This document shows positions 1-38,511 of a stretch of DNA of 38,511 bases, piece by piece; positions within the stretch are counted from its first letter, which is position 1, and every line of letters starts with the position of its first letter. Both the position numbers and the translations under genes were made by a program. Below the pieces are notes generated by a model. That model had not been told where the DNA came from and made no database searches. It was given only the letters and a program-made list of their open reading frames with translations. Origin of the DNA: Oligoflexia bacterium (lineage in GTDB: Bacteria > Bdellovibrionota > UBA1018); the NCBI GenBank assembly GCA_023700925.1, contig JAMPXZ010000005.1, forward strand, positions 1 to 38,511. The letters are read 5' to 3'.

Positions 1-100
1 GCGGTGTTCCACCTGATCCCATCTCGAACTCAGAAGTTAAGCCCGCCCACGGCGAAACTAGTACCGAGGCAGCTCGGCGCTAAGATAGCTCGATGCCCCC
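1..100 (+). rRNA. rrf: 5S ribosomal RNA, 3' part (5' end outside window)
   Basis: The first 100 bases match the bacterial 5S consensus: the loop B/helix III block around CCATCTCGAACTCAGAAG at 19-36, then GTTAAGCCC, and a closing 3' strand CGATGCCCCC at 91-100 that would pair with the missing 5' end. The 5' end of the molecule lies before base 1, so only the last five-sixths or so is here. A strong hairpin follows at 119-168, as expected at the end of an rRNA operon. The exact 3' end is estimated from the pairing strand. Confidence 0.9.
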
Positions 101-118
101 ATTTTAAATTCTAATATG

Positions 119-168
119 AAAATACATCAGCCTTCCTCTTCCTTTGAAGAGGAAGGCTGATGTATTTT
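119..168 (+). terminator. rRNA operon terminator, 23-bp perfect hairpin
   Basis: Bases 119-141 and 146-168 are perfectly complementary, giving a 23-bp stem with a 4-base loop (CTTT). The right arm ends in TTTT, so the U-tract is inside the base of the stem. The left side begins with AAAA, so it could also stop transcription from the other strand. It sits 19 bases after the 5S gene. The first plausible start codon of the next gene is only 14 bases beyond it. Confidence 0.85.
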
Positions 169-181
169 GTCTCCGGTATCA

Positions 182-1249
182 ATGCCGACATCTCACGAGT
201 TGAATCATCCGCGACGCCTCATCTTCCGGCTCAGCAGCTTGGGAGATGTCATCCTTTCGACGGCGGCACTCGAAGCGGTGGCTGCGAAAGCTACTGTTGT
301 CGACTGGGTGGTGGCCCGCGAGTACGCGCCCATTCTCCGTGGGCATCCTGCCGTCCGCCGATTGTGGGAGTTCGATCGACATACCGGTTTATTCGGCTGG
401 ATACGGCTCTGTCGCGAGCTGCATGCTGAAGGCTACGATGAAATTTACGATCTGCATAGGACGCTCCGGACGACGTTGGCGCGGGTACTGTTTTTCATCT
501 GGAGCCTTTCAGCCTTAGACAGCGCCCCTCGTTGGCGATCTTTCGCCAAGCAACGATGGCGGATGTACGGTTATTTCATCTTCAAGAAATTCTGGCCGAG
601 GGCCCTCCGACCACGGCTATTCGTTCAGCGGTTCGCCAGGTGCATGGACGGGACAGGTCAGGAGCGCCCGAACTTGCGGCATCTGGTCCCTCTTGCGTCG
701 CCGATGGACGCGGAGTTTGAACGATCGCTTCCACCGGGTGCCTCTTATGTTTGCGTGATGCCGGCTTCCCGCTGGGCTGGAAAACGTTGGCCTGTTGAGC
801 ATTATGGGAGACTGCTTGCGCGTTTCAGAAGCCTTCCTGTGATCATGGGGACGGCAGGCGACGAGGATAGCCGGCGGTTGGTGGAGTTACTCGAAGCAAG
901 AGGGATTGCTCATCTCTCGGCCGTCGGCAAGCTGGATTTTCCGCAAACAGCCCGGGTCTTGAGCCGCTCGGCAGGTTATCTCGGGAGCGACACCGGCCTT
1001 GCGCATCTGGCGGAGGCGGTGGGTGTCGCGGCGTATGTCCTCGTGGGGCCGACCAGTGGCGATCTGGGGTTCGGTCCTTGGAGGCCGGCGAGCAGGGCAT
1101 TGGGGTCAGAGCTTGGCTGTCGTCCCTGCAGCAAGGATGGACGCGCCTGTTTCCGTACGAAGCGGCGTTTTGCGTGCCTTACGGAGCTGCAGCCTGAGAG
1201 TGTCCTGCCGGTGTTGGATCAACACCTCGTTGAGAGAATGCCGCAATGA
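182..1249 (+). CDS. ADP-heptose:LPS heptosyltransferase (GT9 family)
   Basis: About 355 aa. It transfers L-glycero-D-manno-heptose from ADP-heptose to the inner core of LPS at the cytoplasmic face of the inner membrane. The N-terminus carries the GT9 signature RLIFRLSSLGDVIL, the first Rossmann strand. The C-terminal half has MPASRWAGKRWP and the nucleotide-sugar block GSDTGLAHLAEAVG, followed by VLVGPTS. A Cys-rich CRPCSKDGRACF segment lies near the end, as in many RfaF-like proteins. A TTG at 167 is in frame but lies within the rRNA terminator, so the ATG at 182 is preferred; no clear Shine-Dalgarno is visible. The stop overlaps the waaA start (ATGA), so the two genes are translationally coupled. 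Which heptose (I, II or other) it adds cannot be told. Confidence 0.87.
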   Translation: MPTSHELNHPRRLIFRLSSLGDVILSTAALEAVAAKATVVDWVVAREYAPILRGHPAVRRLWEFDRHTGLFGWIRLCRELHAEGYDEIYDLHRTLRTTLARVLFFIWSLSALDSAPRWRSFAKQRWRMYGYFIFKKFWPRALRPRLFVQRFARCMDGTGQERPNLRHLVPLASPMDAEFERSLPPGASYVCVMPASRWAGKRWPVEHYGRLLARFRSLPVIMGTAGDEDSRRLVELLEARGIAHLSAVGKLDFPQTARVLSRSAGYLGSDTGLAHLAEAVGVAAYVLVGPTSGDLGFGPWRPASRALGSELGCRPCSKDGRACFRTKRRFACLTELQPESVLPVLDQHLVERMPQ

Positions 1250-2547
1250 GCTTTTCGCTGCGCTTGAGACTTTATCGGTTGGTGGCGGGAACTCTGGGGC
1301 TTCTCGCGCTTCGCCTGGCGTTTTCGGAAAGAAGATGGCGTGAAGGGCGTGCGGATCGGCTCAGGCTTCGGGAGTTCGTTAGCAAGCCGGCCTTGCACAA
1401 GCGCGGCTGGTTTCACGCGGCAAGTGCGGGGGAGCTGGAGTCTCTGTGGCCCGTCATCATCGGGTGGGCCCGGGATGGGCGCGAAACCCTGGTCACGATT
1501 TTCAGTGACTCGGCACAAGGACCGCTGGAAAAGCTGCGCGCGGCGCTGGAAAGCGAGGCGCCGGGGGCCGCACACTTTCTTGGCTATGCGCCGTTGGAGG
1601 GAGACTGGGAGCCGTATCTCAGAGCTGCCCGGCCGGCCGTTTTCGTTTCAGCCAAGTACGAAGCGTGGCCGGATCTCTGGGCGAGCTTATCAGTTCTTGG
1701 AATTCCGCTGGCCATCGTCGGGGCGCGGTCGCGCCGTTCTCTGCGGAGCTGCGCTAGTCTGGTGCGAGGGATGGGCCTTGCCCTTCCTCGGATCAAGTTT
1801 ATGACCGCGACCGAGCCCGATGCCGAAAGACTGCGGGCCGAATTTCCGGAAGCTTCCACCCTGGTTACGGGGGAGCCGCGTTGGGACCAGGTGAAGGCGC
1901 GCGCTGCCCGAGGGAACGCCCGGGCGAGGGAGTTGACGCAGTGTTTTTCGGATTTCCCGCGGCCGTGGGGAATCCTGGCTCAGGTGTGGCTTTCTGATCT
2001 TGAGGCATGGGACGCGAGGCTCCAGCTTCCGACCGGGACCGTGTGGCTGGTCCCTCACCGAGTGGATGAAGCCAATGTCCGCGTGTTGAACGATTTCCTG
2101 AGAGCGCGCGGAATCGAGGCGCTTCGCACCTCCACGCTGAAGAGCAGGGAGCCCGTGAGGCCGTCCCTGGCGGGTCCTCAGGGACAGCCGGGTTACGTGC
2201 TGGTAGATGAGATGGGCTTCCTCCTTGAACTCTATGCGCACGCGGACTGGGCATTTGTCGGCGGGGGCTTCGGCAAGGTGTCGATGCATAGCACGATCGA
2301 ACCGGCGATCTTTGGGTTGCCGCTTTCCGTCGGGGCGAAGGGGCAGGGGAAGTTTCCCGAGATTGGGGAGCTCCAGGCTCGTGGACAGCTCACGGTCTTC
2401 GACTCTCCCGAGCAGATCGAAGGTTGGGTCCGGCAATATGCCCTCGGTTCAGCGGAAGCGGATTCCGTGCAGCGCCGCCAGCTCTGGAAGGAGCGCAACG
2501 AGGCTTCCCTCGGAGCCAGTCAGCGGGTGCTGCAGGCTCTCATCTAG
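1246..2547 (+). CDS. waaA: 3-deoxy-D-manno-octulosonic acid (Kdo) transferase
   Basis: 433 aa. It transfers Kdo from CMP-Kdo to lipid IVA, the step that begins the LPS core; it is anchored at the inner membrane by its N-terminus. Evidence: a hydrophobic N-terminal stretch (residues about 8-24), the [12 protein letters not shown] block containing the SxGE catalytic glutamate, the EAWPDLW segment equivalent to ETELWPN of other WaaA proteins, and the C-terminal CMP-Kdo region with [18 protein letters not shown]. The family's usual length is about 420-430 aa. Its start overlaps the heptosyltransferase stop by four bases, and both belong to LPS core assembly. The replacement of the usual VETELWP by SAKYEAWP is a moderate deviation but keeps a glutamate in place. 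Confidence 0.9.
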
Positions 2548-2586
2548 CAAGATACCTGATTTGTCTCGGAAACCAGGTCATGCTAG
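2544..2586 (+). other. Imperfect hairpin between waaA and the kal-like gene
   Basis: CTAGCA (2544-2549) pairs with TGCTAG (2581-2586), and inside it ACCTG (2554-2558) pairs with CAGGT (2574-2578) and TTT with AAA. The structure starts in the waaA stop codon. It has no U-run, so it is not a classical terminator; it may be an attenuator or an mRNA processing or stability element between the LPS pair and the following genes. Confidence 0.45.
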
Positions 2587-2618
2587 GCTTGGAGCCAACC
2601 TTGAAGCGGGGGTCTTCC

Positions 2619-3035
2619 ATGAACAACGGTCCTGAGATTCGCTCCCTGATTCGTTTGCGGATGAGCGGCCATGATGGTCATTACGCCGGTGGCCTTGTCG
2701 ATGGCGCGAGGATGCTGCAGCTCTTCGGAGATGTCGCGACGGAGCTCCTGATTCGGCTCGACGGCGATGAAGGTTTGTTTCGCGCCTATAACGAGGTGGA
2801 GTTTCTCGCTCCGGTGTTCGTGGGCGATTATATCGAGGCCGTCGGGCGCATTACCCATGTCGGCAAGACGTCGAGGACCATGGAGTTCGAGGCTAGGAAG
2901 GTCATCCAGCCCCTGGCGCCTGCCAACGGTGGCATCGCGGTGTCCTCGGCCGAGGTGCTCGAGCAGCCGGTGGTGGTTTGCCGCGCAAAGGGGACCTGCG
3001 TGACGCCGCTCAATCTTCAAAGGAAAAAGGCATAG
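2619..3035 (+). CDS. kal: 3-aminobutyryl-CoA ammonia-lyase-like hotdog protein
   Basis: 138 aa, a single hotdog domain. The block [20 protein letters not shown] followed by [23 protein letters not shown] and a late [15 protein letters not shown] is the pattern I recognise from Kal, which eliminates ammonia from L-3-aminobutyryl-CoA to give crotonyl-CoA in lysine fermentation. The start is the ATG at 2619 with a G-rich Shine-Dalgarno (about 2607-2612); the frame is open further upstream but has no better start. No other lysine-fermentation gene (kamA, kamDE, kdd, kce) is visible nearby, so the physiological role here is open. It could serve another CoA-ester lyase or hydratase reaction. The next gene starts 6 bases after its stop. 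Confidence 0.72.
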
Positions 3036-3041
3036 CCCCCG

Positions 3042-4616
3042 GTGGCCGCGCGATCCGACGTCAAGCTGAGGGATCACTATGATTGGGTCGCCTTGGGCGA
3101 TCACCCTGGCACGCTTCTGAGTGCGGTGCTTGCCGCGCGTCTGGGGCTTTCGGTTCTGGTATTGCCTTTGGGGCGAAGCTTCGGCAGCCAGATCGCTAAA
3201 TCTGGGCAGTGCCTCGATCCTGAATCCAATTTCCTTATGGGCCTGGGACGGTCCAGCGCGTATCCGGGGCTCATTTCAGAGTGCCTCCATCGCTTGGGCA
3301 TTCTGCGAGCCGAGACTGAATCCATTCTTGAAGCCGCGGATTCGCTTCCTCAGGTCGCGACTCCCCGGCATCGCTTGACTCTTTCGGATGAGCAGGAGCG
3401 CCTGCAGCAGACGTTCAGCCGGGAGTTCGGCGATGAGATGCTTCAAACGACGGGACTCCTGGGGGCGCTTTCGGCGAGCAGGGCCGAGTACGAGCGGTTC
3501 TGGCTCGAACTTCCGGGCCGACTCACGCTCACTCCCGGGAGCGAGAAGGCCCCGACGGAGCCGTTGAGTCTCAAGAGTCTTCGCAGCCGGATCGGCCGCG
3601 CGACGCGATCGGAAGTCGAGCGCGTGTGGTCGAAGGAGGTCTCGCTTCAGGAGGTTCTTCTGAAATCGGCGCGCCCCGAGCTGGCGGAGGTTTTTGCCGG
3701 AATCTGGTACGGGACGAGCTCCGGTACCCAAGGGCACGCGGAATTTGATCAGCTTACGACGGCGGAGCTGATGCAGCTTCTGGCGCTTTCGTTCAACGGC
3801 GCCTCCTTCAGGGGCGGACTGAGCGCTTACCGCGAGTTCCTGCTTCGGCTTGCAAGGCGGCATGGAGCGGTCATTCCGGCCAAAGCGGAGTGTCAGCGGA
3901 TTTTCATCGAAAACGGAACCTTCGCCGGCGTTCAGATGGCGCAGCGGGGAGAGATGATCACTGTCACGGGCGGAGCCATCGGCTGCGCGCTCGATCGCGC
4001 CGAGGAGCTTATGACCCAAAGCGGCCGACCGTGGCACAAGCCGAGGGTGCAGCCCCGGCCGGTCGGCTGGAAGTTTACGGTAGCGTTGATGGCAAGTCCG
4101 GAGGCCGTGCCTCCGGGCCTGACCCGGAGACTCGTCTGGCAGGAGCGAGGCGCGCCGCCCCTTGAGGTCGAATGCGTGAAGCCCGCGGATTACGGTCTTA
4201 CGGCGAGGGATTCGGTGGTGCTGTTCCTGCGGACGATTCTTCCGTTCACGGACGAGAGTCTCGCTCCCGCGCATCTCGATCAGGTTGCCGCCCGTATGCT
4301 CAGACAGGTGAGCGAGATCATTCCGTTCCTCGAGTATCATATCCTGCGCATCTACCCTGACTTCAGAAGCGACGCCGAAGTTCTCGTCGGCGAGCGCATG
4401 GCGGACGTCTATGGCTTCGCTTCCACGCAGATGATTCCGGAGAATCTGAGGTGCTATTCAGGAGCGGGAATGGGTTCGCGTACCGGAATCGAGGGCCTGT
4501 TCGTGGCCTCGGGAGAGGCATATCCGGAGTTGGGAAGCCTGGGCGGGGCGGTCGCCGCGATTGAAGGGGTTGCCTGGCTCGCGCATCGGTCGGGTTTGCC
4601 TGGACCGCTTTCGTGA
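3042..4616 (+). CDS. FAD-dependent oxidoreductase, phytoene-desaturase-like fold
   Basis: 524 aa, GTG start at 3042 preceded by a purine-rich AAAGGAAAAAGG. The N-terminus (residues 15-40) has the beta-alpha-beta layout of a dinucleotide-binding fold, but the glycine motif is degenerate (LGDHPGTLLSAVLAARLGL). The C-terminus has the FAD-contact block GLFVASGEAYPELGSLGGAV, typical of carotenoid desaturase/isomerase and related NAD(P)-binding Rossmann flavoproteins. A substrate cannot be assigned; no crt genes are nearby. The degenerate N-terminal motif makes loss of redox activity possible. It lies in the same run as the kal-like gene (6-bp gap) and the GT4 gene (13-bp gap). Confidence 0.6.
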   Translation: MAARSDVKLRDHYDWVALGDHPGTLLSAVLAARLGLSVLVLPLGRSFGSQIAKSGQCLDPESNFLMGLGRSSAYPGLISECLHRLGILRAETESILEAADSLPQVATPRHRLTLSDEQERLQQTFSREFGDEMLQTTGLLGALSASRAEYERFWLELPGRLTLTPGSEKAPTEPLSLKSLRSRIGRATRSEVERVWSKEVSLQEVLLKSARPELAEVFAGIWYGTSSGTQGHAEFDQLTTAELMQLLALSFNGASFRGGLSAYREFLLRLARRHGAVIPAKAECQRIFIENGTFAGVQMAQRGEMITVTGGAIGCALDRAEELMTQSGRPWHKPRVQPRPVGWKFTVALMASPEAVPPGLTRRLVWQERGAPPLEVECVKPADYGLTARDSVVLFLRTILPFTDESLAPAHLDQVAARMLRQVSEIIPFLEYHILRIYPDFRSDAEVLVGERMADVYGFASTQMIPENLRCYSGAGMGSRTGIEGLFVASGEAYPELGSLGGAVAAIEGVAWLAHRSGLPGPLS

Positions 4617-4629
4617 AGCGGAGAGACTC

Positions 4630-5634
4630 ATGAAAGTCGTTCTTTTTCATCCAACAGAGCTTCCGCCGCGGGATTATGGCGGCGTCGAGCGCGTGGTGCT
4701 TTGGCTCGCGCGGGGCCTGGTCGAGCGAGGCCATGAGGTCTGGGTAGGGGCGCTGCCTGGGAGTCGTCTGCCAGAGGGTGCCCGCCTTCTGGAAATACCG
4801 CCCGAGGACCGGTCGGCTCTTGGCCTCCTGGGTCGCTTGCCGCCGGGGACGGATGTGGTGCATTTTATGGCGCCGCCAGAGGAGGGGACCTGGGAACGTC
4901 TCCCTTGCGCGGCGCTGCTGACGGTGCACGGGAACGGAAAACCCGGAGAGAGTTTTCCGAGGAATACGGTATTTCTCAGCCAGGATCATGCCCTCCGCCA
5001 CGGCGGAACGGTGTTCGTTTACAACGGAATCGATCCGGCGGAGTATCGCTTCGCTCCGGAGGAAAAGGGTGACTGGATGCTTTTCCTCTCGAAGACCAGC
5101 TGGAGCGTCAAGAATGTCCGGGGCGCCCTGCGGCTGTGCGCGCGCGCCGGAGTGCCGCTGAAGATCGCAGGCGGCAACCGGCCATGGCTGAGTCGCATCG
5201 AGGCGACCCTGAGGCCTGGAATGGAGTGGCTCGGCCCAGTGGCGGGCGCCGCCAAGGCCAAGTGGCTTTGTCAGGCGCGGGCGCTGGTCTTTCCGGTACT
5301 TTGGCCGGAACCGTTCGGCCTGGTTGTCGTCGAGGCGCTGATGTCGGGGACGCCCGTGCTCGCGACGAGGAAGGGGAGCCTGCCCGAGCTGCTTCCGGAA
5401 GGCGTGGGAGCCGTGCTGCCGCAGCCGACTGCGGGCACCGAGAAAGAATGGCTCGCGCTCCTGCGATCGGGCCTGCTTGGCATGGAGCCCGCGCGTTGCC
5501 GGGAGTGGGCGCTTTCGCGTTTCCACTATGGCAAAATGGCGGAAGGCTATGAGGGTCTTTATCGGAAGGTGATGGCTGGAGAGTCGCTCCATCCGCAAAA
5601 CCCCATCGTGCAAGGGGACTGGAGAGTTCTATGA
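4630..5634 (+). CDS. Glycosyltransferase family 4
   Basis: 334 aa. The N-terminal GT-B half begins MKVVLFHPTELPPRDYGGVE, with the usual PRDYGGVER acceptor-side loop. The C-terminal half has FLSKTSWSVKN, AGGNRPW and the GT4 E-x7-E signature in EPFGLVVVEAL followed by SGTPVLATRKGSLPEL. The start is the ATG at 4630 with a GGAGAG ribosome site about 5 bases upstream; an in-frame ATG at 4561 lies inside the preceding gene and lacks a site. The end overlaps purB by four bases (ATGA). It probably works on a cell-envelope glycan or glycolipid given the LPS genes upstream, but donor and acceptor are unknown. Confidence 0.82.
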   Translation: MKVVLFHPTELPPRDYGGVERVVLWLARGLVERGHEVWVGALPGSRLPEGARLLEIPPEDRSALGLLGRLPPGTDVVHFMAPPEEGTWERLPCAALLTVHGNGKPGESFPRNTVFLSQDHALRHGGTVFVYNGIDPAEYRFAPEEKGDWMLFLSKTSWSVKNVRGALRLCARAGVPLKIAGGNRPWLSRIEATLRPGMEWLGPVAGAAKAKWLCQARALVFPVLWPEPFGLVVVEALMSGTPVLATRKGSLPELLPEGVGAVLPQPTAGTEKEWLALLRSGLLGMEPARCREWALSRFHYGKMAEGYEGLYRKVMAGESLHPQNPIVQGDWRVL

Positions 5635-6983
5635 TCGCTCGTTACACGTTACCTGAAATGGGCGCCGTTTGGGAAAACCGTCATCGGTATCGCCTCTGGT
5701 TGCAGGTAGAGCTCGCGGCCTGCGAGGAGATGGCTCGCGGCAAGCTGATTCCGTCCAAGGACTGGCTCCTGTTGAAGCGGCGCTGCCAGGATCTGTTGAG
5801 AAAAGGCGGCGTTGATCCGGAGCGGGTGGATTTTCATGAGTCCCTGACCCGTCATGACGTGATCGCGTTCACGACCGCGGTCGCCGAGCGGATCGGCCCG
5901 GTTTCCCGCTATATTCATTTTGGCCTGACCTCATCGGATGTGGTGGATACCGCGCTTTCGCTGCAGATGCTTGAGGCTGGGGAGCTTCTGCGAAAGGACA
6001 TCGAGGCGCTCCTGGAGACGCTCGAGCGGCAGGCGCTGAAGTACAGGGATCTGCCCACGATCGGCCGGACTCACGGGATCTTTGCGGAGCCCACGAGCTT
6101 CGGCTTGAAGTTCCTGGGCTGGTATTGTGAATGGCGGCGCAACCTGGAGCGCCTGGACCGGGCGCTCGATGGCCTGCGGGTGGGCAAGTTATCCGGCGCC
6201 GTCGGGGCGAACGCGCACTGGGCTCCGGTTTTTGAAAGCAAGGTGCTCTCGCGCCTTGGTCTTCGTCGCGAAGAGGTCAGTACGCAGGTGATCCCCAGGG
6301 ATCGTCACGCCGAGTTCATGAACCTGCTGGCGATCTGCGGCTGCTCGATCGAACGCATCGCCGTCGAGCTTCGCCACCTTCAGCGCACGGAAGTGGGCGA
6401 GGTGCTTGAGAGCTTCGGAAAGAGCCAAAGAGGCTCGAGCGCGATGCCTCACAAGCGGAATCCGATTTCCTCTGAAAACCTGACCGGCTGCGCACGGCTG
6501 CTCCGCGCTTACGCGCTCCCATCGCTTGAGAACATCGCCCTCTGGCACGAGCGCGATATCAGTCACTCGTCAGCGGAGCGCGTTGCGCTCGCCGACGGGG
6601 CGATTCTTCTGGATTATGCTTTGAACCGGCTGAATCGCATCCTGACGGCCTTGGACGTGCGGGAAACGAAGGTAAGGGAGAACCTCTCGAAAGCGGGTCC
6701 GACTGTGTTTTCGGGACATGTTCTCCTGGCGCTCGTAAAAAAAGGCGCCTCCCGCGAACAGGCCTACGCCTGGGTTCAGGAGTGCGCACTCGGAAGTTTT
6801 GAGGGTAAAGGAGAGTTTCTGGCGCTGCTTGGCGCGCATCCCGAGATCCGCAAGCGGTTGAGCACGGCCGCGATCCGCGAGCTGGGGTCGCTGAAGTTCC
6901 AGCTCAGGAACGTGCCGGCGGTTTATCGCGCGGCTCTGGCGCGCGCGCGAAAAAAGCGGCCGATTCGCAGGAAGGGCCGGTGA
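5631..6983 (+). CDS. purB: Adenylosuccinate lyase
   Basis: 450 aa, the usual length. It cleaves SAICAR to AICAR and adenylosuccinate to AMP with release of fumarate, in the cytosol (purine synthesis). Motifs in order: ARYTLPEMGAVW at the N-terminus, HFGLTSSDVVDTA (97-109), the catalytic-histidine segment GRTHGIFAEPTSFGLKF (145-161), and the family signature GSSAMPHKRNP (268-278), which carries the catalytic serine loop. The start codon overlaps the stop of the GT4 gene (ATGA), so it is translated from the same mRNA. A small pilin-like gene begins one base after its stop. Confidence 0.96.
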   Translation: MIARYTLPEMGAVWENRHRYRLWLQVELAACEEMARGKLIPSKDWLLLKRRCQDLLRKGGVDPERVDFHESLTRHDVIAFTTAVAERIGPVSRYIHFGLTSSDVVDTALSLQMLEAGELLRKDIEALLETLERQALKYRDLPTIGRTHGIFAEPTSFGLKFLGWYCEWRRNLERLDRALDGLRVGKLSGAVGANAHWAPVFESKVLSRLGLRREEVSTQVIPRDRHAEFMNLLAICGCSIERIAVELRHLQRTEVGEVLESFGKSQRGSSAMPHKRNPISSENLTGCARLLRAYALPSLENIALWHERDISHSSAERVALADGAILLDYALNRLNRILTALDVRETKVRENLSKAGPTVFSGHVLLALVKKGASREQAYAWVQECALGSFEGKGEFLALLGAHPEIRKRLSTAAIRELGSLKFQLRNVPAVYRAALARARKKRPIRRKGR

Positions 6984-6984
6984 C

Positions 6985-7182
6985 GTGACGGCATTAAGCT
7001 CTCCCCGGCGCGGGCAGGCCACGGTCGAATATATTCTCATGCTCATGGTCGCGGTAGCTGTGGCCATGATCGTGTTTCGCGGGATCATCGCGCCGATCGG
7101 CGGGCGCCTGACCACGTTGGCAAGCAAGATGGTGCAGAATGCGTTCACGCAGAATCTCTATTCGTTTCCGGTGAGGCGTTAG
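6985..7182 (+). CDS. Small class III signal-peptide (Flp/TadE-type pilin-like) protein
   Basis: 65 aa, GTG start one base after the purB stop. After a short basic leader comes G10-QATVEY with Glu at +5 of the predicted mature protein, then a hydrophobic segment (about 17-34). This is the processing motif of prepilin-peptidase substrates such as Flp pilins and TadE/TadF pseudopilins. No tad/flp assembly genes are in the window. Coupling directly to purB is unusual. It could be a minor pseudopilin or a plain single-pass membrane peptide. Confidence 0.6.
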   Translation: MTALSSPRRGQATVEYILMLMVAVAVAMIVFRGIIAPIGGRLTTLASKMVQNAFTQNLYSFPVRR

Positions 7183-7878
7183 TTCGGGGGATTATCTGTT
7201 TCAGGGGGATCAGACGGACTGGCTAGGAAGGGGGGGGATTTCTTTTAGGGGGGACTAACCAGCCCGTCTGATACTCCTAAGTAAAGCAAGCATTATGCCG
7301 CGCTGTGCCATGTAGAAATTGCACAGCTTTGCGACCCTGCGCACAATTGGTGCTGTAAATATTGTAGACAAATAACGTCAGGTAAATGGCATTATCATGC
7401 AGGGTTTCTGAGGCTGAACCATTGGAAAGTAGGGTTTTTTTCAAAAGGCTGTCTAGTATTTTGTCACTTCAGGGTATTTTTTTCAAATTGAAGACTCTTT
7501 GAGTTCGATGGGAGTCGTCTTTAAAAATTCCGTACTTTCAATAAGATATGAATCTGGCGAGCCTAACTTGTCCCCGCGAGGAACTCAGTGCCACTTTGGC
7601 TTGGTGCAAAGTTCGACGGATTTTCGGACTTGCGAATTCTTAGGCATAAGTTGTTGAAATAATGTGAGTAAAATACTCAGGGAATGCGCGTCAAAATGGG
7701 CACGCGGATTGCTACACCGCGGGCAGTCTCAAAGGGCTGAATTCGGCTCTTCGTGAGTGCTGTGGAGTATCGGGACAGTTGTGTCCGACCTCCTCCTCTC
7801 GACGAAGCCCCGATTGAATGCAGCACGAAGAGCGAAACCCAGGGCAAGTGCGGCTTGCCCGTATCAAGGAGTAGGGAA
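7183..7878. other. Gene-free 0.7-kb region with several small hairpins
   Basis: No convincing protein gene is seen. The first 500 bases are visibly less GC-rich than the flanks. Perfect or near-perfect short stems occur at 7209-7222/7259-7272, 7302-7308/7321-7327 (GCTGTGC/GCACAGC), 7334-7340/7398-7404 (ACCCTGC/GCAGGGT), 7493-7497/7512-7516, 7593-7598/7607-7612 (ACTTTG/CAAAGT) and 7842-7848/7854-7860 (GGGCAAG/CTTGCCC). The last one lies just upstream of the ribosome site of the next gene. A near-duplicate G-G-G-T plus T-run plus CAAA motif occurs at about 7434-7446 and 7472-7486. This must hold the promoter and leader of the outer-membrane protein gene and could hold a small RNA; no confident -35/-10 pair was found. 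Confidence 0.5.
7209..7272 (+). repeat. 14-bp inverted repeat with G-rich loop
   Basis: ATCAGACGGACTGG (7209-7222) and CCAGCCCGTCTGAT (7259-7272) are complementary apart from one A-C mismatch. The 36-base loop contains two long G-runs. It follows the purB/pilin-like gene end by 26 bases. There is no T-tract after it, so a Rho-independent terminator is not obvious; it may protect the mRNA 3' end or be an operator. Confidence 0.5.
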
Positions 7879-9303
7879 ATGAAATCCACTCGGAAAAAAG
7901 CCGGACCGCCAACGGGAGCTGGTCTCTTGGCGATTGGAGCGGCAGTTGTGGTCTCGGCAAGCTTCCTTCCCGTGGCAAACGCCGGAATGGTGTACGCCGC
8001 TGACGAAGCAGCCACCACTGAAGTCGCGCAATCGGGAGTCGTGACGCAGGCGGTGCTGCCCCAGCAGGTAGTCGTTGGACAGCCTGTTGTGCAGCAACCC
8101 GTAGCGCAGCCGGTTTACCAGCAACCCGTGGTTCAGGCGCAGCCGGTTTACCAGCAGCCTGTGGTTCAGGCGCAACCGGTTTACCAGCAGCCCGTGGTTC
8201 AGGCGCAGCCGGTTTACCAGCAGCCTGTGGTTCAGGCGCAGCCGGTTTACCAGCAGCCTGTGCCCCAGGTCCAGGTCGGACCGGCCACCACTTATGAACC
8301 GGCTCCGCAAGTGGAAGCGGTCTCCGTCAGGAAGTCAGAGACGATGCGCCGCCAGCGCGAGAGCGCCGAGCGTAATAACGAGGATCTGCTTCAGGAACGC
8401 CTCGAGCAACTCCGCCTCCGTGATGAGCAGCGACGTTTGGATCAGCTGTTCCAGGGCGCTCAAGGGCCCTCGGGCGACATGGGGTCGGCGCCTCTTGCCC
8501 AGCAGACCGTGGTCACGCCCGTGACTGAACGGCCTGGCCAGGCGGCTCAGCCTGTTGTGACCGTGGCTTCCACGGCGGCGATGGACGTTGCCGAGGAGGA
8601 TCAGGCAGCTCTCATCAGTATCCAGACCCGGGCCGGTTTCAGTGAGATGACCGGGAACGTGGGCTATACCGTTCGTCCCCGGATCTCGGGCGGAATCGGA
8701 CTGGGTGTGGCGACGTCGGACAACGTGAGCTTCGAGCTGGGCTATACGTACACCGAGTATGGCGTGGCTCTGGCCAGCTCGAATCCGTATATTCAGTGGG
8801 CTCAAGGCGGTTACAATTACAACCCCTCGACCGAAAGCCAGGCGATGAAGCAGAATGTCTTCGAAGTCGGCATGAAACTTCACTTCCTGGGGCCTTCGGC
8901 TCGCCTGCGGCCGTTCATTGGCGGCGGCGGGGCTTATTCGCTGAGCTTTATCAACTATGATGCGAACGCCCTGGGTCGTTTGAAGAACATTCCGGGAATG
9001 GAAGGCGTGGCTTCCGATTACGAGCTCTCCTCGTATCTGGGTTATGTTTCCACCGGCGTGGACCTTCGGGTGAACAAGAGCGTTTCGGTTGGCGTTGTCG
9101 GGAAGTATTATAACGTGCTTTCCTCGCGCGAACGCAGCTCGCTCAATAATGCCGCCCTTTATGGGATGTATCCGGGATACGGCTATGGATACAACTCGGC
9201 GTCGTATGCCAGCATGGCTGACGCGGAGAAGCAGTTTGTAGCCGGTTCCCTCGCTAAGATCAGCTTCTACTCGATCATGGCGGGCGCGACGTTCTCGTTC
9301 TAG
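7879..9303 (+). CDS. Outer-membrane beta-barrel protein with Gln/Pro/Val repeats
   Basis: 474 aa. The ATG at 7879 has a strong ribosome site (AAGGAGTAGGG); an in-frame GTG at 7753 would add 42 residues before the signal peptide and is rejected. A signal peptide with hydrophobic core is followed by a cleavage site around VANAG. Then comes a region of five 11-residue repeats (QPVYQQPVVQA type, about residues 77-131), a charged Arg/Glu/Gln coiled-coil-like stretch (about 155-195), and a C-terminal barrel of alternating strands from about residue 250 to the final ATFSF with terminal Phe, typical of BAM substrates. The repeats probably form an extended periplasmic arm. Function is unknown; it could be an OmpA-like porin or an anchor. 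It is monocistronic: long leader before, terminator after. Confidence 0.8.
   Translation: MKSTRKKAGPPTGAGLLAIGAAVVVSASFLPVANAGMVYAADEAATTEVAQSGVVTQAVLPQQVVVGQPVVQQPVAQPVYQQPVVQAQPVYQQPVVQAQPVYQQPVVQAQPVYQQPVVQAQPVYQQPVPQVQVGPATTYEPAPQVEAVSVRKSETMRRQRESAERNNEDLLQERLEQLRLRDEQRRLDQLFQGAQGPSGDMGSAPLAQQTVVTPVTERPGQAAQPVVTVASTAAMDVAEEDQAALISIQTRAGFSEMTGNVGYTVRPRISGGIGLGVATSDNVSFELGYTYTEYGVALASSNPYIQWAQGGYNYNPSTESQAMKQNVFEVGMKLHFLGPSARLRPFIGGGGAYSLSFINYDANALGRLKNIPGMEGVASDYELSSYLGYVSTGVDLRVNKSVSVGVVGKYYNVLSSRERSSLNNAALYGMYPGYGYGYNSASYASMADAEKQFVAGSLAKISFYSIMAGATFSF
8107..8271 (+). repeat. Five tandem 33-bp coding repeats
   Basis: Units begin at 8107, 8140, 8173, 8206 and 8239, each about 33 bp, encoding QPVYQQPVVQA; the fifth diverges at its end. 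The copies differ only at a few synonymous positions, which suggests recent expansion or homogenisation by slippage or recombination. The repeat is in frame in the outer-membrane protein, so copy-number change would alter arm length without frameshift. Confidence 0.95.
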
Positions 9304-9351
9304 CCGCCTAGCGCGAAGACGCTCCGGCCGCACCGGGGCGAGAGACACTGC

Positions 9352-9391
9352 AACGGGCTCCCCATGCCGCGGGGGGCCCGTTTGCTTTTTT
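9352..9391 (+). terminator. Rho-independent terminator of the outer-membrane protein gene
   Basis: AACGGGCTCCCC (9352-9363) pairs with GGGGGGCCCGTT (9371-9382) through 12 pairs including one G-U. The 7-base loop is ATGCCGC and the tail TGCTTTTTT ends at 9391. It lies 49 bases after the stop codon. Confidence 0.88.
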
Positions 9392-9463
9392 ACGCCGTTG
9401 TTCCCCCTGCCATCCGTTGCTATGATGTGCGCATTGTCGCGATGCGAGACGGGGGGAATGACT

Positions 9464-11683
9464 ATGTCTGGCGTTGAACCATCTGCCTTCAGGCTGGAAA
9501 TGCCGTCCGGAACCGGGCCCGAGAAGATCGGGACGCTGGTGTTTGATCTGCCGGGCGAAAAGGTGAACAAGCTCAATCACAGGGTGATGAACGACCTCAG
9601 GGCTGTCCTGCCGGAGCTGGAGAGGCTCGGCAAGGAAGGCGCGCTGGATGCGTTGATACTGGTCTCCGGGAAATCTCGAAACTTCGTCGCCGGGGCCGAT
9701 ATCGAGATGATTCGTGCGACCAAGACTGTCGAGGAAGCCGAGGCGCTCGCGCTGGCGGGCGATGAGGTGGCTAATCGCTGGGAGGATCTCCCTTTCCCGA
9801 CGATAGCGGCAGTGGACGGGGCGGCGCTTGGAGGGGGCTTCGAGCTGGCTCTTTCCTGCAGCGCAATCGTCATGTCCGATGACCCGGGTGCGCGCGTCGG
9901 GTTTCCTGAAGTCATGCTCGGGCTCATTCCCGGCATGGGCGGATGTGTGCGCCTGCCCCGGAAGGGGGGCTTGGCCACCGCGCTTGATCTGATCCTGACC
10001 GGAAAAACCCTGAACGGGGAACGCGCTTTTCGCAGTGGACTGGTCGAAGCCTGCGTGCCGAGGCAGGACTTTGTTTCCTCCGTCAGGCGCTGGGTGATCG
10101 CCAACCTCAAGTCGCTCAAGGAAGGCCGGAGAATCGCCAGGGATCCGAAGCTCGGCGGCATGGGGGGGCTCGCCGGGTCATTGCTCGAGGGCACGCCCAT
10201 GGGACGGCAGGTGATCTTCAGGAAAGCGAAGGACGGAGTCCTTTCCAAGACGCGCGGAAAGTACCCCGCGCCGCTCGAGGCGCTCAAGGTTTTGCGGGGG
10301 ACTTTTGCCGGCTTTGGACCGAAGTTGCGGGGTGAGGCGAGGGATCGCGCGCTGCGCCTCGAGGCGAAGGCCTTTGGAAGGCTCGCGGCCACCGAGGTCA
10401 GCCGCAATCTGATCCGTATCTACACTCTCACCGAGGGCGTGAAAAAATCCAAAGGGCTTCCGGCGGGGGTTGCAGCCGAGGCGCTGCCGATCGCGTCGGG
10501 TGCCGTGCTGGGCGCCGGAGTCATGGGCGGCGGCATCGCGCAGCTCTTCGCTGAAAAGGGTGTTCCCGTCCGCATGAAGGACCTGAATGTTCAGGCCCTC
10601 ACCCTTGGGATTCAGGCGGCGAATCGTTTGTTCCAGCGCCAGGTGCAAAAAAAGCGGATTACGAAGCGGCAGTCGCTGCAGCGGCTCAATCTGATCGCGC
10701 CAGTGCTCGATTACGCCGGGTTCGAGAAGGCCGACGTGGTGATCGAAGCCGTGATTGAGAAGATGGACATCAAGCAGAAGGTCCTTCAGGAAGTCGAGAA
10801 CCACGTCCCCGGCCGCTGCGTCTTGGCGTCGAACACCTCGTCGTTGTCGATCTCTATCATGCAGAGCGCGCTCAAGCGGCCCGAACGGTTCGTCGGGATG
10901 CATTTCTTCAATCCCGTGGACCGAATGCCGCTCATCGAGGTGATTCGCGGAGACCGGACATCGGATGAGGCGGTTTCGACGATTTACCAGTTCAGTAAAC
11001 AGCTCGGCAAGACGCCGATCGTGGTCAAGGATGCTCCCGGTTTTCTGGTGAACCGGCTGCTCGTCCCTTATCTCAACGAGGCTTCGTATCTTCTGGCTGA
11101 AGGGGTGCCGATCCCCGAGCTTGACGAGGCGATGCTTGACTTCGGTATGCCCATGGGACCCATGGAGCTGATGGACGAGGTCGGTATCGATGTCGGCGAA
11201 AAGGTGCTGCACATCCTGCATGAGGCGTTTGGCGCGCGCATGACTCCGGCTCCTGACATGTCCAAGGTCGTGGCGGCCGGAAGGCTAGGTAAGAAGGCTG
11301 GCAAGGGGCTTTATGTCTACGGCAAGGACCGGCGCAAACGCCTGGATCCGGAGATTTACCGAATCCTGGGCACCACGCCGCATGCCGGTGCCGTCTCGGC
11401 CGAGGAGATCGTGGATCGGTGCGTCCTGCCCATGATCAACGAAGCCGCGCGTTGCCTGCAGGAGGGCGTTGTGGCGAGCCCCTCGGAGGTCGACCTGGGA
11501 ATGATCATGGGAACAGGGTTCCCGCCTTTCCGTGGGGGACTGCTCCGCTACGCTGACACGTTGGGGCCCAAGACGCTCGTCGAGCGTTTGAGAAAGTACG
11601 AGAAACGCTTTGGCGCGCGGTTCGAGCCATCACCGGCGCTGCTGGAAAGGGCGGAGCATGACTTACGGTTCTATCCCGCCTGA
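9464..11683 (+). CDS. fadJ: Fatty-acid oxidation protein: enoyl-CoA hydratase/3-hydroxyacyl-CoA dehydrogenase (FadJ/FadB type)
   Basis: 739 aa. Bifunctional beta-oxidation enzyme: an N-terminal crotonase domain (about 1-300) hydrates enoyl-CoA and a C-terminal NAD-dependent dehydrogenase (about 340-735) oxidises the 3-hydroxyacyl-CoA. Crotonase evidence: GADIEMIR oxyanion loop, GAALGGGFELAL and FPEVMLGLIPGMGG with both glutamates. Dehydrogenase evidence: GAGVMGGGIAQ near residue 350, NTSSLSIS, and the HFFNPVDRMPLIEV signature. Two nearby ATGs (9458 and 9464) compete; the GGGGGG at 9451-9456 is properly spaced only from 9464. The partner thiolase (fadI/fadA) is not next to it, and the FadJ versus FadB naming rests on general likeness. 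The lolC-like gene starts inside its 3' end. Confidence 0.88.
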   Translation: MSGVEPSAFRLEMPSGTGPEKIGTLVFDLPGEKVNKLNHRVMNDLRAVLPELERLGKEGALDALILVSGKSRNFVAGADIEMIRATKTVEEAEALALAGDEVANRWEDLPFPTIAAVDGAALGGGFELALSCSAIVMSDDPGARVGFPEVMLGLIPGMGGCVRLPRKGGLATALDLILTGKTLNGERAFRSGLVEACVPRQDFVSSVRRWVIANLKSLKEGRRIARDPKLGGMGGLAGSLLEGTPMGRQVIFRKAKDGVLSKTRGKYPAPLEALKVLRGTFAGFGPKLRGEARDRALRLEAKAFGRLAATEVSRNLIRIYTLTEGVKKSKGLPAGVAAEALPIASGAVLGAGVMGGGIAQLFAEKGVPVRMKDLNVQALTLGIQAANRLFQRQVQKKRITKRQSLQRLNLIAPVLDYAGFEKADVVIEAVIEKMDIKQKVLQEVENHVPGRCVLASNTSSLSISIMQSALKRPERFVGMHFFNPVDRMPLIEVIRGDRTSDEAVSTIYQFSKQLGKTPIVVKDAPGFLVNRLLVPYLNEASYLLAEGVPIPELDEAMLDFGMPMGPMELMDEVGIDVGEKVLHILHEAFGARMTPAPDMSKVVAAGRLGKKAGKGLYVYGKDRRKRLDPEIYRILGTTPHAGAVSAEEIVDRCVLPMINEAARCLQEGVVASPSEVDLGMIMGTGFPPFRGGLLRYADTLGPKTLVERLRKYEKRFGARFEPSPALLERAEHDLRFYPA

Positions 11684-13031
11684 GATCCGCGGGGAGCGAG
11701 TCAGGAAGGGCGGCTCGCCGAGGAGCGGGACGAGGAGTGACGGGGTCGGAGCCCTGAGGCATCTCTGGAGGAGTCCCTGGACGAGCTGGATCGGGTTTCG
11801 TTATCTCAAGTCGAAGAAGAATTCCCGCTTCCTCAGCTTCATCACGTTGATGTCGATCATGGGTGTGTGCCTGGGCGTGACCTCGATGATCGTCGTGCTT
11901 TCGGTGATGGATGGGTTCGAGGCGGAGCTGAAGAAACGGCTCATGTCCACGGATCTTCACGTCCTGATCACGCCGACGCCGCAGACGCCCGGGTTCGAAC
12001 GCGGGTTTGTCCCGAAGACCGTTCTGGAGCCTGAGACGTTGATCGAACGATTGGGGAAAGACAGCGGGATCGTCAGCTTCTGGCCGATCGTGTCGACGGA
12101 GGCGATCCTGCGCTCCGGCCGGAAGGTTGCTGGAGTGGTGCTCAAGGGGGTCAACGAGGAGCGCATGAACAAGCTCAAGACCCAGGTCACCGAGTCGGCA
12201 GACCCGCAGATGCTGGTCCAGCGCGACGGAGCCGAGAGCATGCGGCTCCCCGGAATCTTCGTCGGGCAGGAGCTTGCTTACGAGATGGGATTGATTCCCG
12301 GCGATCAGGTGACGTTGATTTCGCCGACCGAAACCGAGGGGCCGGTAGAGGGCGTTCCGCGGTTGAAGCGTTATGTCGTCGAAGGGATTTATCACTCGGG
12401 GCTCCCCGAGCAGGAGGCGCATACCGCGTTCGCGATGGAGGGGGCCGTACGGTCGTTTCTCCGGCGCGCGGACGCCGTTTCGCAGTGGGAGATCACGGTC
12501 CGCGACTTTGAAAAGGCGCCGGGAGTCGGCGAACGCCTGCGGGCGCAGCTGCCTGCCTTCAAGGTTCAGGACTGGGTGCAGCTCAACTCCCATTTGTTCG
12601 CTTCTCTTCGGCTCGAACGCATCGCGATGGCGGTGATCCTGGCATTCATCGTCGTGGTGGCTTCCTTCAATATCGTCACGACGCTGACCTTGATGGTGCT
12701 GGAGAAGAAGCGCGAGATCTCGATTCTCAAGGCGATGGGCGCTCGGCATGGCGAGGTCGGAGCGATTTTCCTTTCCGAGGGCATGTTGATCGGCGGCGTT
12801 GGGATCGTGTCAGGGACGGTGCTCGGTTTCGTGCTCTGTTCGATCCTGCGTCGCTACGAGTTCATTCAGCTTCCTGACATCTATTACGATCGCACGCTGC
12901 CGGTGACTTTCAACGGCTGGTACTATCTCGGCGTCGCCGTGATTGCGTTCGTCATCGTGATCGCCGCCTGTCTGTATCCGAGTCGGCGCGCGGCGCGCTT
13001 GAACCCGCTCGACGGCATACGCTTCGGATAG
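11658..13031 (+). CDS. Lipoprotein-releasing ABC transporter permease (LolC/LolE family)
   Basis: 457 aa. With LolD it extracts mature lipoproteins from the inner membrane and hands them to LolA. After an unusually long basic N-terminus (about 50 residues) come WIGFRYLKSKKNSRFLSFIT and TM1 (SIMGVCLGVTSMIVVLSVMDG), a large periplasmic MacB-type core (about 95-315), and three C-terminal TM helices of the FtsX domain, including the family motif ISILKAMGA. The ATG at 11658 has a GGAAAGGGCGGAG ribosome site and overlaps fadJ by 26 bases. The ATPase gene lolD is not in the window, so it must be encoded elsewhere. It is convergent with the MotB-like gene, with 5 bases between the stops. Confidence 0.85.
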   Translation: MTYGSIPPEIRGERVRKGGSPRSGTRSDGVGALRHLWRSPWTSWIGFRYLKSKKNSRFLSFITLMSIMGVCLGVTSMIVVLSVMDGFEAELKKRLMSTDLHVLITPTPQTPGFERGFVPKTVLEPETLIERLGKDSGIVSFWPIVSTEAILRSGRKVAGVVLKGVNEERMNKLKTQVTESADPQMLVQRDGAESMRLPGIFVGQELAYEMGLIPGDQVTLISPTETEGPVEGVPRLKRYVVEGIYHSGLPEQEAHTAFAMEGAVRSFLRRADAVSQWEITVRDFEKAPGVGERLRAQLPAFKVQDWVQLNSHLFASLRLERIAMAVILAFIVVVASFNIVTTLTLMVLEKKREISILKAMGARHGEVGAIFLSEGMLIGGVGIVSGTVLGFVLCSILRRYEFIQLPDIYYDRTLPVTFNGWYYLGVAVIAFVIVIAACLYPSRRAARLNPLDGIRFG

Positions 13032-13036
13032 AGCGC

Positions 13037-13729
13037 TCAGCGGCGCGGGGTTTCCGCTGCGGCCGCGGCGGGCACCGCCATGGCTTTGAACTGCTGCTCC
13101 GCCGACCGGACCTGGATCTTGATGTCGACGCGCCGACTGAGATCGGCGTTATAGGCGCCATCGATCATGATCGGAACCCGCGAGCCGCGTCCGTTGGCGG
13201 AGGTGAGCTTGAGCAGGCATTCATAGGTCGCCGGGGCGGCCTGGACGCTGGCGAGGGCTTCCTCGAGCACGGAGTAGGACCGCTTCTGGCTGAGCAGGAT
13301 ATTGTTGCGGATGCCGACCGGGGTTTTTTCGCCCGAAGTGTCGGTGTGCCCTTCGATCACGACTGAGTCGATTTTCGGCCGCAGCTCGGGGCTGCAGACG
13401 CGAGTGGCGAAATTCCGGAAGAAGCCGCTCACGAAGGAGGCCCCTTCGGGGGAAAGCCTGGCGCTGCCGAGCGGGAAGCGGAGCTGCGACTCGCCGACCA
13501 TGACGATGAGTTTCAGCGGGTCTTCGGGGTCCTGGCGGAGCGCGAGACTCTTTTCTTCGAGCAGGAAGCCGAGCTGCTGATGGACCTCTTCCTTGGCCTT
13601 CTTGCTCTGATCGTGCGCCTGTTTGAGAAAGACGACGAGCAGGAGGATGAAAATGACCGCCAGAGAGGTCATCAAGTCCGTCAGGGTGCTGGCGAAAGCC
13701 TGGTTGCCGCCTGAGCCGCTTCCTGCCAT
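13037..13729 (-). CDS. MotB/ZorB-like protein: one TM helix plus OmpA-type peptidoglycan-binding domain
   Basis: 230 aa. The N-terminal TM segment (about 15-36) starts with the MotB-family pattern LTDLMTSLAVIFILLLVVFL, whose Asp is the candidate proton-binding residue of the channel. A short linker helix and an OmpA-like domain (about 90-215) follow, with VVIEGHTDTSG and NNILLSQKRS matching the peptidoglycan-binding motifs. A C-terminal Ala-rich tail closes it. It starts 4 bases after the stop of the MotA/ZorA-like gene and surely forms a stator-like complex with it. No flagellar genes and no zorC/D/E are adjacent. It could belong to a Tol/Exb/gliding-type motor, to an anti-phage ZorAB-type channel, or to something new. 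Confidence 0.78.
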   Translation of the reverse strand: MAGSGSGGNQAFASTLTDLMTSLAVIFILLLVVFLKQAHDQSKKAKEEVHQQLGFLLEEKSLALRQDPEDPLKLIVMVGESQLRFPLGSARLSPEGASFVSGFFRNFATRVCSPELRPKIDSVVIEGHTDTSGEKTPVGIRNNILLSQKRSYSVLEEALASVQAAPATYECLLKLTSANGRGSRVPIMIDGAYNADLSRRVDIKIQVRSAEQQFKAMAVPAAAAAETPRR

Positions 13730-13733
13730 GGCC

Positions 13734-14582
13734 TCACTCGTCCTTTTTCCGCGAAGGCGAGCGGTTCAGCTGGGACAGCTCGGTATGAATGCGGTGGAGC
13801 AGATGTTCGGTTGTCCGTCGCCGGAAGCGCGCGGTTACCTGCGCCACAAGTCGGCGATAGCCCTGTTCGGGGCCCGCGTAGGCGAGGCGCTCGACGAAAA
13901 CGAAGAGAACCGCACAGGTGACGGCCACGATGGACGAGACGAACTTGCCCGAGAGGCCGTTGATCAGGCCGCCGATGCCCTTGACGTCCATGTTCGCGGA
14001 GACGGTGACGTGGGACAGGCCGTCCAGGATCGCGACGAAGGTCATGAGTAAGCCGACGCCGGTGAGGATGCCGGGAATGGCGCCAAAGAGCGCGGTGCTG
14101 ACATGGGCTTCGATTACCGCGGCGCGGGAGAAGATCGAATCCGGCGCCTGAGTGCTGAAAACCTCGTTCTCCTTATCAAGGACGAGGAGCGTGTCTTCGA
14201 ACTCGGTCCAAAGGGGCGCAAGGGTCTTTTCCTTGTTCATGACAGTGCGGATCGCCGGGAGATCCTTAACCCGATTCTTGTCGAGCTGCGTGGCTACGCG
14301 GCTAAGGGTGCCCGAAAGCCGGTTGCACTGTCGCAGAAGGAGGAAGCTCGCGGCGGCAAACGCCAGAAGGATCAAGCAGGAGGCCCAGAAGACGAAGCTC
14401 GGCATCTCGTAGCCGGCAACGCGACAGACGCTGAGAACCTGGCCTCCGACGTCCTGGATCGAGCAGAGTCCGCCTGCGGTTGGGTCCGCGCCAGAAGGCA
14501 TTCCCGCCTTGGGTGCGGGGCCACCGGCGAGAAGTTCGAGGATTTTCCATGGGGCCAATAGATAATCGATGAGGTTCGGCAC
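13734..14582 (-). CDS. MotA/ExbB/ZorA-like proton-channel protein
   Basis: 282 aa. Predicted TM helices at about 60-83, 163-190 and 212-240. The middle segment STALFGAIPGILTGVGLLMT matches the ZorA-type version of the MotA/TolQ/ExbB fold (small residues, then GILTGVGLL-TF), and the third helix is preceded by GLSGKFVSSIVAV. A cytoplasmic region between TM1 and TM2 carries a charged helical stretch. The C-terminal tail is only about 40 residues, whereas described ZorA proteins have a long tail. The start is the GTG at 14582, with a purine run directly before it; a start a few codons downstream cannot be excluded. It is coupled to the MotB-like gene (4-bp gap). Confidence 0.72.
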   Translation of the reverse strand: MPNLIDYLLAPWKILELLAGGPAPKAGMPSGADPTAGGLCSIQDVGGQVLSVCRVAGYEMPSFVFWASCLILLAFAAASFLLLRQCNRLSGTLSRVATQLDKNRVKDLPAIRTVMNKEKTLAPLWTEFEDTLLVLDKENEVFSTQAPDSIFSRAAVIEAHVSTALFGAIPGILTGVGLLMTFVAILDGLSHVTVSANMDVKGIGGLINGLSGKFVSSIVAVTCAVLFVFVERLAYAGPEQGYRRLVAQVTARFRRRTTEHLLHRIHTELSQLNRSPSRKKDE

Positions 14583-14660
14583 ACCTTCTTATCGGGCGGG
14601 ACCCCTCGGGGCTAAAGTGGAAGAATTAAAGAAAAAGCCGGAGAAGAATGATCAAATAAG

Positions 14661-14698
14661 TTGCGCCGCGCGACCCGTATCGGGCCGCGACGGCGCAA
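14661..14698 (-). terminator. GC-rich hairpin downstream of the secreted Pro/Ser/Thr-tail protein
   Basis: TTGCGCCGCGCGACCCG (14661-14677) pairs with CGGGCCGCGACGGCGCAA (14681-14698) apart from one bulged A and one wobble or mismatch, with a 3-base loop. It lies 18 bases after the stop of the 14717-15277 gene. The tail on the minus strand is only moderately T-rich (ACTTATTT), so efficiency is uncertain. Confidence 0.6.
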
Positions 14699-14716
14699 CC
14701 GTCTTTGTGAGGCCGC

Positions 14717-15277
14717 TTAGGACTCCACGGGACTCGGCGATTCCGTAGGGCTTGGGGATTCGGTCGGCGAGGGCTCCGGCGATGGGGACTCGGTGGGACT
14801 CGGCGAGACCGTGGGCGACGGGGTCGGCGAGATCGTCGGCGAAGGCGTCGGAACCGGCGATACCAGTACGCGACATTCCTCGTTCATCAGGAACCGGAAC
14901 GTGTGCGAGTGGTTCAGCGCTACCTCGGACTCGACGCTGAGCGTGCCGGTGGTTCGAAGGATCTGCAGCTGAATTCGCGTGAGATAGACTAGGTGACTGT
15001 GGATCTGCCCGGCCGTGATTCCCCCGTTGCTTCCGCTGCTGGATTCGAGCGGGTAGCGATCGTTGTCGTTCGCCAGCTGCGTGATGATCGCGTCGACGTC
15101 CTCCGCACGCAGAGCGATGGAGTGGATGTGCTGGTTTTCAACCGTCGCGATCGCCGCACGCGTGGCGTCCGGCAGATCCTGTGATTGTGCGACGACGGTG
15201 AGCACACCGGCGGTGGCTGTCGTCAGGGTCAGGAGTAGGAGAGCTTTGGAGAAAAAAGATTTCTTGGTTGATGGCAT
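14717..15277 (-). CDS. Secreted protein with Pro/Ser/Thr/Glu C-terminal tail, function unknown
   Basis: 186 aa. Basic start MPSTKKSFFSK, a hydrophobic core (LLLLTLTTATAGVLTVVA) and a likely cleavage near VAQSQ form a signal peptide. The middle (about 35-130) is helical with no family I recognise. The last 50 residues are a low-complexity PSPT/ESPSP repeat, typical of cell-surface linker or wall-spanning tails. The ATG at 15277 has a GAGGA ribosome site; an upstream in-frame codon at 15313 would bury the signal peptide. It is divergent from the M3 peptidase gene (114 bp between starts), so both promoters must lie there. Confidence 0.7.
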   Translation of the reverse strand: MPSTKKSFFSKALLLLTLTTATAGVLTVVAQSQDLPDATRAAIATVENQHIHSIALRAEDVDAIITQLANDNDRYPLESSSGSNGGITAGQIHSHLVYLTRIQLQILRTTGTLSVESEVALNHSHTFRFLMNEECRVLVSPVPTPSPTISPTPSPTVSPSPTESPSPEPSPTESPSPTESPSPVES

Positions 15278-15390
15278 GGAGATATTCCTCGTTTCCGAAG
15301 CGGGGTTCTGCAAGCTGTTGGCCTAACGTGCTGGCCAAAGGGCCGGTTGCCTTGGCTTGCGAAACCGTCCACTTGGGGTAAGCTGAGCCC

Positions 15391-17427
15391 ATGCCGAATC
15401 CCAACAAATCCAATCCGCTTTTGAAGTCATCCGCGTTCGAGCACGGCGCGATTCCGTTTACGGAGATCCATGACGAGCACTTCCTGCCCGCTATTGAGGC
15501 CGTGATGGCTCAAGCCAGGGACCAGCTCAAGGCTATCCGTGAGAACAGCCAAGCGGCGGATTTCAGCAACACGATCGAAGCGCTCGAGCTTTGCTCCGAG
15601 AGGCTCGACAGCGTCTCCAATATTTACTCCAACCTCCTTCATGCGCATACGAACGACAAGCTCCAGGCGTTGGCCAAGGAGATCATGCCGAAGCTCGCGG
15701 CGTTCTCTAATGACATCTCTCTGGAACCGGCGCTCTTCGAGAAGGTGCGCCAGGTTTACGAGAAGCGGGCGTCTCTCGGGTTGAGCACCGAACAGGTTCG
15801 TCTCCTGGAAAAGACCTACAAATTCTTCGTCCGAAACGGCGCCCGGCTCGACGACGCGGGCAAGTCTCGTCTCCGCGCGATCGATGAGCGGCTGGCTCTT
15901 CTGGGCCAACAGTTCGGCGATAACGTGCTCAAGGCGACCAACCAGTTCGAACTGGTGCTGAGTGCGCCGGAAGAGCTGGCCGGCCTACCGCCCTCGGTTC
16001 TTGAGTCGGCGGCCGCGGAGGCCAAGGAGCGGAAGAAGGAAGGCCGCTGGGTTTTCACGTTGCAACAGCCAAGTTACGTGGCGTTTCTGAAATTCAGCGA
16101 GCGGCGGGAGCTGCGCGAGAAGCTTTGGAAGGCTTATATGTCCCGCGCGACCGCCGGTGAGACGGACAATCGCGCGATCGCCAAGGAGATCGCAGGACTT
16201 CGCCACGAGCGCGCCCGGCTCCTGGGCTATATGACCCATGCGCATTTCACCCTGGAGGAGCGGATGGCTTCGGAGCCGGCCCGGGTGCACGAGTTCCTCG
16301 AGCGGCTGCATCAGCCGTCGCGGAAGGCCGCGGAAAGGGACGTTCAGGATTTACGCGAATTCAGCGGTATTGCCGAGCTTCAACCGTGGGATGTTTCTTT
16401 CTACTCCGAGCGTCTCAAGAAGCAACGCTTTGGGCTCGACGAAGAGGCCCTTCGGCCCTATTTCAGGCTGGAAAATGTCGTCGAAGGCGTATTCGAGCAT
16501 GCCCGCCGGCTTTATGGGCTCACGTTTCACCGGAGAACGGATCTGCCGGTCTATCATCCCGATGTCGAGCTGTACGAGGTGCGGGACGAGGAGGCGGGAG
16601 AGTTTATCGGCTTGTTTTACGCGGATTTCTTCCCGCGCGACTCCAAGCGTTCCGGCGCCTGGATGACGATCTTCCGCGAGCAGGGACTTTTTGAGGGCAA
16701 GGTCGGCCGCCCGCTCGTCAGTATTGTCTGCAACCTCACGAAGCCCACTCCGAGCAAGCCGTCGTTGCTCTCCCTGGACGAGGTGAGGACGGTTTTTCAT
16801 GAGTTCGGGCATTCCTTGCATGCCTTGCTCTCGAAATGCCGTTACCGCTCTTTGGCCGGAACGAATGTCTACTGGGACTTCGTCGAGCTGCCCTCGCAGA
16901 TCATGGAAAACTGGGCAAAGGAAAAGGAAGGGCTCGACCTCTTCGCCCGCCATTATCAGAACGACGAAAAGATCTCCGCCGAGCTCGTTACCAAGATCCA
17001 GGCGAGCGCGCGGTTTCAGGCTGGGTGGTTCTCTCTTAGGCAGCTGAGCTTCGGAAGGCTCGACCTGGCCTGGCACGCCGCGGATCCTTCGGGCATCGAA
17101 GATATCGAGGATTTTGAGCGCCAAGCAATGGAGTCGTGCATGCTCTTCCCGCATGTGCCGGGTTCAATTATCTCCTGCGGTTTCGCTCATATCTTCGCGG
17201 GCGGGTATTCAGCGGGCTATTACAGCTACAAATGGGCCGAGGTTCTCGATGCCGATGCCTTCGAGCTCTTCAGGGAAAAGGGGCTCTTCAACAAGGAAGT
17301 CTCTCAACGCTTCAAGGAAAACATCCTTTCGAAAGGCGGAACAGAGCACCCGATGGAGCTCTACAAGCGCTTTCGAGGCCGTGAGCCGGATCCGGATGCG
17401 CTCTTGAGACGGGACGGAATGTGCTAG
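15391..17427 (+). CDS. prlC: M3 family zinc oligopeptidase (oligopeptidase A type)
   Basis: 678 aa, the usual length for OpdA/PrlC. Cytosolic metallopeptidase that degrades short peptides, including cleaved signal peptides. The N-terminal half is the helical M3 lid (starting PLLKSSAFEHGAIPFTEI). The zinc site is HEFGHSLHALL (H470-H474) in the family context TVFHEFGH, with the third ligand glutamate in the following helix (VELPSQIMENW). FAHIFAGGYSAGYYSYKWAE near 590-620 is the substrate-binding Tyr/Gly loop typical of the family. The ATG at 15391 is preceded by a purine-rich GGGGTAAGCTGAG. Confidence 0.92.
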   Translation: MPNPNKSNPLLKSSAFEHGAIPFTEIHDEHFLPAIEAVMAQARDQLKAIRENSQAADFSNTIEALELCSERLDSVSNIYSNLLHAHTNDKLQALAKEIMPKLAAFSNDISLEPALFEKVRQVYEKRASLGLSTEQVRLLEKTYKFFVRNGARLDDAGKSRLRAIDERLALLGQQFGDNVLKATNQFELVLSAPEELAGLPPSVLESAAAEAKERKKEGRWVFTLQQPSYVAFLKFSERRELREKLWKAYMSRATAGETDNRAIAKEIAGLRHERARLLGYMTHAHFTLEERMASEPARVHEFLERLHQPSRKAAERDVQDLREFSGIAELQPWDVSFYSERLKKQRFGLDEEALRPYFRLENVVEGVFEHARRLYGLTFHRRTDLPVYHPDVELYEVRDEEAGEFIGLFYADFFPRDSKRSGAWMTIFREQGLFEGKVGRPLVSIVCNLTKPTPSKPSLLSLDEVRTVFHEFGHSLHALLSKCRYRSLAGTNVYWDFVELPSQIMENWAKEKEGLDLFARHYQNDEKISAELVTKIQASARFQAGWFSLRQLSFGRLDLAWHAADPSGIEDIEDFERQAMESCMLFPHVPGSIISCGFAHIFAGGYSAGYYSYKWAEVLDADAFELFREKGLFNKEVSQRFKENILSKGGTEHPMELYKRFRGREPDPDALLRRDGMC

Positions 17428-17570
17428 GCCCACGGGGGTGAGGGCTCGCTGAGTTAAAGCGAGCGGGAATTGTCTCCTGCGCACGCGTGTTTCCGGGGTT
17501 TTTGGCTCGCCAGAAGTCGCCTCCAGTGGATATAGTTCCGCAATTAACGGTCTGCCGAGAGGAGATCTTC

Positions 17571-18644
17571 ATGGAGTCGCAGTCCCAATCCGGGTCCACA
17601 AAGACATTACTTCAGCTCTGTTTAGGGTACTTTGGATTTTACATCCTCACCGGCATTGCCGTTAAGTATTATACTGACCTTTCGCCCGATCGGATTTCGC
17701 AGATCGCATTCCTTTTCAATAATACCGCCGGTAGCAACATCCTCGTGCTCCTGGTCGTCTTCGCCGTCGGGATGCACAAAGCCGGATCGCAGAAGCTCTT
17801 CTCCCGGGATTCGCTTCCGATTCTCTACTCAGGTATCTGCACCGCAGTCGTCATTCCGACGACGACTCTCATGTACCTGCTCCCCATTTCGGTCATGGTC
17901 GCCATGGTAATCATGCGGGGAAGCGTGATCATCATCAGCCGCCTCGTCGATGAAATCCAGATCCGTCAAGGCATCTTGAAAAAGAAGGTGAGCTGGGAAG
18001 AAGATCTGGCCATTGTCTTCGCGCTGATGGCCGTCGGGATGAATCTGCTGCTTCCGGGGAAGGGAAAATTCGACTTCGTCGGTCATCCGGCCGCGATGGT
18101 CATCCTGACTTCCTATCTCACGGCTTATTTTATCCGCCTGTACATCATGAACTACTTCAAGAACAGCGCGGTGGGTCTGAAGATCAACAATCAGGCGTTC
18201 TTCGCGCGTGAGCAGGTCGTAGCCACCCTGACACTCGTGCTCGTAACCCTAGGGCTCGTCGCGTCGCCTCGTCTGTTCGCCGTTGAGTCGCCAGCCGTGC
18301 TGGAGTTCCAGGGCGCTGTTTTCGCTCCCAGCTTCTGGCCGATGATGTCCGGCATTGTCTACGGGGCCGTCGCGTTCTTCTCGGTCCTGATCTTCATGTT
18401 CCGCGGCCGCACCGCGACGTTCGCGGGGCTCGTCAACCGCCTGACCTCGCTGGTTGCAGGAACGACGTCGACGTTGCTCCTGGCCTATTTCTTCGGCACG
18501 CGCATGCCGTCCAGCATGGAATGGATGTCCTTGTTGTGGATCGGTGTCGCCGTGGGGCTGCTGACTCGCGCGGAGCTCAAATACGCGGGCAAGAAGCTGG
18601 CCGTGGCTCCGGTTGTTCCCGCCGAAAAAAGCCTCGCCACCTGA
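17571..18644 (+). CDS. Multipass inner-membrane protein, EamA/DMT-like
   Basis: 357 aa. Eight to ten hydrophobic segments spread over the whole length, including TM1 (LCLGYFGFYILTGIAV), then NILVLLVVFAVG, SVMVAMVIMRGSVIIISRL and SGIVYGAVAFFSVLIFMF. The MRGS-type turn and paired-helix layout resemble drug/metabolite transporters of the EamA kind, but no diagnostic motif is present. The ATG at 17571 has a GAGAGGAG ribosome site; an in-frame start at 17487 lacks one. Its stop TGA abuts the stop of the opposite gene so that the two form the palindrome TGATCA. Substrate unknown. Confidence 0.7.
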   Translation: MESQSQSGSTKTLLQLCLGYFGFYILTGIAVKYYTDLSPDRISQIAFLFNNTAGSNILVLLVVFAVGMHKAGSQKLFSRDSLPILYSGICTAVVIPTTTLMYLLPISVMVAMVIMRGSVIIISRLVDEIQIRQGILKKKVSWEEDLAIVFALMAVGMNLLLPGKGKFDFVGHPAAMVILTSYLTAYFIRLYIMNYFKNSAVGLKINNQAFFAREQVVATLTLVLVTLGLVASPRLFAVESPAVLEFQGAVFAPSFWPMMSGIVYGAVAFFSVLIFMFRGRTATFAGLVNRLTSLVAGTTSTLLLAYFFGTRMPSSMEWMSLLWIGVAVGLLTRAELKYAGKKLAVAPVVPAEKSLAT

Positions 18645-19382
18645 TCAGAGAGTAAGCTGCAGCCCGGCCCGGTAGGGCGACGCCATACCGTGGTAAAGAA
18701 AGTAGATCGCCACGCTTTGGCTGAGCCACGCGTCGATACCGAGAAAGATGTCCAGGTCGTCGAGCGTCGTTCGCGGTGAGAGCCAGAAGGAATCACCGAT
18801 GAGCAAGGACACTCGGCTCGTCGGCAGGAACACGACGGCCGCTGAGCCGGTTGTCATCGAAGGGGTTCTCGTGATGTCGAGTTCGAGCTGGTAGGCCGCG
18901 CCCCGGTAACCGATCGCGCCTGTAAGGTGTTCGAGGCTATCAGTGAAGTCATAGGCTACCGCCGCCAGATAAAGCCCCGAAGCTTGGCCAAAGCGGGTCC
19001 CCAAGGTGAAGCCCGGGGAGAAGTCATCCAGCCGTGATTGGGCGCCCAGACCGAGCTGGAGCTTTCCCATCGAGAAGCCAAGGCCGGCCTCAGCGGTCGC
19101 ATCGCGGCCGAGATCTTGGGCGCCGAGTCCCCAGCCGAAGCCGCGGCCCGCGTTCGCATAGGAGACCGCGGGTCTTGCGCTCTGAGATTCGCCAAAACCT
19201 ACTGAGGCGTCGAGGACGCTCCCCGCGAGGGCGCCCAGCGCCGAGGGATTCAGGGTGATCGCGGCGTTATTGGACGGGAAGATCACTCCTGCCGGAAGAT
19301 CGATCCGATCCGAAGCCGCATGCGCGGCGGATGTGATGAAGAAAACGGCAACCACCCATCTCGACACAACTCTTTTGGGCAT
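18645..19382 (-). CDS. Predicted outer-membrane beta-barrel protein
   Basis: 245 aa. The signal peptide MPKRVVSRWVVAVFFITSA is followed by AHAAS cleavage. The rest alternates polar and hydrophobic residues in about ten strands (for example GLYLAAVAYDF and AAVVFLPTSRVSLLIG) and ends GLQLTL. The ATG at 19382 has an AAGGAG ribosome site; the open frame upstream overlaps aspA and is not used. It starts 9 bases after the aspA stop, so it is probably co-transcribed with it. An early FPSNNAAITLNPSALGAL resembles the N-terminal region of FadL/OmpP1-like transporters, but this is weak. Function unknown. Confidence 0.7.
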   Translation of the reverse strand: MPKRVVSRWVVAVFFITSAAHAASDRIDLPAGVIFPSNNAAITLNPSALGALAGSVLDASVGFGESQSARPAVSYANAGRGFGWGLGAQDLGRDATAEAGLGFSMGKLQLGLGAQSRLDDFSPGFTLGTRFGQASGLYLAAVAYDFTDSLEHLTGAIGYRGAAYQLELDITRTPSMTTGSAAVVFLPTSRVSLLIGDSFWLSPRTTLDDLDIFLGIDAWLSQSVAIYFLYHGMASPYRAGLQLTL

Positions 19383-19390
19383 GAGTCTCC

Positions 19391-20836
19391 TTAAACCGTG
19401 TGAGGCTCGCGGACTTTCCGTCCCATGTACTTCGGATTCAGCAGATTCTCGGTCGAGAAGATCTCGTCGAGCTGTTCCTTCGTGAGCAGGCCGAGCTCGA
19501 GCACGGCCTGGCTGACGGTCTTGCCTTCCTTCGCGCACAGCTTGCCGATCAGGTCACACTTCTCGTGGCCGAGAATGGGGTCGAGGAAGGTCACGATTCC
19601 GATGGAGCTCATCACGTACTCACGGCAGCGCTCGGGGTTCGCGGTGATTCCATCGATGCACTTGTCCTTGAGATTGTAGCAGGCGTTGCGCAGCAGCGAG
19701 ATGGATTCGAAGAGCGCTACCGCGATCACGGGCTCCATGACGTTCAGCTGCAGTTGCCCGGCTTCGGCGGCCATGGTCACCGTGAGATCGTTCCCTACGA
19801 TCTTGAAGCAGATCTGGTTGATCAGCTCGGGAATCACGGGGTTCACCTTCGCCGGCATGATGCTCGAGCCGGCCTGCAGCTCGGGCAGGTTGATCTCCTT
19901 GAGCCCGGCGCGGGGCCCGGAAGAGAGCAGGCGCAGATCGTTCATGATCTTGGACAGCTTCACGGCGGTCCGTTTGAGCATTCCGGAGATCATGACGTAA
20001 GCGCCGCAGTCGGAGGTTGCCTCGACCAGGTCCTCGGAAAGGACGAACTCATGCCCCGTGACCTGCCGTAGCTTTTCTACCGCGACGGGGCCATAGCCGG
20101 TCGGGGCGTTCACGCCGGTGCCGATCGCGGTCGCGCCGAGATTCACTTCGAGAATCAGATTCTTGAGCTGCGAAAGCAGCTTGATCTCCTCGCGGATCAG
20201 CGTCGAAAACGCCTTGAATTCCTGCCCGAGCGACATCGGAACCGCGTCCTGCAGCTGCGTGCGGCCCATCTTGAGGATGCCGGCGAACTCCGTCGCCTTG
20301 TTTTCGAAGGAACGCTGCAGGGTCTCGAGCGCCCGAAGGACGTCGAGAAGGTTCTCGTGGAGCGCGACACGGAAGGCGGTGGGGTAAGCGTCATTCGTCG
20401 ACTGGCAGCGATTGACGTGGTCGTTCGGGTGGACGAACTGATACTGGCCCTTTTCCTTGCCGAGAAGTTCGAGCGCGAGGTTGGCTATAACCTCGTTGGC
20501 ATTCATGTTGACGGAGGTGCCAGCGCCCCCCTGGTAGACGTCCGTGGGGAACTGGTCAAAGCAGCGCCCCTTGACGATGATCTCGTCGCAGGCTCGGGCG
20601 ATGATATCCGCGATCTTGCGATCGACTGTTCCAAGCTCACCGTTGGCGAGGGCACAGGCCTTCTTGACCTGAGCCAAGGCGCGGATCATCGAAGGATTGT
20701 CGCCGATCTTCAGGGGGCTGATTCGGAAATTCTCGATCGCTCTCGCGGTGTGCACGCCGTAATAGGCGGCGCTCGGGACTTCCTTGGTTCCCAGAAGATC
20801 CCGTTCGACCCTGACTTGTTGCGATTGCTGCGACAT
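19391..20836 (-). CDS. aspA: Aspartate ammonia-lyase
   Basis: 481 aa. Converts L-aspartate to fumarate and ammonia. Motifs: [19 protein letters not shown] at the N-terminus, the substrate-binding blocks [15 protein letters not shown] (102-116) and [15 protein letters not shown] (142-156), [10 protein letters not shown] (191-200), and the flexible catalytic loop [11 protein letters not shown] (323-333) with the catalytic serine. [10 protein letters not shown] and the length fit AspA, although class II fumarase is the nearest alternative. The ATG at 20836 has a GGAGG ribosome site. The following outer-membrane gene begins 9 bases downstream, which hints at an amino-acid or dicarboxylate uptake link (inference). 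Confidence 0.93.
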
Positions 20837-20919
20837 GGCTTGCCTCCGGTGGATGAAAAACAGGGGATTTCGTGAGTCCCCATCATCGAAAAAAGGAAAG
20901 CAAGGAGCAAGGAAGAAAT

Positions 20920-21477
20920 TTAGCGATTCCGCTCGTAGACGCAGCGACCGGTGCTGCGTGGCGTTTCGTCGCTCGCGCTCTTCTCGGTGAGCAGGTAAGC
21001 GAGCTGGTCGCCTTCGAGCGTTGCCGCAAAGAAGGAGGAAATCAAGGGGCGTCCCGCGAGGGTTCTGAAGGTGGTGGAGCCGTTGAGCTGGTTCTCAGTG
21101 GCGGACTCATCCACCGTGCGCCAGCCATTCGGGATTCCCGTCATGGCGTTTCGTTGCAGGGTCTGCTGAGCGCCGAGGTTGATGCTGGAGAACTGGTACA
21201 CGATAGTATCGAACACCGTCGTGACGCTGCCATCGGCCGCGATGGCCTCGGTGATGCACTCGCGGCTGGTGGTGCAATAGACTCCAAGCCCGTGCGGGGG
21301 CTCGGCAGTGATCGTGATGCCCGAGGGGCAGAAGCCGGCAAGGCTCTTCGCTAGCGAGTAGGTGCCCACGTAGCGGGCTTCCCTATTCGAGTCCGCAAGC
21401 GCGCTCGCGGCGCCAAACGCGGCTGCAACAAGAAAAATGGCGGACTGGGCGAGTGCTTCTGAGTTGATCTTTTTCAT
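20920..21477 (-). CDS. Secreted protein of unknown function
   Basis: 185 aa. Start [20 protein letters not shown] with signal-peptide features and cleavage near ASALADS. The mature part has four Cys in two groups (FCPSG and [10 protein letters not shown]) plus a C-terminal RCVYER, suggesting disulfides and a periplasmic or extracellular location. The mature sequence looks beta-rich and matches no family I know. A weak ribosome site precedes the ATG at 21477; an upstream frame start at 21621 overlaps the esterase gene and is rejected. It lies between the esterase (95-bp gap) and aspA (83-bp gap) on the same strand. Confidence 0.65.
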
Positions 21478-21571
21478 GTGTTCGTAGTAGCTGAAAATAA
21501 CGCATTGCGCAATTGCAAAGTCGCGCCTCTTCAGCTTTCCTGCCACCGGAGTAGTGAAACCGGCTGACTCG

Positions 21572-22882
21572 TCAGCGCGTATTGAGCTTCGGGTTGTTCT
21601 CCGACCAAAGCTTCGCGACAAACATCGGGAAGTCGATCGAAGCGTTGCTGTGGAACAGAGCGCCGGCCATGCCGTTGGGGGCGGGGCCGAGCTTTTTCAT
21701 GTCAAAGTGGCCAGTTGAGGCGTTGATGTAGCCTTGCTCAACGAGCCAGCGCACGTCCGGGAAGCCCGGGAAGTCGCCCCTGCTCACCGGGCCTGCCGGC
21801 CAGGCGTGGCGAAGGGTGTCCTGCTCAATGCGAGCAATGCGGATGCGGCCAGCGCTGTCACGCCAGTATTCGGCATAGGCCTTCCAGTCGCGGGGCGTGG
21901 CATCCTTCGGACGGCACTCATGGTAGCTGTCGCCACGGTCTTTTTCGCCACCCGCGCAGCCGATGCCTTTGCCGCTACCCAGAACGACGCCGGTTTCGGC
22001 CTTCTTGACGCCCAAGAGGGTCGCCATCATGTCCGCCGTCATCTTCTGGTAGGGGTAGGGTGCGAACTTGTCGCCGTCCCAGATGTTCTGGTTGATGAAC
22101 TTGTCCGCGGTGACGATACCGTCGACAACGGTGATGTTGCCGGCGGGCAGGCTGTTGTCATCGGAGACGAGCGCGATGACCTGATCTTTCATCGTCGGCT
22201 TGCCGGGGGCGGTTGCCGAGTAATCCCGGCAGACCTTCAGCATGTCGGCGGTCTTGATCGAAGGCGGCATGACGGCGGTGCTTTGATTGGAGCCGATGCC
22301 GGGGGCCGCGGCGAGCGCGACGCCTGAGAAGACGTCGGGTGCCATGCAGGCGACTTCCATCGCCACTGCGCCGCCAGCCGAGATGCCGGCGAGGTAAATC
22401 TGGTTCGGGTCGATCTCGAGTTCGGGATAATCGCTCACGAGCTTCGTGCCCGCGGCGATGATCGATTTGTGGTCCGGGCTGTTGCGGGTGGGCATCGTGA
22501 CCATCGGGTAGCCGCCACCGTAGTTGATGCACTCCATCTGCTTGATGCGCTGATTGGGGAAGACCGGTGCCTGGACATCGGGGACGACAACGACGAGACC
22601 GTAGGCTTCGGCGGCTTTCGGCCAGCCGGCGCTCTGGGCGATCTGGAAGGAGACCTGGTCGCAGCCCATGAGATGAATCACGGCGCCTCTCTTGGCGGGC
22701 ACTTTCTTGGAGAAACCGTTCGGGGTGTAGACCCAGGCGCTTGGGAACCCGGCGAAGTTTTTCTCGTATTTCCAGTTAGTCCCCTTTGCCCAGTCGGTTT
22801 CGGTGGGAATGCTGCCTGCGATGCAGGTCAGGGAAGCCAGGAGGAACGATCCAAAAAGCAAAGTCAGTGTGAGAGCCTTCAC
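21572..22882 (-). CDS. Secreted PHB-depolymerase-family esterase (alpha/beta hydrolase)
   Basis: About 436 aa from a GTG start. A signal peptide (KALTLTLLFGSFLLASLTC) opens the protein. The hydrolase core shows GAVIHLMGCDQ (oxyanion region), LVVVVPDVQ, the nucleophile elbow IYLAGISAGGA (Ser168), and NQNIWDGDKFAPYPY further on. This is the type I extracellular PHB depolymerase/feruloyl-esterase-like family, which hydrolyses polyester or acetyl/feruloyl esters. The GTG has AAAGGA 10 bases upstream; an alternative ATG at 22936 would add 18 residues without a ribosome site. Substrate cannot be predicted. Several Cys in the mature protein fit an extracytoplasmic location. Confidence 0.75.
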   Translation of the reverse strand: MKALTLTLLFGSFLLASLTCIAGSIPTETDWAKGTNWKYEKNFAGFPSAWVYTPNGFSKKVPAKRGAVIHLMGCDQVSFQIAQSAGWPKAAEAYGLVVVVPDVQAPVFPNQRIKQMECINYGGGYPMVTMPTRNSPDHKSIIAAGTKLVSDYPELEIDPNQIYLAGISAGGAVAMEVACMAPDVFSGVALAAAPGIGSNQSTAVMPPSIKTADMLKVCRDYSATAPGKPTMKDQVIALVSDDNSLPAGNITVVDGIVTADKFINQNIWDGDKFAPYPYQKMTADMMATLLGVKKAETGVVLGSGKGIGCAGGEKDRGDSYHECRPKDATPRDWKAYAEYWRDSAGRIRIARIEQDTLRHAWPAGPVSRGDFPGFPDVRWLVEQGYINASTGHFDMKKLGPAPNGMAGALFHSNASIDFPMFVAKLWSENNPKLNTR

Positions 22883-23070
22883 GTCTGCCGGTCCTTTCGA
22901 AAAGAAACGTCTTAATGTGAAGGGGAGATATAGCATAGGTGAATCGTTTTGCCAGATTTGTCTCAATCTTCTCGTTAAAAATCATGAGGCTGGAATGCCG
23001 GGGGGTGGAATTAGCTGTGAGGATCCGCCGGTCTTGACGCGATGCGCCATACGAGCTAAAAAGGTTTCCC

Positions 23071-24036
23071 ATGGTAAGGTCTGCTGCTCTACTCCTCTTG
23101 ATTTCGGCTCTAGTGGCCTCCGTTGCGCCGCCCAGCGCGAGTGCAGCGGAACTTTTCAGTACGCGGTACTCGATGAGCCTCACGAGCTACTTAGGGCTCA
23201 GCACCCAGCGGGTCGAAGAGGCGGCAGAACGCGTCTGGCTTGCTCACCCGAGTCTGCTCAAGCAATGGGAGCTCATCAGCGCGGACGCAAACGCCACCTA
23301 TAATGGAGTCCTCAACACTATCGAAGTGTCGCCAACGCTGACCACTCCGGCAAGCTCACTCTCTTCCGGCAAGCGGCGTCTTAAGTCGGTGCAGGAGCTC
23401 CTTGGCGAGTCCGCCAGCTACGCCGTTTATGCCACGACGGTCTTTCATGAGCTGGCGCACGCGGAGTACGACGTTCTCGTGGAGGAGGGAGCCAGCGCCG
23501 CCGATCGCGAACTTTTTTCGCTGATCGAAAGCGAGCTGCGTCCCTGGTTCGCGAGTCGCTTTCCGATGGTCTCGAGCGAGGTCGCGGTCTCGGAATACTT
23601 TGCGTATTTTCACGGCGCTGTCACTGAGCTGCTTTTTGAGGAACGGCAGCAGCTTCTCTTTTACAACGGGATCGATCCGCTGACGGGCAGATGCCTCCCG
23701 CTGCGATCGCTGCGCGAACGGGCGCGACGGATGCCGCTGCGGGATTTTCAGGAGCTATTCGCTATCGGAGCCGGGGACGACACGCCTTACGCCGAGCGCG
23801 TTCGCGTGGATTACGTTTTCGTGCGTGGCAGGGATCTTGAGCTCTCCATCGGCAAGCCGGGGGGCTTTCGAGAGGAATGGCAGAACGAGTTCTGGCGCCA
23901 CTTCGAGGGATTTTATCAGCCGCCCAGAAACCGTCAGGAGCTTATCCGCGAGCTCCGCAAGGACACCGCGCTCACGGAGCGGGTTGAGGCTTGCCGGACG
24001 GCGCTGTGGAAGGCGCGTAACGGAGGTGCACACTGA
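23071..24036 (+). CDS. Putative secreted HExxH metalloprotease-like protein
   Basis: 321 aa. Signal peptide (MVRSAALLLLISALVASVAP, cleavage near ASAAE). A zinc-site-like helix VFHELAHAEY (H126, E127, H130) is followed 45 residues later by SEYFAYFHG, whose E175 could be the third ligand, a gluzincin-like arrangement. No known peptidase family is recognised from the rest. The ATG at 23071 is preceded by AAAAAGG at good spacing. It is divergent from the esterase gene, with 188 bp between starts. It ends 220 bases before the island's left repeat, so it is the last chromosomal gene on that side. Confidence 0.65.
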   Translation: MVRSAALLLLISALVASVAPPSASAAELFSTRYSMSLTSYLGLSTQRVEEAAERVWLAHPSLLKQWELISADANATYNGVLNTIEVSPTLTTPASSLSSGKRRLKSVQELLGESASYAVYATTVFHELAHAEYDVLVEEGASAADRELFSLIESELRPWFASRFPMVSSEVAVSEYFAYFHGAVTELLFEERQQLLFYNGIDPLTGRCLPLRSLRERARRMPLRDFQELFAIGAGDDTPYAERVRVDYVFVRGRDLELSIGKPGGFREEWQNEFWRHFEGFYQPPRNRQELIRELRKDTALTERVEACRTALWKARNGGAH

Positions 24037-24256
24037 TGCCGAGGGCCGAACTGACTGGCCCGGCAGCGGTGTGCCTCGAAGCCGGAATTGTCGGAAATGA
24101 CTTCCGGGACCGTAGTTGTAGAATTGTCTGCTACTAGTTGCCAGAAGAAGCTGACTGCTTGTGCTTGATTGAAAAAGACGCACCCCACCACGGAGTGAGG
24201 AGAACCGGGGAACCGGGGAACCGGAACCCCTCGTTTTCTCAGCTAAGTGTAGGAAA
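24037..24256. other. Chromosomal spacer left of the island
   Basis: No gene is seen. A small hairpin forms at 24082-24087/24102-24107 (CCGGAA/TTCCGG), 45 bases past the metalloprotease stop. At about 24206-24226 there is a short tandem AACCGGGG repeat. A short open frame running through here into the tRNA fragment is a translation artefact. Confidence 0.5.
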
Positions 24257-24311
24257 TGTTTGGTGGCTGAGGGCGGGATCGAACCGCCGACCTGCGGGTT
24301 ATGAATCCGCC
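24257..24311 (+). repeat. Left attachment-site repeat (tRNA 3' fragment)
   Basis: Identical over 55 bases to 35650-35704. It holds the last 51 bases of the tRNA (including encoded CCA, T-arm, variable region and anticodon arm) on the minus strand, from 24261, plus four bases beyond the CCA. It breaks off inside the 5' side of the anticodon stem, where the sequence continues CACGATCC rather than the tRNA's CGCTCTAACC. It is a remnant, not a functional tRNA. Confidence 0.92.
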
Positions 24312-24423
24312 ACGATCCGTTTTGTAACTTCCGAAAATGTCTGTGTTTTGTGAATAATAACCGAAAGATAAGCCGACTCGGCACTTCGGTCGGATACGGG
24401 GGATTTCGGGCATATTCGGGCGC

Positions 24424-24444
24424 TGGTTGACCCTTCGTTGACCC
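24424..24444 (+). repeat. Left arm-type repeat (two TTGACCC boxes)
   Basis: TGGTTGACCCTTCGTTGACC continues by one C to 24444. The same 21 bases with a single change (C to T) occur at 35564-35584 in the same orientation. Within each copy TTGACCC is repeated with an 11-bp period, about one helical turn, as expected of integrase N-terminal-domain arm sites. It is 113 bases inside the left attachment repeat. Confidence 0.7.
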
Positions 24445-24527
24445 TAGATAGAATATAGGAATCGATGCGTTCGGGAAGCGGGCTGCCCAGTTTGATTCAA
24501 AAAGGACCCTGTTTCACCGCTCGTTAG

Positions 24528-24555
24528 GTCAAGTTTAGTATAGTAAAAACTTGAC
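24528..24555. promoter_or_regulatory. Inverted-repeat operator and promoter of the DUF6088 gene
   Basis: GTCAAGTTT (24528-24536) and AAACTTGAC (24547-24555) are perfect 9-bp arms around a centre that includes TATAGT (24539-24544), a good -10 element. The layout suggests autoregulation by the downstream winged-helix antitoxin-like protein (inference from known AbiEi repressors). No convincing -35 box is visible. Confidence 0.55.
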
Positions 24556-24570
24556 TTTTTGAGCGGAATC

Positions 24571-24591
24571 ACCGACCTTTATAGGGTCGGT
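24571..24591 (+). promoter_or_regulatory. 7-bp inverted repeat just before the DUF6088 start
   Basis: ACCGACC (24571-24577) and GGTCGGT (24585-24591) flank TTTATAG; the right arm ends 2 bases before the ATG at 24594. It could be a second operator half-site pair, or an RNA hairpin that hides the ribosome-binding region. Confidence 0.45.
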
Positions 24592-24593
24592 AA

Positions 24594-25319
24594 ATGACCA
24601 TGAATACCGCCCAGACTGTCCGGAATAAAATCACTGATCAAGGCCCTGATTCACTCTGGTCGTATGCAGACTTTGGCGGGGTGCCTTTTCAAGCTCTAGC
24701 AAAGGCCTTGAGTCGACTCGTTAAAGACGGGCTCATTCAGAGGGTGAGAAAGGGCATATACTATTACCCAAAAAAGACCGCGCTCGGGGCCTCTCAGCCG
24801 AGCGCTTCGGCGCTGCTCGCCAAGGCGATGGTGCGCGGCGGGGATACTCCGGTTTTCTCCGGAGGTACGGCTTCATTTCAAAACCTGGGGCTAACTACGC
24901 AGGTCCCGGCGCAATACACAGTTCTAAGTGGGGCCGCTCCGAGGACCATCCGGATCGGAGGGGTAACGGCGCGGGTCCGACACCGTGAACTTGGCCACCT
25001 GGCGGGCGCGAGCCAACGGGACGTATGGCTTCTGGATGCGATTCGAAATTTGAAACATGTACCGGATTCGACCCCGGCAGACGCACTGGCCAAAGTGATG
25101 AAACAGCTTAAGGCGGGCGCCCAGCCCGTGAAAAAACTCCTCCGTTTTGCCCAAGGCGAGCCGCCCAGAGTCCGAGCGCTTATGGGCGCGATGGCTGAGC
25201 AGATTGGCTATCAAGGCCCGGAGCTTCGGAAGCTTCGCAAGTCGCTTAACCCACTTACAAAATTTTATATCGGAGTCGGCTCGGTGCTTCCCAATGCGCC
25301 GGCTTGGAATATTGTGTAA
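24594..25319 (+). CDS. DUF6088/AbiEi-like winged-helix protein (antitoxin-like, no adjacent toxin)
   Basis: 241 aa. The N-terminal part reads AQTVRNKITDQGPDSLWSYA, then GVPFQALAKALSRLVKDGLI and RKGIYYYPKK, which is the winged-helix/wing pattern of DUF6088/AbiEi-type antitoxins. The second domain (about 65-165) has PSASALLAKAM, the NLGLTTQVPAQYTVLSGAAP block and HRELGHLAG, also typical. In type IV toxin-antitoxin pairs this protein represses its own promoter and counters an AbiEii nucleotidyltransferase. Here the next gene is another regulator 138 bases downstream with its own promoter, so it is solitary or shares the distal toxin. ATG codons at 24594 and 24600 both fit. Confidence 0.72.
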   Translation: MTMNTAQTVRNKITDQGPDSLWSYADFGGVPFQALAKALSRLVKDGLIQRVRKGIYYYPKKTALGASQPSASALLAKAMVRGGDTPVFSGGTASFQNLGLTTQVPAQYTVLSGAAPRTIRIGGVTARVRHRELGHLAGASQRDVWLLDAIRNLKHVPDSTPADALAKVMKQLKAGAQPVKKLLRFAQGEPPRVRALMGAMAEQIGYQGPELRKLRKSLNPLTKFYIGVGSVLPNAPAWNIV

Positions 25320-25417
25320 TCATGCCTTTGCACGAACATCCTGAGTTTGTTGATTTTGTCCGAATCGTGAGTGGCGACCGGGGTGCAAGAATGTAAAGGG
25401 TCAACAGAGAGTAAACC

Positions 25418-25457
25418 ACTATACAAAAAAATTTGTATAGTGTAATATTTTGTATAG
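25418..25457. promoter_or_regulatory. Operator and promoter of the toxin-antitoxin-like pair: three half-sites
   Basis: ACTATACAAA (25418-25427) and TTTGTATAGT (25432-25441) form a perfect 10-bp inverted repeat. A third half-site TTTGTATAG (25449-25457) directly abuts the ATG at 25458. TATAGT at 25436-25441 could be a -10 element, giving an almost leaderless mRNA. Binding of the encoded winged-helix protein here would block both transcription and the start region (inference). Confidence 0.6.
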
Positions 25458-26213
25458 ATGGGGAAAGCTAAAAGATCGAATCTCCTTCCTGAAATAGAGC
25501 CTGCCTTAGTAGACCCCTTTAGCAAGAAAGGAGCACTCGCACTTTTTTGGCTCCTCGCCCGGCGGCCGGCAGCTTCGGAGGGCGGGTTTTCTGTCAACCA
25601 AGCGGCAAGAGAGCTCGGGATTATGCCTTTTACGGTCCATCGCGTGGTACGGACGCTGGAATACGACGGGATTATCCGGGCGCAAGGCATAGCGACCAAA
25701 AAGAGATTTCATTTGGCTGAGCCGAAGGGTCTCATGATCCGTTGGATTCGCCACTACCAAATTCAGCGCAAGAGCAAGCTACATAGGTACGGACTCAGTA
25801 ATCCAAGGGAGTTTTCGTCAAGGCGCCAAGAATTTCTCGGAGCATTTGTCGTTCCGGCTCTTCATACTGCAGCGCAAACGGTCTTCCGCGCCGGTGTCAC
25901 GAATCTTTTGACTACGGAAGGCTATACTGACGGAAAAGGTGCGCTAAAGTTGGCTCGCAAGTTCGGGCTGATTGAGCAGGATAGGGGATATGAAGTGCTC
26001 TTAATTGAGCCCTATTATCTCGAAGTTGTCCGGAGATTCAATAAGGACCGTAGTGACCCGATCTGGAAATCTGCTTTTGCAGTCCTGACGTTTCTGGATC
26101 TTTATCATTTTCCCCTTCGTGGAAGGGAACAAGCAGAAGTGCTGTTTAGGAAGACGCCAGCGCTGAAAACTCTTGGTCCCTGGGCAGAATTTGAGGCCAT
26201 CGAGGTCTTTTGA
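25458..26213 (+). CDS. AbiEi-like winged-helix regulator/antitoxin
   Basis: 251 aa. The N-terminal region contains a helix-turn-helix, SVNQAARELGIMPFTVHRVV (about 47-66), followed by RTLEYDGIIRAQ and a wing. A C-terminal domain (about 120-250) of unknown fold contains LLTTEGYTDGKGALKLARKF. No ribosome site precedes the ATG; instead an operator half-site touches it, so leaderless translation or a weak start is likely. Its stop overlaps the next start by one base (TGATG). Family assignment rests mostly on the coupling to an AbiEii-like nucleotidyltransferase; a different regulator family is possible. Confidence 0.6.
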   Translation: MGKAKRSNLLPEIEPALVDPFSKKGALALFWLLARRPAASEGGFSVNQAARELGIMPFTVHRVVRTLEYDGIIRAQGIATKKRFHLAEPKGLMIRWIRHYQIQRKSKLHRYGLSNPREFSSRRQEFLGAFVVPALHTAAQTVFRAGVTNLLTTEGYTDGKGALKLARKFGLIEQDRGYEVLLIEPYYLEVVRRFNKDRSDPIWKSAFAVLTFLDLYHFPLRGREQAEVLFRKTPALKTLGPWAEFEAIEVF

Positions 26214-27004
26214 TGCCGCAGGCCACGAATGAAATCATAATAGCGGAGTTGGAAAACTTGATTGCACATCTGGAGGAATGGTCGCAGTGTCTCGTCCTCG
26301 GTGGCGGCGTGGCGCTCATTGTTTACGATCAATGCATGGCAGGTGACTCTGCGAGGCCGGTTGGGACCACGGATCTGGATTTTTTGATTCCACGGAGTCC
26401 CGACGTCACGGTCAACACCCAGCCGCTTTCAAGAATTCTGGAAAGCCTGGGGTTTTCCACTCGGCTCAAGAGCTTGGGTAATCCACCTATTGAGTCCTAC
26501 GTGAAGGAAGTTGAAGAAACGGAAATTGAAGTAGAGTTTCTGACGGACGATCGAACGAGAAAGAAAAAGGATTCTACTCAGATTCCGAAAGCGGGCGTTG
26601 TTGCTCAGTCCCTCTCGTATCTTGAAATGAGTCTGAATTCGGCTACGACCGCGAAACTACCGCGCGGGACCACTGTTCGAATAGTGCGTCCCGAGGCTTG
26701 GGTTTTTCATAAAGGTCTGACGTTCACCCGGAGAAAACCGGGCTCCCTCAAAAGCACGAAAGATCTATACGGGATCTGGTTTGTGCTCACGATGCTCGGA
26801 GAGTTTTCAGAGAGGACTTGGGCAGGACTCAAGAATATTCAGTCACAGCAGCCCTCCTCTTGGGAAAAGACGTTCAAAAGCAATCTCAAAGGATGGGTTT
26901 ATGAGGCGACACCAAGGGATTGGGCACAATTGCTATCCCAGGACCCGGAGCAACGTCTGAAGAAGGAAGCGTTCGTCGGAATGGTGGAGAAGCTATCGGA
27001 ATGA
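26213..27004 (+). CDS. AbiEii-like nucleotidyltransferase (putative toxin)
   Basis: 263 aa. The N-terminal half shows CLVLGGGVALIVYDQC followed by RPVGTTDLDFLI: the GG(T/V)AL...R.T.DLDF pattern of AbiEii/MenT-type nucleotidyltransferases, with the two metal-binding Asp in DLD. A third acidic position may be in EIEVEFLTDD. The C-terminal helical part contains WVFHKGLTFTRRKPGSLKSTKDLYGIW, a segment like the K...KDLYD motif of AbiEii proteins, here split by a short basic loop. In known systems such enzymes add nucleotides to tRNA acceptor ends or phosphorylate serine, and the partner represses them. The 1-base overlap with the regulator gene supports a toxin-antitoxin-like pair. A role in plain antibiotic-type nucleotidylation is less likely. 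Confidence 0.65.
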   Translation: MPQATNEIIIAELENLIAHLEEWSQCLVLGGGVALIVYDQCMAGDSARPVGTTDLDFLIPRSPDVTVNTQPLSRILESLGFSTRLKSLGNPPIESYVKEVEETEIEVEFLTDDRTRKKKDSTQIPKAGVVAQSLSYLEMSLNSATTAKLPRGTTVRIVRPEAWVFHKGLTFTRRKPGSLKSTKDLYGIWFVLTMLGEFSERTWAGLKNIQSQQPSSWEKTFKSNLKGWVYEATPRDWAQLLSQDPEQRLKKEAFVGMVEKLSE

Positions 27005-27009
27005 GGGAT

Positions 27010-27050
27010 CCCGCTCGGCTGAAACGCCGGGCGGCGTTAGCTCGAGCGGG
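27010..27050. terminator. Strong hairpin between the two convergent island operons
   Basis: Nested arms: CCCGCTCG (27010-27017) with CGAGCGGG (27043-27050), GCT with AGC, and AACGCC (27023-27028) with GGCGTT (27033-27038), giving 17 pairs with a 2-base and a 1-base bulge and a GGGC loop. It begins 6 bases after the nucleotidyltransferase stop and overlaps the last codons of jetD. No T-tract follows on either strand, so it is termination-like but unproven. Confidence 0.5.
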
Positions 27051-28425
27051 CGTATTCCCCAAGGTCCCGGACCAGTATTCCGGCAAGCTGTTCCTCGAAA
27101 ATAGGACGGTTTGCCTCCCTCATCGCATCTGTCAGCCCGGGTTCCCATGGCGAAAAGGCAGGAGAGCCCGCCAACGGGAGTATCCCTTCCGGCGCAAGTT
27201 CCAGCCCGGTTCGGTAATCCTTTTCTGAAAAACGCCAGACGCTGGAGCCAGGATATCGCGTCAGGAGGTGGCCAACGATCCGGATCCCATTCCAGTCGAA
27301 ATCCGCGCGGACCCTGAACTTTGCGCCGCAGCGGGCGAACAAATCCAATAGATGAAGCGTCGCTGAGGAGGGGATACCTTCGGTGCAGATCATGGGCGGA
27401 CTGACTTTTCCGAGTGCCTCGGCGGCCTCCGTCAGGATGCCAGGATTTTCGCAGATAAAGATCTCCGTCCCGAGCGGTACCTCGATCGGCGATAATGAAA
27501 GCTCCCGGAGCGTGATCCGTCGGGGCTCGCCGATCTCAGCCAGTTCGTTGAGGTGCCGAGCAAGGGGACGCTGGCTAGGCAGAGATGGCCGGAGGCCGAG
27601 CACAAGAACGTCGCATGAAAGGGGATCGCAGGCGACTCCGAAATGGGCCCAGAGGCGGCGGCGGTCGGCTGCGGCGAGCGGGGGCGTTTGCCAGTTCGCG
27701 ATCGCGACGAGCGCACCTTGGACTAGAGTCGCGAAGGGGCGATTGGTATCCAGTGCATGAGGGTCACCTAAAGCTGCGGCTGCGAGGACAGGTAACGTGA
27801 TGATGCTGTCGGCCTGAAGGGCCCCAGGTCCATATTTTTCATGGCGTGAAATACGAATGAGAATATCCAACGTCCCCAGAAGCAGGGCTCGTTCATTCCT
27901 GTCAAGCATATCAGGCATATCAGGCATTTCAGAACCGGAAGCCAGTCGCTTGAGCGTTCCTTTTGCCCGTAAATTTTCAAGCCAGGCCAACAGTCTTTCT
28001 TGGACGTTGTCGGAGCTGGTTGGTGAACCGTCCTGCTGCTCGGGTCGCAGCGCCGCATGTCGTTTTGCCTCTTCCCAAAGCTGATCTTCCCGTTCCGAAT
28101 CCGATCGCTTTTCGGAAGGAATATCGCGGAGGGGGCCGGTCATCGCCTCCAGCAGTTCCGCGAGGCCTGCTCCCAATCGGCTGCTTCGGAGGGCGAGGTC
28201 CAGTCGTTCGATCGAAATACGGATGGGAGGACTGGGAACTGTATCCCATCCATGTAAATTCGCGATGGCCTGGCATTCTGCCGCTGACAGATGGCTAAGC
28301 GTGACCATCTTTGCGGCACCTGGACCGGCGAGCTCCAGTCGCTTCCTCACGGCTGTAAAGAGCCTCCGGTAAACATCACTTTGAAGGTGTTTGAAAGCGG
28401 CCTCATCCATAATCGGTTTAGTCAC
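27037..28425 (-). CDS. jetD: Wadjet type II nuclease subunit JetD (TIGR02679 family)
   Basis: 462 aa. JetD is the Toprim-type nuclease subunit of Wadjet, which cuts circular plasmid DNA that the SMC complex has reeled in. The C-terminal region (about 320-400) carries the metal-site pattern: FICENPGILTEAA with E326, then RVRADFDWNGIRIVGHLL with D375 and D377. The N-terminal two-thirds is a helical, TIGR02679-like arm. The GTG start at 28425 gives an 8-base overlap with jetC; an ATG at 28410 is an alternative. It is the last gene of jetABCD. All the expected acidic residues are present, so the protein looks active. Confidence 0.85.
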   Translation of the reverse strand: MTKPIMDEAAFKHLQSDVYRRLFTAVRKRLELAGPGAAKMVTLSHLSAAECQAIANLHGWDTVPSPPIRISIERLDLALRSSRLGAGLAELLEAMTGPLRDIPSEKRSDSEREDQLWEEAKRHAALRPEQQDGSPTSSDNVQERLLAWLENLRAKGTLKRLASGSEMPDMPDMLDRNERALLLGTLDILIRISRHEKYGPGALQADSIITLPVLAAAALGDPHALDTNRPFATLVQGALVAIANWQTPPLAAADRRRLWAHFGVACDPLSCDVLVLGLRPSLPSQRPLARHLNELAEIGEPRRITLRELSLSPIEVPLGTEIFICENPGILTEAAEALGKVSPPMICTEGIPSSATLHLLDLFARCGAKFRVRADFDWNGIRIVGHLLTRYPGSSVWRFSEKDYRTGLELAPEGILPLAGSPAFSPWEPGLTDAMREANRPIFEEQLAGILVRDLGEYARSS

Positions 28426-31400
28426 CCATGTCTCTCATGGATTTTCCGTCCCAAAGGAACCATTCCGCCAAAACGCCCCGCAGTCCCGTCTCCCGGGAGA
28501 GGTGATAAGTCGACAGTCCGTCCAGTTCGGCGTAAAAACCCCATTCCTCATAGGAAGTCATCACGAAATCGAGGTCGAATTCGGAAAGGATCGTCATCAA
28601 TTGGCCCCGGATCGTCGGATCGATTCCGGCAAAGGCCTCATCGAGCAAAATCAACCTTGGGGACGAAGGGGAGGCGGATTCAAAAAATGCGGCAGCGGCG
28701 GCAAATAACGGAAGATGCAGCATGACGGCCTTCTTGCCGCCCGAGCCCTCACCGTGACGTTTTCGTGTGAGTAACTTCCAGGGGGTCCCCGAATCTTTAT
28801 ACTCGATCTTGAATTCGAACCAGCTTCGGTAGTCGAGGGTTTTCATCATGCGTTCATGATAGCTTCCGGAACCGTCGCTAAGGCGTGCTTCCTCAAGTCT
28901 TTGTGCCAGAAACCCGCGCAGTCCGCTCCGCTCGGAGTCCGATAAGAGATGGCCTGCCCGGAGCAGAAGACGGATCACTTGCTCGGTCTCCCGAGGGGCG
29001 CTTTCGGTGACCTCCCATTGGAGCCGGACCAATGACCCCGATGCTGTAGGACATTTCAGAAGGACAGCGTTCATTCGGTCGATCAAGTGCCTGGCTTCAC
29101 GGACCCGGGCCCGTAGGTGCTCATGCGTTTCACCCGAGAGGAATGATTCGAAAACCTGGCGCTCGTCGTCGGCCAAGAGACGATCCCGGATTTTGATTTC
29201 CGCCCCGAGCTCGGCGATCAAGCGCGATAAATTCATGATCTGCCCGTTGTAGCCTGCCATGTATATGAGCACGTCGCCGGTTCTCTCGGCTGTCAGGCGG
29301 ACGTCGCCCGCGAATTCGCGAAGAAGGTCCTGGTGCTGCTGGTTCACTCGGTTTTCAAATTTTTCTCGTTCCTCGGGGCTTCCGGTCAGTGATGAATCCG
29401 AGCCGGCAGCCACGGCTCGGGCGGCGTGCAGTGTTTCCGTCAATGTCCAACTCTTCGAGTCCAAGTTGGGGCTTTCCGTCTCGGCACAAGCCGCGCTGAG
29501 TCCGGCTTCATCCAGCAAGGCCGCGGCAGCGAAGGCGCGGAACCTCTGGGCCGTCTCTTGCCGCAGGGAATCCTGCTGTTCAACCGCCGCTTCCGCATTG
29601 CGGCACTCCGACAAGGCCGCGCCGAAATCCTGCTCCGCTTGGGTGATTTCCCCGCGGGCTTTGACGAGGTTTTCATTGCAGGATCTCCTTTCGCTTTCAA
29701 GGGACTGCATTCTTCTGAGCAGCGCCTTCGGATCCGCTCCGAGGCTGGCGCTGAGCGACTCCGCTTGAATCTTGAGTTTCAGCGCGTTCTCCGATGAGGC
29801 CAAATGTTCGGCGCTGGTCTCGTCAAACCGAAATAGGGCAAGCGCGGTGGCCTTTTGAAAGTCCTGCAGCCTTCTTTTTGCGTGTTCCACGGAATAGGCG
29901 CATTGGATCAGATCCCTGAAGGCGCTTTCGTAACTCTGATGTTTTTCACGCAATTCGGCGAGTCGGTCGCCCCACTCCAATAAACCCGTCCGCACCAGCG
30001 TTTCATCGTACCGCGCTTCTTGCTGATGATACTCCGTTGCGGCTTCCGCCGCCGCGAACTCGGCCTCGGCCAAGGCGGCTTGGGCTTCGGCGAGGTTGCG
30101 GGTTTCGGCCTCGACTGTCGCTCTGAGTTCTTGAACCGGCACAAGCGAAGGGAATTGTTCCTGCTCAGCGAGCAGCGCTCTGGTTCGGGTGCGGTTCTCT
30201 TCGATGGCTTTGAACGCGAGTTCTCTCCTGGAACGCAGATCCCTGATCAAGAGGTTCAGCGCCTGTATTCGCTCCCGTCGCACCCGTTCTCGCGACGCTG
30301 CGCCCAGGAATTCAGGATGCTCCTTTTGATAAAATCCATGAAGCGGGCCTGCCTGGAAAGAACCGTCGTCGGAAATCCAAAACGGAGCTACGGCATCGAG
30401 GGCATTTGCTATCCCGCCCCTGCGATACCCGATGCTGGATAGAATCTTCTTAATCACCGTGGCTGCAATCGGCGTATCCGCATCCACGACGGGAATCAGA
30501 ACGTCAGCTAGGGTGGGCGTGCCGTTCGGAAGTGGGGCTGATTCAAGAAGCAAGTCAAATCCCTGAGGCGGCATGAACCGGCCATCAGAGGTCACTCTGG
30601 CGTCGAGCAGCCCGGCTGCTTGGATGGCCCCTTCGATTTTCCCCTGCGTATTTTCGTCGATTCCCGGCGCGAATTCACAAAGAAGGTAGAATGAACGAGA
30701 ATCTTCTCTCGGAGATCTTGGCGTCCTCCATGCGGCCAAGTCCGGTCTTTTATGGGAATCCGCTTCAAGCGCATTGCGCTCTCGTTCATGGATCTCGATC
30801 GAGGCGTCGAGCTCTTTCTTTCCCACGGTCAGGAGGCTGAGTTGCTCGACGAGCTCGGAGCGGAGCTCGGCTGCCGCCTGATCGACAAACTGCTTCATCC
30901 TGTCCACGGGCAACGAAAGCAGCTCTTCCGCTAATTGAGGCGAGAAAACAAGAGCATGGGAGGACTCCAGCCACGTTGAAACCGCCGATCCAAACGCCTC
31001 GACCGCCCGTTCGAGCTCGCCTTCCCGCGAGCGAAGTCGCTCCATTCTTTCGTCCACGACATTTGCAGCAGTGGCGCGGCGATCCTCCATTCGGCGCATC
31101 TTGTCCCGAGAGGTCGTGACCAACTTGTGTTCTTGGTCTGCCTCAGTGATCGCGCGACGGCGTTCCGAGAGGATTCCCTCGCCGGTGCCTCTCGCGGCCT
31201 GTGTAGCACCCTCTGAGAGTTGGCGGGAGATACTGGCCTGAGGGCCGTGCAGTCCCGCCTCGCGGGCCGCGGCTTCGGTTCTTCGATCCTGGGTCGTAAA
31301 TATTTGTTGAGTTCCTTTGACTTCGTTTACAGCGGCCTCTTCCCGAGAGCGCGCGTGCTGCAGTTCGGTGCGATCGCGATCCGCTTTCGCGCGTACGCGG

Positions 31401-32515
31401 TTCTCATTCCGCAGGGATTCTTCGGCCAGCTGCCGCAAACGATCCAACTGTTGAATCGCCTCGTATTCGCGGGAGGCCTTGATTCCTTCGATCTGCTGAT
31501 CCAGTTCCAAGTCGAGAGATTGTTGGGAGGTGATCCGTTCCGAGAGGGTAGCGCGCTTTTGATCTGCCTCCGTAATCCTTCCCTGTGCTTCACGCAAGAG
31601 ACCTCGGCGCTTCTGATATTCACTTTCAGACTGGGTGATCTCTGACGCCCTGGCTTTGGCGACAGAGTGGAGATATTTCCGATAGACCTTGAGAAAGGTT
31701 TCGAGGGCGGCGCTGGTCTGACCCAATTGGTTGCGTTCCTCGCGAAGTCGATCCAAGCGCTCAAAACCCTCGGCCAGACGCCCGATGGTTTCTGGATTCA
31801 GAGGCGGGAGACTCACTGACAACACCCGAGACAGCTCCGGAAGGTCAAGTCGCTTGGACAGCTGAGGACGGCGGAGTTCGAGCAAGGCTTCGATCAATGC
31901 ACAGTATTGCTCTTCCGCCATTCCGAATAAAAAGCTGTTCACTTCGCGCCGATAGTCGGCACTTCTCTCGAAGACGTGCCCTTTCCCCTGAAAGACGTCG
32001 CCGAGCCTCGAAGGCGTGATCGGGATCCGGTCATTCCCCAACGGGTTCCAGTCCTGATCGACACGCAGCGGTGTGATGAAGTACCGTGCGTCCACTCCTG
32101 GGGTTCCCCTTTTGGCCCTCAATCCGGCGCCGATCGTGCAGAACTCCGATGCATTGCCATTCTTGCGTCCAAATTCGATCCAGAGATACCCGATATTGAC
32201 GTTTACCTCCGGGTTTTGGTCATTGATCAGGTTCCAATACATCGGGCGGGACGTCGATCCGAAGGGGTCAAGCCGTTGGGGTGAAAGATCGGCATCGAGC
32301 AGAAAGGGAAGCAGTACCTCGAGTGCTTTCGACTTTCCGGATTCGTTTCGCCCGCGAAGTAGAAGCCGACCGTGGTGGAAGACGAATCGCTGGTCATCGT
32401 ATTCCCAAATGTTCTGGAGGCCGGCGCGGAGAAGCTGCCACCGGTCTTTGCTCGGGGTTGGAAGAGACGTCCTCGCATCAGTTGGTGTAGAACCGAGAAG
32501 ATTGGGCTCGTTCAA
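28418..32515 (-). CDS. jetC: Wadjet type II SMC-like ATPase JetC (TIGR02680 family)
   Basis: About 1365 aa. It is the MukB-like motor that loads on DNA and extrudes loops. Walker A is GRNESGKSKALEVLLP at about 55-70, then FLLDADLSPQRLDPFGSTSR. A long coiled coil rich in Glu/Arg/Gln follows (about 300-560 and 760-1100), interrupted by a hinge-like globular region. The C-terminal head has the signature-type GSGGKKAVMLHLPLF and Walker B LILLDEAFAGIDP with D1292/E1293. The start is most likely the TTG at 32515: it overlaps the jetB stop as TTGA, is preceded by AGAGGAG 5 bases upstream, and the longer open frame lies inside jetB. Neither head motif is damaged. Confidence 0.88.
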   Translation of the reverse strand: MNEPNLLGSTPTDARTSLPTPSKDRWQLLRAGLQNIWEYDDQRFVFHHGRLLLRGRNESGKSKALEVLLPFLLDADLSPQRLDPFGSTSRPMYWNLINDQNPEVNVNIGYLWIEFGRKNGNASEFCTIGAGLRAKRGTPGVDARYFITPLRVDQDWNPLGNDRIPITPSRLGDVFQGKGHVFERSADYRREVNSFLFGMAEEQYCALIEALLELRRPQLSKRLDLPELSRVLSVSLPPLNPETIGRLAEGFERLDRLREERNQLGQTSAALETFLKVYRKYLHSVAKARASEITQSESEYQKRRGLLREAQGRITEADQKRATLSERITSQQSLDLELDQQIEGIKASREYEAIQQLDRLRQLAEESLRNENRVRAKADRDRTELQHARSREEAAVNEVKGTQQIFTTQDRRTEAAAREAGLHGPQASISRQLSEGATQAARGTGEGILSERRRAITEADQEHKLVTTSRDKMRRMEDRRATAANVVDERMERLRSREGELERAVEAFGSAVSTWLESSHALVFSPQLAEELLSLPVDRMKQFVDQAAAELRSELVEQLSLLTVGKKELDASIEIHERERNALEADSHKRPDLAAWRTPRSPREDSRSFYLLCEFAPGIDENTQGKIEGAIQAAGLLDARVTSDGRFMPPQGFDLLLESAPLPNGTPTLADVLIPVVDADTPIAATVIKKILSSIGYRRGGIANALDAVAPFWISDDGSFQAGPLHGFYQKEHPEFLGAASRERVRRERIQALNLLIRDLRSRRELAFKAIEENRTRTRALLAEQEQFPSLVPVQELRATVEAETRNLAEAQAALAEAEFAAAEAATEYHQQEARYDETLVRTGLLEWGDRLAELREKHQSYESAFRDLIQCAYSVEHAKRRLQDFQKATALALFRFDETSAEHLASSENALKLKIQAESLSASLGADPKALLRRMQSLESERRSCNENLVKARGEITQAEQDFGAALSECRNAEAAVEQQDSLRQETAQRFRAFAAAALLDEAGLSAACAETESPNLDSKSWTLTETLHAARAVAAGSDSSLTGSPEEREKFENRVNQQHQDLLREFAGDVRLTAERTGDVLIYMAGYNGQIMNLSRLIAELGAEIKIRDRLLADDERQVFESFLSGETHEHLRARVREARHLIDRMNAVLLKCPTASGSLVRLQWEVTESAPRETEQVIRLLLRAGHLLSDSERSGLRGFLAQRLEEARLSDGSGSYHERMMKTLDYRSWFEFKIEYKDSGTPWKLLTRKRHGEGSGGKKAVMLHLPLFAAAAAFFESASPSSPRLILLDEAFAGIDPTIRGQLMTILSEFDLDFVMTSYEEWGFYAELDGLSTYHLSRETGLRGVLAEWFLWDGKSMRDMGD

Positions 32516-33762
32516 AATAACTCCTCTTGGCGTGTCCTTTTGGATTGTCTGCGTTCGGGCTCCTGCGGAGCGTAGCGGGCGATCGCGGGAAGCGCTTGCC
32601 AGCAACCTCCATCGATGGGGCGAACCAGGTTGAATGCCCAAAGAATGTCGAGTGCTTCGGTGACCAGGCGTTTGGATCCTTCGGAGGAGATGGTGTACTC
32701 TTGGCTCCATCCGCAGGATTTTCCAAAGCGTTTTAGGAGTCCATCCATCCAAAGGGAGATCTGCGCATGCGCAATCGGGCTTCCGTCGCTTTTTGCCGCT
32801 TTACTGATCCGCTCGGCCAAAAGCAGTGCGGCGTGCTTTATCGTCGAGCCGCCTTCTGGAAACGGGGTATCCGTGAGATGTCCGGTGGGGTCTGCCGGCA
32901 GGAGTCCTTCTTTCCGTCGCTCGACCTGAAGTCCAATGTCCGATTCGAGCAGGCGGTAAACCGTGCCGCGCGCGTGATCCAACCATTCCCATTGCTCGGG
33001 CGTGAGTTCCTCGTAATACAATACGGGCTCATCGACTAGCCGTCTCAATACGGAATGCCGAGCCTTGAGCTTTCTGCCCTCCTCGGTTTCGGCGTAGTTT
33101 TCTTGCGAGAGCATTTCGGGCATTCCGGCAAGGACCGGCGGCAGGGCCGAGGAGAGGAGACTGGCGATCAAAGAATGATTGATGTCAAACAGCGCGTTTC
33201 CATCGCGGGATTGGATGTATCTATCCGCATCGCCATCGCGGAGGACCAGCACAGCGTTCTCGAGCAGCCAGCGGAGGGCGTCCACGAAGGCCCTGCGTTC
33301 GGGCCCTGTCGTGGAATCGAAGGCGTCGATTTCCTTCATTCCGCGGGTGATCAGCTCCAACTGTTCCGCCAAAATCTGAAGAGTGGTTTGGTTATGCTCC
33401 CTGTCCAGGATGGAAAGCAGCAGGCACAGGAAGACATACCGGCGACGGCTTAAAGGCGCCTTGCCTGGGAGAGAGGCCGGATGCGAGGAGTTTACTCGCG
33501 CAGGGATTTTGAAGAGGCGCGCGACACCAGCTCGAGGGTCAATTTTGAGCCTCCATCCGAGCCAGGAAGCAAACCATTCCGTCAGCCAAAGGCGGTGACG
33601 GACGAGCAGCCGGAACGTTTCGGGATCCTGATGCATCACGATCAGCGGTCGGAGCAAGAGGGCACGTAATCCGAGTTGTTTTTCGGATCGTTCGGAGGCG
33701 CCGAATTGGCTCTCGTTCTGCGCGTTGGAGTCACCCGGTTCATGGAGGTTAGGGAGCGACAT
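32512..33762 (-). CDS. jetB: Wadjet type II accessory subunit JetB (TIGR02678 family)
   Basis: 416 aa. JetB is the MukE/KITE-type winged-helix subunit that binds the kleisin JetA. Recognised from its place between jetA and jetC and from family-type blocks: QLGLRALLLRPLIVMHQDPE, FKIPARV, RRRYVFLCLLLSILDR, EQLELIT, and ENYAETEEGRKLKARHSVLR. The start is the ATG at 33762 with GAGG 6 bases upstream, giving a 14-base overlap with jetA; a longer frame from 33816 lies wholly in jetA. It ends in the TTGA overlap with jetC. Confidence 0.85.
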   Translation of the reverse strand: MSLPNLHEPGDSNAQNESQFGASERSEKQLGLRALLLRPLIVMHQDPETFRLLVRHRLWLTEWFASWLGWRLKIDPRAGVARLFKIPARVNSSHPASLPGKAPLSRRRYVFLCLLLSILDREHNQTTLQILAEQLELITRGMKEIDAFDSTTGPERRAFVDALRWLLENAVLVLRDGDADRYIQSRDGNALFDINHSLIASLLSSALPPVLAGMPEMLSQENYAETEEGRKLKARHSVLRRLVDEPVLYYEELTPEQWEWLDHARGTVYRLLESDIGLQVERRKEGLLPADPTGHLTDTPFPEGGSTIKHAALLLAERISKAAKSDGSPIAHAQISLWMDGLLKRFGKSCGWSQEYTISSEGSKRLVTEALDILWAFNLVRPIDGGCWQALPAIARYAPQEPERRQSKRTRQEELF

Positions 33763-35437
33763 GCGTGGCCTCGAGGGCGTGCCGATCACGTGAGAGCGAG
33801 GTCGGTTGCAATTCAATTTCGTAATCCGGGCAATGGAGCAGGCCCCTCGGAGTGAAAATGGCCGCTCTCATCCCTTCTACTGTTCCTGCGTCCGCTGGGA
33901 GAAAAAGTTTTACCCAGTATCCGGCATCGGAGGTTCTGGCGATTCGCAGGTTCTCAGGCGTTCGAGGTGCTCTCAGCACGGCATCCAAGAGGGACAGCAA
34001 GGCTTCGAACTCTTCAAGCGAGATTTCCGCGAGATTCGCGATGCGGAACTTTCCTCGCCGGGCCAGAGATTCCAGCGCAGCCTCTCGAAGCTGCCGCTCT
34101 CGTCGACGATTCGTGAGGAGAAGGGCCTTGGCGTTACCGTGGTCTGGGACCGCCGAAGGGCGGCCTGCAACCGAGGCCTTTCCACGGGTCCCTAGCCGGA
34201 CGGGAATGAGAACGGGAGGAGTTTCCCACCAAGAGGCCCCCGGAGGCGTGATTTCACTATCCTCTTCGACCAGGTGAAAATGTCGCGAAGCATACAGGCC
34301 GAAGGCCATTTGCCAGAGAGCATGAGCGTCCCTGTCGTCAGCCAAAACGGAAAACCAGGAGGCGAGCATTCGGAAGTCCGCGGCACGATCGATGGCTTGA
34401 GTGCGAAGCTCGTTCACGCGGCTCAAAGCACGAGTCAGTGCGACCACTGAATCTACGGCGACTTTGGCGAGTCGCTCGACTGTTGCCCCATCGGTTCCCT
34501 CTTCCGGGATGAACCAGCGCTTGATGCCATTCCATTTCGCGATTCGGGCATGTCTCCAGCGCTCCAAGGATCCGTCGGCACCGAAGTCAGGCGGCACATC
34601 CGCCGACTCGGACGCCCGTTGGACAATCTGTCCGATCCCCGTTGAGGAGACCGAAGCGATTTCCGTGGCGATTTCTTCCGTATTCTGGCGAAGTTGGTCA
34701 ACGAAGCGGCTGATGTAATCGAGAATCGCCTGTTTCCGAAAGAAGAATCTTTCTTCGAGCTCATCTCCGGCCACGTTCAAAGCCTCAGTTTGGGAGGTGA
34801 GTTCTCCGATGAAATGGTTCGCCTCTTCGGTAAGCGTGTCGAACGCCGAGAAGAGGTCATGAAGCAGTATCAAATAGGTGTCCGGCGCGGAGTCCGGGTT
34901 CAGTGCTTCGTTCCCGATTCTGCGAAGGGTTTCGAGGATCTTTCGCAGCATGGAAGACTGGAGCGAGCCAGTGGAACCCAGGGTCGCTTCGACTTCTAGT
35001 ACCGCGCGATGCGCTGCTTCTCCCATGGGGGTCAAGTGGTAGATGAACCGTTTGCGGCTGAAGTCCTCCACGCGGTTGACCGCAGCGGTATCGTGCGCGT
35101 GCTGAAGGTTTCCCCAACTGACGAGTGCCTCGAGAAGGCGACTTAATTTTTCGGGGTTTTCAAAGGCATCCAGGTCTTCCGTTGCGAGTTCATATTTCCG
35201 TTCGCCGATCGCTTTTTGAATCTCTGTCGGCCGCATTTCGATCACGTATTGCTGTTTGGCCTCGTAAAAAATCTGCATGATGGCCCGATAAGAGGGTGCG
35301 TTGGGAGCCGTAACATAGGAGAAAACCGGCACTTGATTGAGAATGCGTGACACAGGTTTCTTGTAGCCCTCTCGGTAAAGGCATTCCACCGTTTTTTGAG
35401 TAGCCGAGGCCTCCGCTCGCGAACTGTCCTGAGCCAT
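33749..35437 (-). CDS. jetA: Wadjet type II kleisin-like subunit JetA (TIGR02677 family)
   Basis: 562 aa. JetA is the MukF-like kleisin that closes the JetC ring. The N-terminal part contains PVFSYVTAPNAPSYRAIMQI and FYEAKQQYVIEMRPTEI, the TIGR02677-type opening, followed by a winged-helix-like region and FIYHLTPMGEAAHRAV. The C-terminal region has ASWFSVLADDRDAHALWQMA, FGLYASRHFHLV and SWWETPPVLIPVRLGTRGK, also family-typical. The ATG at 35437 opens the operon. No strong ribosome site is visible. It overlaps jetB by 14 bases, so all four subunits come from one mRNA in fixed order. Confidence 0.86.
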   Translation of the reverse strand: MAQDSSRAEASATQKTVECLYREGYKKPVSRILNQVPVFSYVTAPNAPSYRAIMQIFYEAKQQYVIEMRPTEIQKAIGERKYELATEDLDAFENPEKLSRLLEALVSWGNLQHAHDTAAVNRVEDFSRKRFIYHLTPMGEAAHRAVLEVEATLGSTGSLQSSMLRKILETLRRIGNEALNPDSAPDTYLILLHDLFSAFDTLTEEANHFIGELTSQTEALNVAGDELEERFFFRKQAILDYISRFVDQLRQNTEEIATEIASVSSTGIGQIVQRASESADVPPDFGADGSLERWRHARIAKWNGIKRWFIPEEGTDGATVERLAKVAVDSVVALTRALSRVNELRTQAIDRAADFRMLASWFSVLADDRDAHALWQMAFGLYASRHFHLVEEDSEITPPGASWWETPPVLIPVRLGTRGKASVAGRPSAVPDHGNAKALLLTNRRRERQLREAALESLARRGKFRIANLAEISLEEFEALLSLLDAVLRAPRTPENLRIARTSDAGYWVKLFLPADAGTVEGMRAAIFTPRGLLHCPDYEIELQPTSLSRDRHALEATHVAP

Positions 35438-35649
35438 GCCGAACTCAAGTGTGACCTGCGGGCCATTGGCTGTTCAAATGTGCCCCAGAAACGGGGATGG
35501 GAAAAATTTTAGAAACGCTTTCAGACGGTTAAAAATGCGGCGACCTGCGGGCTTGCGAGGTTGTGGTTGACCCTTTGTTGACCCCTAAATAAAAAAACGA
35601 CCTAAAAAATATTTTGAAAGTCATCTTATATTACTGATTTTAAAGGATT
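35438..35649 (-). promoter_or_regulatory. Upstream region of jetABCD (AT-rich end of the island)
   Basis: No gene is seen. The part next to the right attachment repeat (35585-35649) is strongly AT-rich, with A- and T-runs that could be an UP-type or H-NS-type region. The arm repeat lies at 35564-35584. At 35541-35551 CGACCTGCGGG copies 11 bases of the tRNA/attachment repeat. The jetABCD promoter must be in this interval, but no confident -35/-10 pair is called. Confidence 0.45.
35564..35584 (+). repeat. Right arm-type repeat (two TTGACCC boxes)
   Basis: This 21-bp stretch differs from the left copy at 24424-24444 by one base and has the same orientation and the same 11-bp TTGACCC period. It is 65 bases inside the right attachment repeat. 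Such paired boxes flanking a tRNA att core are what P and P' arm sites of a tyrosine integrase look like; no integrase is present to test it. Confidence 0.7.
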
Positions 35650-35704
35650 TGTTTGGTGGCTGAGGGCGGGATCGAACCGCCGACCTGCGGGTTATGAATC
35701 CGCC
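35650..35704 (+). repeat. Right attachment-site repeat, inside the intact tRNA
   Basis: This is the second copy of the perfect 55-bp repeat (first at 24257-24311). It covers the 3' 51 bases of the tRNA gene plus four bases past its CCA end. Because the tRNA is complete on this side, integration kept the gene functional. Confidence 0.92.
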
Positions 35705-35730
35705 GCTCTAACCATCTGAGCTACCCAGCC
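35654..35730 (-). tRNA. tRNA with CAT anticodon, probably elongator tRNA-Met
   Basis: 77 bases with encoded CCA. The acceptor stem GGCTGGG/CTCAGCC is paired with one G-U; the D-arm TAGCTCAG...GAGC and the T-loop TTCGATC are canonical. The anticodon loop TTCATAA has anticodon CAT (35694-35696 on the complement). The stem is not the GGG/CCC type of initiator tRNA. The fourth acceptor pair is U-A, as in tRNA-Met, rather than the C-G that TilS prefers in tRNA-Ile2, so Met is favoured. It is the insertion target of the island. Confidence 0.9.
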
Positions 35731-35833
35731 AGCCAAAAGGAGAGGACTGTCATAACCCTGAAATGAAAAGGGATCAATCAAGTTTTTGAGGCGGGCTTGC
35801 GCTGGCGGTCCGAGGTGTGAAAGAGTTCCCCGG

Positions 35834-36826
35834 ATGCGAAGCTATCCGAAGCCGGGCCCGGTCGGGGGCCGGCTGATCCGCGAAGTGATTGGGCTGCTGA
35901 GGGCTGAAAAGATGCCTCTCCCTTTGAATGCCGGCGTAGATTCGCATATCCTCATCGCGCTTTCCGGAGGGGCCGACTCACTGGCCCTGGCTCTTTTGCT
36001 CGCAAAATACGGCCGGCGAGTGGTGGACCGGAAAAAAATCCGGCTTCTCCACGTGAATCATGGCTGGCGCGGCAAGGAATCGGACGCCGACGAAGCCTTC
36101 GTCCGGGACTTTGCCAAGCGTCTGAAGCTGAGGCTCGATGTCGTCCGTCTCGATCCGCCGTCGGCCAATGGAGGCGAGTCGTGGGAGGACTTGGCGCGCC
36201 AGGAACGAAAGAAGATCTTCGCCACCCGAGCGGCCAAGGGCGGCCGTCTCGTCCTTACTGCGCATCAGGCGGACGATCTGGCGGAGACCGTACTGTGGCG
36301 GCTGCTGACGGGAGCGAGCGACACCCATGGCGGGGGCATTGCCGTGAGGCATGGGGTGGAGCTGCGGCCTTTGTTGCGGGTTCGCAAAGAGGCGCTCCGA
36401 GAGTTTCTGCTCGAAGAGGCGCAGCCCTGGCGAGAGGACGCGACCAATCGCGACCCGAGGTTCCAACGGGCTCGGATGCGTCTGGAGCTTATGCCGGTCC
36501 TGGAGGCGCTTTTTCCGAGGTCGGTGGAGCACCTCGTGGCGTTGGCCTTTCGCGCTCAACAAAGGGACGGCGCCGGCACCTCGGAGACAGTCCCGCCGGG
36601 CGAGTGGCAAGAGACACTCGGGGCGCTCTTTGGTTCAGCCGGCCTTAAGCCGCGCCGGGCTCACTGGGAGTGGGCCGCCGCGGCATCGGGCCTGAGCGCA
36701 AGCAAGCGCGCAGAGCTTCACCTTCCGCAGGGCTGGAAACTCATTCGCGAAGCGCAGCGCAACGGCGCCCGGGAGAGCTGGCGATTAGAGCGTGATAAGC
36801 CGTTGGAATGCCAACGAAAAAGTTAA
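35834..36826 (+). CDS. tilS: tRNA(Ile)-lysidine synthetase
   Basis: 330 aa. It ligates lysine to C34 of the CAT-anticodon tRNA-Ile2 with ATP, changing its identity from Met to Ile. The PP-loop HILIALSGGADSLALALLLA (SGGADS at 44-49) is diagnostic, followed by LLHVNHGWRGKESDADE and LTAHQADDLAETVLWRLLTG, then PLLRVRKEALREFL and the EDATNRDPRFQRARMR motif. The protein is short compared with E. coli TilS (about 430 aa), lacking most of the C-terminal domain, as in some other lineages. The ATG at 35834 is the first good start; the TTG at 35786 lacks a ribosome site. ftsH follows, a common pairing. Confidence 0.92.
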   Translation: MRSYPKPGPVGGRLIREVIGLLRAEKMPLPLNAGVDSHILIALSGGADSLALALLLAKYGRRVVDRKKIRLLHVNHGWRGKESDADEAFVRDFAKRLKLRLDVVRLDPPSANGGESWEDLARQERKKIFATRAAKGGRLVLTAHQADDLAETVLWRLLTGASDTHGGGIAVRHGVELRPLLRVRKEALREFLLEEAQPWREDATNRDPRFQRARMRLELMPVLEALFPRSVEHLVALAFRAQQRDGAGTSETVPPGEWQETLGALFGSAGLKPRRAHWEWAAAASGLSASKRAELHLPQGWKLIREAQRNGARESWRLERDKPLECQRKS

Positions 36827-36931
36827 GCGGAATTGCGGCTTAAAATTGATTTGCGTTTCCTTTTCATGCTACGTTAGCCGGATAAGGCCAAGTAGGGTCT
36901 TTTTTACACGAGAGGGTTGGGTTTCCATCAG

Positions 36932-38511
36932 ATGAAGCCATCGCACAAAACGGTCGCTCTTTGGTTCGTACTGATCTTGTTGTTTGCGAGTCTTTTTAAG
37001 ATCTTCGATCCAGGGACAGGGCGCCGCAAGGACATCAAATTCAGGGACTTCGTCCAGTACGTCAAGGAAGGCAAGGTGGCTGAAGTCACCTTCAAGTCCG
37101 ACAACACCATCGTGGGGAACTTCAAGGAAGCCCCGGCGGACGGCAAGCGCCAGTTTGAGACCGTGGGCGATACCGAGAACCCGAAAATTTTTGAGATCCT
37201 CGAAAAGAACGACATCATCCCGAACTACGAGCGCGTCGAGAAGACGCCGGTCTGGCAGCAGGTCCTGATCTCCTGGTTCCCGATGCTGCTGCTTTTCGTG
37301 TTGTTCTTCCTTTTCATGCGGCAGCTCCAGGTGGGCGGCGGCAAAGCCATGTCCTTCGGCAAGAGCAAGGCGCGGCTTCTCACGGAGTCCAATAATCGCG
37401 TCACGTTCAAGGACGTGGCGGGCGCCGAAGAGGCCAAGCAGGAGCTCGAGGAAATCATCGAGTTCCTGAAGGATCCGAAAAAGTTCACCCGGCTCGGCGG
37501 GCGCATCCCCAAAGGCGTGCTCCTCATGGGCCCTCCGGGAACCGGCAAGACGCTGCTCGCGAAGGCGATCGCGGGCGAGGCGGGCGTGCCGTTCTTCTCG
37601 ATCTCGGGTTCGGATTTTGTCGAGATGTTCGTGGGCGTCGGCGCCTCGCGCGTGCGCGACCTGTTCGACCAAGGCAAGAAGCACGCCCCGTGCATCATCT
37701 TCATCGATGAGATCGACGCCGTCGGTCGCCACCGTGGCGCGGGCCTGGGCGGCGGGCATGACGAGCGCGAGCAGACCCTCAACCAGCTGCTTGTCGAGAT
37801 GGACGGCTTCGAGAGCAATGAAGGCGTCATCCTGATCGCCGCGACGAACCGGCCTGATGTGCTCGATCCGGCGCTGCTGCGGCCGGGCCGTTTTGACCGC
37901 CGCGTGGTCGTATCGGCTCCGGACGTCAAGGGGCGCGAGGCGATCCTCAAGGTCCACACCCGCAAGACGCCCATGTCGACCAACGTGAACCTCTCGATCA
38001 TCGCGCGCGGGACGCCCGGCTTCTCCGGTGCTGACCTCGAGAACCTGGTGAACGAGGCGGCGCTCCTGGCCGCGCGGGAAAACAAGAAGTTCCTGGAGAT
38101 GTCGGACTTCGAGCACGCCAAGGACAAGGTCCTGATGGGCGTGGAGCGAAAAAGCATGGTGCTCTCCGAAACGGAGCGCAAGACGACGGCCTACCACGAG
38201 GCGGGCCATACGCTGGTCGGCAAGTTCATGCCGGGCACGGATCCGATCCACAAGGTGACGATCATCCCGCGCGGGATGGCGCTTGGGGTCACCCAGACGT
38301 TGCCGAGCGAAGATCGCATGAGCCTGAGCAAGGAGCGCGCGGAAAACAGCATCTCCTTCCTCATGGGCGGAAGGCTCGCCGAGGAGCTGGTGCTGAACCA
38401 GAAGACGACCGGCGCGGGCAACGACATCGAGCGGGCCACCGAGCTCGCGCGGCGCATGGTCTGTGAATGGGGTATGAGCGACGTCCTGGGGCCCGTGAGC
38501 TTCGGCAAGAA
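36932..38511 (+). CDS. ftsH: ATP-dependent zinc metalloprotease FtsH, 5' part (runs off the window)
   Basis: 526 complete codons visible. Inner-membrane AAA+ protease that degrades unassembled membrane proteins and regulators. TM1 is at about 8-24, a periplasmic domain at about 35-105, TM2 at 112-130. The AAA domain has Walker A GPPGTGKT (200-207), pore loop [17 protein letters not shown], Walker [12 protein letters not shown], and the second region of homology [20 protein letters not shown]. The zinc site is HEAGH (422-426). The C-terminus is cut by the end of the window. It lies 105 bases after tilS. The ATG at 36932 gives the family's normal N-terminus, though the nearest purine-rich site (GAGAGGG) is about 20 bases upstream. 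Confidence 0.96.

Follow-up and report, generated by a model that had tools for sequence, protein, structure and literature searches.

The window, by which we mean the whole 38,511-nucleotide stretch analysed here (GCA_023700925.1, contig JAMPXZ010000005.1, from an Oligoflexia bacterium of the Bdellovibrionota), encodes a gene pair that, judged by profiles and trees, is a member of the Zor lineage of A/B motors; on balance, we read it as a stand-alone ion motor, anchored to peptidoglycan and serving envelope work with no Zorya-style effector signalling. Both genes lie on the minus strand, with 4 bases between their ORFs. The zorA-like gene (13734–14582, GTG start), called from its ORF and PADLOC models, encodes a tail-less protein of 282 residues with three transmembrane (TM) helices (hydrophobic stretches at residues 64–82, 168–186 and 212–230). 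The zorB-like gene (13037–13729), called from its ORF, PADLOC and a Pfam OmpA match that lies below cut-off (1.8e-4), encodes 230 residues formed by one N-terminal TM helix and an OmpA-like domain. Both ORFs, the helices and the Zor profile matches bear out the initial annotation, which had paired a three-TM ZorA-like protein with a MotB/OmpA protein.

Profile searches place the two proteins with Zor. ZorA of the window matches 19 PADLOC ZorA models (best 1.7e-29) and ZorB matches 7 ZorB models (best 1.3e-29); NCBIfam ZorA models reach 3.3e-20 at best, all five falling under their curated cut-offs. Solved chains are matched too: ZorA chains 8vvn (5.6e-13) and 8qyd (3.4e-11) by the window ZorA, and the MotB-like chain 8vvi (4.2e-10) by the window ZorB, 8vvi being type II ZorAB according to the cited passages of PMC11890865. 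None of the four tail-less ZorAs found in the phylum (below) matches PF01618 (MotA/TolQ/ExbB proton channel) at E values up to 1, compared with 5.2e-29 and 5.3e-28 for the genome's own MotA and an Agl A protein; three Zorya ZorAs give 1.2e-4, 0.015 and 0.029, all under cut-off. As controls, own MotA has no match to the ZorA models, and three Agl-type A proteins score 0.022, 6.5e-6 and 0.027 against them. Because own MotB also reaches a ZorB1 model (3.6e-11), a match of the B subunit alone is less telling, and that of the A protein more so.

A survey of 368 genomes from the phylum, all incomplete drafts, recovered the tail-less pair in four: the window's own (G000; 3.35 Mb in 262 contigs, 88.6% complete), one of the same genus (G001), one of the same family (G005) and one of another family (G301). 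Identity to the window is 70%, 49% and 29% for ZorA and 84%, 58% and 47% for ZorB (G001, G005 and G301, respectively). The pair is present in 3 of 35 genomes surveyed in the family, and such patchiness weighs against the envelope-motor reading, since accessory and defence genes are also patchy. A scan of genome contigs with short patterns, which detects close relatives only, returned the G001 locus alone. Profile searches of the phylum reported ZorA in 9 and ZorB in 5 of the 368 genomes; neither was exhaustive for Zor proteins, as the first missed the ZorA of G119 at its threshold and the second the ZorBs of G029, G052 and G098. Long-tailed ZorAs are present in six genomes (G029, G098, G052, G079, G129 and G119), adjoined by ZorB, ZorC and ZorD in G029 and G098 and by ZorB, ZorD and a weak ZorC match (4e-4) in G052; the G079 and G129 loci are interrupted by contig ends. 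In G119 (L070, 8542–10956), a 587-aa long-tailed ZorA and a 216-aa ZorB have no effector recognizable nearby by eye, a possible ZorAB-only case; the link between tail and partners is hence not a strict one.

Phylogeny points the same way as the profiles. In a ZorA tree built from core columns, Zor rows split from Exb, Agl and Mot rows (95/97), and on the Zor side the four tail-less ZorAs group as a single clade (99/99); a tree with the tail columns included returns the same clade. A ZorB tree groups the same four members (100/99); the ZorB of G029 groups there with MotB, as two long branches. With a p-AU of 0.22 for a single Zorya clade, positions of the tail-less clade inside Zorya and beside it are both compatible with the tree. 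These trees leave out the genome's own TolQ (L001), and G119 is absent from them and from the residue counts given below. The phylogeny that the initial annotation had proposed, with Mot, Exb, Agl and Zor proteins (own TolQ left out), thus groups the pair with Zor. That annotation had also held that placement inside flagellar MotAB, with flagellar genes in the genome, would count against it: the genes are present (FliG and a separate MotAB), but the placement is with Zor. Neither the tree nor the profiles lend support to membership of the flagellar, Tol, Exb or Agl groups.

We judge it quite improbable that the pair is an additional stator serving flagella or gliding, with a ring that drives a cytoplasmic rotor such as FliG or a gliding track. 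FliG is found in G000, G001 and G005, and the B subunit is OmpA-like as in MotB, own MotB itself resembling ZorB models; against this, the pair stands apart from own MotA and the Agl A proteins in the tree, has no PF01618 match, and shares its genome with a separate MotAB and three Agl-type loci. These last belong to a set of seven MotA/TolQ/ExbB loci over the Pfam cut-off in G000 (by eye, one Tol-type, two Exb-type, one MotAB and three Agl-type with two ExbD-like genes each), the ZorAB pair not being among them. G301 has the pair, yet FliG was not found in this genome (74% complete).

The four ZorAs end 50, 53, 45 and 43 residues after the R232 position, against 271–617 in 12 Zorya ZorAs (that of G129 is cut at its C-terminal end, making its tail length a minimum), which puts figures on the earlier remark that the MotA-like tail was much shorter than in Zorya. 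The long cytoplasmic tail that marks a Zorya ZorA is accordingly absent from all four (43–53 residues), and in the window its place is taken by a short C terminus (residues 233–282; 13737–13886, minus strand). The opposite end is extended, with 52–66 residues before Cys53 in the tail-less proteins versus 2–36 in the others, lengths that mean little for Nitrosospira and Polaromonas because their annotated starts are late; the G005 ZorA start is uncertain, being read from a non-start codon with an assembly gap upstream. This extension (residues 1–63 in the window; 14394–14582, minus strand) carries Cys40 and Cys53 and is probably periplasmic: Lys and Arg number 3 in the N terminus of the window ZorA versus 12 in its C terminus, which argues for the former outside and the latter inside. 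Single-chain models made with two sequences each are too poor for a fold search (mean pLDDT 49 for ZorB and 43 for ZorA), and we gave no weight to a beta hairpin that the ZorA model suggests at residues 40–55, with both cysteines (pLDDT about 50–60).

Alignment picks out further features common to the tail-less proteins. Cys40, Cys53 and Lys213 of ZorA are found in 4/4 of them, in 0/12 Zorya rows and in 0/6 Exb/Agl/Mot rows. Lys213 (13944–13946, minus strand) sits in TM3, four residues before Ser217 and, given that spacing, probably on the same helix face; its position is occupied by Ala or Ser in 12/12 Zorya ZorAs and by Ala in all six Exb/Agl/Mot A proteins. In ZorB, Cys112 and Cys171 are present in the four and in none of nine Zorya ZorBs (own MotB is gapped there). 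Zorya is represented by nine ZorBs but 12 ZorAs because no ZorB is given for P. aeruginosa and the contig ends of G079 and G129 leave none.

Residues of the engine itself are conserved. Arg150 of the ZorB OmpA motif, which we take to be a peptidoglycan contact, is kept in 14/14 B rows. ZorA position 217 is Ser in 16/16 Zor rows and Thr in the six other A rows, and Thr181 is found in 21 of 22 A rows, with Ala in own MotA. The ion-coupling aspartate of ZorB, Asp18 (13676–13678, minus strand), is Asp in all 14 B rows; a critical Asp of ZorB is reported in the cited passages of PMC11890865. All four tail-less pairs retain Asp18, Thr181, Ser217 and Arg150, and so possess the coupling set of 5:2 ion-driven motors, an Asp on B with a Thr and a Ser/Thr on A. 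Alternatively, the complex may not rotate and may act as a regulated ion channel or envelope sensor, in which a ring of Lys213 pairs with ZorB Asp18 and peptidoglycan stress opens the complex. This reading would draw on the invariance of this lysine (4/4, absent from 18 other A rows) and on the lack of a tail for transmitting rotation; we give it little credence, with every motor coupling residue kept and the pore position of Lys213 derived from alignment only.

Recognizable effectors are missing around the pair. A Pfam scan of 26 window ORFs, some without any family match, recognizes none as ZorC, ZorD or a flagellar, Tol or Exb component, in keeping with the initial observation that no flagellar, Tol, Exb or Zorya effector genes lie alongside; nor were the operon partners of Zorya (zorC with zorD, zorE, or zorF with zorG) recognized among the neighbours. 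By eye, no Zorya partner is recognizable next to the pair in G001, G005 or G301, the G301 contig being 4,167 bases long and ending 441 bases past zorB, with a next gene that is not recognizably ZorC. The suggested survey of neighbours in relatives therefore returns the same two-gene arrangement in 4/368 genomes, with no zorC or zorD recognized beside it. A search for EH_Signature (ZorC) found none in G000, G001, G005 or G301 and recovered two of three positive controls (G029 and G098 found, G052 missed). SNF2 helicases of G000, G001 and G005 do match a ZorD model, but 7 of 14 control genomes give such matches too, so little can be drawn from this.

The pair is convergent with a lolC/E-type permease gene (11610–13031, plus strand) and is flanked on its other side by an M3 peptidase gene (15391–17427, plus strand), both of which are context outside the motor. 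In G000 and G001, fadB and lolC are followed by zorB and zorA, which face lolC convergently, and then, after a variable gene or two, by M3 peptidase; in G005 the pair is two genes away from lolC. Across 22 lolC loci of the family (about 1.5 kb per side), the pair adjoins lolC in 2, that of G005 lies just beyond, and 19 have none; in G010 only 59 bases separate lolC from the M3 peptidase, a site without the pair. Between G000 and G001, dN/dS is 0.13 for zorA, 0.12 for zorB and 0.10 for both lolC and M3, at dS values near saturation (1.64, 0.95, 1.34 and 1.53, respectively); against G005, zorA gives 0.36 and zorB 0.21. GC3 of the pair is 0.78 and 0.83, compared with 0.72–0.83 in eight other chromosomal window genes and 0.60–0.63 in four genes of an AbiE/Wadjet cluster (JetB not in the set). 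Syntenic, under purifying selection and housekeeping-like in codon use within the genus, the two look like ordinary inherited cell genes. Decay of a former Zorya locus would fit the absence of tail and partners and the patchy presence, but such a remnant is highly improbable: the same build recurs in four genomes of two families with signature residues in common, and the dN/dS of 0.12–0.13 between G000 and G001 contradicts it, indicating purifying selection. Frameshift or truncation, as a separate explanation of the short ZorA, is not supported, given the identical layout in four genomes and the same selection.

Genes directly upstream differ between the loci. In the window, 134 bases upstream of zorA, is a gene (14717–15313, minus strand) whose 198-aa product probably has a signal peptide and carries a repeat tail rich in Pro, Ser and Thr; it was not seen in G001. 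In its place G001 has a PAS-type histidine kinase gene (by eye; L015, 9642–10775), which shares the strand of zorA, lies 38 bases ahead of it and may be co-transcribed with the pair, and G005 (L014, 1495–7630) has at least two large, related, secreted-looking proteins in tandem directly upstream of the pair.

A defence cluster that the initial annotation had not mentioned lies 10 kb from the pair (24.6–35.4 kb). It consists of an AbiEi-like antitoxin gene (2.1e-42) followed by a weak-HTH gene and a nucleotidyltransferase-like gene (PF12281), together spanning 24594–27004 on the plus strand, and an adjoining Wadjet type II set (27037–35437, minus strand) of four overlapping genes that match JetA2, JetB2, JetC2 and JetD2, a complete-looking plasmid defence. 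This proximity, the patchy presence of the pair, its nearest relatives (ZorAB of Zorya) and the SNF2 helicases matching the ZorD model elsewhere in G000, G001 and G005 could all be read as signs of a reduced or divergent Zorya, an envelope phage sensor whose effectors lie elsewhere in the genome or which acts through ion leak alone. We consider this rather unlikely. Zorya defence is lost on removal of each component, of the ZorA cytoplasmic extension or of the ZorB peptidoglycan-binding domain (cited passages of PMC11890865), and ZorAB alone is not sufficient (cited passages of PMC8565338); defence is less favoured here because tail and partners were required in the Zorya systems tested in these passages. 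The four genomes have no EH_Signature gene, the SNF2 match recurs in half of the control genomes, codon use of the pair is unlike that of the defence cluster, and synteny beside lolC holds at genus level. A pair without tail and partners should therefore not work as the described Zorya does.

On plasmids (PLSDB), a tblastn search with the window ZorA returned 3 records, in each of which the match carries the zorA annotation. In two, the genes run A, B, EH signature, SNF2; the third, from P. aeruginosa, has A, an EH-signature gene and a helicase but no zorB in PLSDB's table, which is incomplete. The window ZorB had no match among plasmids. The G301 ZorB matched 5 records at 28–29% identity, and an HNH gene adjoins in both of the two examined, as in Zorya II. 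A phage search gave no match, and among viral contigs 41 stretches fitted the pattern, none of them a relative. We found no description of a tail-less, partner-less ZorAB among the open-access papers searched, including the cited passages of PMC11890865, PMC12505986 and PMC8565338.

The missing tail and partners, together with the look of ordinary inherited cell genes, suggest a further role for this engine beyond phage defence. The initial proposal of a stand-alone, peptidoglycan-anchored motor is strengthened in part, by the Zor-type core, the retained coupling residues, the OmpA-like ZorB, the absence of a tail, the lack of recognized partners and the recurrence of the two-gene unit in 4/368 genomes; the jobs it suggested (gliding, envelope work or an unrecognized defence role) stand as candidates. 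In our reading, the two genes would give an inner-membrane, ion-driven motor of the Zor lineage in which, by homology with the 5:2 assembly of Zorya ZorAB (cited passages of PMC11890865), five ZorA most likely surround two ZorB helices. The OmpA-like domain would hold ZorB to peptidoglycan, and ion passage at the site formed by ZorB Asp18 and ZorA Thr181 and Ser217 would turn the ZorA ring. This motion would probably serve envelope work on the membrane or the periplasmic side, transmitted by the N-terminal extension and the disulfide it probably contains; we infer a periplasmic output because the tail and ZorC, ZorD and ZorE are missing, the engine residues are kept and the new N terminus is predicted to lie outside.

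A further step, possible but doubtful, would be to see in these pairs a separate class of Zor-lineage motor—two-gene, tail-less, disulfide-stabilized and with periplasmic output—whose Lys213 ring, next to the ion-coupling site, alters gating or ion choice. If so, such an engine may have been the starting point of Zorya, to which tail and effectors were added, or else the tail-less branch may descend from Zorya and have been domesticated for cell work. The cited passages present ZorAB solely as the central unit of a system against phages. A version inherited without tail and effectors would demonstrate that the core motor can function by itself, and would open to testing whether the motor or the defence role came first in the origin of Zorya. 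It would also provide a naturally occurring A/B pair lacking the tail, in which to ask which part of ZorAB signals.

Set against known systems, the pair has the three-TM A subunit and similar size of TolQR, ExbBD and Agl-type pairs, but its B subunit is OmpA-like, not ExbD-like, it falls on a separate branch, and the genome has its own copies of those systems elsewhere. With flagellar MotAB it shares ion-coupling logic and a peptidoglycan-binding B subunit; it differs in having no PF01618 match and in branching separately, in a genome with its own MotAB. The long-tailed ZorAB of G119 is from the same phylum and likewise a pair with no effector recognized by eye, yet its ZorA is 587 aa with a long tail and its ZorB has no cysteine. 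The closest likeness in build is to the ZorAB core of Zorya types I and II, with which the pair shares a three-TM A, a one-TM OmpA-like B, the coupling Asp, Thr and Ser and adjacent A–B order. Unlike that core, it has no cytoplasmic tail and no recognized ZorC, ZorD or ZorE, stands outside any defence operon, and has instead a longer N terminus with two cysteines, Lys213 and two cysteines in ZorB.

Follow-up and report, generated by a model that had tools for sequence, protein, structure and literature searches.

An integrase-less tRNA-Met island carrying a type II Wadjet system is probably a CIME-like member of a Bdellovibrionota element family

Results

The 11.4-kb island described here lies in a window of 38,511 nucleotides, the whole stretch of DNA that was analysed (contig JAMPXZ010000005.1 of Oligoflexia bacterium, assembly GCA_023700925.1). 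It is probably an integrase-less, CIME-like member of a tRNA-Met element family of Bdellovibrionota, inserted by the integrase of a related element. Its features are listed in Table 1.

Table 1. Features of the island and its chromosomal flank (positions in the window)
Feature	Position	Strand	Evidence and remarks
Distal core repeat (displaced tRNA 3' part)	24257..24311	-	tRNA nt 27-77 plus 4 nt of 3' flank
Conserved distal-arm block, core to arm repeats	24312..24425	+	alignment to G035, G020, G072
Distal arm repeats, two 8-mers, 11-bp pitch	24426..24444	+	115 nt inward of distal core (other elements 114-122 nt)
DUF6088/AbiEi-like protein	24594..25319	+	Pfam PF19570 3e-16; PADLOC AbiEi 2e-42
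Winged-HTH protein	25458..26213	+	weak HTH matches; likely the antitoxin or regulator of the nucleotidyltransferase
NTP_transf_8 nucleotidyltransferase	26210..27004	+	PF12281 1.3e-19; likely toxin; start overlaps winged-HTH stop
jetD (JetD2, nuclease subunit)	27037..28425	-	TIGR02679 248 bits, cut-off 196; PADLOC JetD2
jetC (JetC2, SMC-like ATPase)	28418..32515	-	TIGR02680 829 bits, cut-off 462.85; PADLOC JetC2
jetB (JetB2, DUF2398)	32512..33816	-	TIGR02678 229 bits, cut-off 124.65; PADLOC JetB2
jetA (JetA2, DUF2397)	33749..35437	-	TIGR02677 318 bits, cut-off 165.85; PADLOC JetA2
tRNA-side arm repeats, two 8-mers, 11-bp pitch	35566..35584	+	begin 70 nt past the tRNA 3' end; motif and pitch as in integrase-bearing elements
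tRNA-proximal core repeat (attL side)	35650..35704	-	55 bp identical to 24257-24311
tRNA-Met(CAT), intact, integration target	35654..35730	-	ARAGORN, Rfam RF00005; adjoins tilS in relatives too
tilS, chromosomal flank outside the island	35786..36826	+	TIGR02432; served to locate the locus in relatives

Insertion site and ends of the island

Two copies of a 3' segment of tRNA-Met(CAT) flank the island. They are identical over 55 bp, just as the first-pass annotation had described, and 97% identical over 61 bp; the copy at 24257, located 3' of the tRNA-Met gene, comprises only part of a tRNA. The island has a G+C content of 0.560, lower than in its flanks (0.606 and 0.619). The duplication had been read as the mark of a tyrosine integrase acting at a tRNA 3' end, and the case for this reading is now stronger because an integrase family with these ends was found in other genomes.

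Just inside both ends of the island there is a second pair of direct repeats (GTTGACCCTTCGTTGACCC at 24426 and GTTGACCCTTTGTTGACCC at 35566). Arm sites had already been suspected here, and such putative sites are present at both ends with the pitch and motif of integrase-bearing elements; their orientation and spacing also match the elements of this integrase family. The arm motif, with one mismatch or less, occurs in only two of 192 genomes, the island's own and Bdellovibrio sp. UBA4095, where one occurrence separates tRNA-Met from a tyrosine integrase and another lies at the opposite end. Beyond UBA4095, a third genome combines tRNA-Met and these arms with a 67%-identical integrase. Moreover, the block between the distal core and its arm repeats aligns with those of the elements in genomes G035 (z=16), G020 (z=7.4) and G072 (z=5.0), a similarity reached in 0 of 1000 shuffles in each case, while the distal block of G112 shows no similarity to it (z -0.3). 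The element closest by arm motif differs from those closest by distal block. The arm 19-mer alone was also considered as a family marker across all genomes but was discarded: by our estimate chance would yield about 15 matches in such a collection, and several of the matches obtained have tRNA-Glu or tRNA-Asp and unrelated integrases as neighbours.

The missing integrase and its family

What is new here is the identification, as the sequences suggest, of the family of the missing integrase. This family of tyrosine integrases of Bdellovibrionota is located at tRNA-Met in 11 of 14 loci, and a direct repeat of exactly 11-bp pitch separates integrase and tRNA in all 14. Its elements are bounded by copies of the tRNA-Met 3' part and have Gabija, type III restriction or conjugation genes as cargo. 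The integrase, which faces the tRNA and has a small HTH protein at its side, normally separates this cargo from the tRNA-side arm repeats. In our island this slot is occupied by jetA. The absence of any recombinase, noted from the beginning, was confirmed with a profile of the cognate family, which gave no match anywhere in the window (filters off, E<=1). An integrase of this family is likewise absent from the island's own assembly, which is 88.6% complete (about 11% of the genome is missing). The assembly does encode five Phage_integrase proteins, which were examined as candidate helpers and rejected; the best is distantly related (profile E 4e-23 vs <1e-80 for family members) and lacks these arms. 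The junction of an excised circle, a check proposed by the first-pass annotation, was not found in viral contigs, the sole set searched.

The Wadjet operon and other cargo

The type II Wadjet system is complete as had been proposed: all four proteins exceeded the curated cut-offs in profile search, PADLOC agrees, and the genes are adjacent on one strand in the order jetA-B-C-D, the same as in known JetABCD systems (TIGR02677-02680). What distinguishes it is the carrier, a small integrase-less tRNA island, and its distance from the plasmid-borne relatives (26-35% identity). The likely start of jetC is the TTG at 32515, though the open frame extends to 32752. The ATPase motifs of JetC are intact (Walker A GRNESGKS, Walker B LILLDEA) and it has a solved relative (PDB 9qe0); none was found for JetD. 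The operon has the same orientation as tRNA-Met and begins 216 bp behind it, and neither promoter nor terminator was recognised between them.

The claim that the island contains only defence-type genes holds for Wadjet, while the other three genes are only probably so, being toxin-antitoxin-like by family. The AbiEi-like protein scored 21 bits against the NCBIfam AbiEi model (cut-off 150). Like MosAT of SXT and the AbiE type IV toxin-antitoxin system, the island has an overlapping nucleotidyltransferase pair on an integrated element with an AbiEi-like gene nearby, but its nucleotidyltransferase is of the PF12281 type, two genes away from the AbiEi-like gene, and the HTH partner is not recognised as AbiEi. 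The HTH-nucleotidyltransferase pairing recurs in five other genomes of the phylum. Single-sequence structure models were too poor for use (pLDDT 44 for the winged-HTH protein and 34 for the nucleotidyltransferase), and no solved relatives of the winged-HTH and AbiEi-like proteins were found.

Distribution in relatives

The comparison with related genomes that had been recommended shows an empty site: the nearest relative, G001 of the same genus, has the tRNA-Met/tilS locus with conserved flanks and without the island. The exact empty junction was not seen because 6.8 kb past the distal repeat is not shared between the window and G001. Two outcomes had been named as contrary to insertion, both repeat copies without the island and synteny of its genes in all relatives, and neither occurred. 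Of 369 Bdellovibrionota species, the island's own was the only one in which a type II Wadjet (JetA2) was found. In searches for JetC in 143 genomes and JetA2 in 369, the window was the only match apart from one weak match to an ATPase end; no JetC was found in phages and no JetA in viral contigs.

Discussion

Elements that lack integration and transfer genes while retaining attL and attR are called CIMEs (PMC5704250). Our island retains both sites (55-bp core, arms and distal block), lacks integration and transfer genes, and has ends akin to those of integrase-bearing, ICE/IME-like elements, though it differs in showing no accretion or co-transfer with an ICE, in having no helper in the assembly, and in its defence cargo and Bdellovibrionota host. 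CIME is thus a more fitting established name than satellite. The satellite-like reading of the first-pass annotation was abandoned, as a PICI-like phage satellite was considered and neither satellite genes nor an integrase were found, with one weak PHROG match of unknown function among the island proteins. IME and ICE were rejected too, since the island has no integrase of its own and no relaxase, T4SS or other conjugation genes. With the tRNA-Met elements (G112, G192, G072, G079, G020 and others), the island shares the target tRNA, the 3' duplication, the 11-bp-pitch arms, the distal block of some members, and defence or HTH-nucleotidyltransferase cargo. By contrast, these elements have beside the tRNA an HTH_17 protein and an integrase, which is broken in G020, and none has Wadjet.

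The docking sequences are kept and the moving enzyme is gone; therefore, the island probably arrived, or stayed behind, with the help of a relative. A related element probably supplied the integrase, either acting in trans or as an ICE that stood in tandem with the island and departed later. Because its ends are intact, the island could still serve as a substrate should such an element reach the cell. By analogy with their families, JetABCD would act on small circular DNA by loop extrusion followed by JetD cleavage, and therefore would protect the host and the occupied site from plasmids and circular intermediates of other elements. The HTH-nucleotidyltransferase pair may serve as an addiction module. 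One point against this explanation is that the circle formed on excision would itself be an expected target of Wadjet.

That Wadjet would punish excision also speaks for another reading, in which the island came with its own integrase, later cleanly deleted, and is now fixed, its ends persisting either because of recent insertion or through selection on the tRNA. The broken integrase of the G020 sister element at the same tRNA-Met, the transposase splitting the G191 integrase and the lack of a cognate integrase in the assembly are also in its favour. This fits almost as well as mobilisation in trans. We nevertheless regard it as rather unlikely, for no integrase remnant whatever is left, and the identical core, both arm pairs and the distal block are intact although tRNA function does not need them.

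An artefact joining island and chromosome from different molecules or organisms at the 55-bp repeat is very improbable. The assembly is of metagenome type with 262 contigs, both junctions fall exactly at the repeat and all relatives lack Wadjet, but two independent joins would be required, and the longest words that common assemblers use exceed the repeat in length. Moreover, the arms and distal block beside the repeat are of the type of tRNA-Met elements in the same phylum, as real integration predicts. Duplication of the tRNA gene or homologous recombination without an integrase would suit the absence of a recombinase, but is hardly credible given that only the 3' part from the anticodon stem onward is duplicated and that family-specific arms, correctly placed and oriented, stand at both ends.

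Defence and mobility are in conflict here: circular DNA below about 50-100 kb is cut by Wadjet (PMC10586767), and excision would turn the island into such a circle. A tRNA island must circularise to move, so that an 11.4-kb Wadjet island without integrase makes this conflict directly testable. It is conceivable, though doubtful, that the defence depends on integration, with jetABCD transcribed from the tRNA only while the island is chromosomal. If so, its own circle would be spared and the circular forms of rival tRNA-Met elements destroyed. The island would then be a territorial element, defending its own attachment site and dependent on a helper for any movement.

Finally, the 11-bp-pitch arms by tRNA-Met together with the conserved distal block provide a signature for defence-carrying elements of Bdellovibrionota, of which a limited literature search returned no description. 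Integrase-less members of the family should be findable from their ends alone.

Results

The two ends of the island carry identical core repeats (Table), in line with the first-pass annotation, which had described a perfect 55-bp duplication of a tRNA 3' end around a type II Wadjet system. The copy on the tRNA side comprises the 3' part of tRNA-Met (nt 27-77) plus 4 nt. From the tRNA inwards lie jetA, jetB, jetC and jetD, all on the minus strand, and their products each scored above the curated NCBIfam cut-offs (TIGR02677, TIGR02678, TIGR02680 and TIGR02679, respectively), which bears out the Wadjet assignment; PADLOC named the four genes JetA2 to JetD2. JetC has Walker A and B motifs, and its nearest solved relative is the chain named JetC in 9qe0. 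The plus-strand genes closest to the distal end encode a DUF6088/AbiEi-like protein and a winged-HTH protein, the latter gene overlapping that of an NTP_transf_8 nucleotidyltransferase. The G+C content is 0.560 in the island versus 0.606 and 0.619 in the flanks. The source assembly (3.35 Mb, 262 contigs) is 88.6% complete, and the contig breaks at an rRNA operon, as a truncated 5S rRNA lies at its edge.

Features of the window and of related stretches of DNA from other genomes
Feature	Sequence	Position	Strand	Remark
Core direct repeat	window	24257-24311 and 35650-35704		55 bp identical
tRNA-Met(CAT), intact	window	35654-35730	minus	
Arm repeats, direct pair, 11-bp pitch, GTTGACCCTTNGTTGACCC	window	24426 and 35566		one pair inside each core repeat
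Promoter-like site	window	24427-24454		10 of 12 matches; overlaps distal arms, directed at AbiEi-like gene
M3 peptidase gene to distal repeat	window	17428-24256		6.8 kb; lyase, esterase-like gene and others
5S rRNA, truncated	window	1-101		contig edge
G072 element	L134	8812-18008		9.1 kb
G079 element	L137	2024-11913		
G020 element	L042	117-3733		3.5 kb
G035 locus	L148	522-3352		
G191 integrase locus	L138	1292-4507		DDE transposase gene at 1994-3508
GTTGACCC motif, 11-bp pitch	L073	165 and 5458		
GTTGACCC motif, 11-bp pitch	L078	5007		
GTTGACCC motif, 11-bp pitch	L091	3858		
GTTGACCC motif, 11-bp pitch	L072	3273		

In most relatives tilS adjoins tRNA-Met. In G001, a genome of the same genus, tRNA-Met is identical to the window's over 77 nt, and no second copy of it was found at the locus. 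Both flanks are conserved (63-84% identity), with tilS and its neighbour to one side of the tRNA and the M3 peptidase followed by further genes to the other. The tRNA-to-peptidase distance is 5.4 kb in G001 versus 18.2 kb in the window. The empty site was recovered as a single tRNA-Met between conserved flanks. Of the 18.2 kb, 6.8 kb is non-island DNA that G001 does not share, and for this reason the precise empty junction was not observed. No counterpart of this stretch was present at the locus in any relative read, G001 included, and the spot beside tRNA-Met is variable even beyond the island. Neither an island-free relative with both 55-bp copies at the same distance nor synteny of the island genes in all relatives, the outcomes named beforehand as refuting, was seen in the relatives' loci. 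Among the 16 such loci read, only that of G020 had a second tRNA 3' copy nearby, and additional partial copies occur in G035 and G023. A JetC search of 143 genomes found none outside the window except one weak match to the ATPase end in G049, and JetA2 was found in none of 369 species of Bdellovibrionota apart from the window. In a plasmid collection JetA2 occurs in 20 records, 14 of them Streptomyces; 18 are at least 376 kb long (the others 149 and 73 kb), and these lengths fit reports that large or linear DNA escapes Wadjet.

With one mismatch allowed, the arm motif was limited to two genomes out of 192, the window's and Bdellovibrio sp. UBA4095 (G112), which is listed in the window's phylum and placed in Bdellovibrionota by NCBI. 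In UBA4095 the motif separates tRNA-Met from a 393-aa tyrosine integrase (Phage_integrase, E=7e-27), which is followed by an HTH_17 protein, and a second contig carries a 47-bp tRNA 3'-end copy with three tandem arm units 120 bp inside. G192, a MAG labelled Proteobacteria, shares this tRNA and these arms and encodes a 67%-identical integrase; relatives of the integrase at 42-51% identity were found across the phylum. Where integrase and tRNA were readable together (14 loci), the target was tRNA-Met in 11, tRNA-Sec in one and tRNA-Gly in two, the last two being more distant, and in all 14 the best direct repeat between them had a pitch of exactly 11 bp and lay 44-95 nt from the tRNA. In the window the distance from tRNA to arms is 70 nt, and the distal arms begin 115 nt inward of the distal core, versus 114-122 nt in other elements. 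Between distal core and arms, 112 nt can be aligned with the distal blocks of G035 (z=16), G020 (z=7.4) and G072 (z=5.0), scores reached by 0 of 1000 shuffles; no alignment was obtained with that of UBA4095. Because of their position, pitch and conservation, we infer that the repeats are putative arm-type binding sites of a tRNA-Met integrase family. The suggestion that the island has its own arm sites is supported by the arm-like pairs inside both cores, which match those of integrase-bearing elements. The 19-mer arm motif also occurs in five IMG/VR contigs (L093-L097), with a similar half-site layout in L094, L095 and L097, and no integrase of the tRNA-Met family was found in the five. The same 11-bp-pitch motif, GTTGACCC, was also found next to tRNA-Glu or tRNA-Asp in MAGs labelled Flavobacteriales or Proteobacteria; the nearby integrases are scarcely related to the tRNA-Met family, and the motif reflects either convergence or an arm design in wider use.

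An unfiltered search of all reading frames of the window with the cognate-family profile gave no match at E<=1, in agreement with the earlier claim of an island lacking an integrase. Five other tyrosine integrases are encoded in its own assembly, none of the tRNA-Met family. In sister elements the integrase sits between the tRNA-side arms and the cargo, facing the tRNA. In the window, jetA starts about 127 bp behind the tRNA-side arms and points away from the tRNA, in the direction in which the tRNA itself is transcribed; no promoter or terminator was recognised between tRNA and jetA.

The G072 element, bounded by a 42-bp tRNA duplication, carries an integrase, an HTH protein, Gabija GajA and GajB and a HerA-like protein; G079 has type III restriction genes near the integrase, and in G020 the integrase is broken and accompanied by an HTH_17 protein and by an HTH gene with a nucleotidyltransferase-like gene after it. 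Thus, defence and HTH-nucleotidyltransferase cargo recurs among sister elements. Coupling-protein, Replic_Relax or TraG-type proteins in G112, G156, G168 and G192 indicate that some elements are conjugative or mobilizable. G035 possibly carries HTH and nucleotidyltransferase-like genes. G191 shows another route of integrase loss in the family, as a DDE transposase gene interrupts its tRNA-Met integrase gene. The window's winged-HTH and NTP_transf_8 genes recur as a two-gene module in five further genomes of the phylum (L159, L160, L161, L162 and L163), and the AbiEi-like gene was not found with it in the stretches read; in G003 (L163) the nucleotidyltransferase match is limited to the first 93 residues, with a stop inside.

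Discussion

The island was probably inserted by a tRNA-Met-family integrase that it does not encode. It qualifies as a CIME in the published sense (PMC5704250), since such elements retain attL and attR but no longer have genes for integration and transfer. The island could be mobilised by integrase from a family member, or travel in tandem with one. Alternatively, it could be stranded, as the broken integrase at the same tRNA in G020 might suggest. We favour the first possibility, though not strongly, since the core repeat is perfect, both pairs of arms and the conserved distal block are kept, and no integrase remnant was found.

Wadjet is reported to cleave circular DNA smaller than about 50-100 kb, in work mostly on type I systems (PMC10586767). 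By analogy, the Wadjet here would protect the host and the occupied site from incoming small circles. It would also endanger the island's own 11.4-kb circle, which is what makes the case worth testing. A precedent for retention of an integrated element by a toxin-antitoxin pair is MosAT of SXT (PMC2654960). Integrase binding at the distal arms could alter expression of the AbiEi-like gene through the overlapping promoter-like site.

tRNA islands with defence cargo, type II Wadjet and CIMEs are already known kinds. What is new, as far as our searches go, is an integrase family at tRNA-Met in Bdellovibrionota whose arms have an 11-bp pitch, together with a member that lacks the integrase and the sole type II Wadjet among the 369 species of the phylum. 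The tRNA-Met elements are a family of defence-carrying islands, worth a survey of its own.
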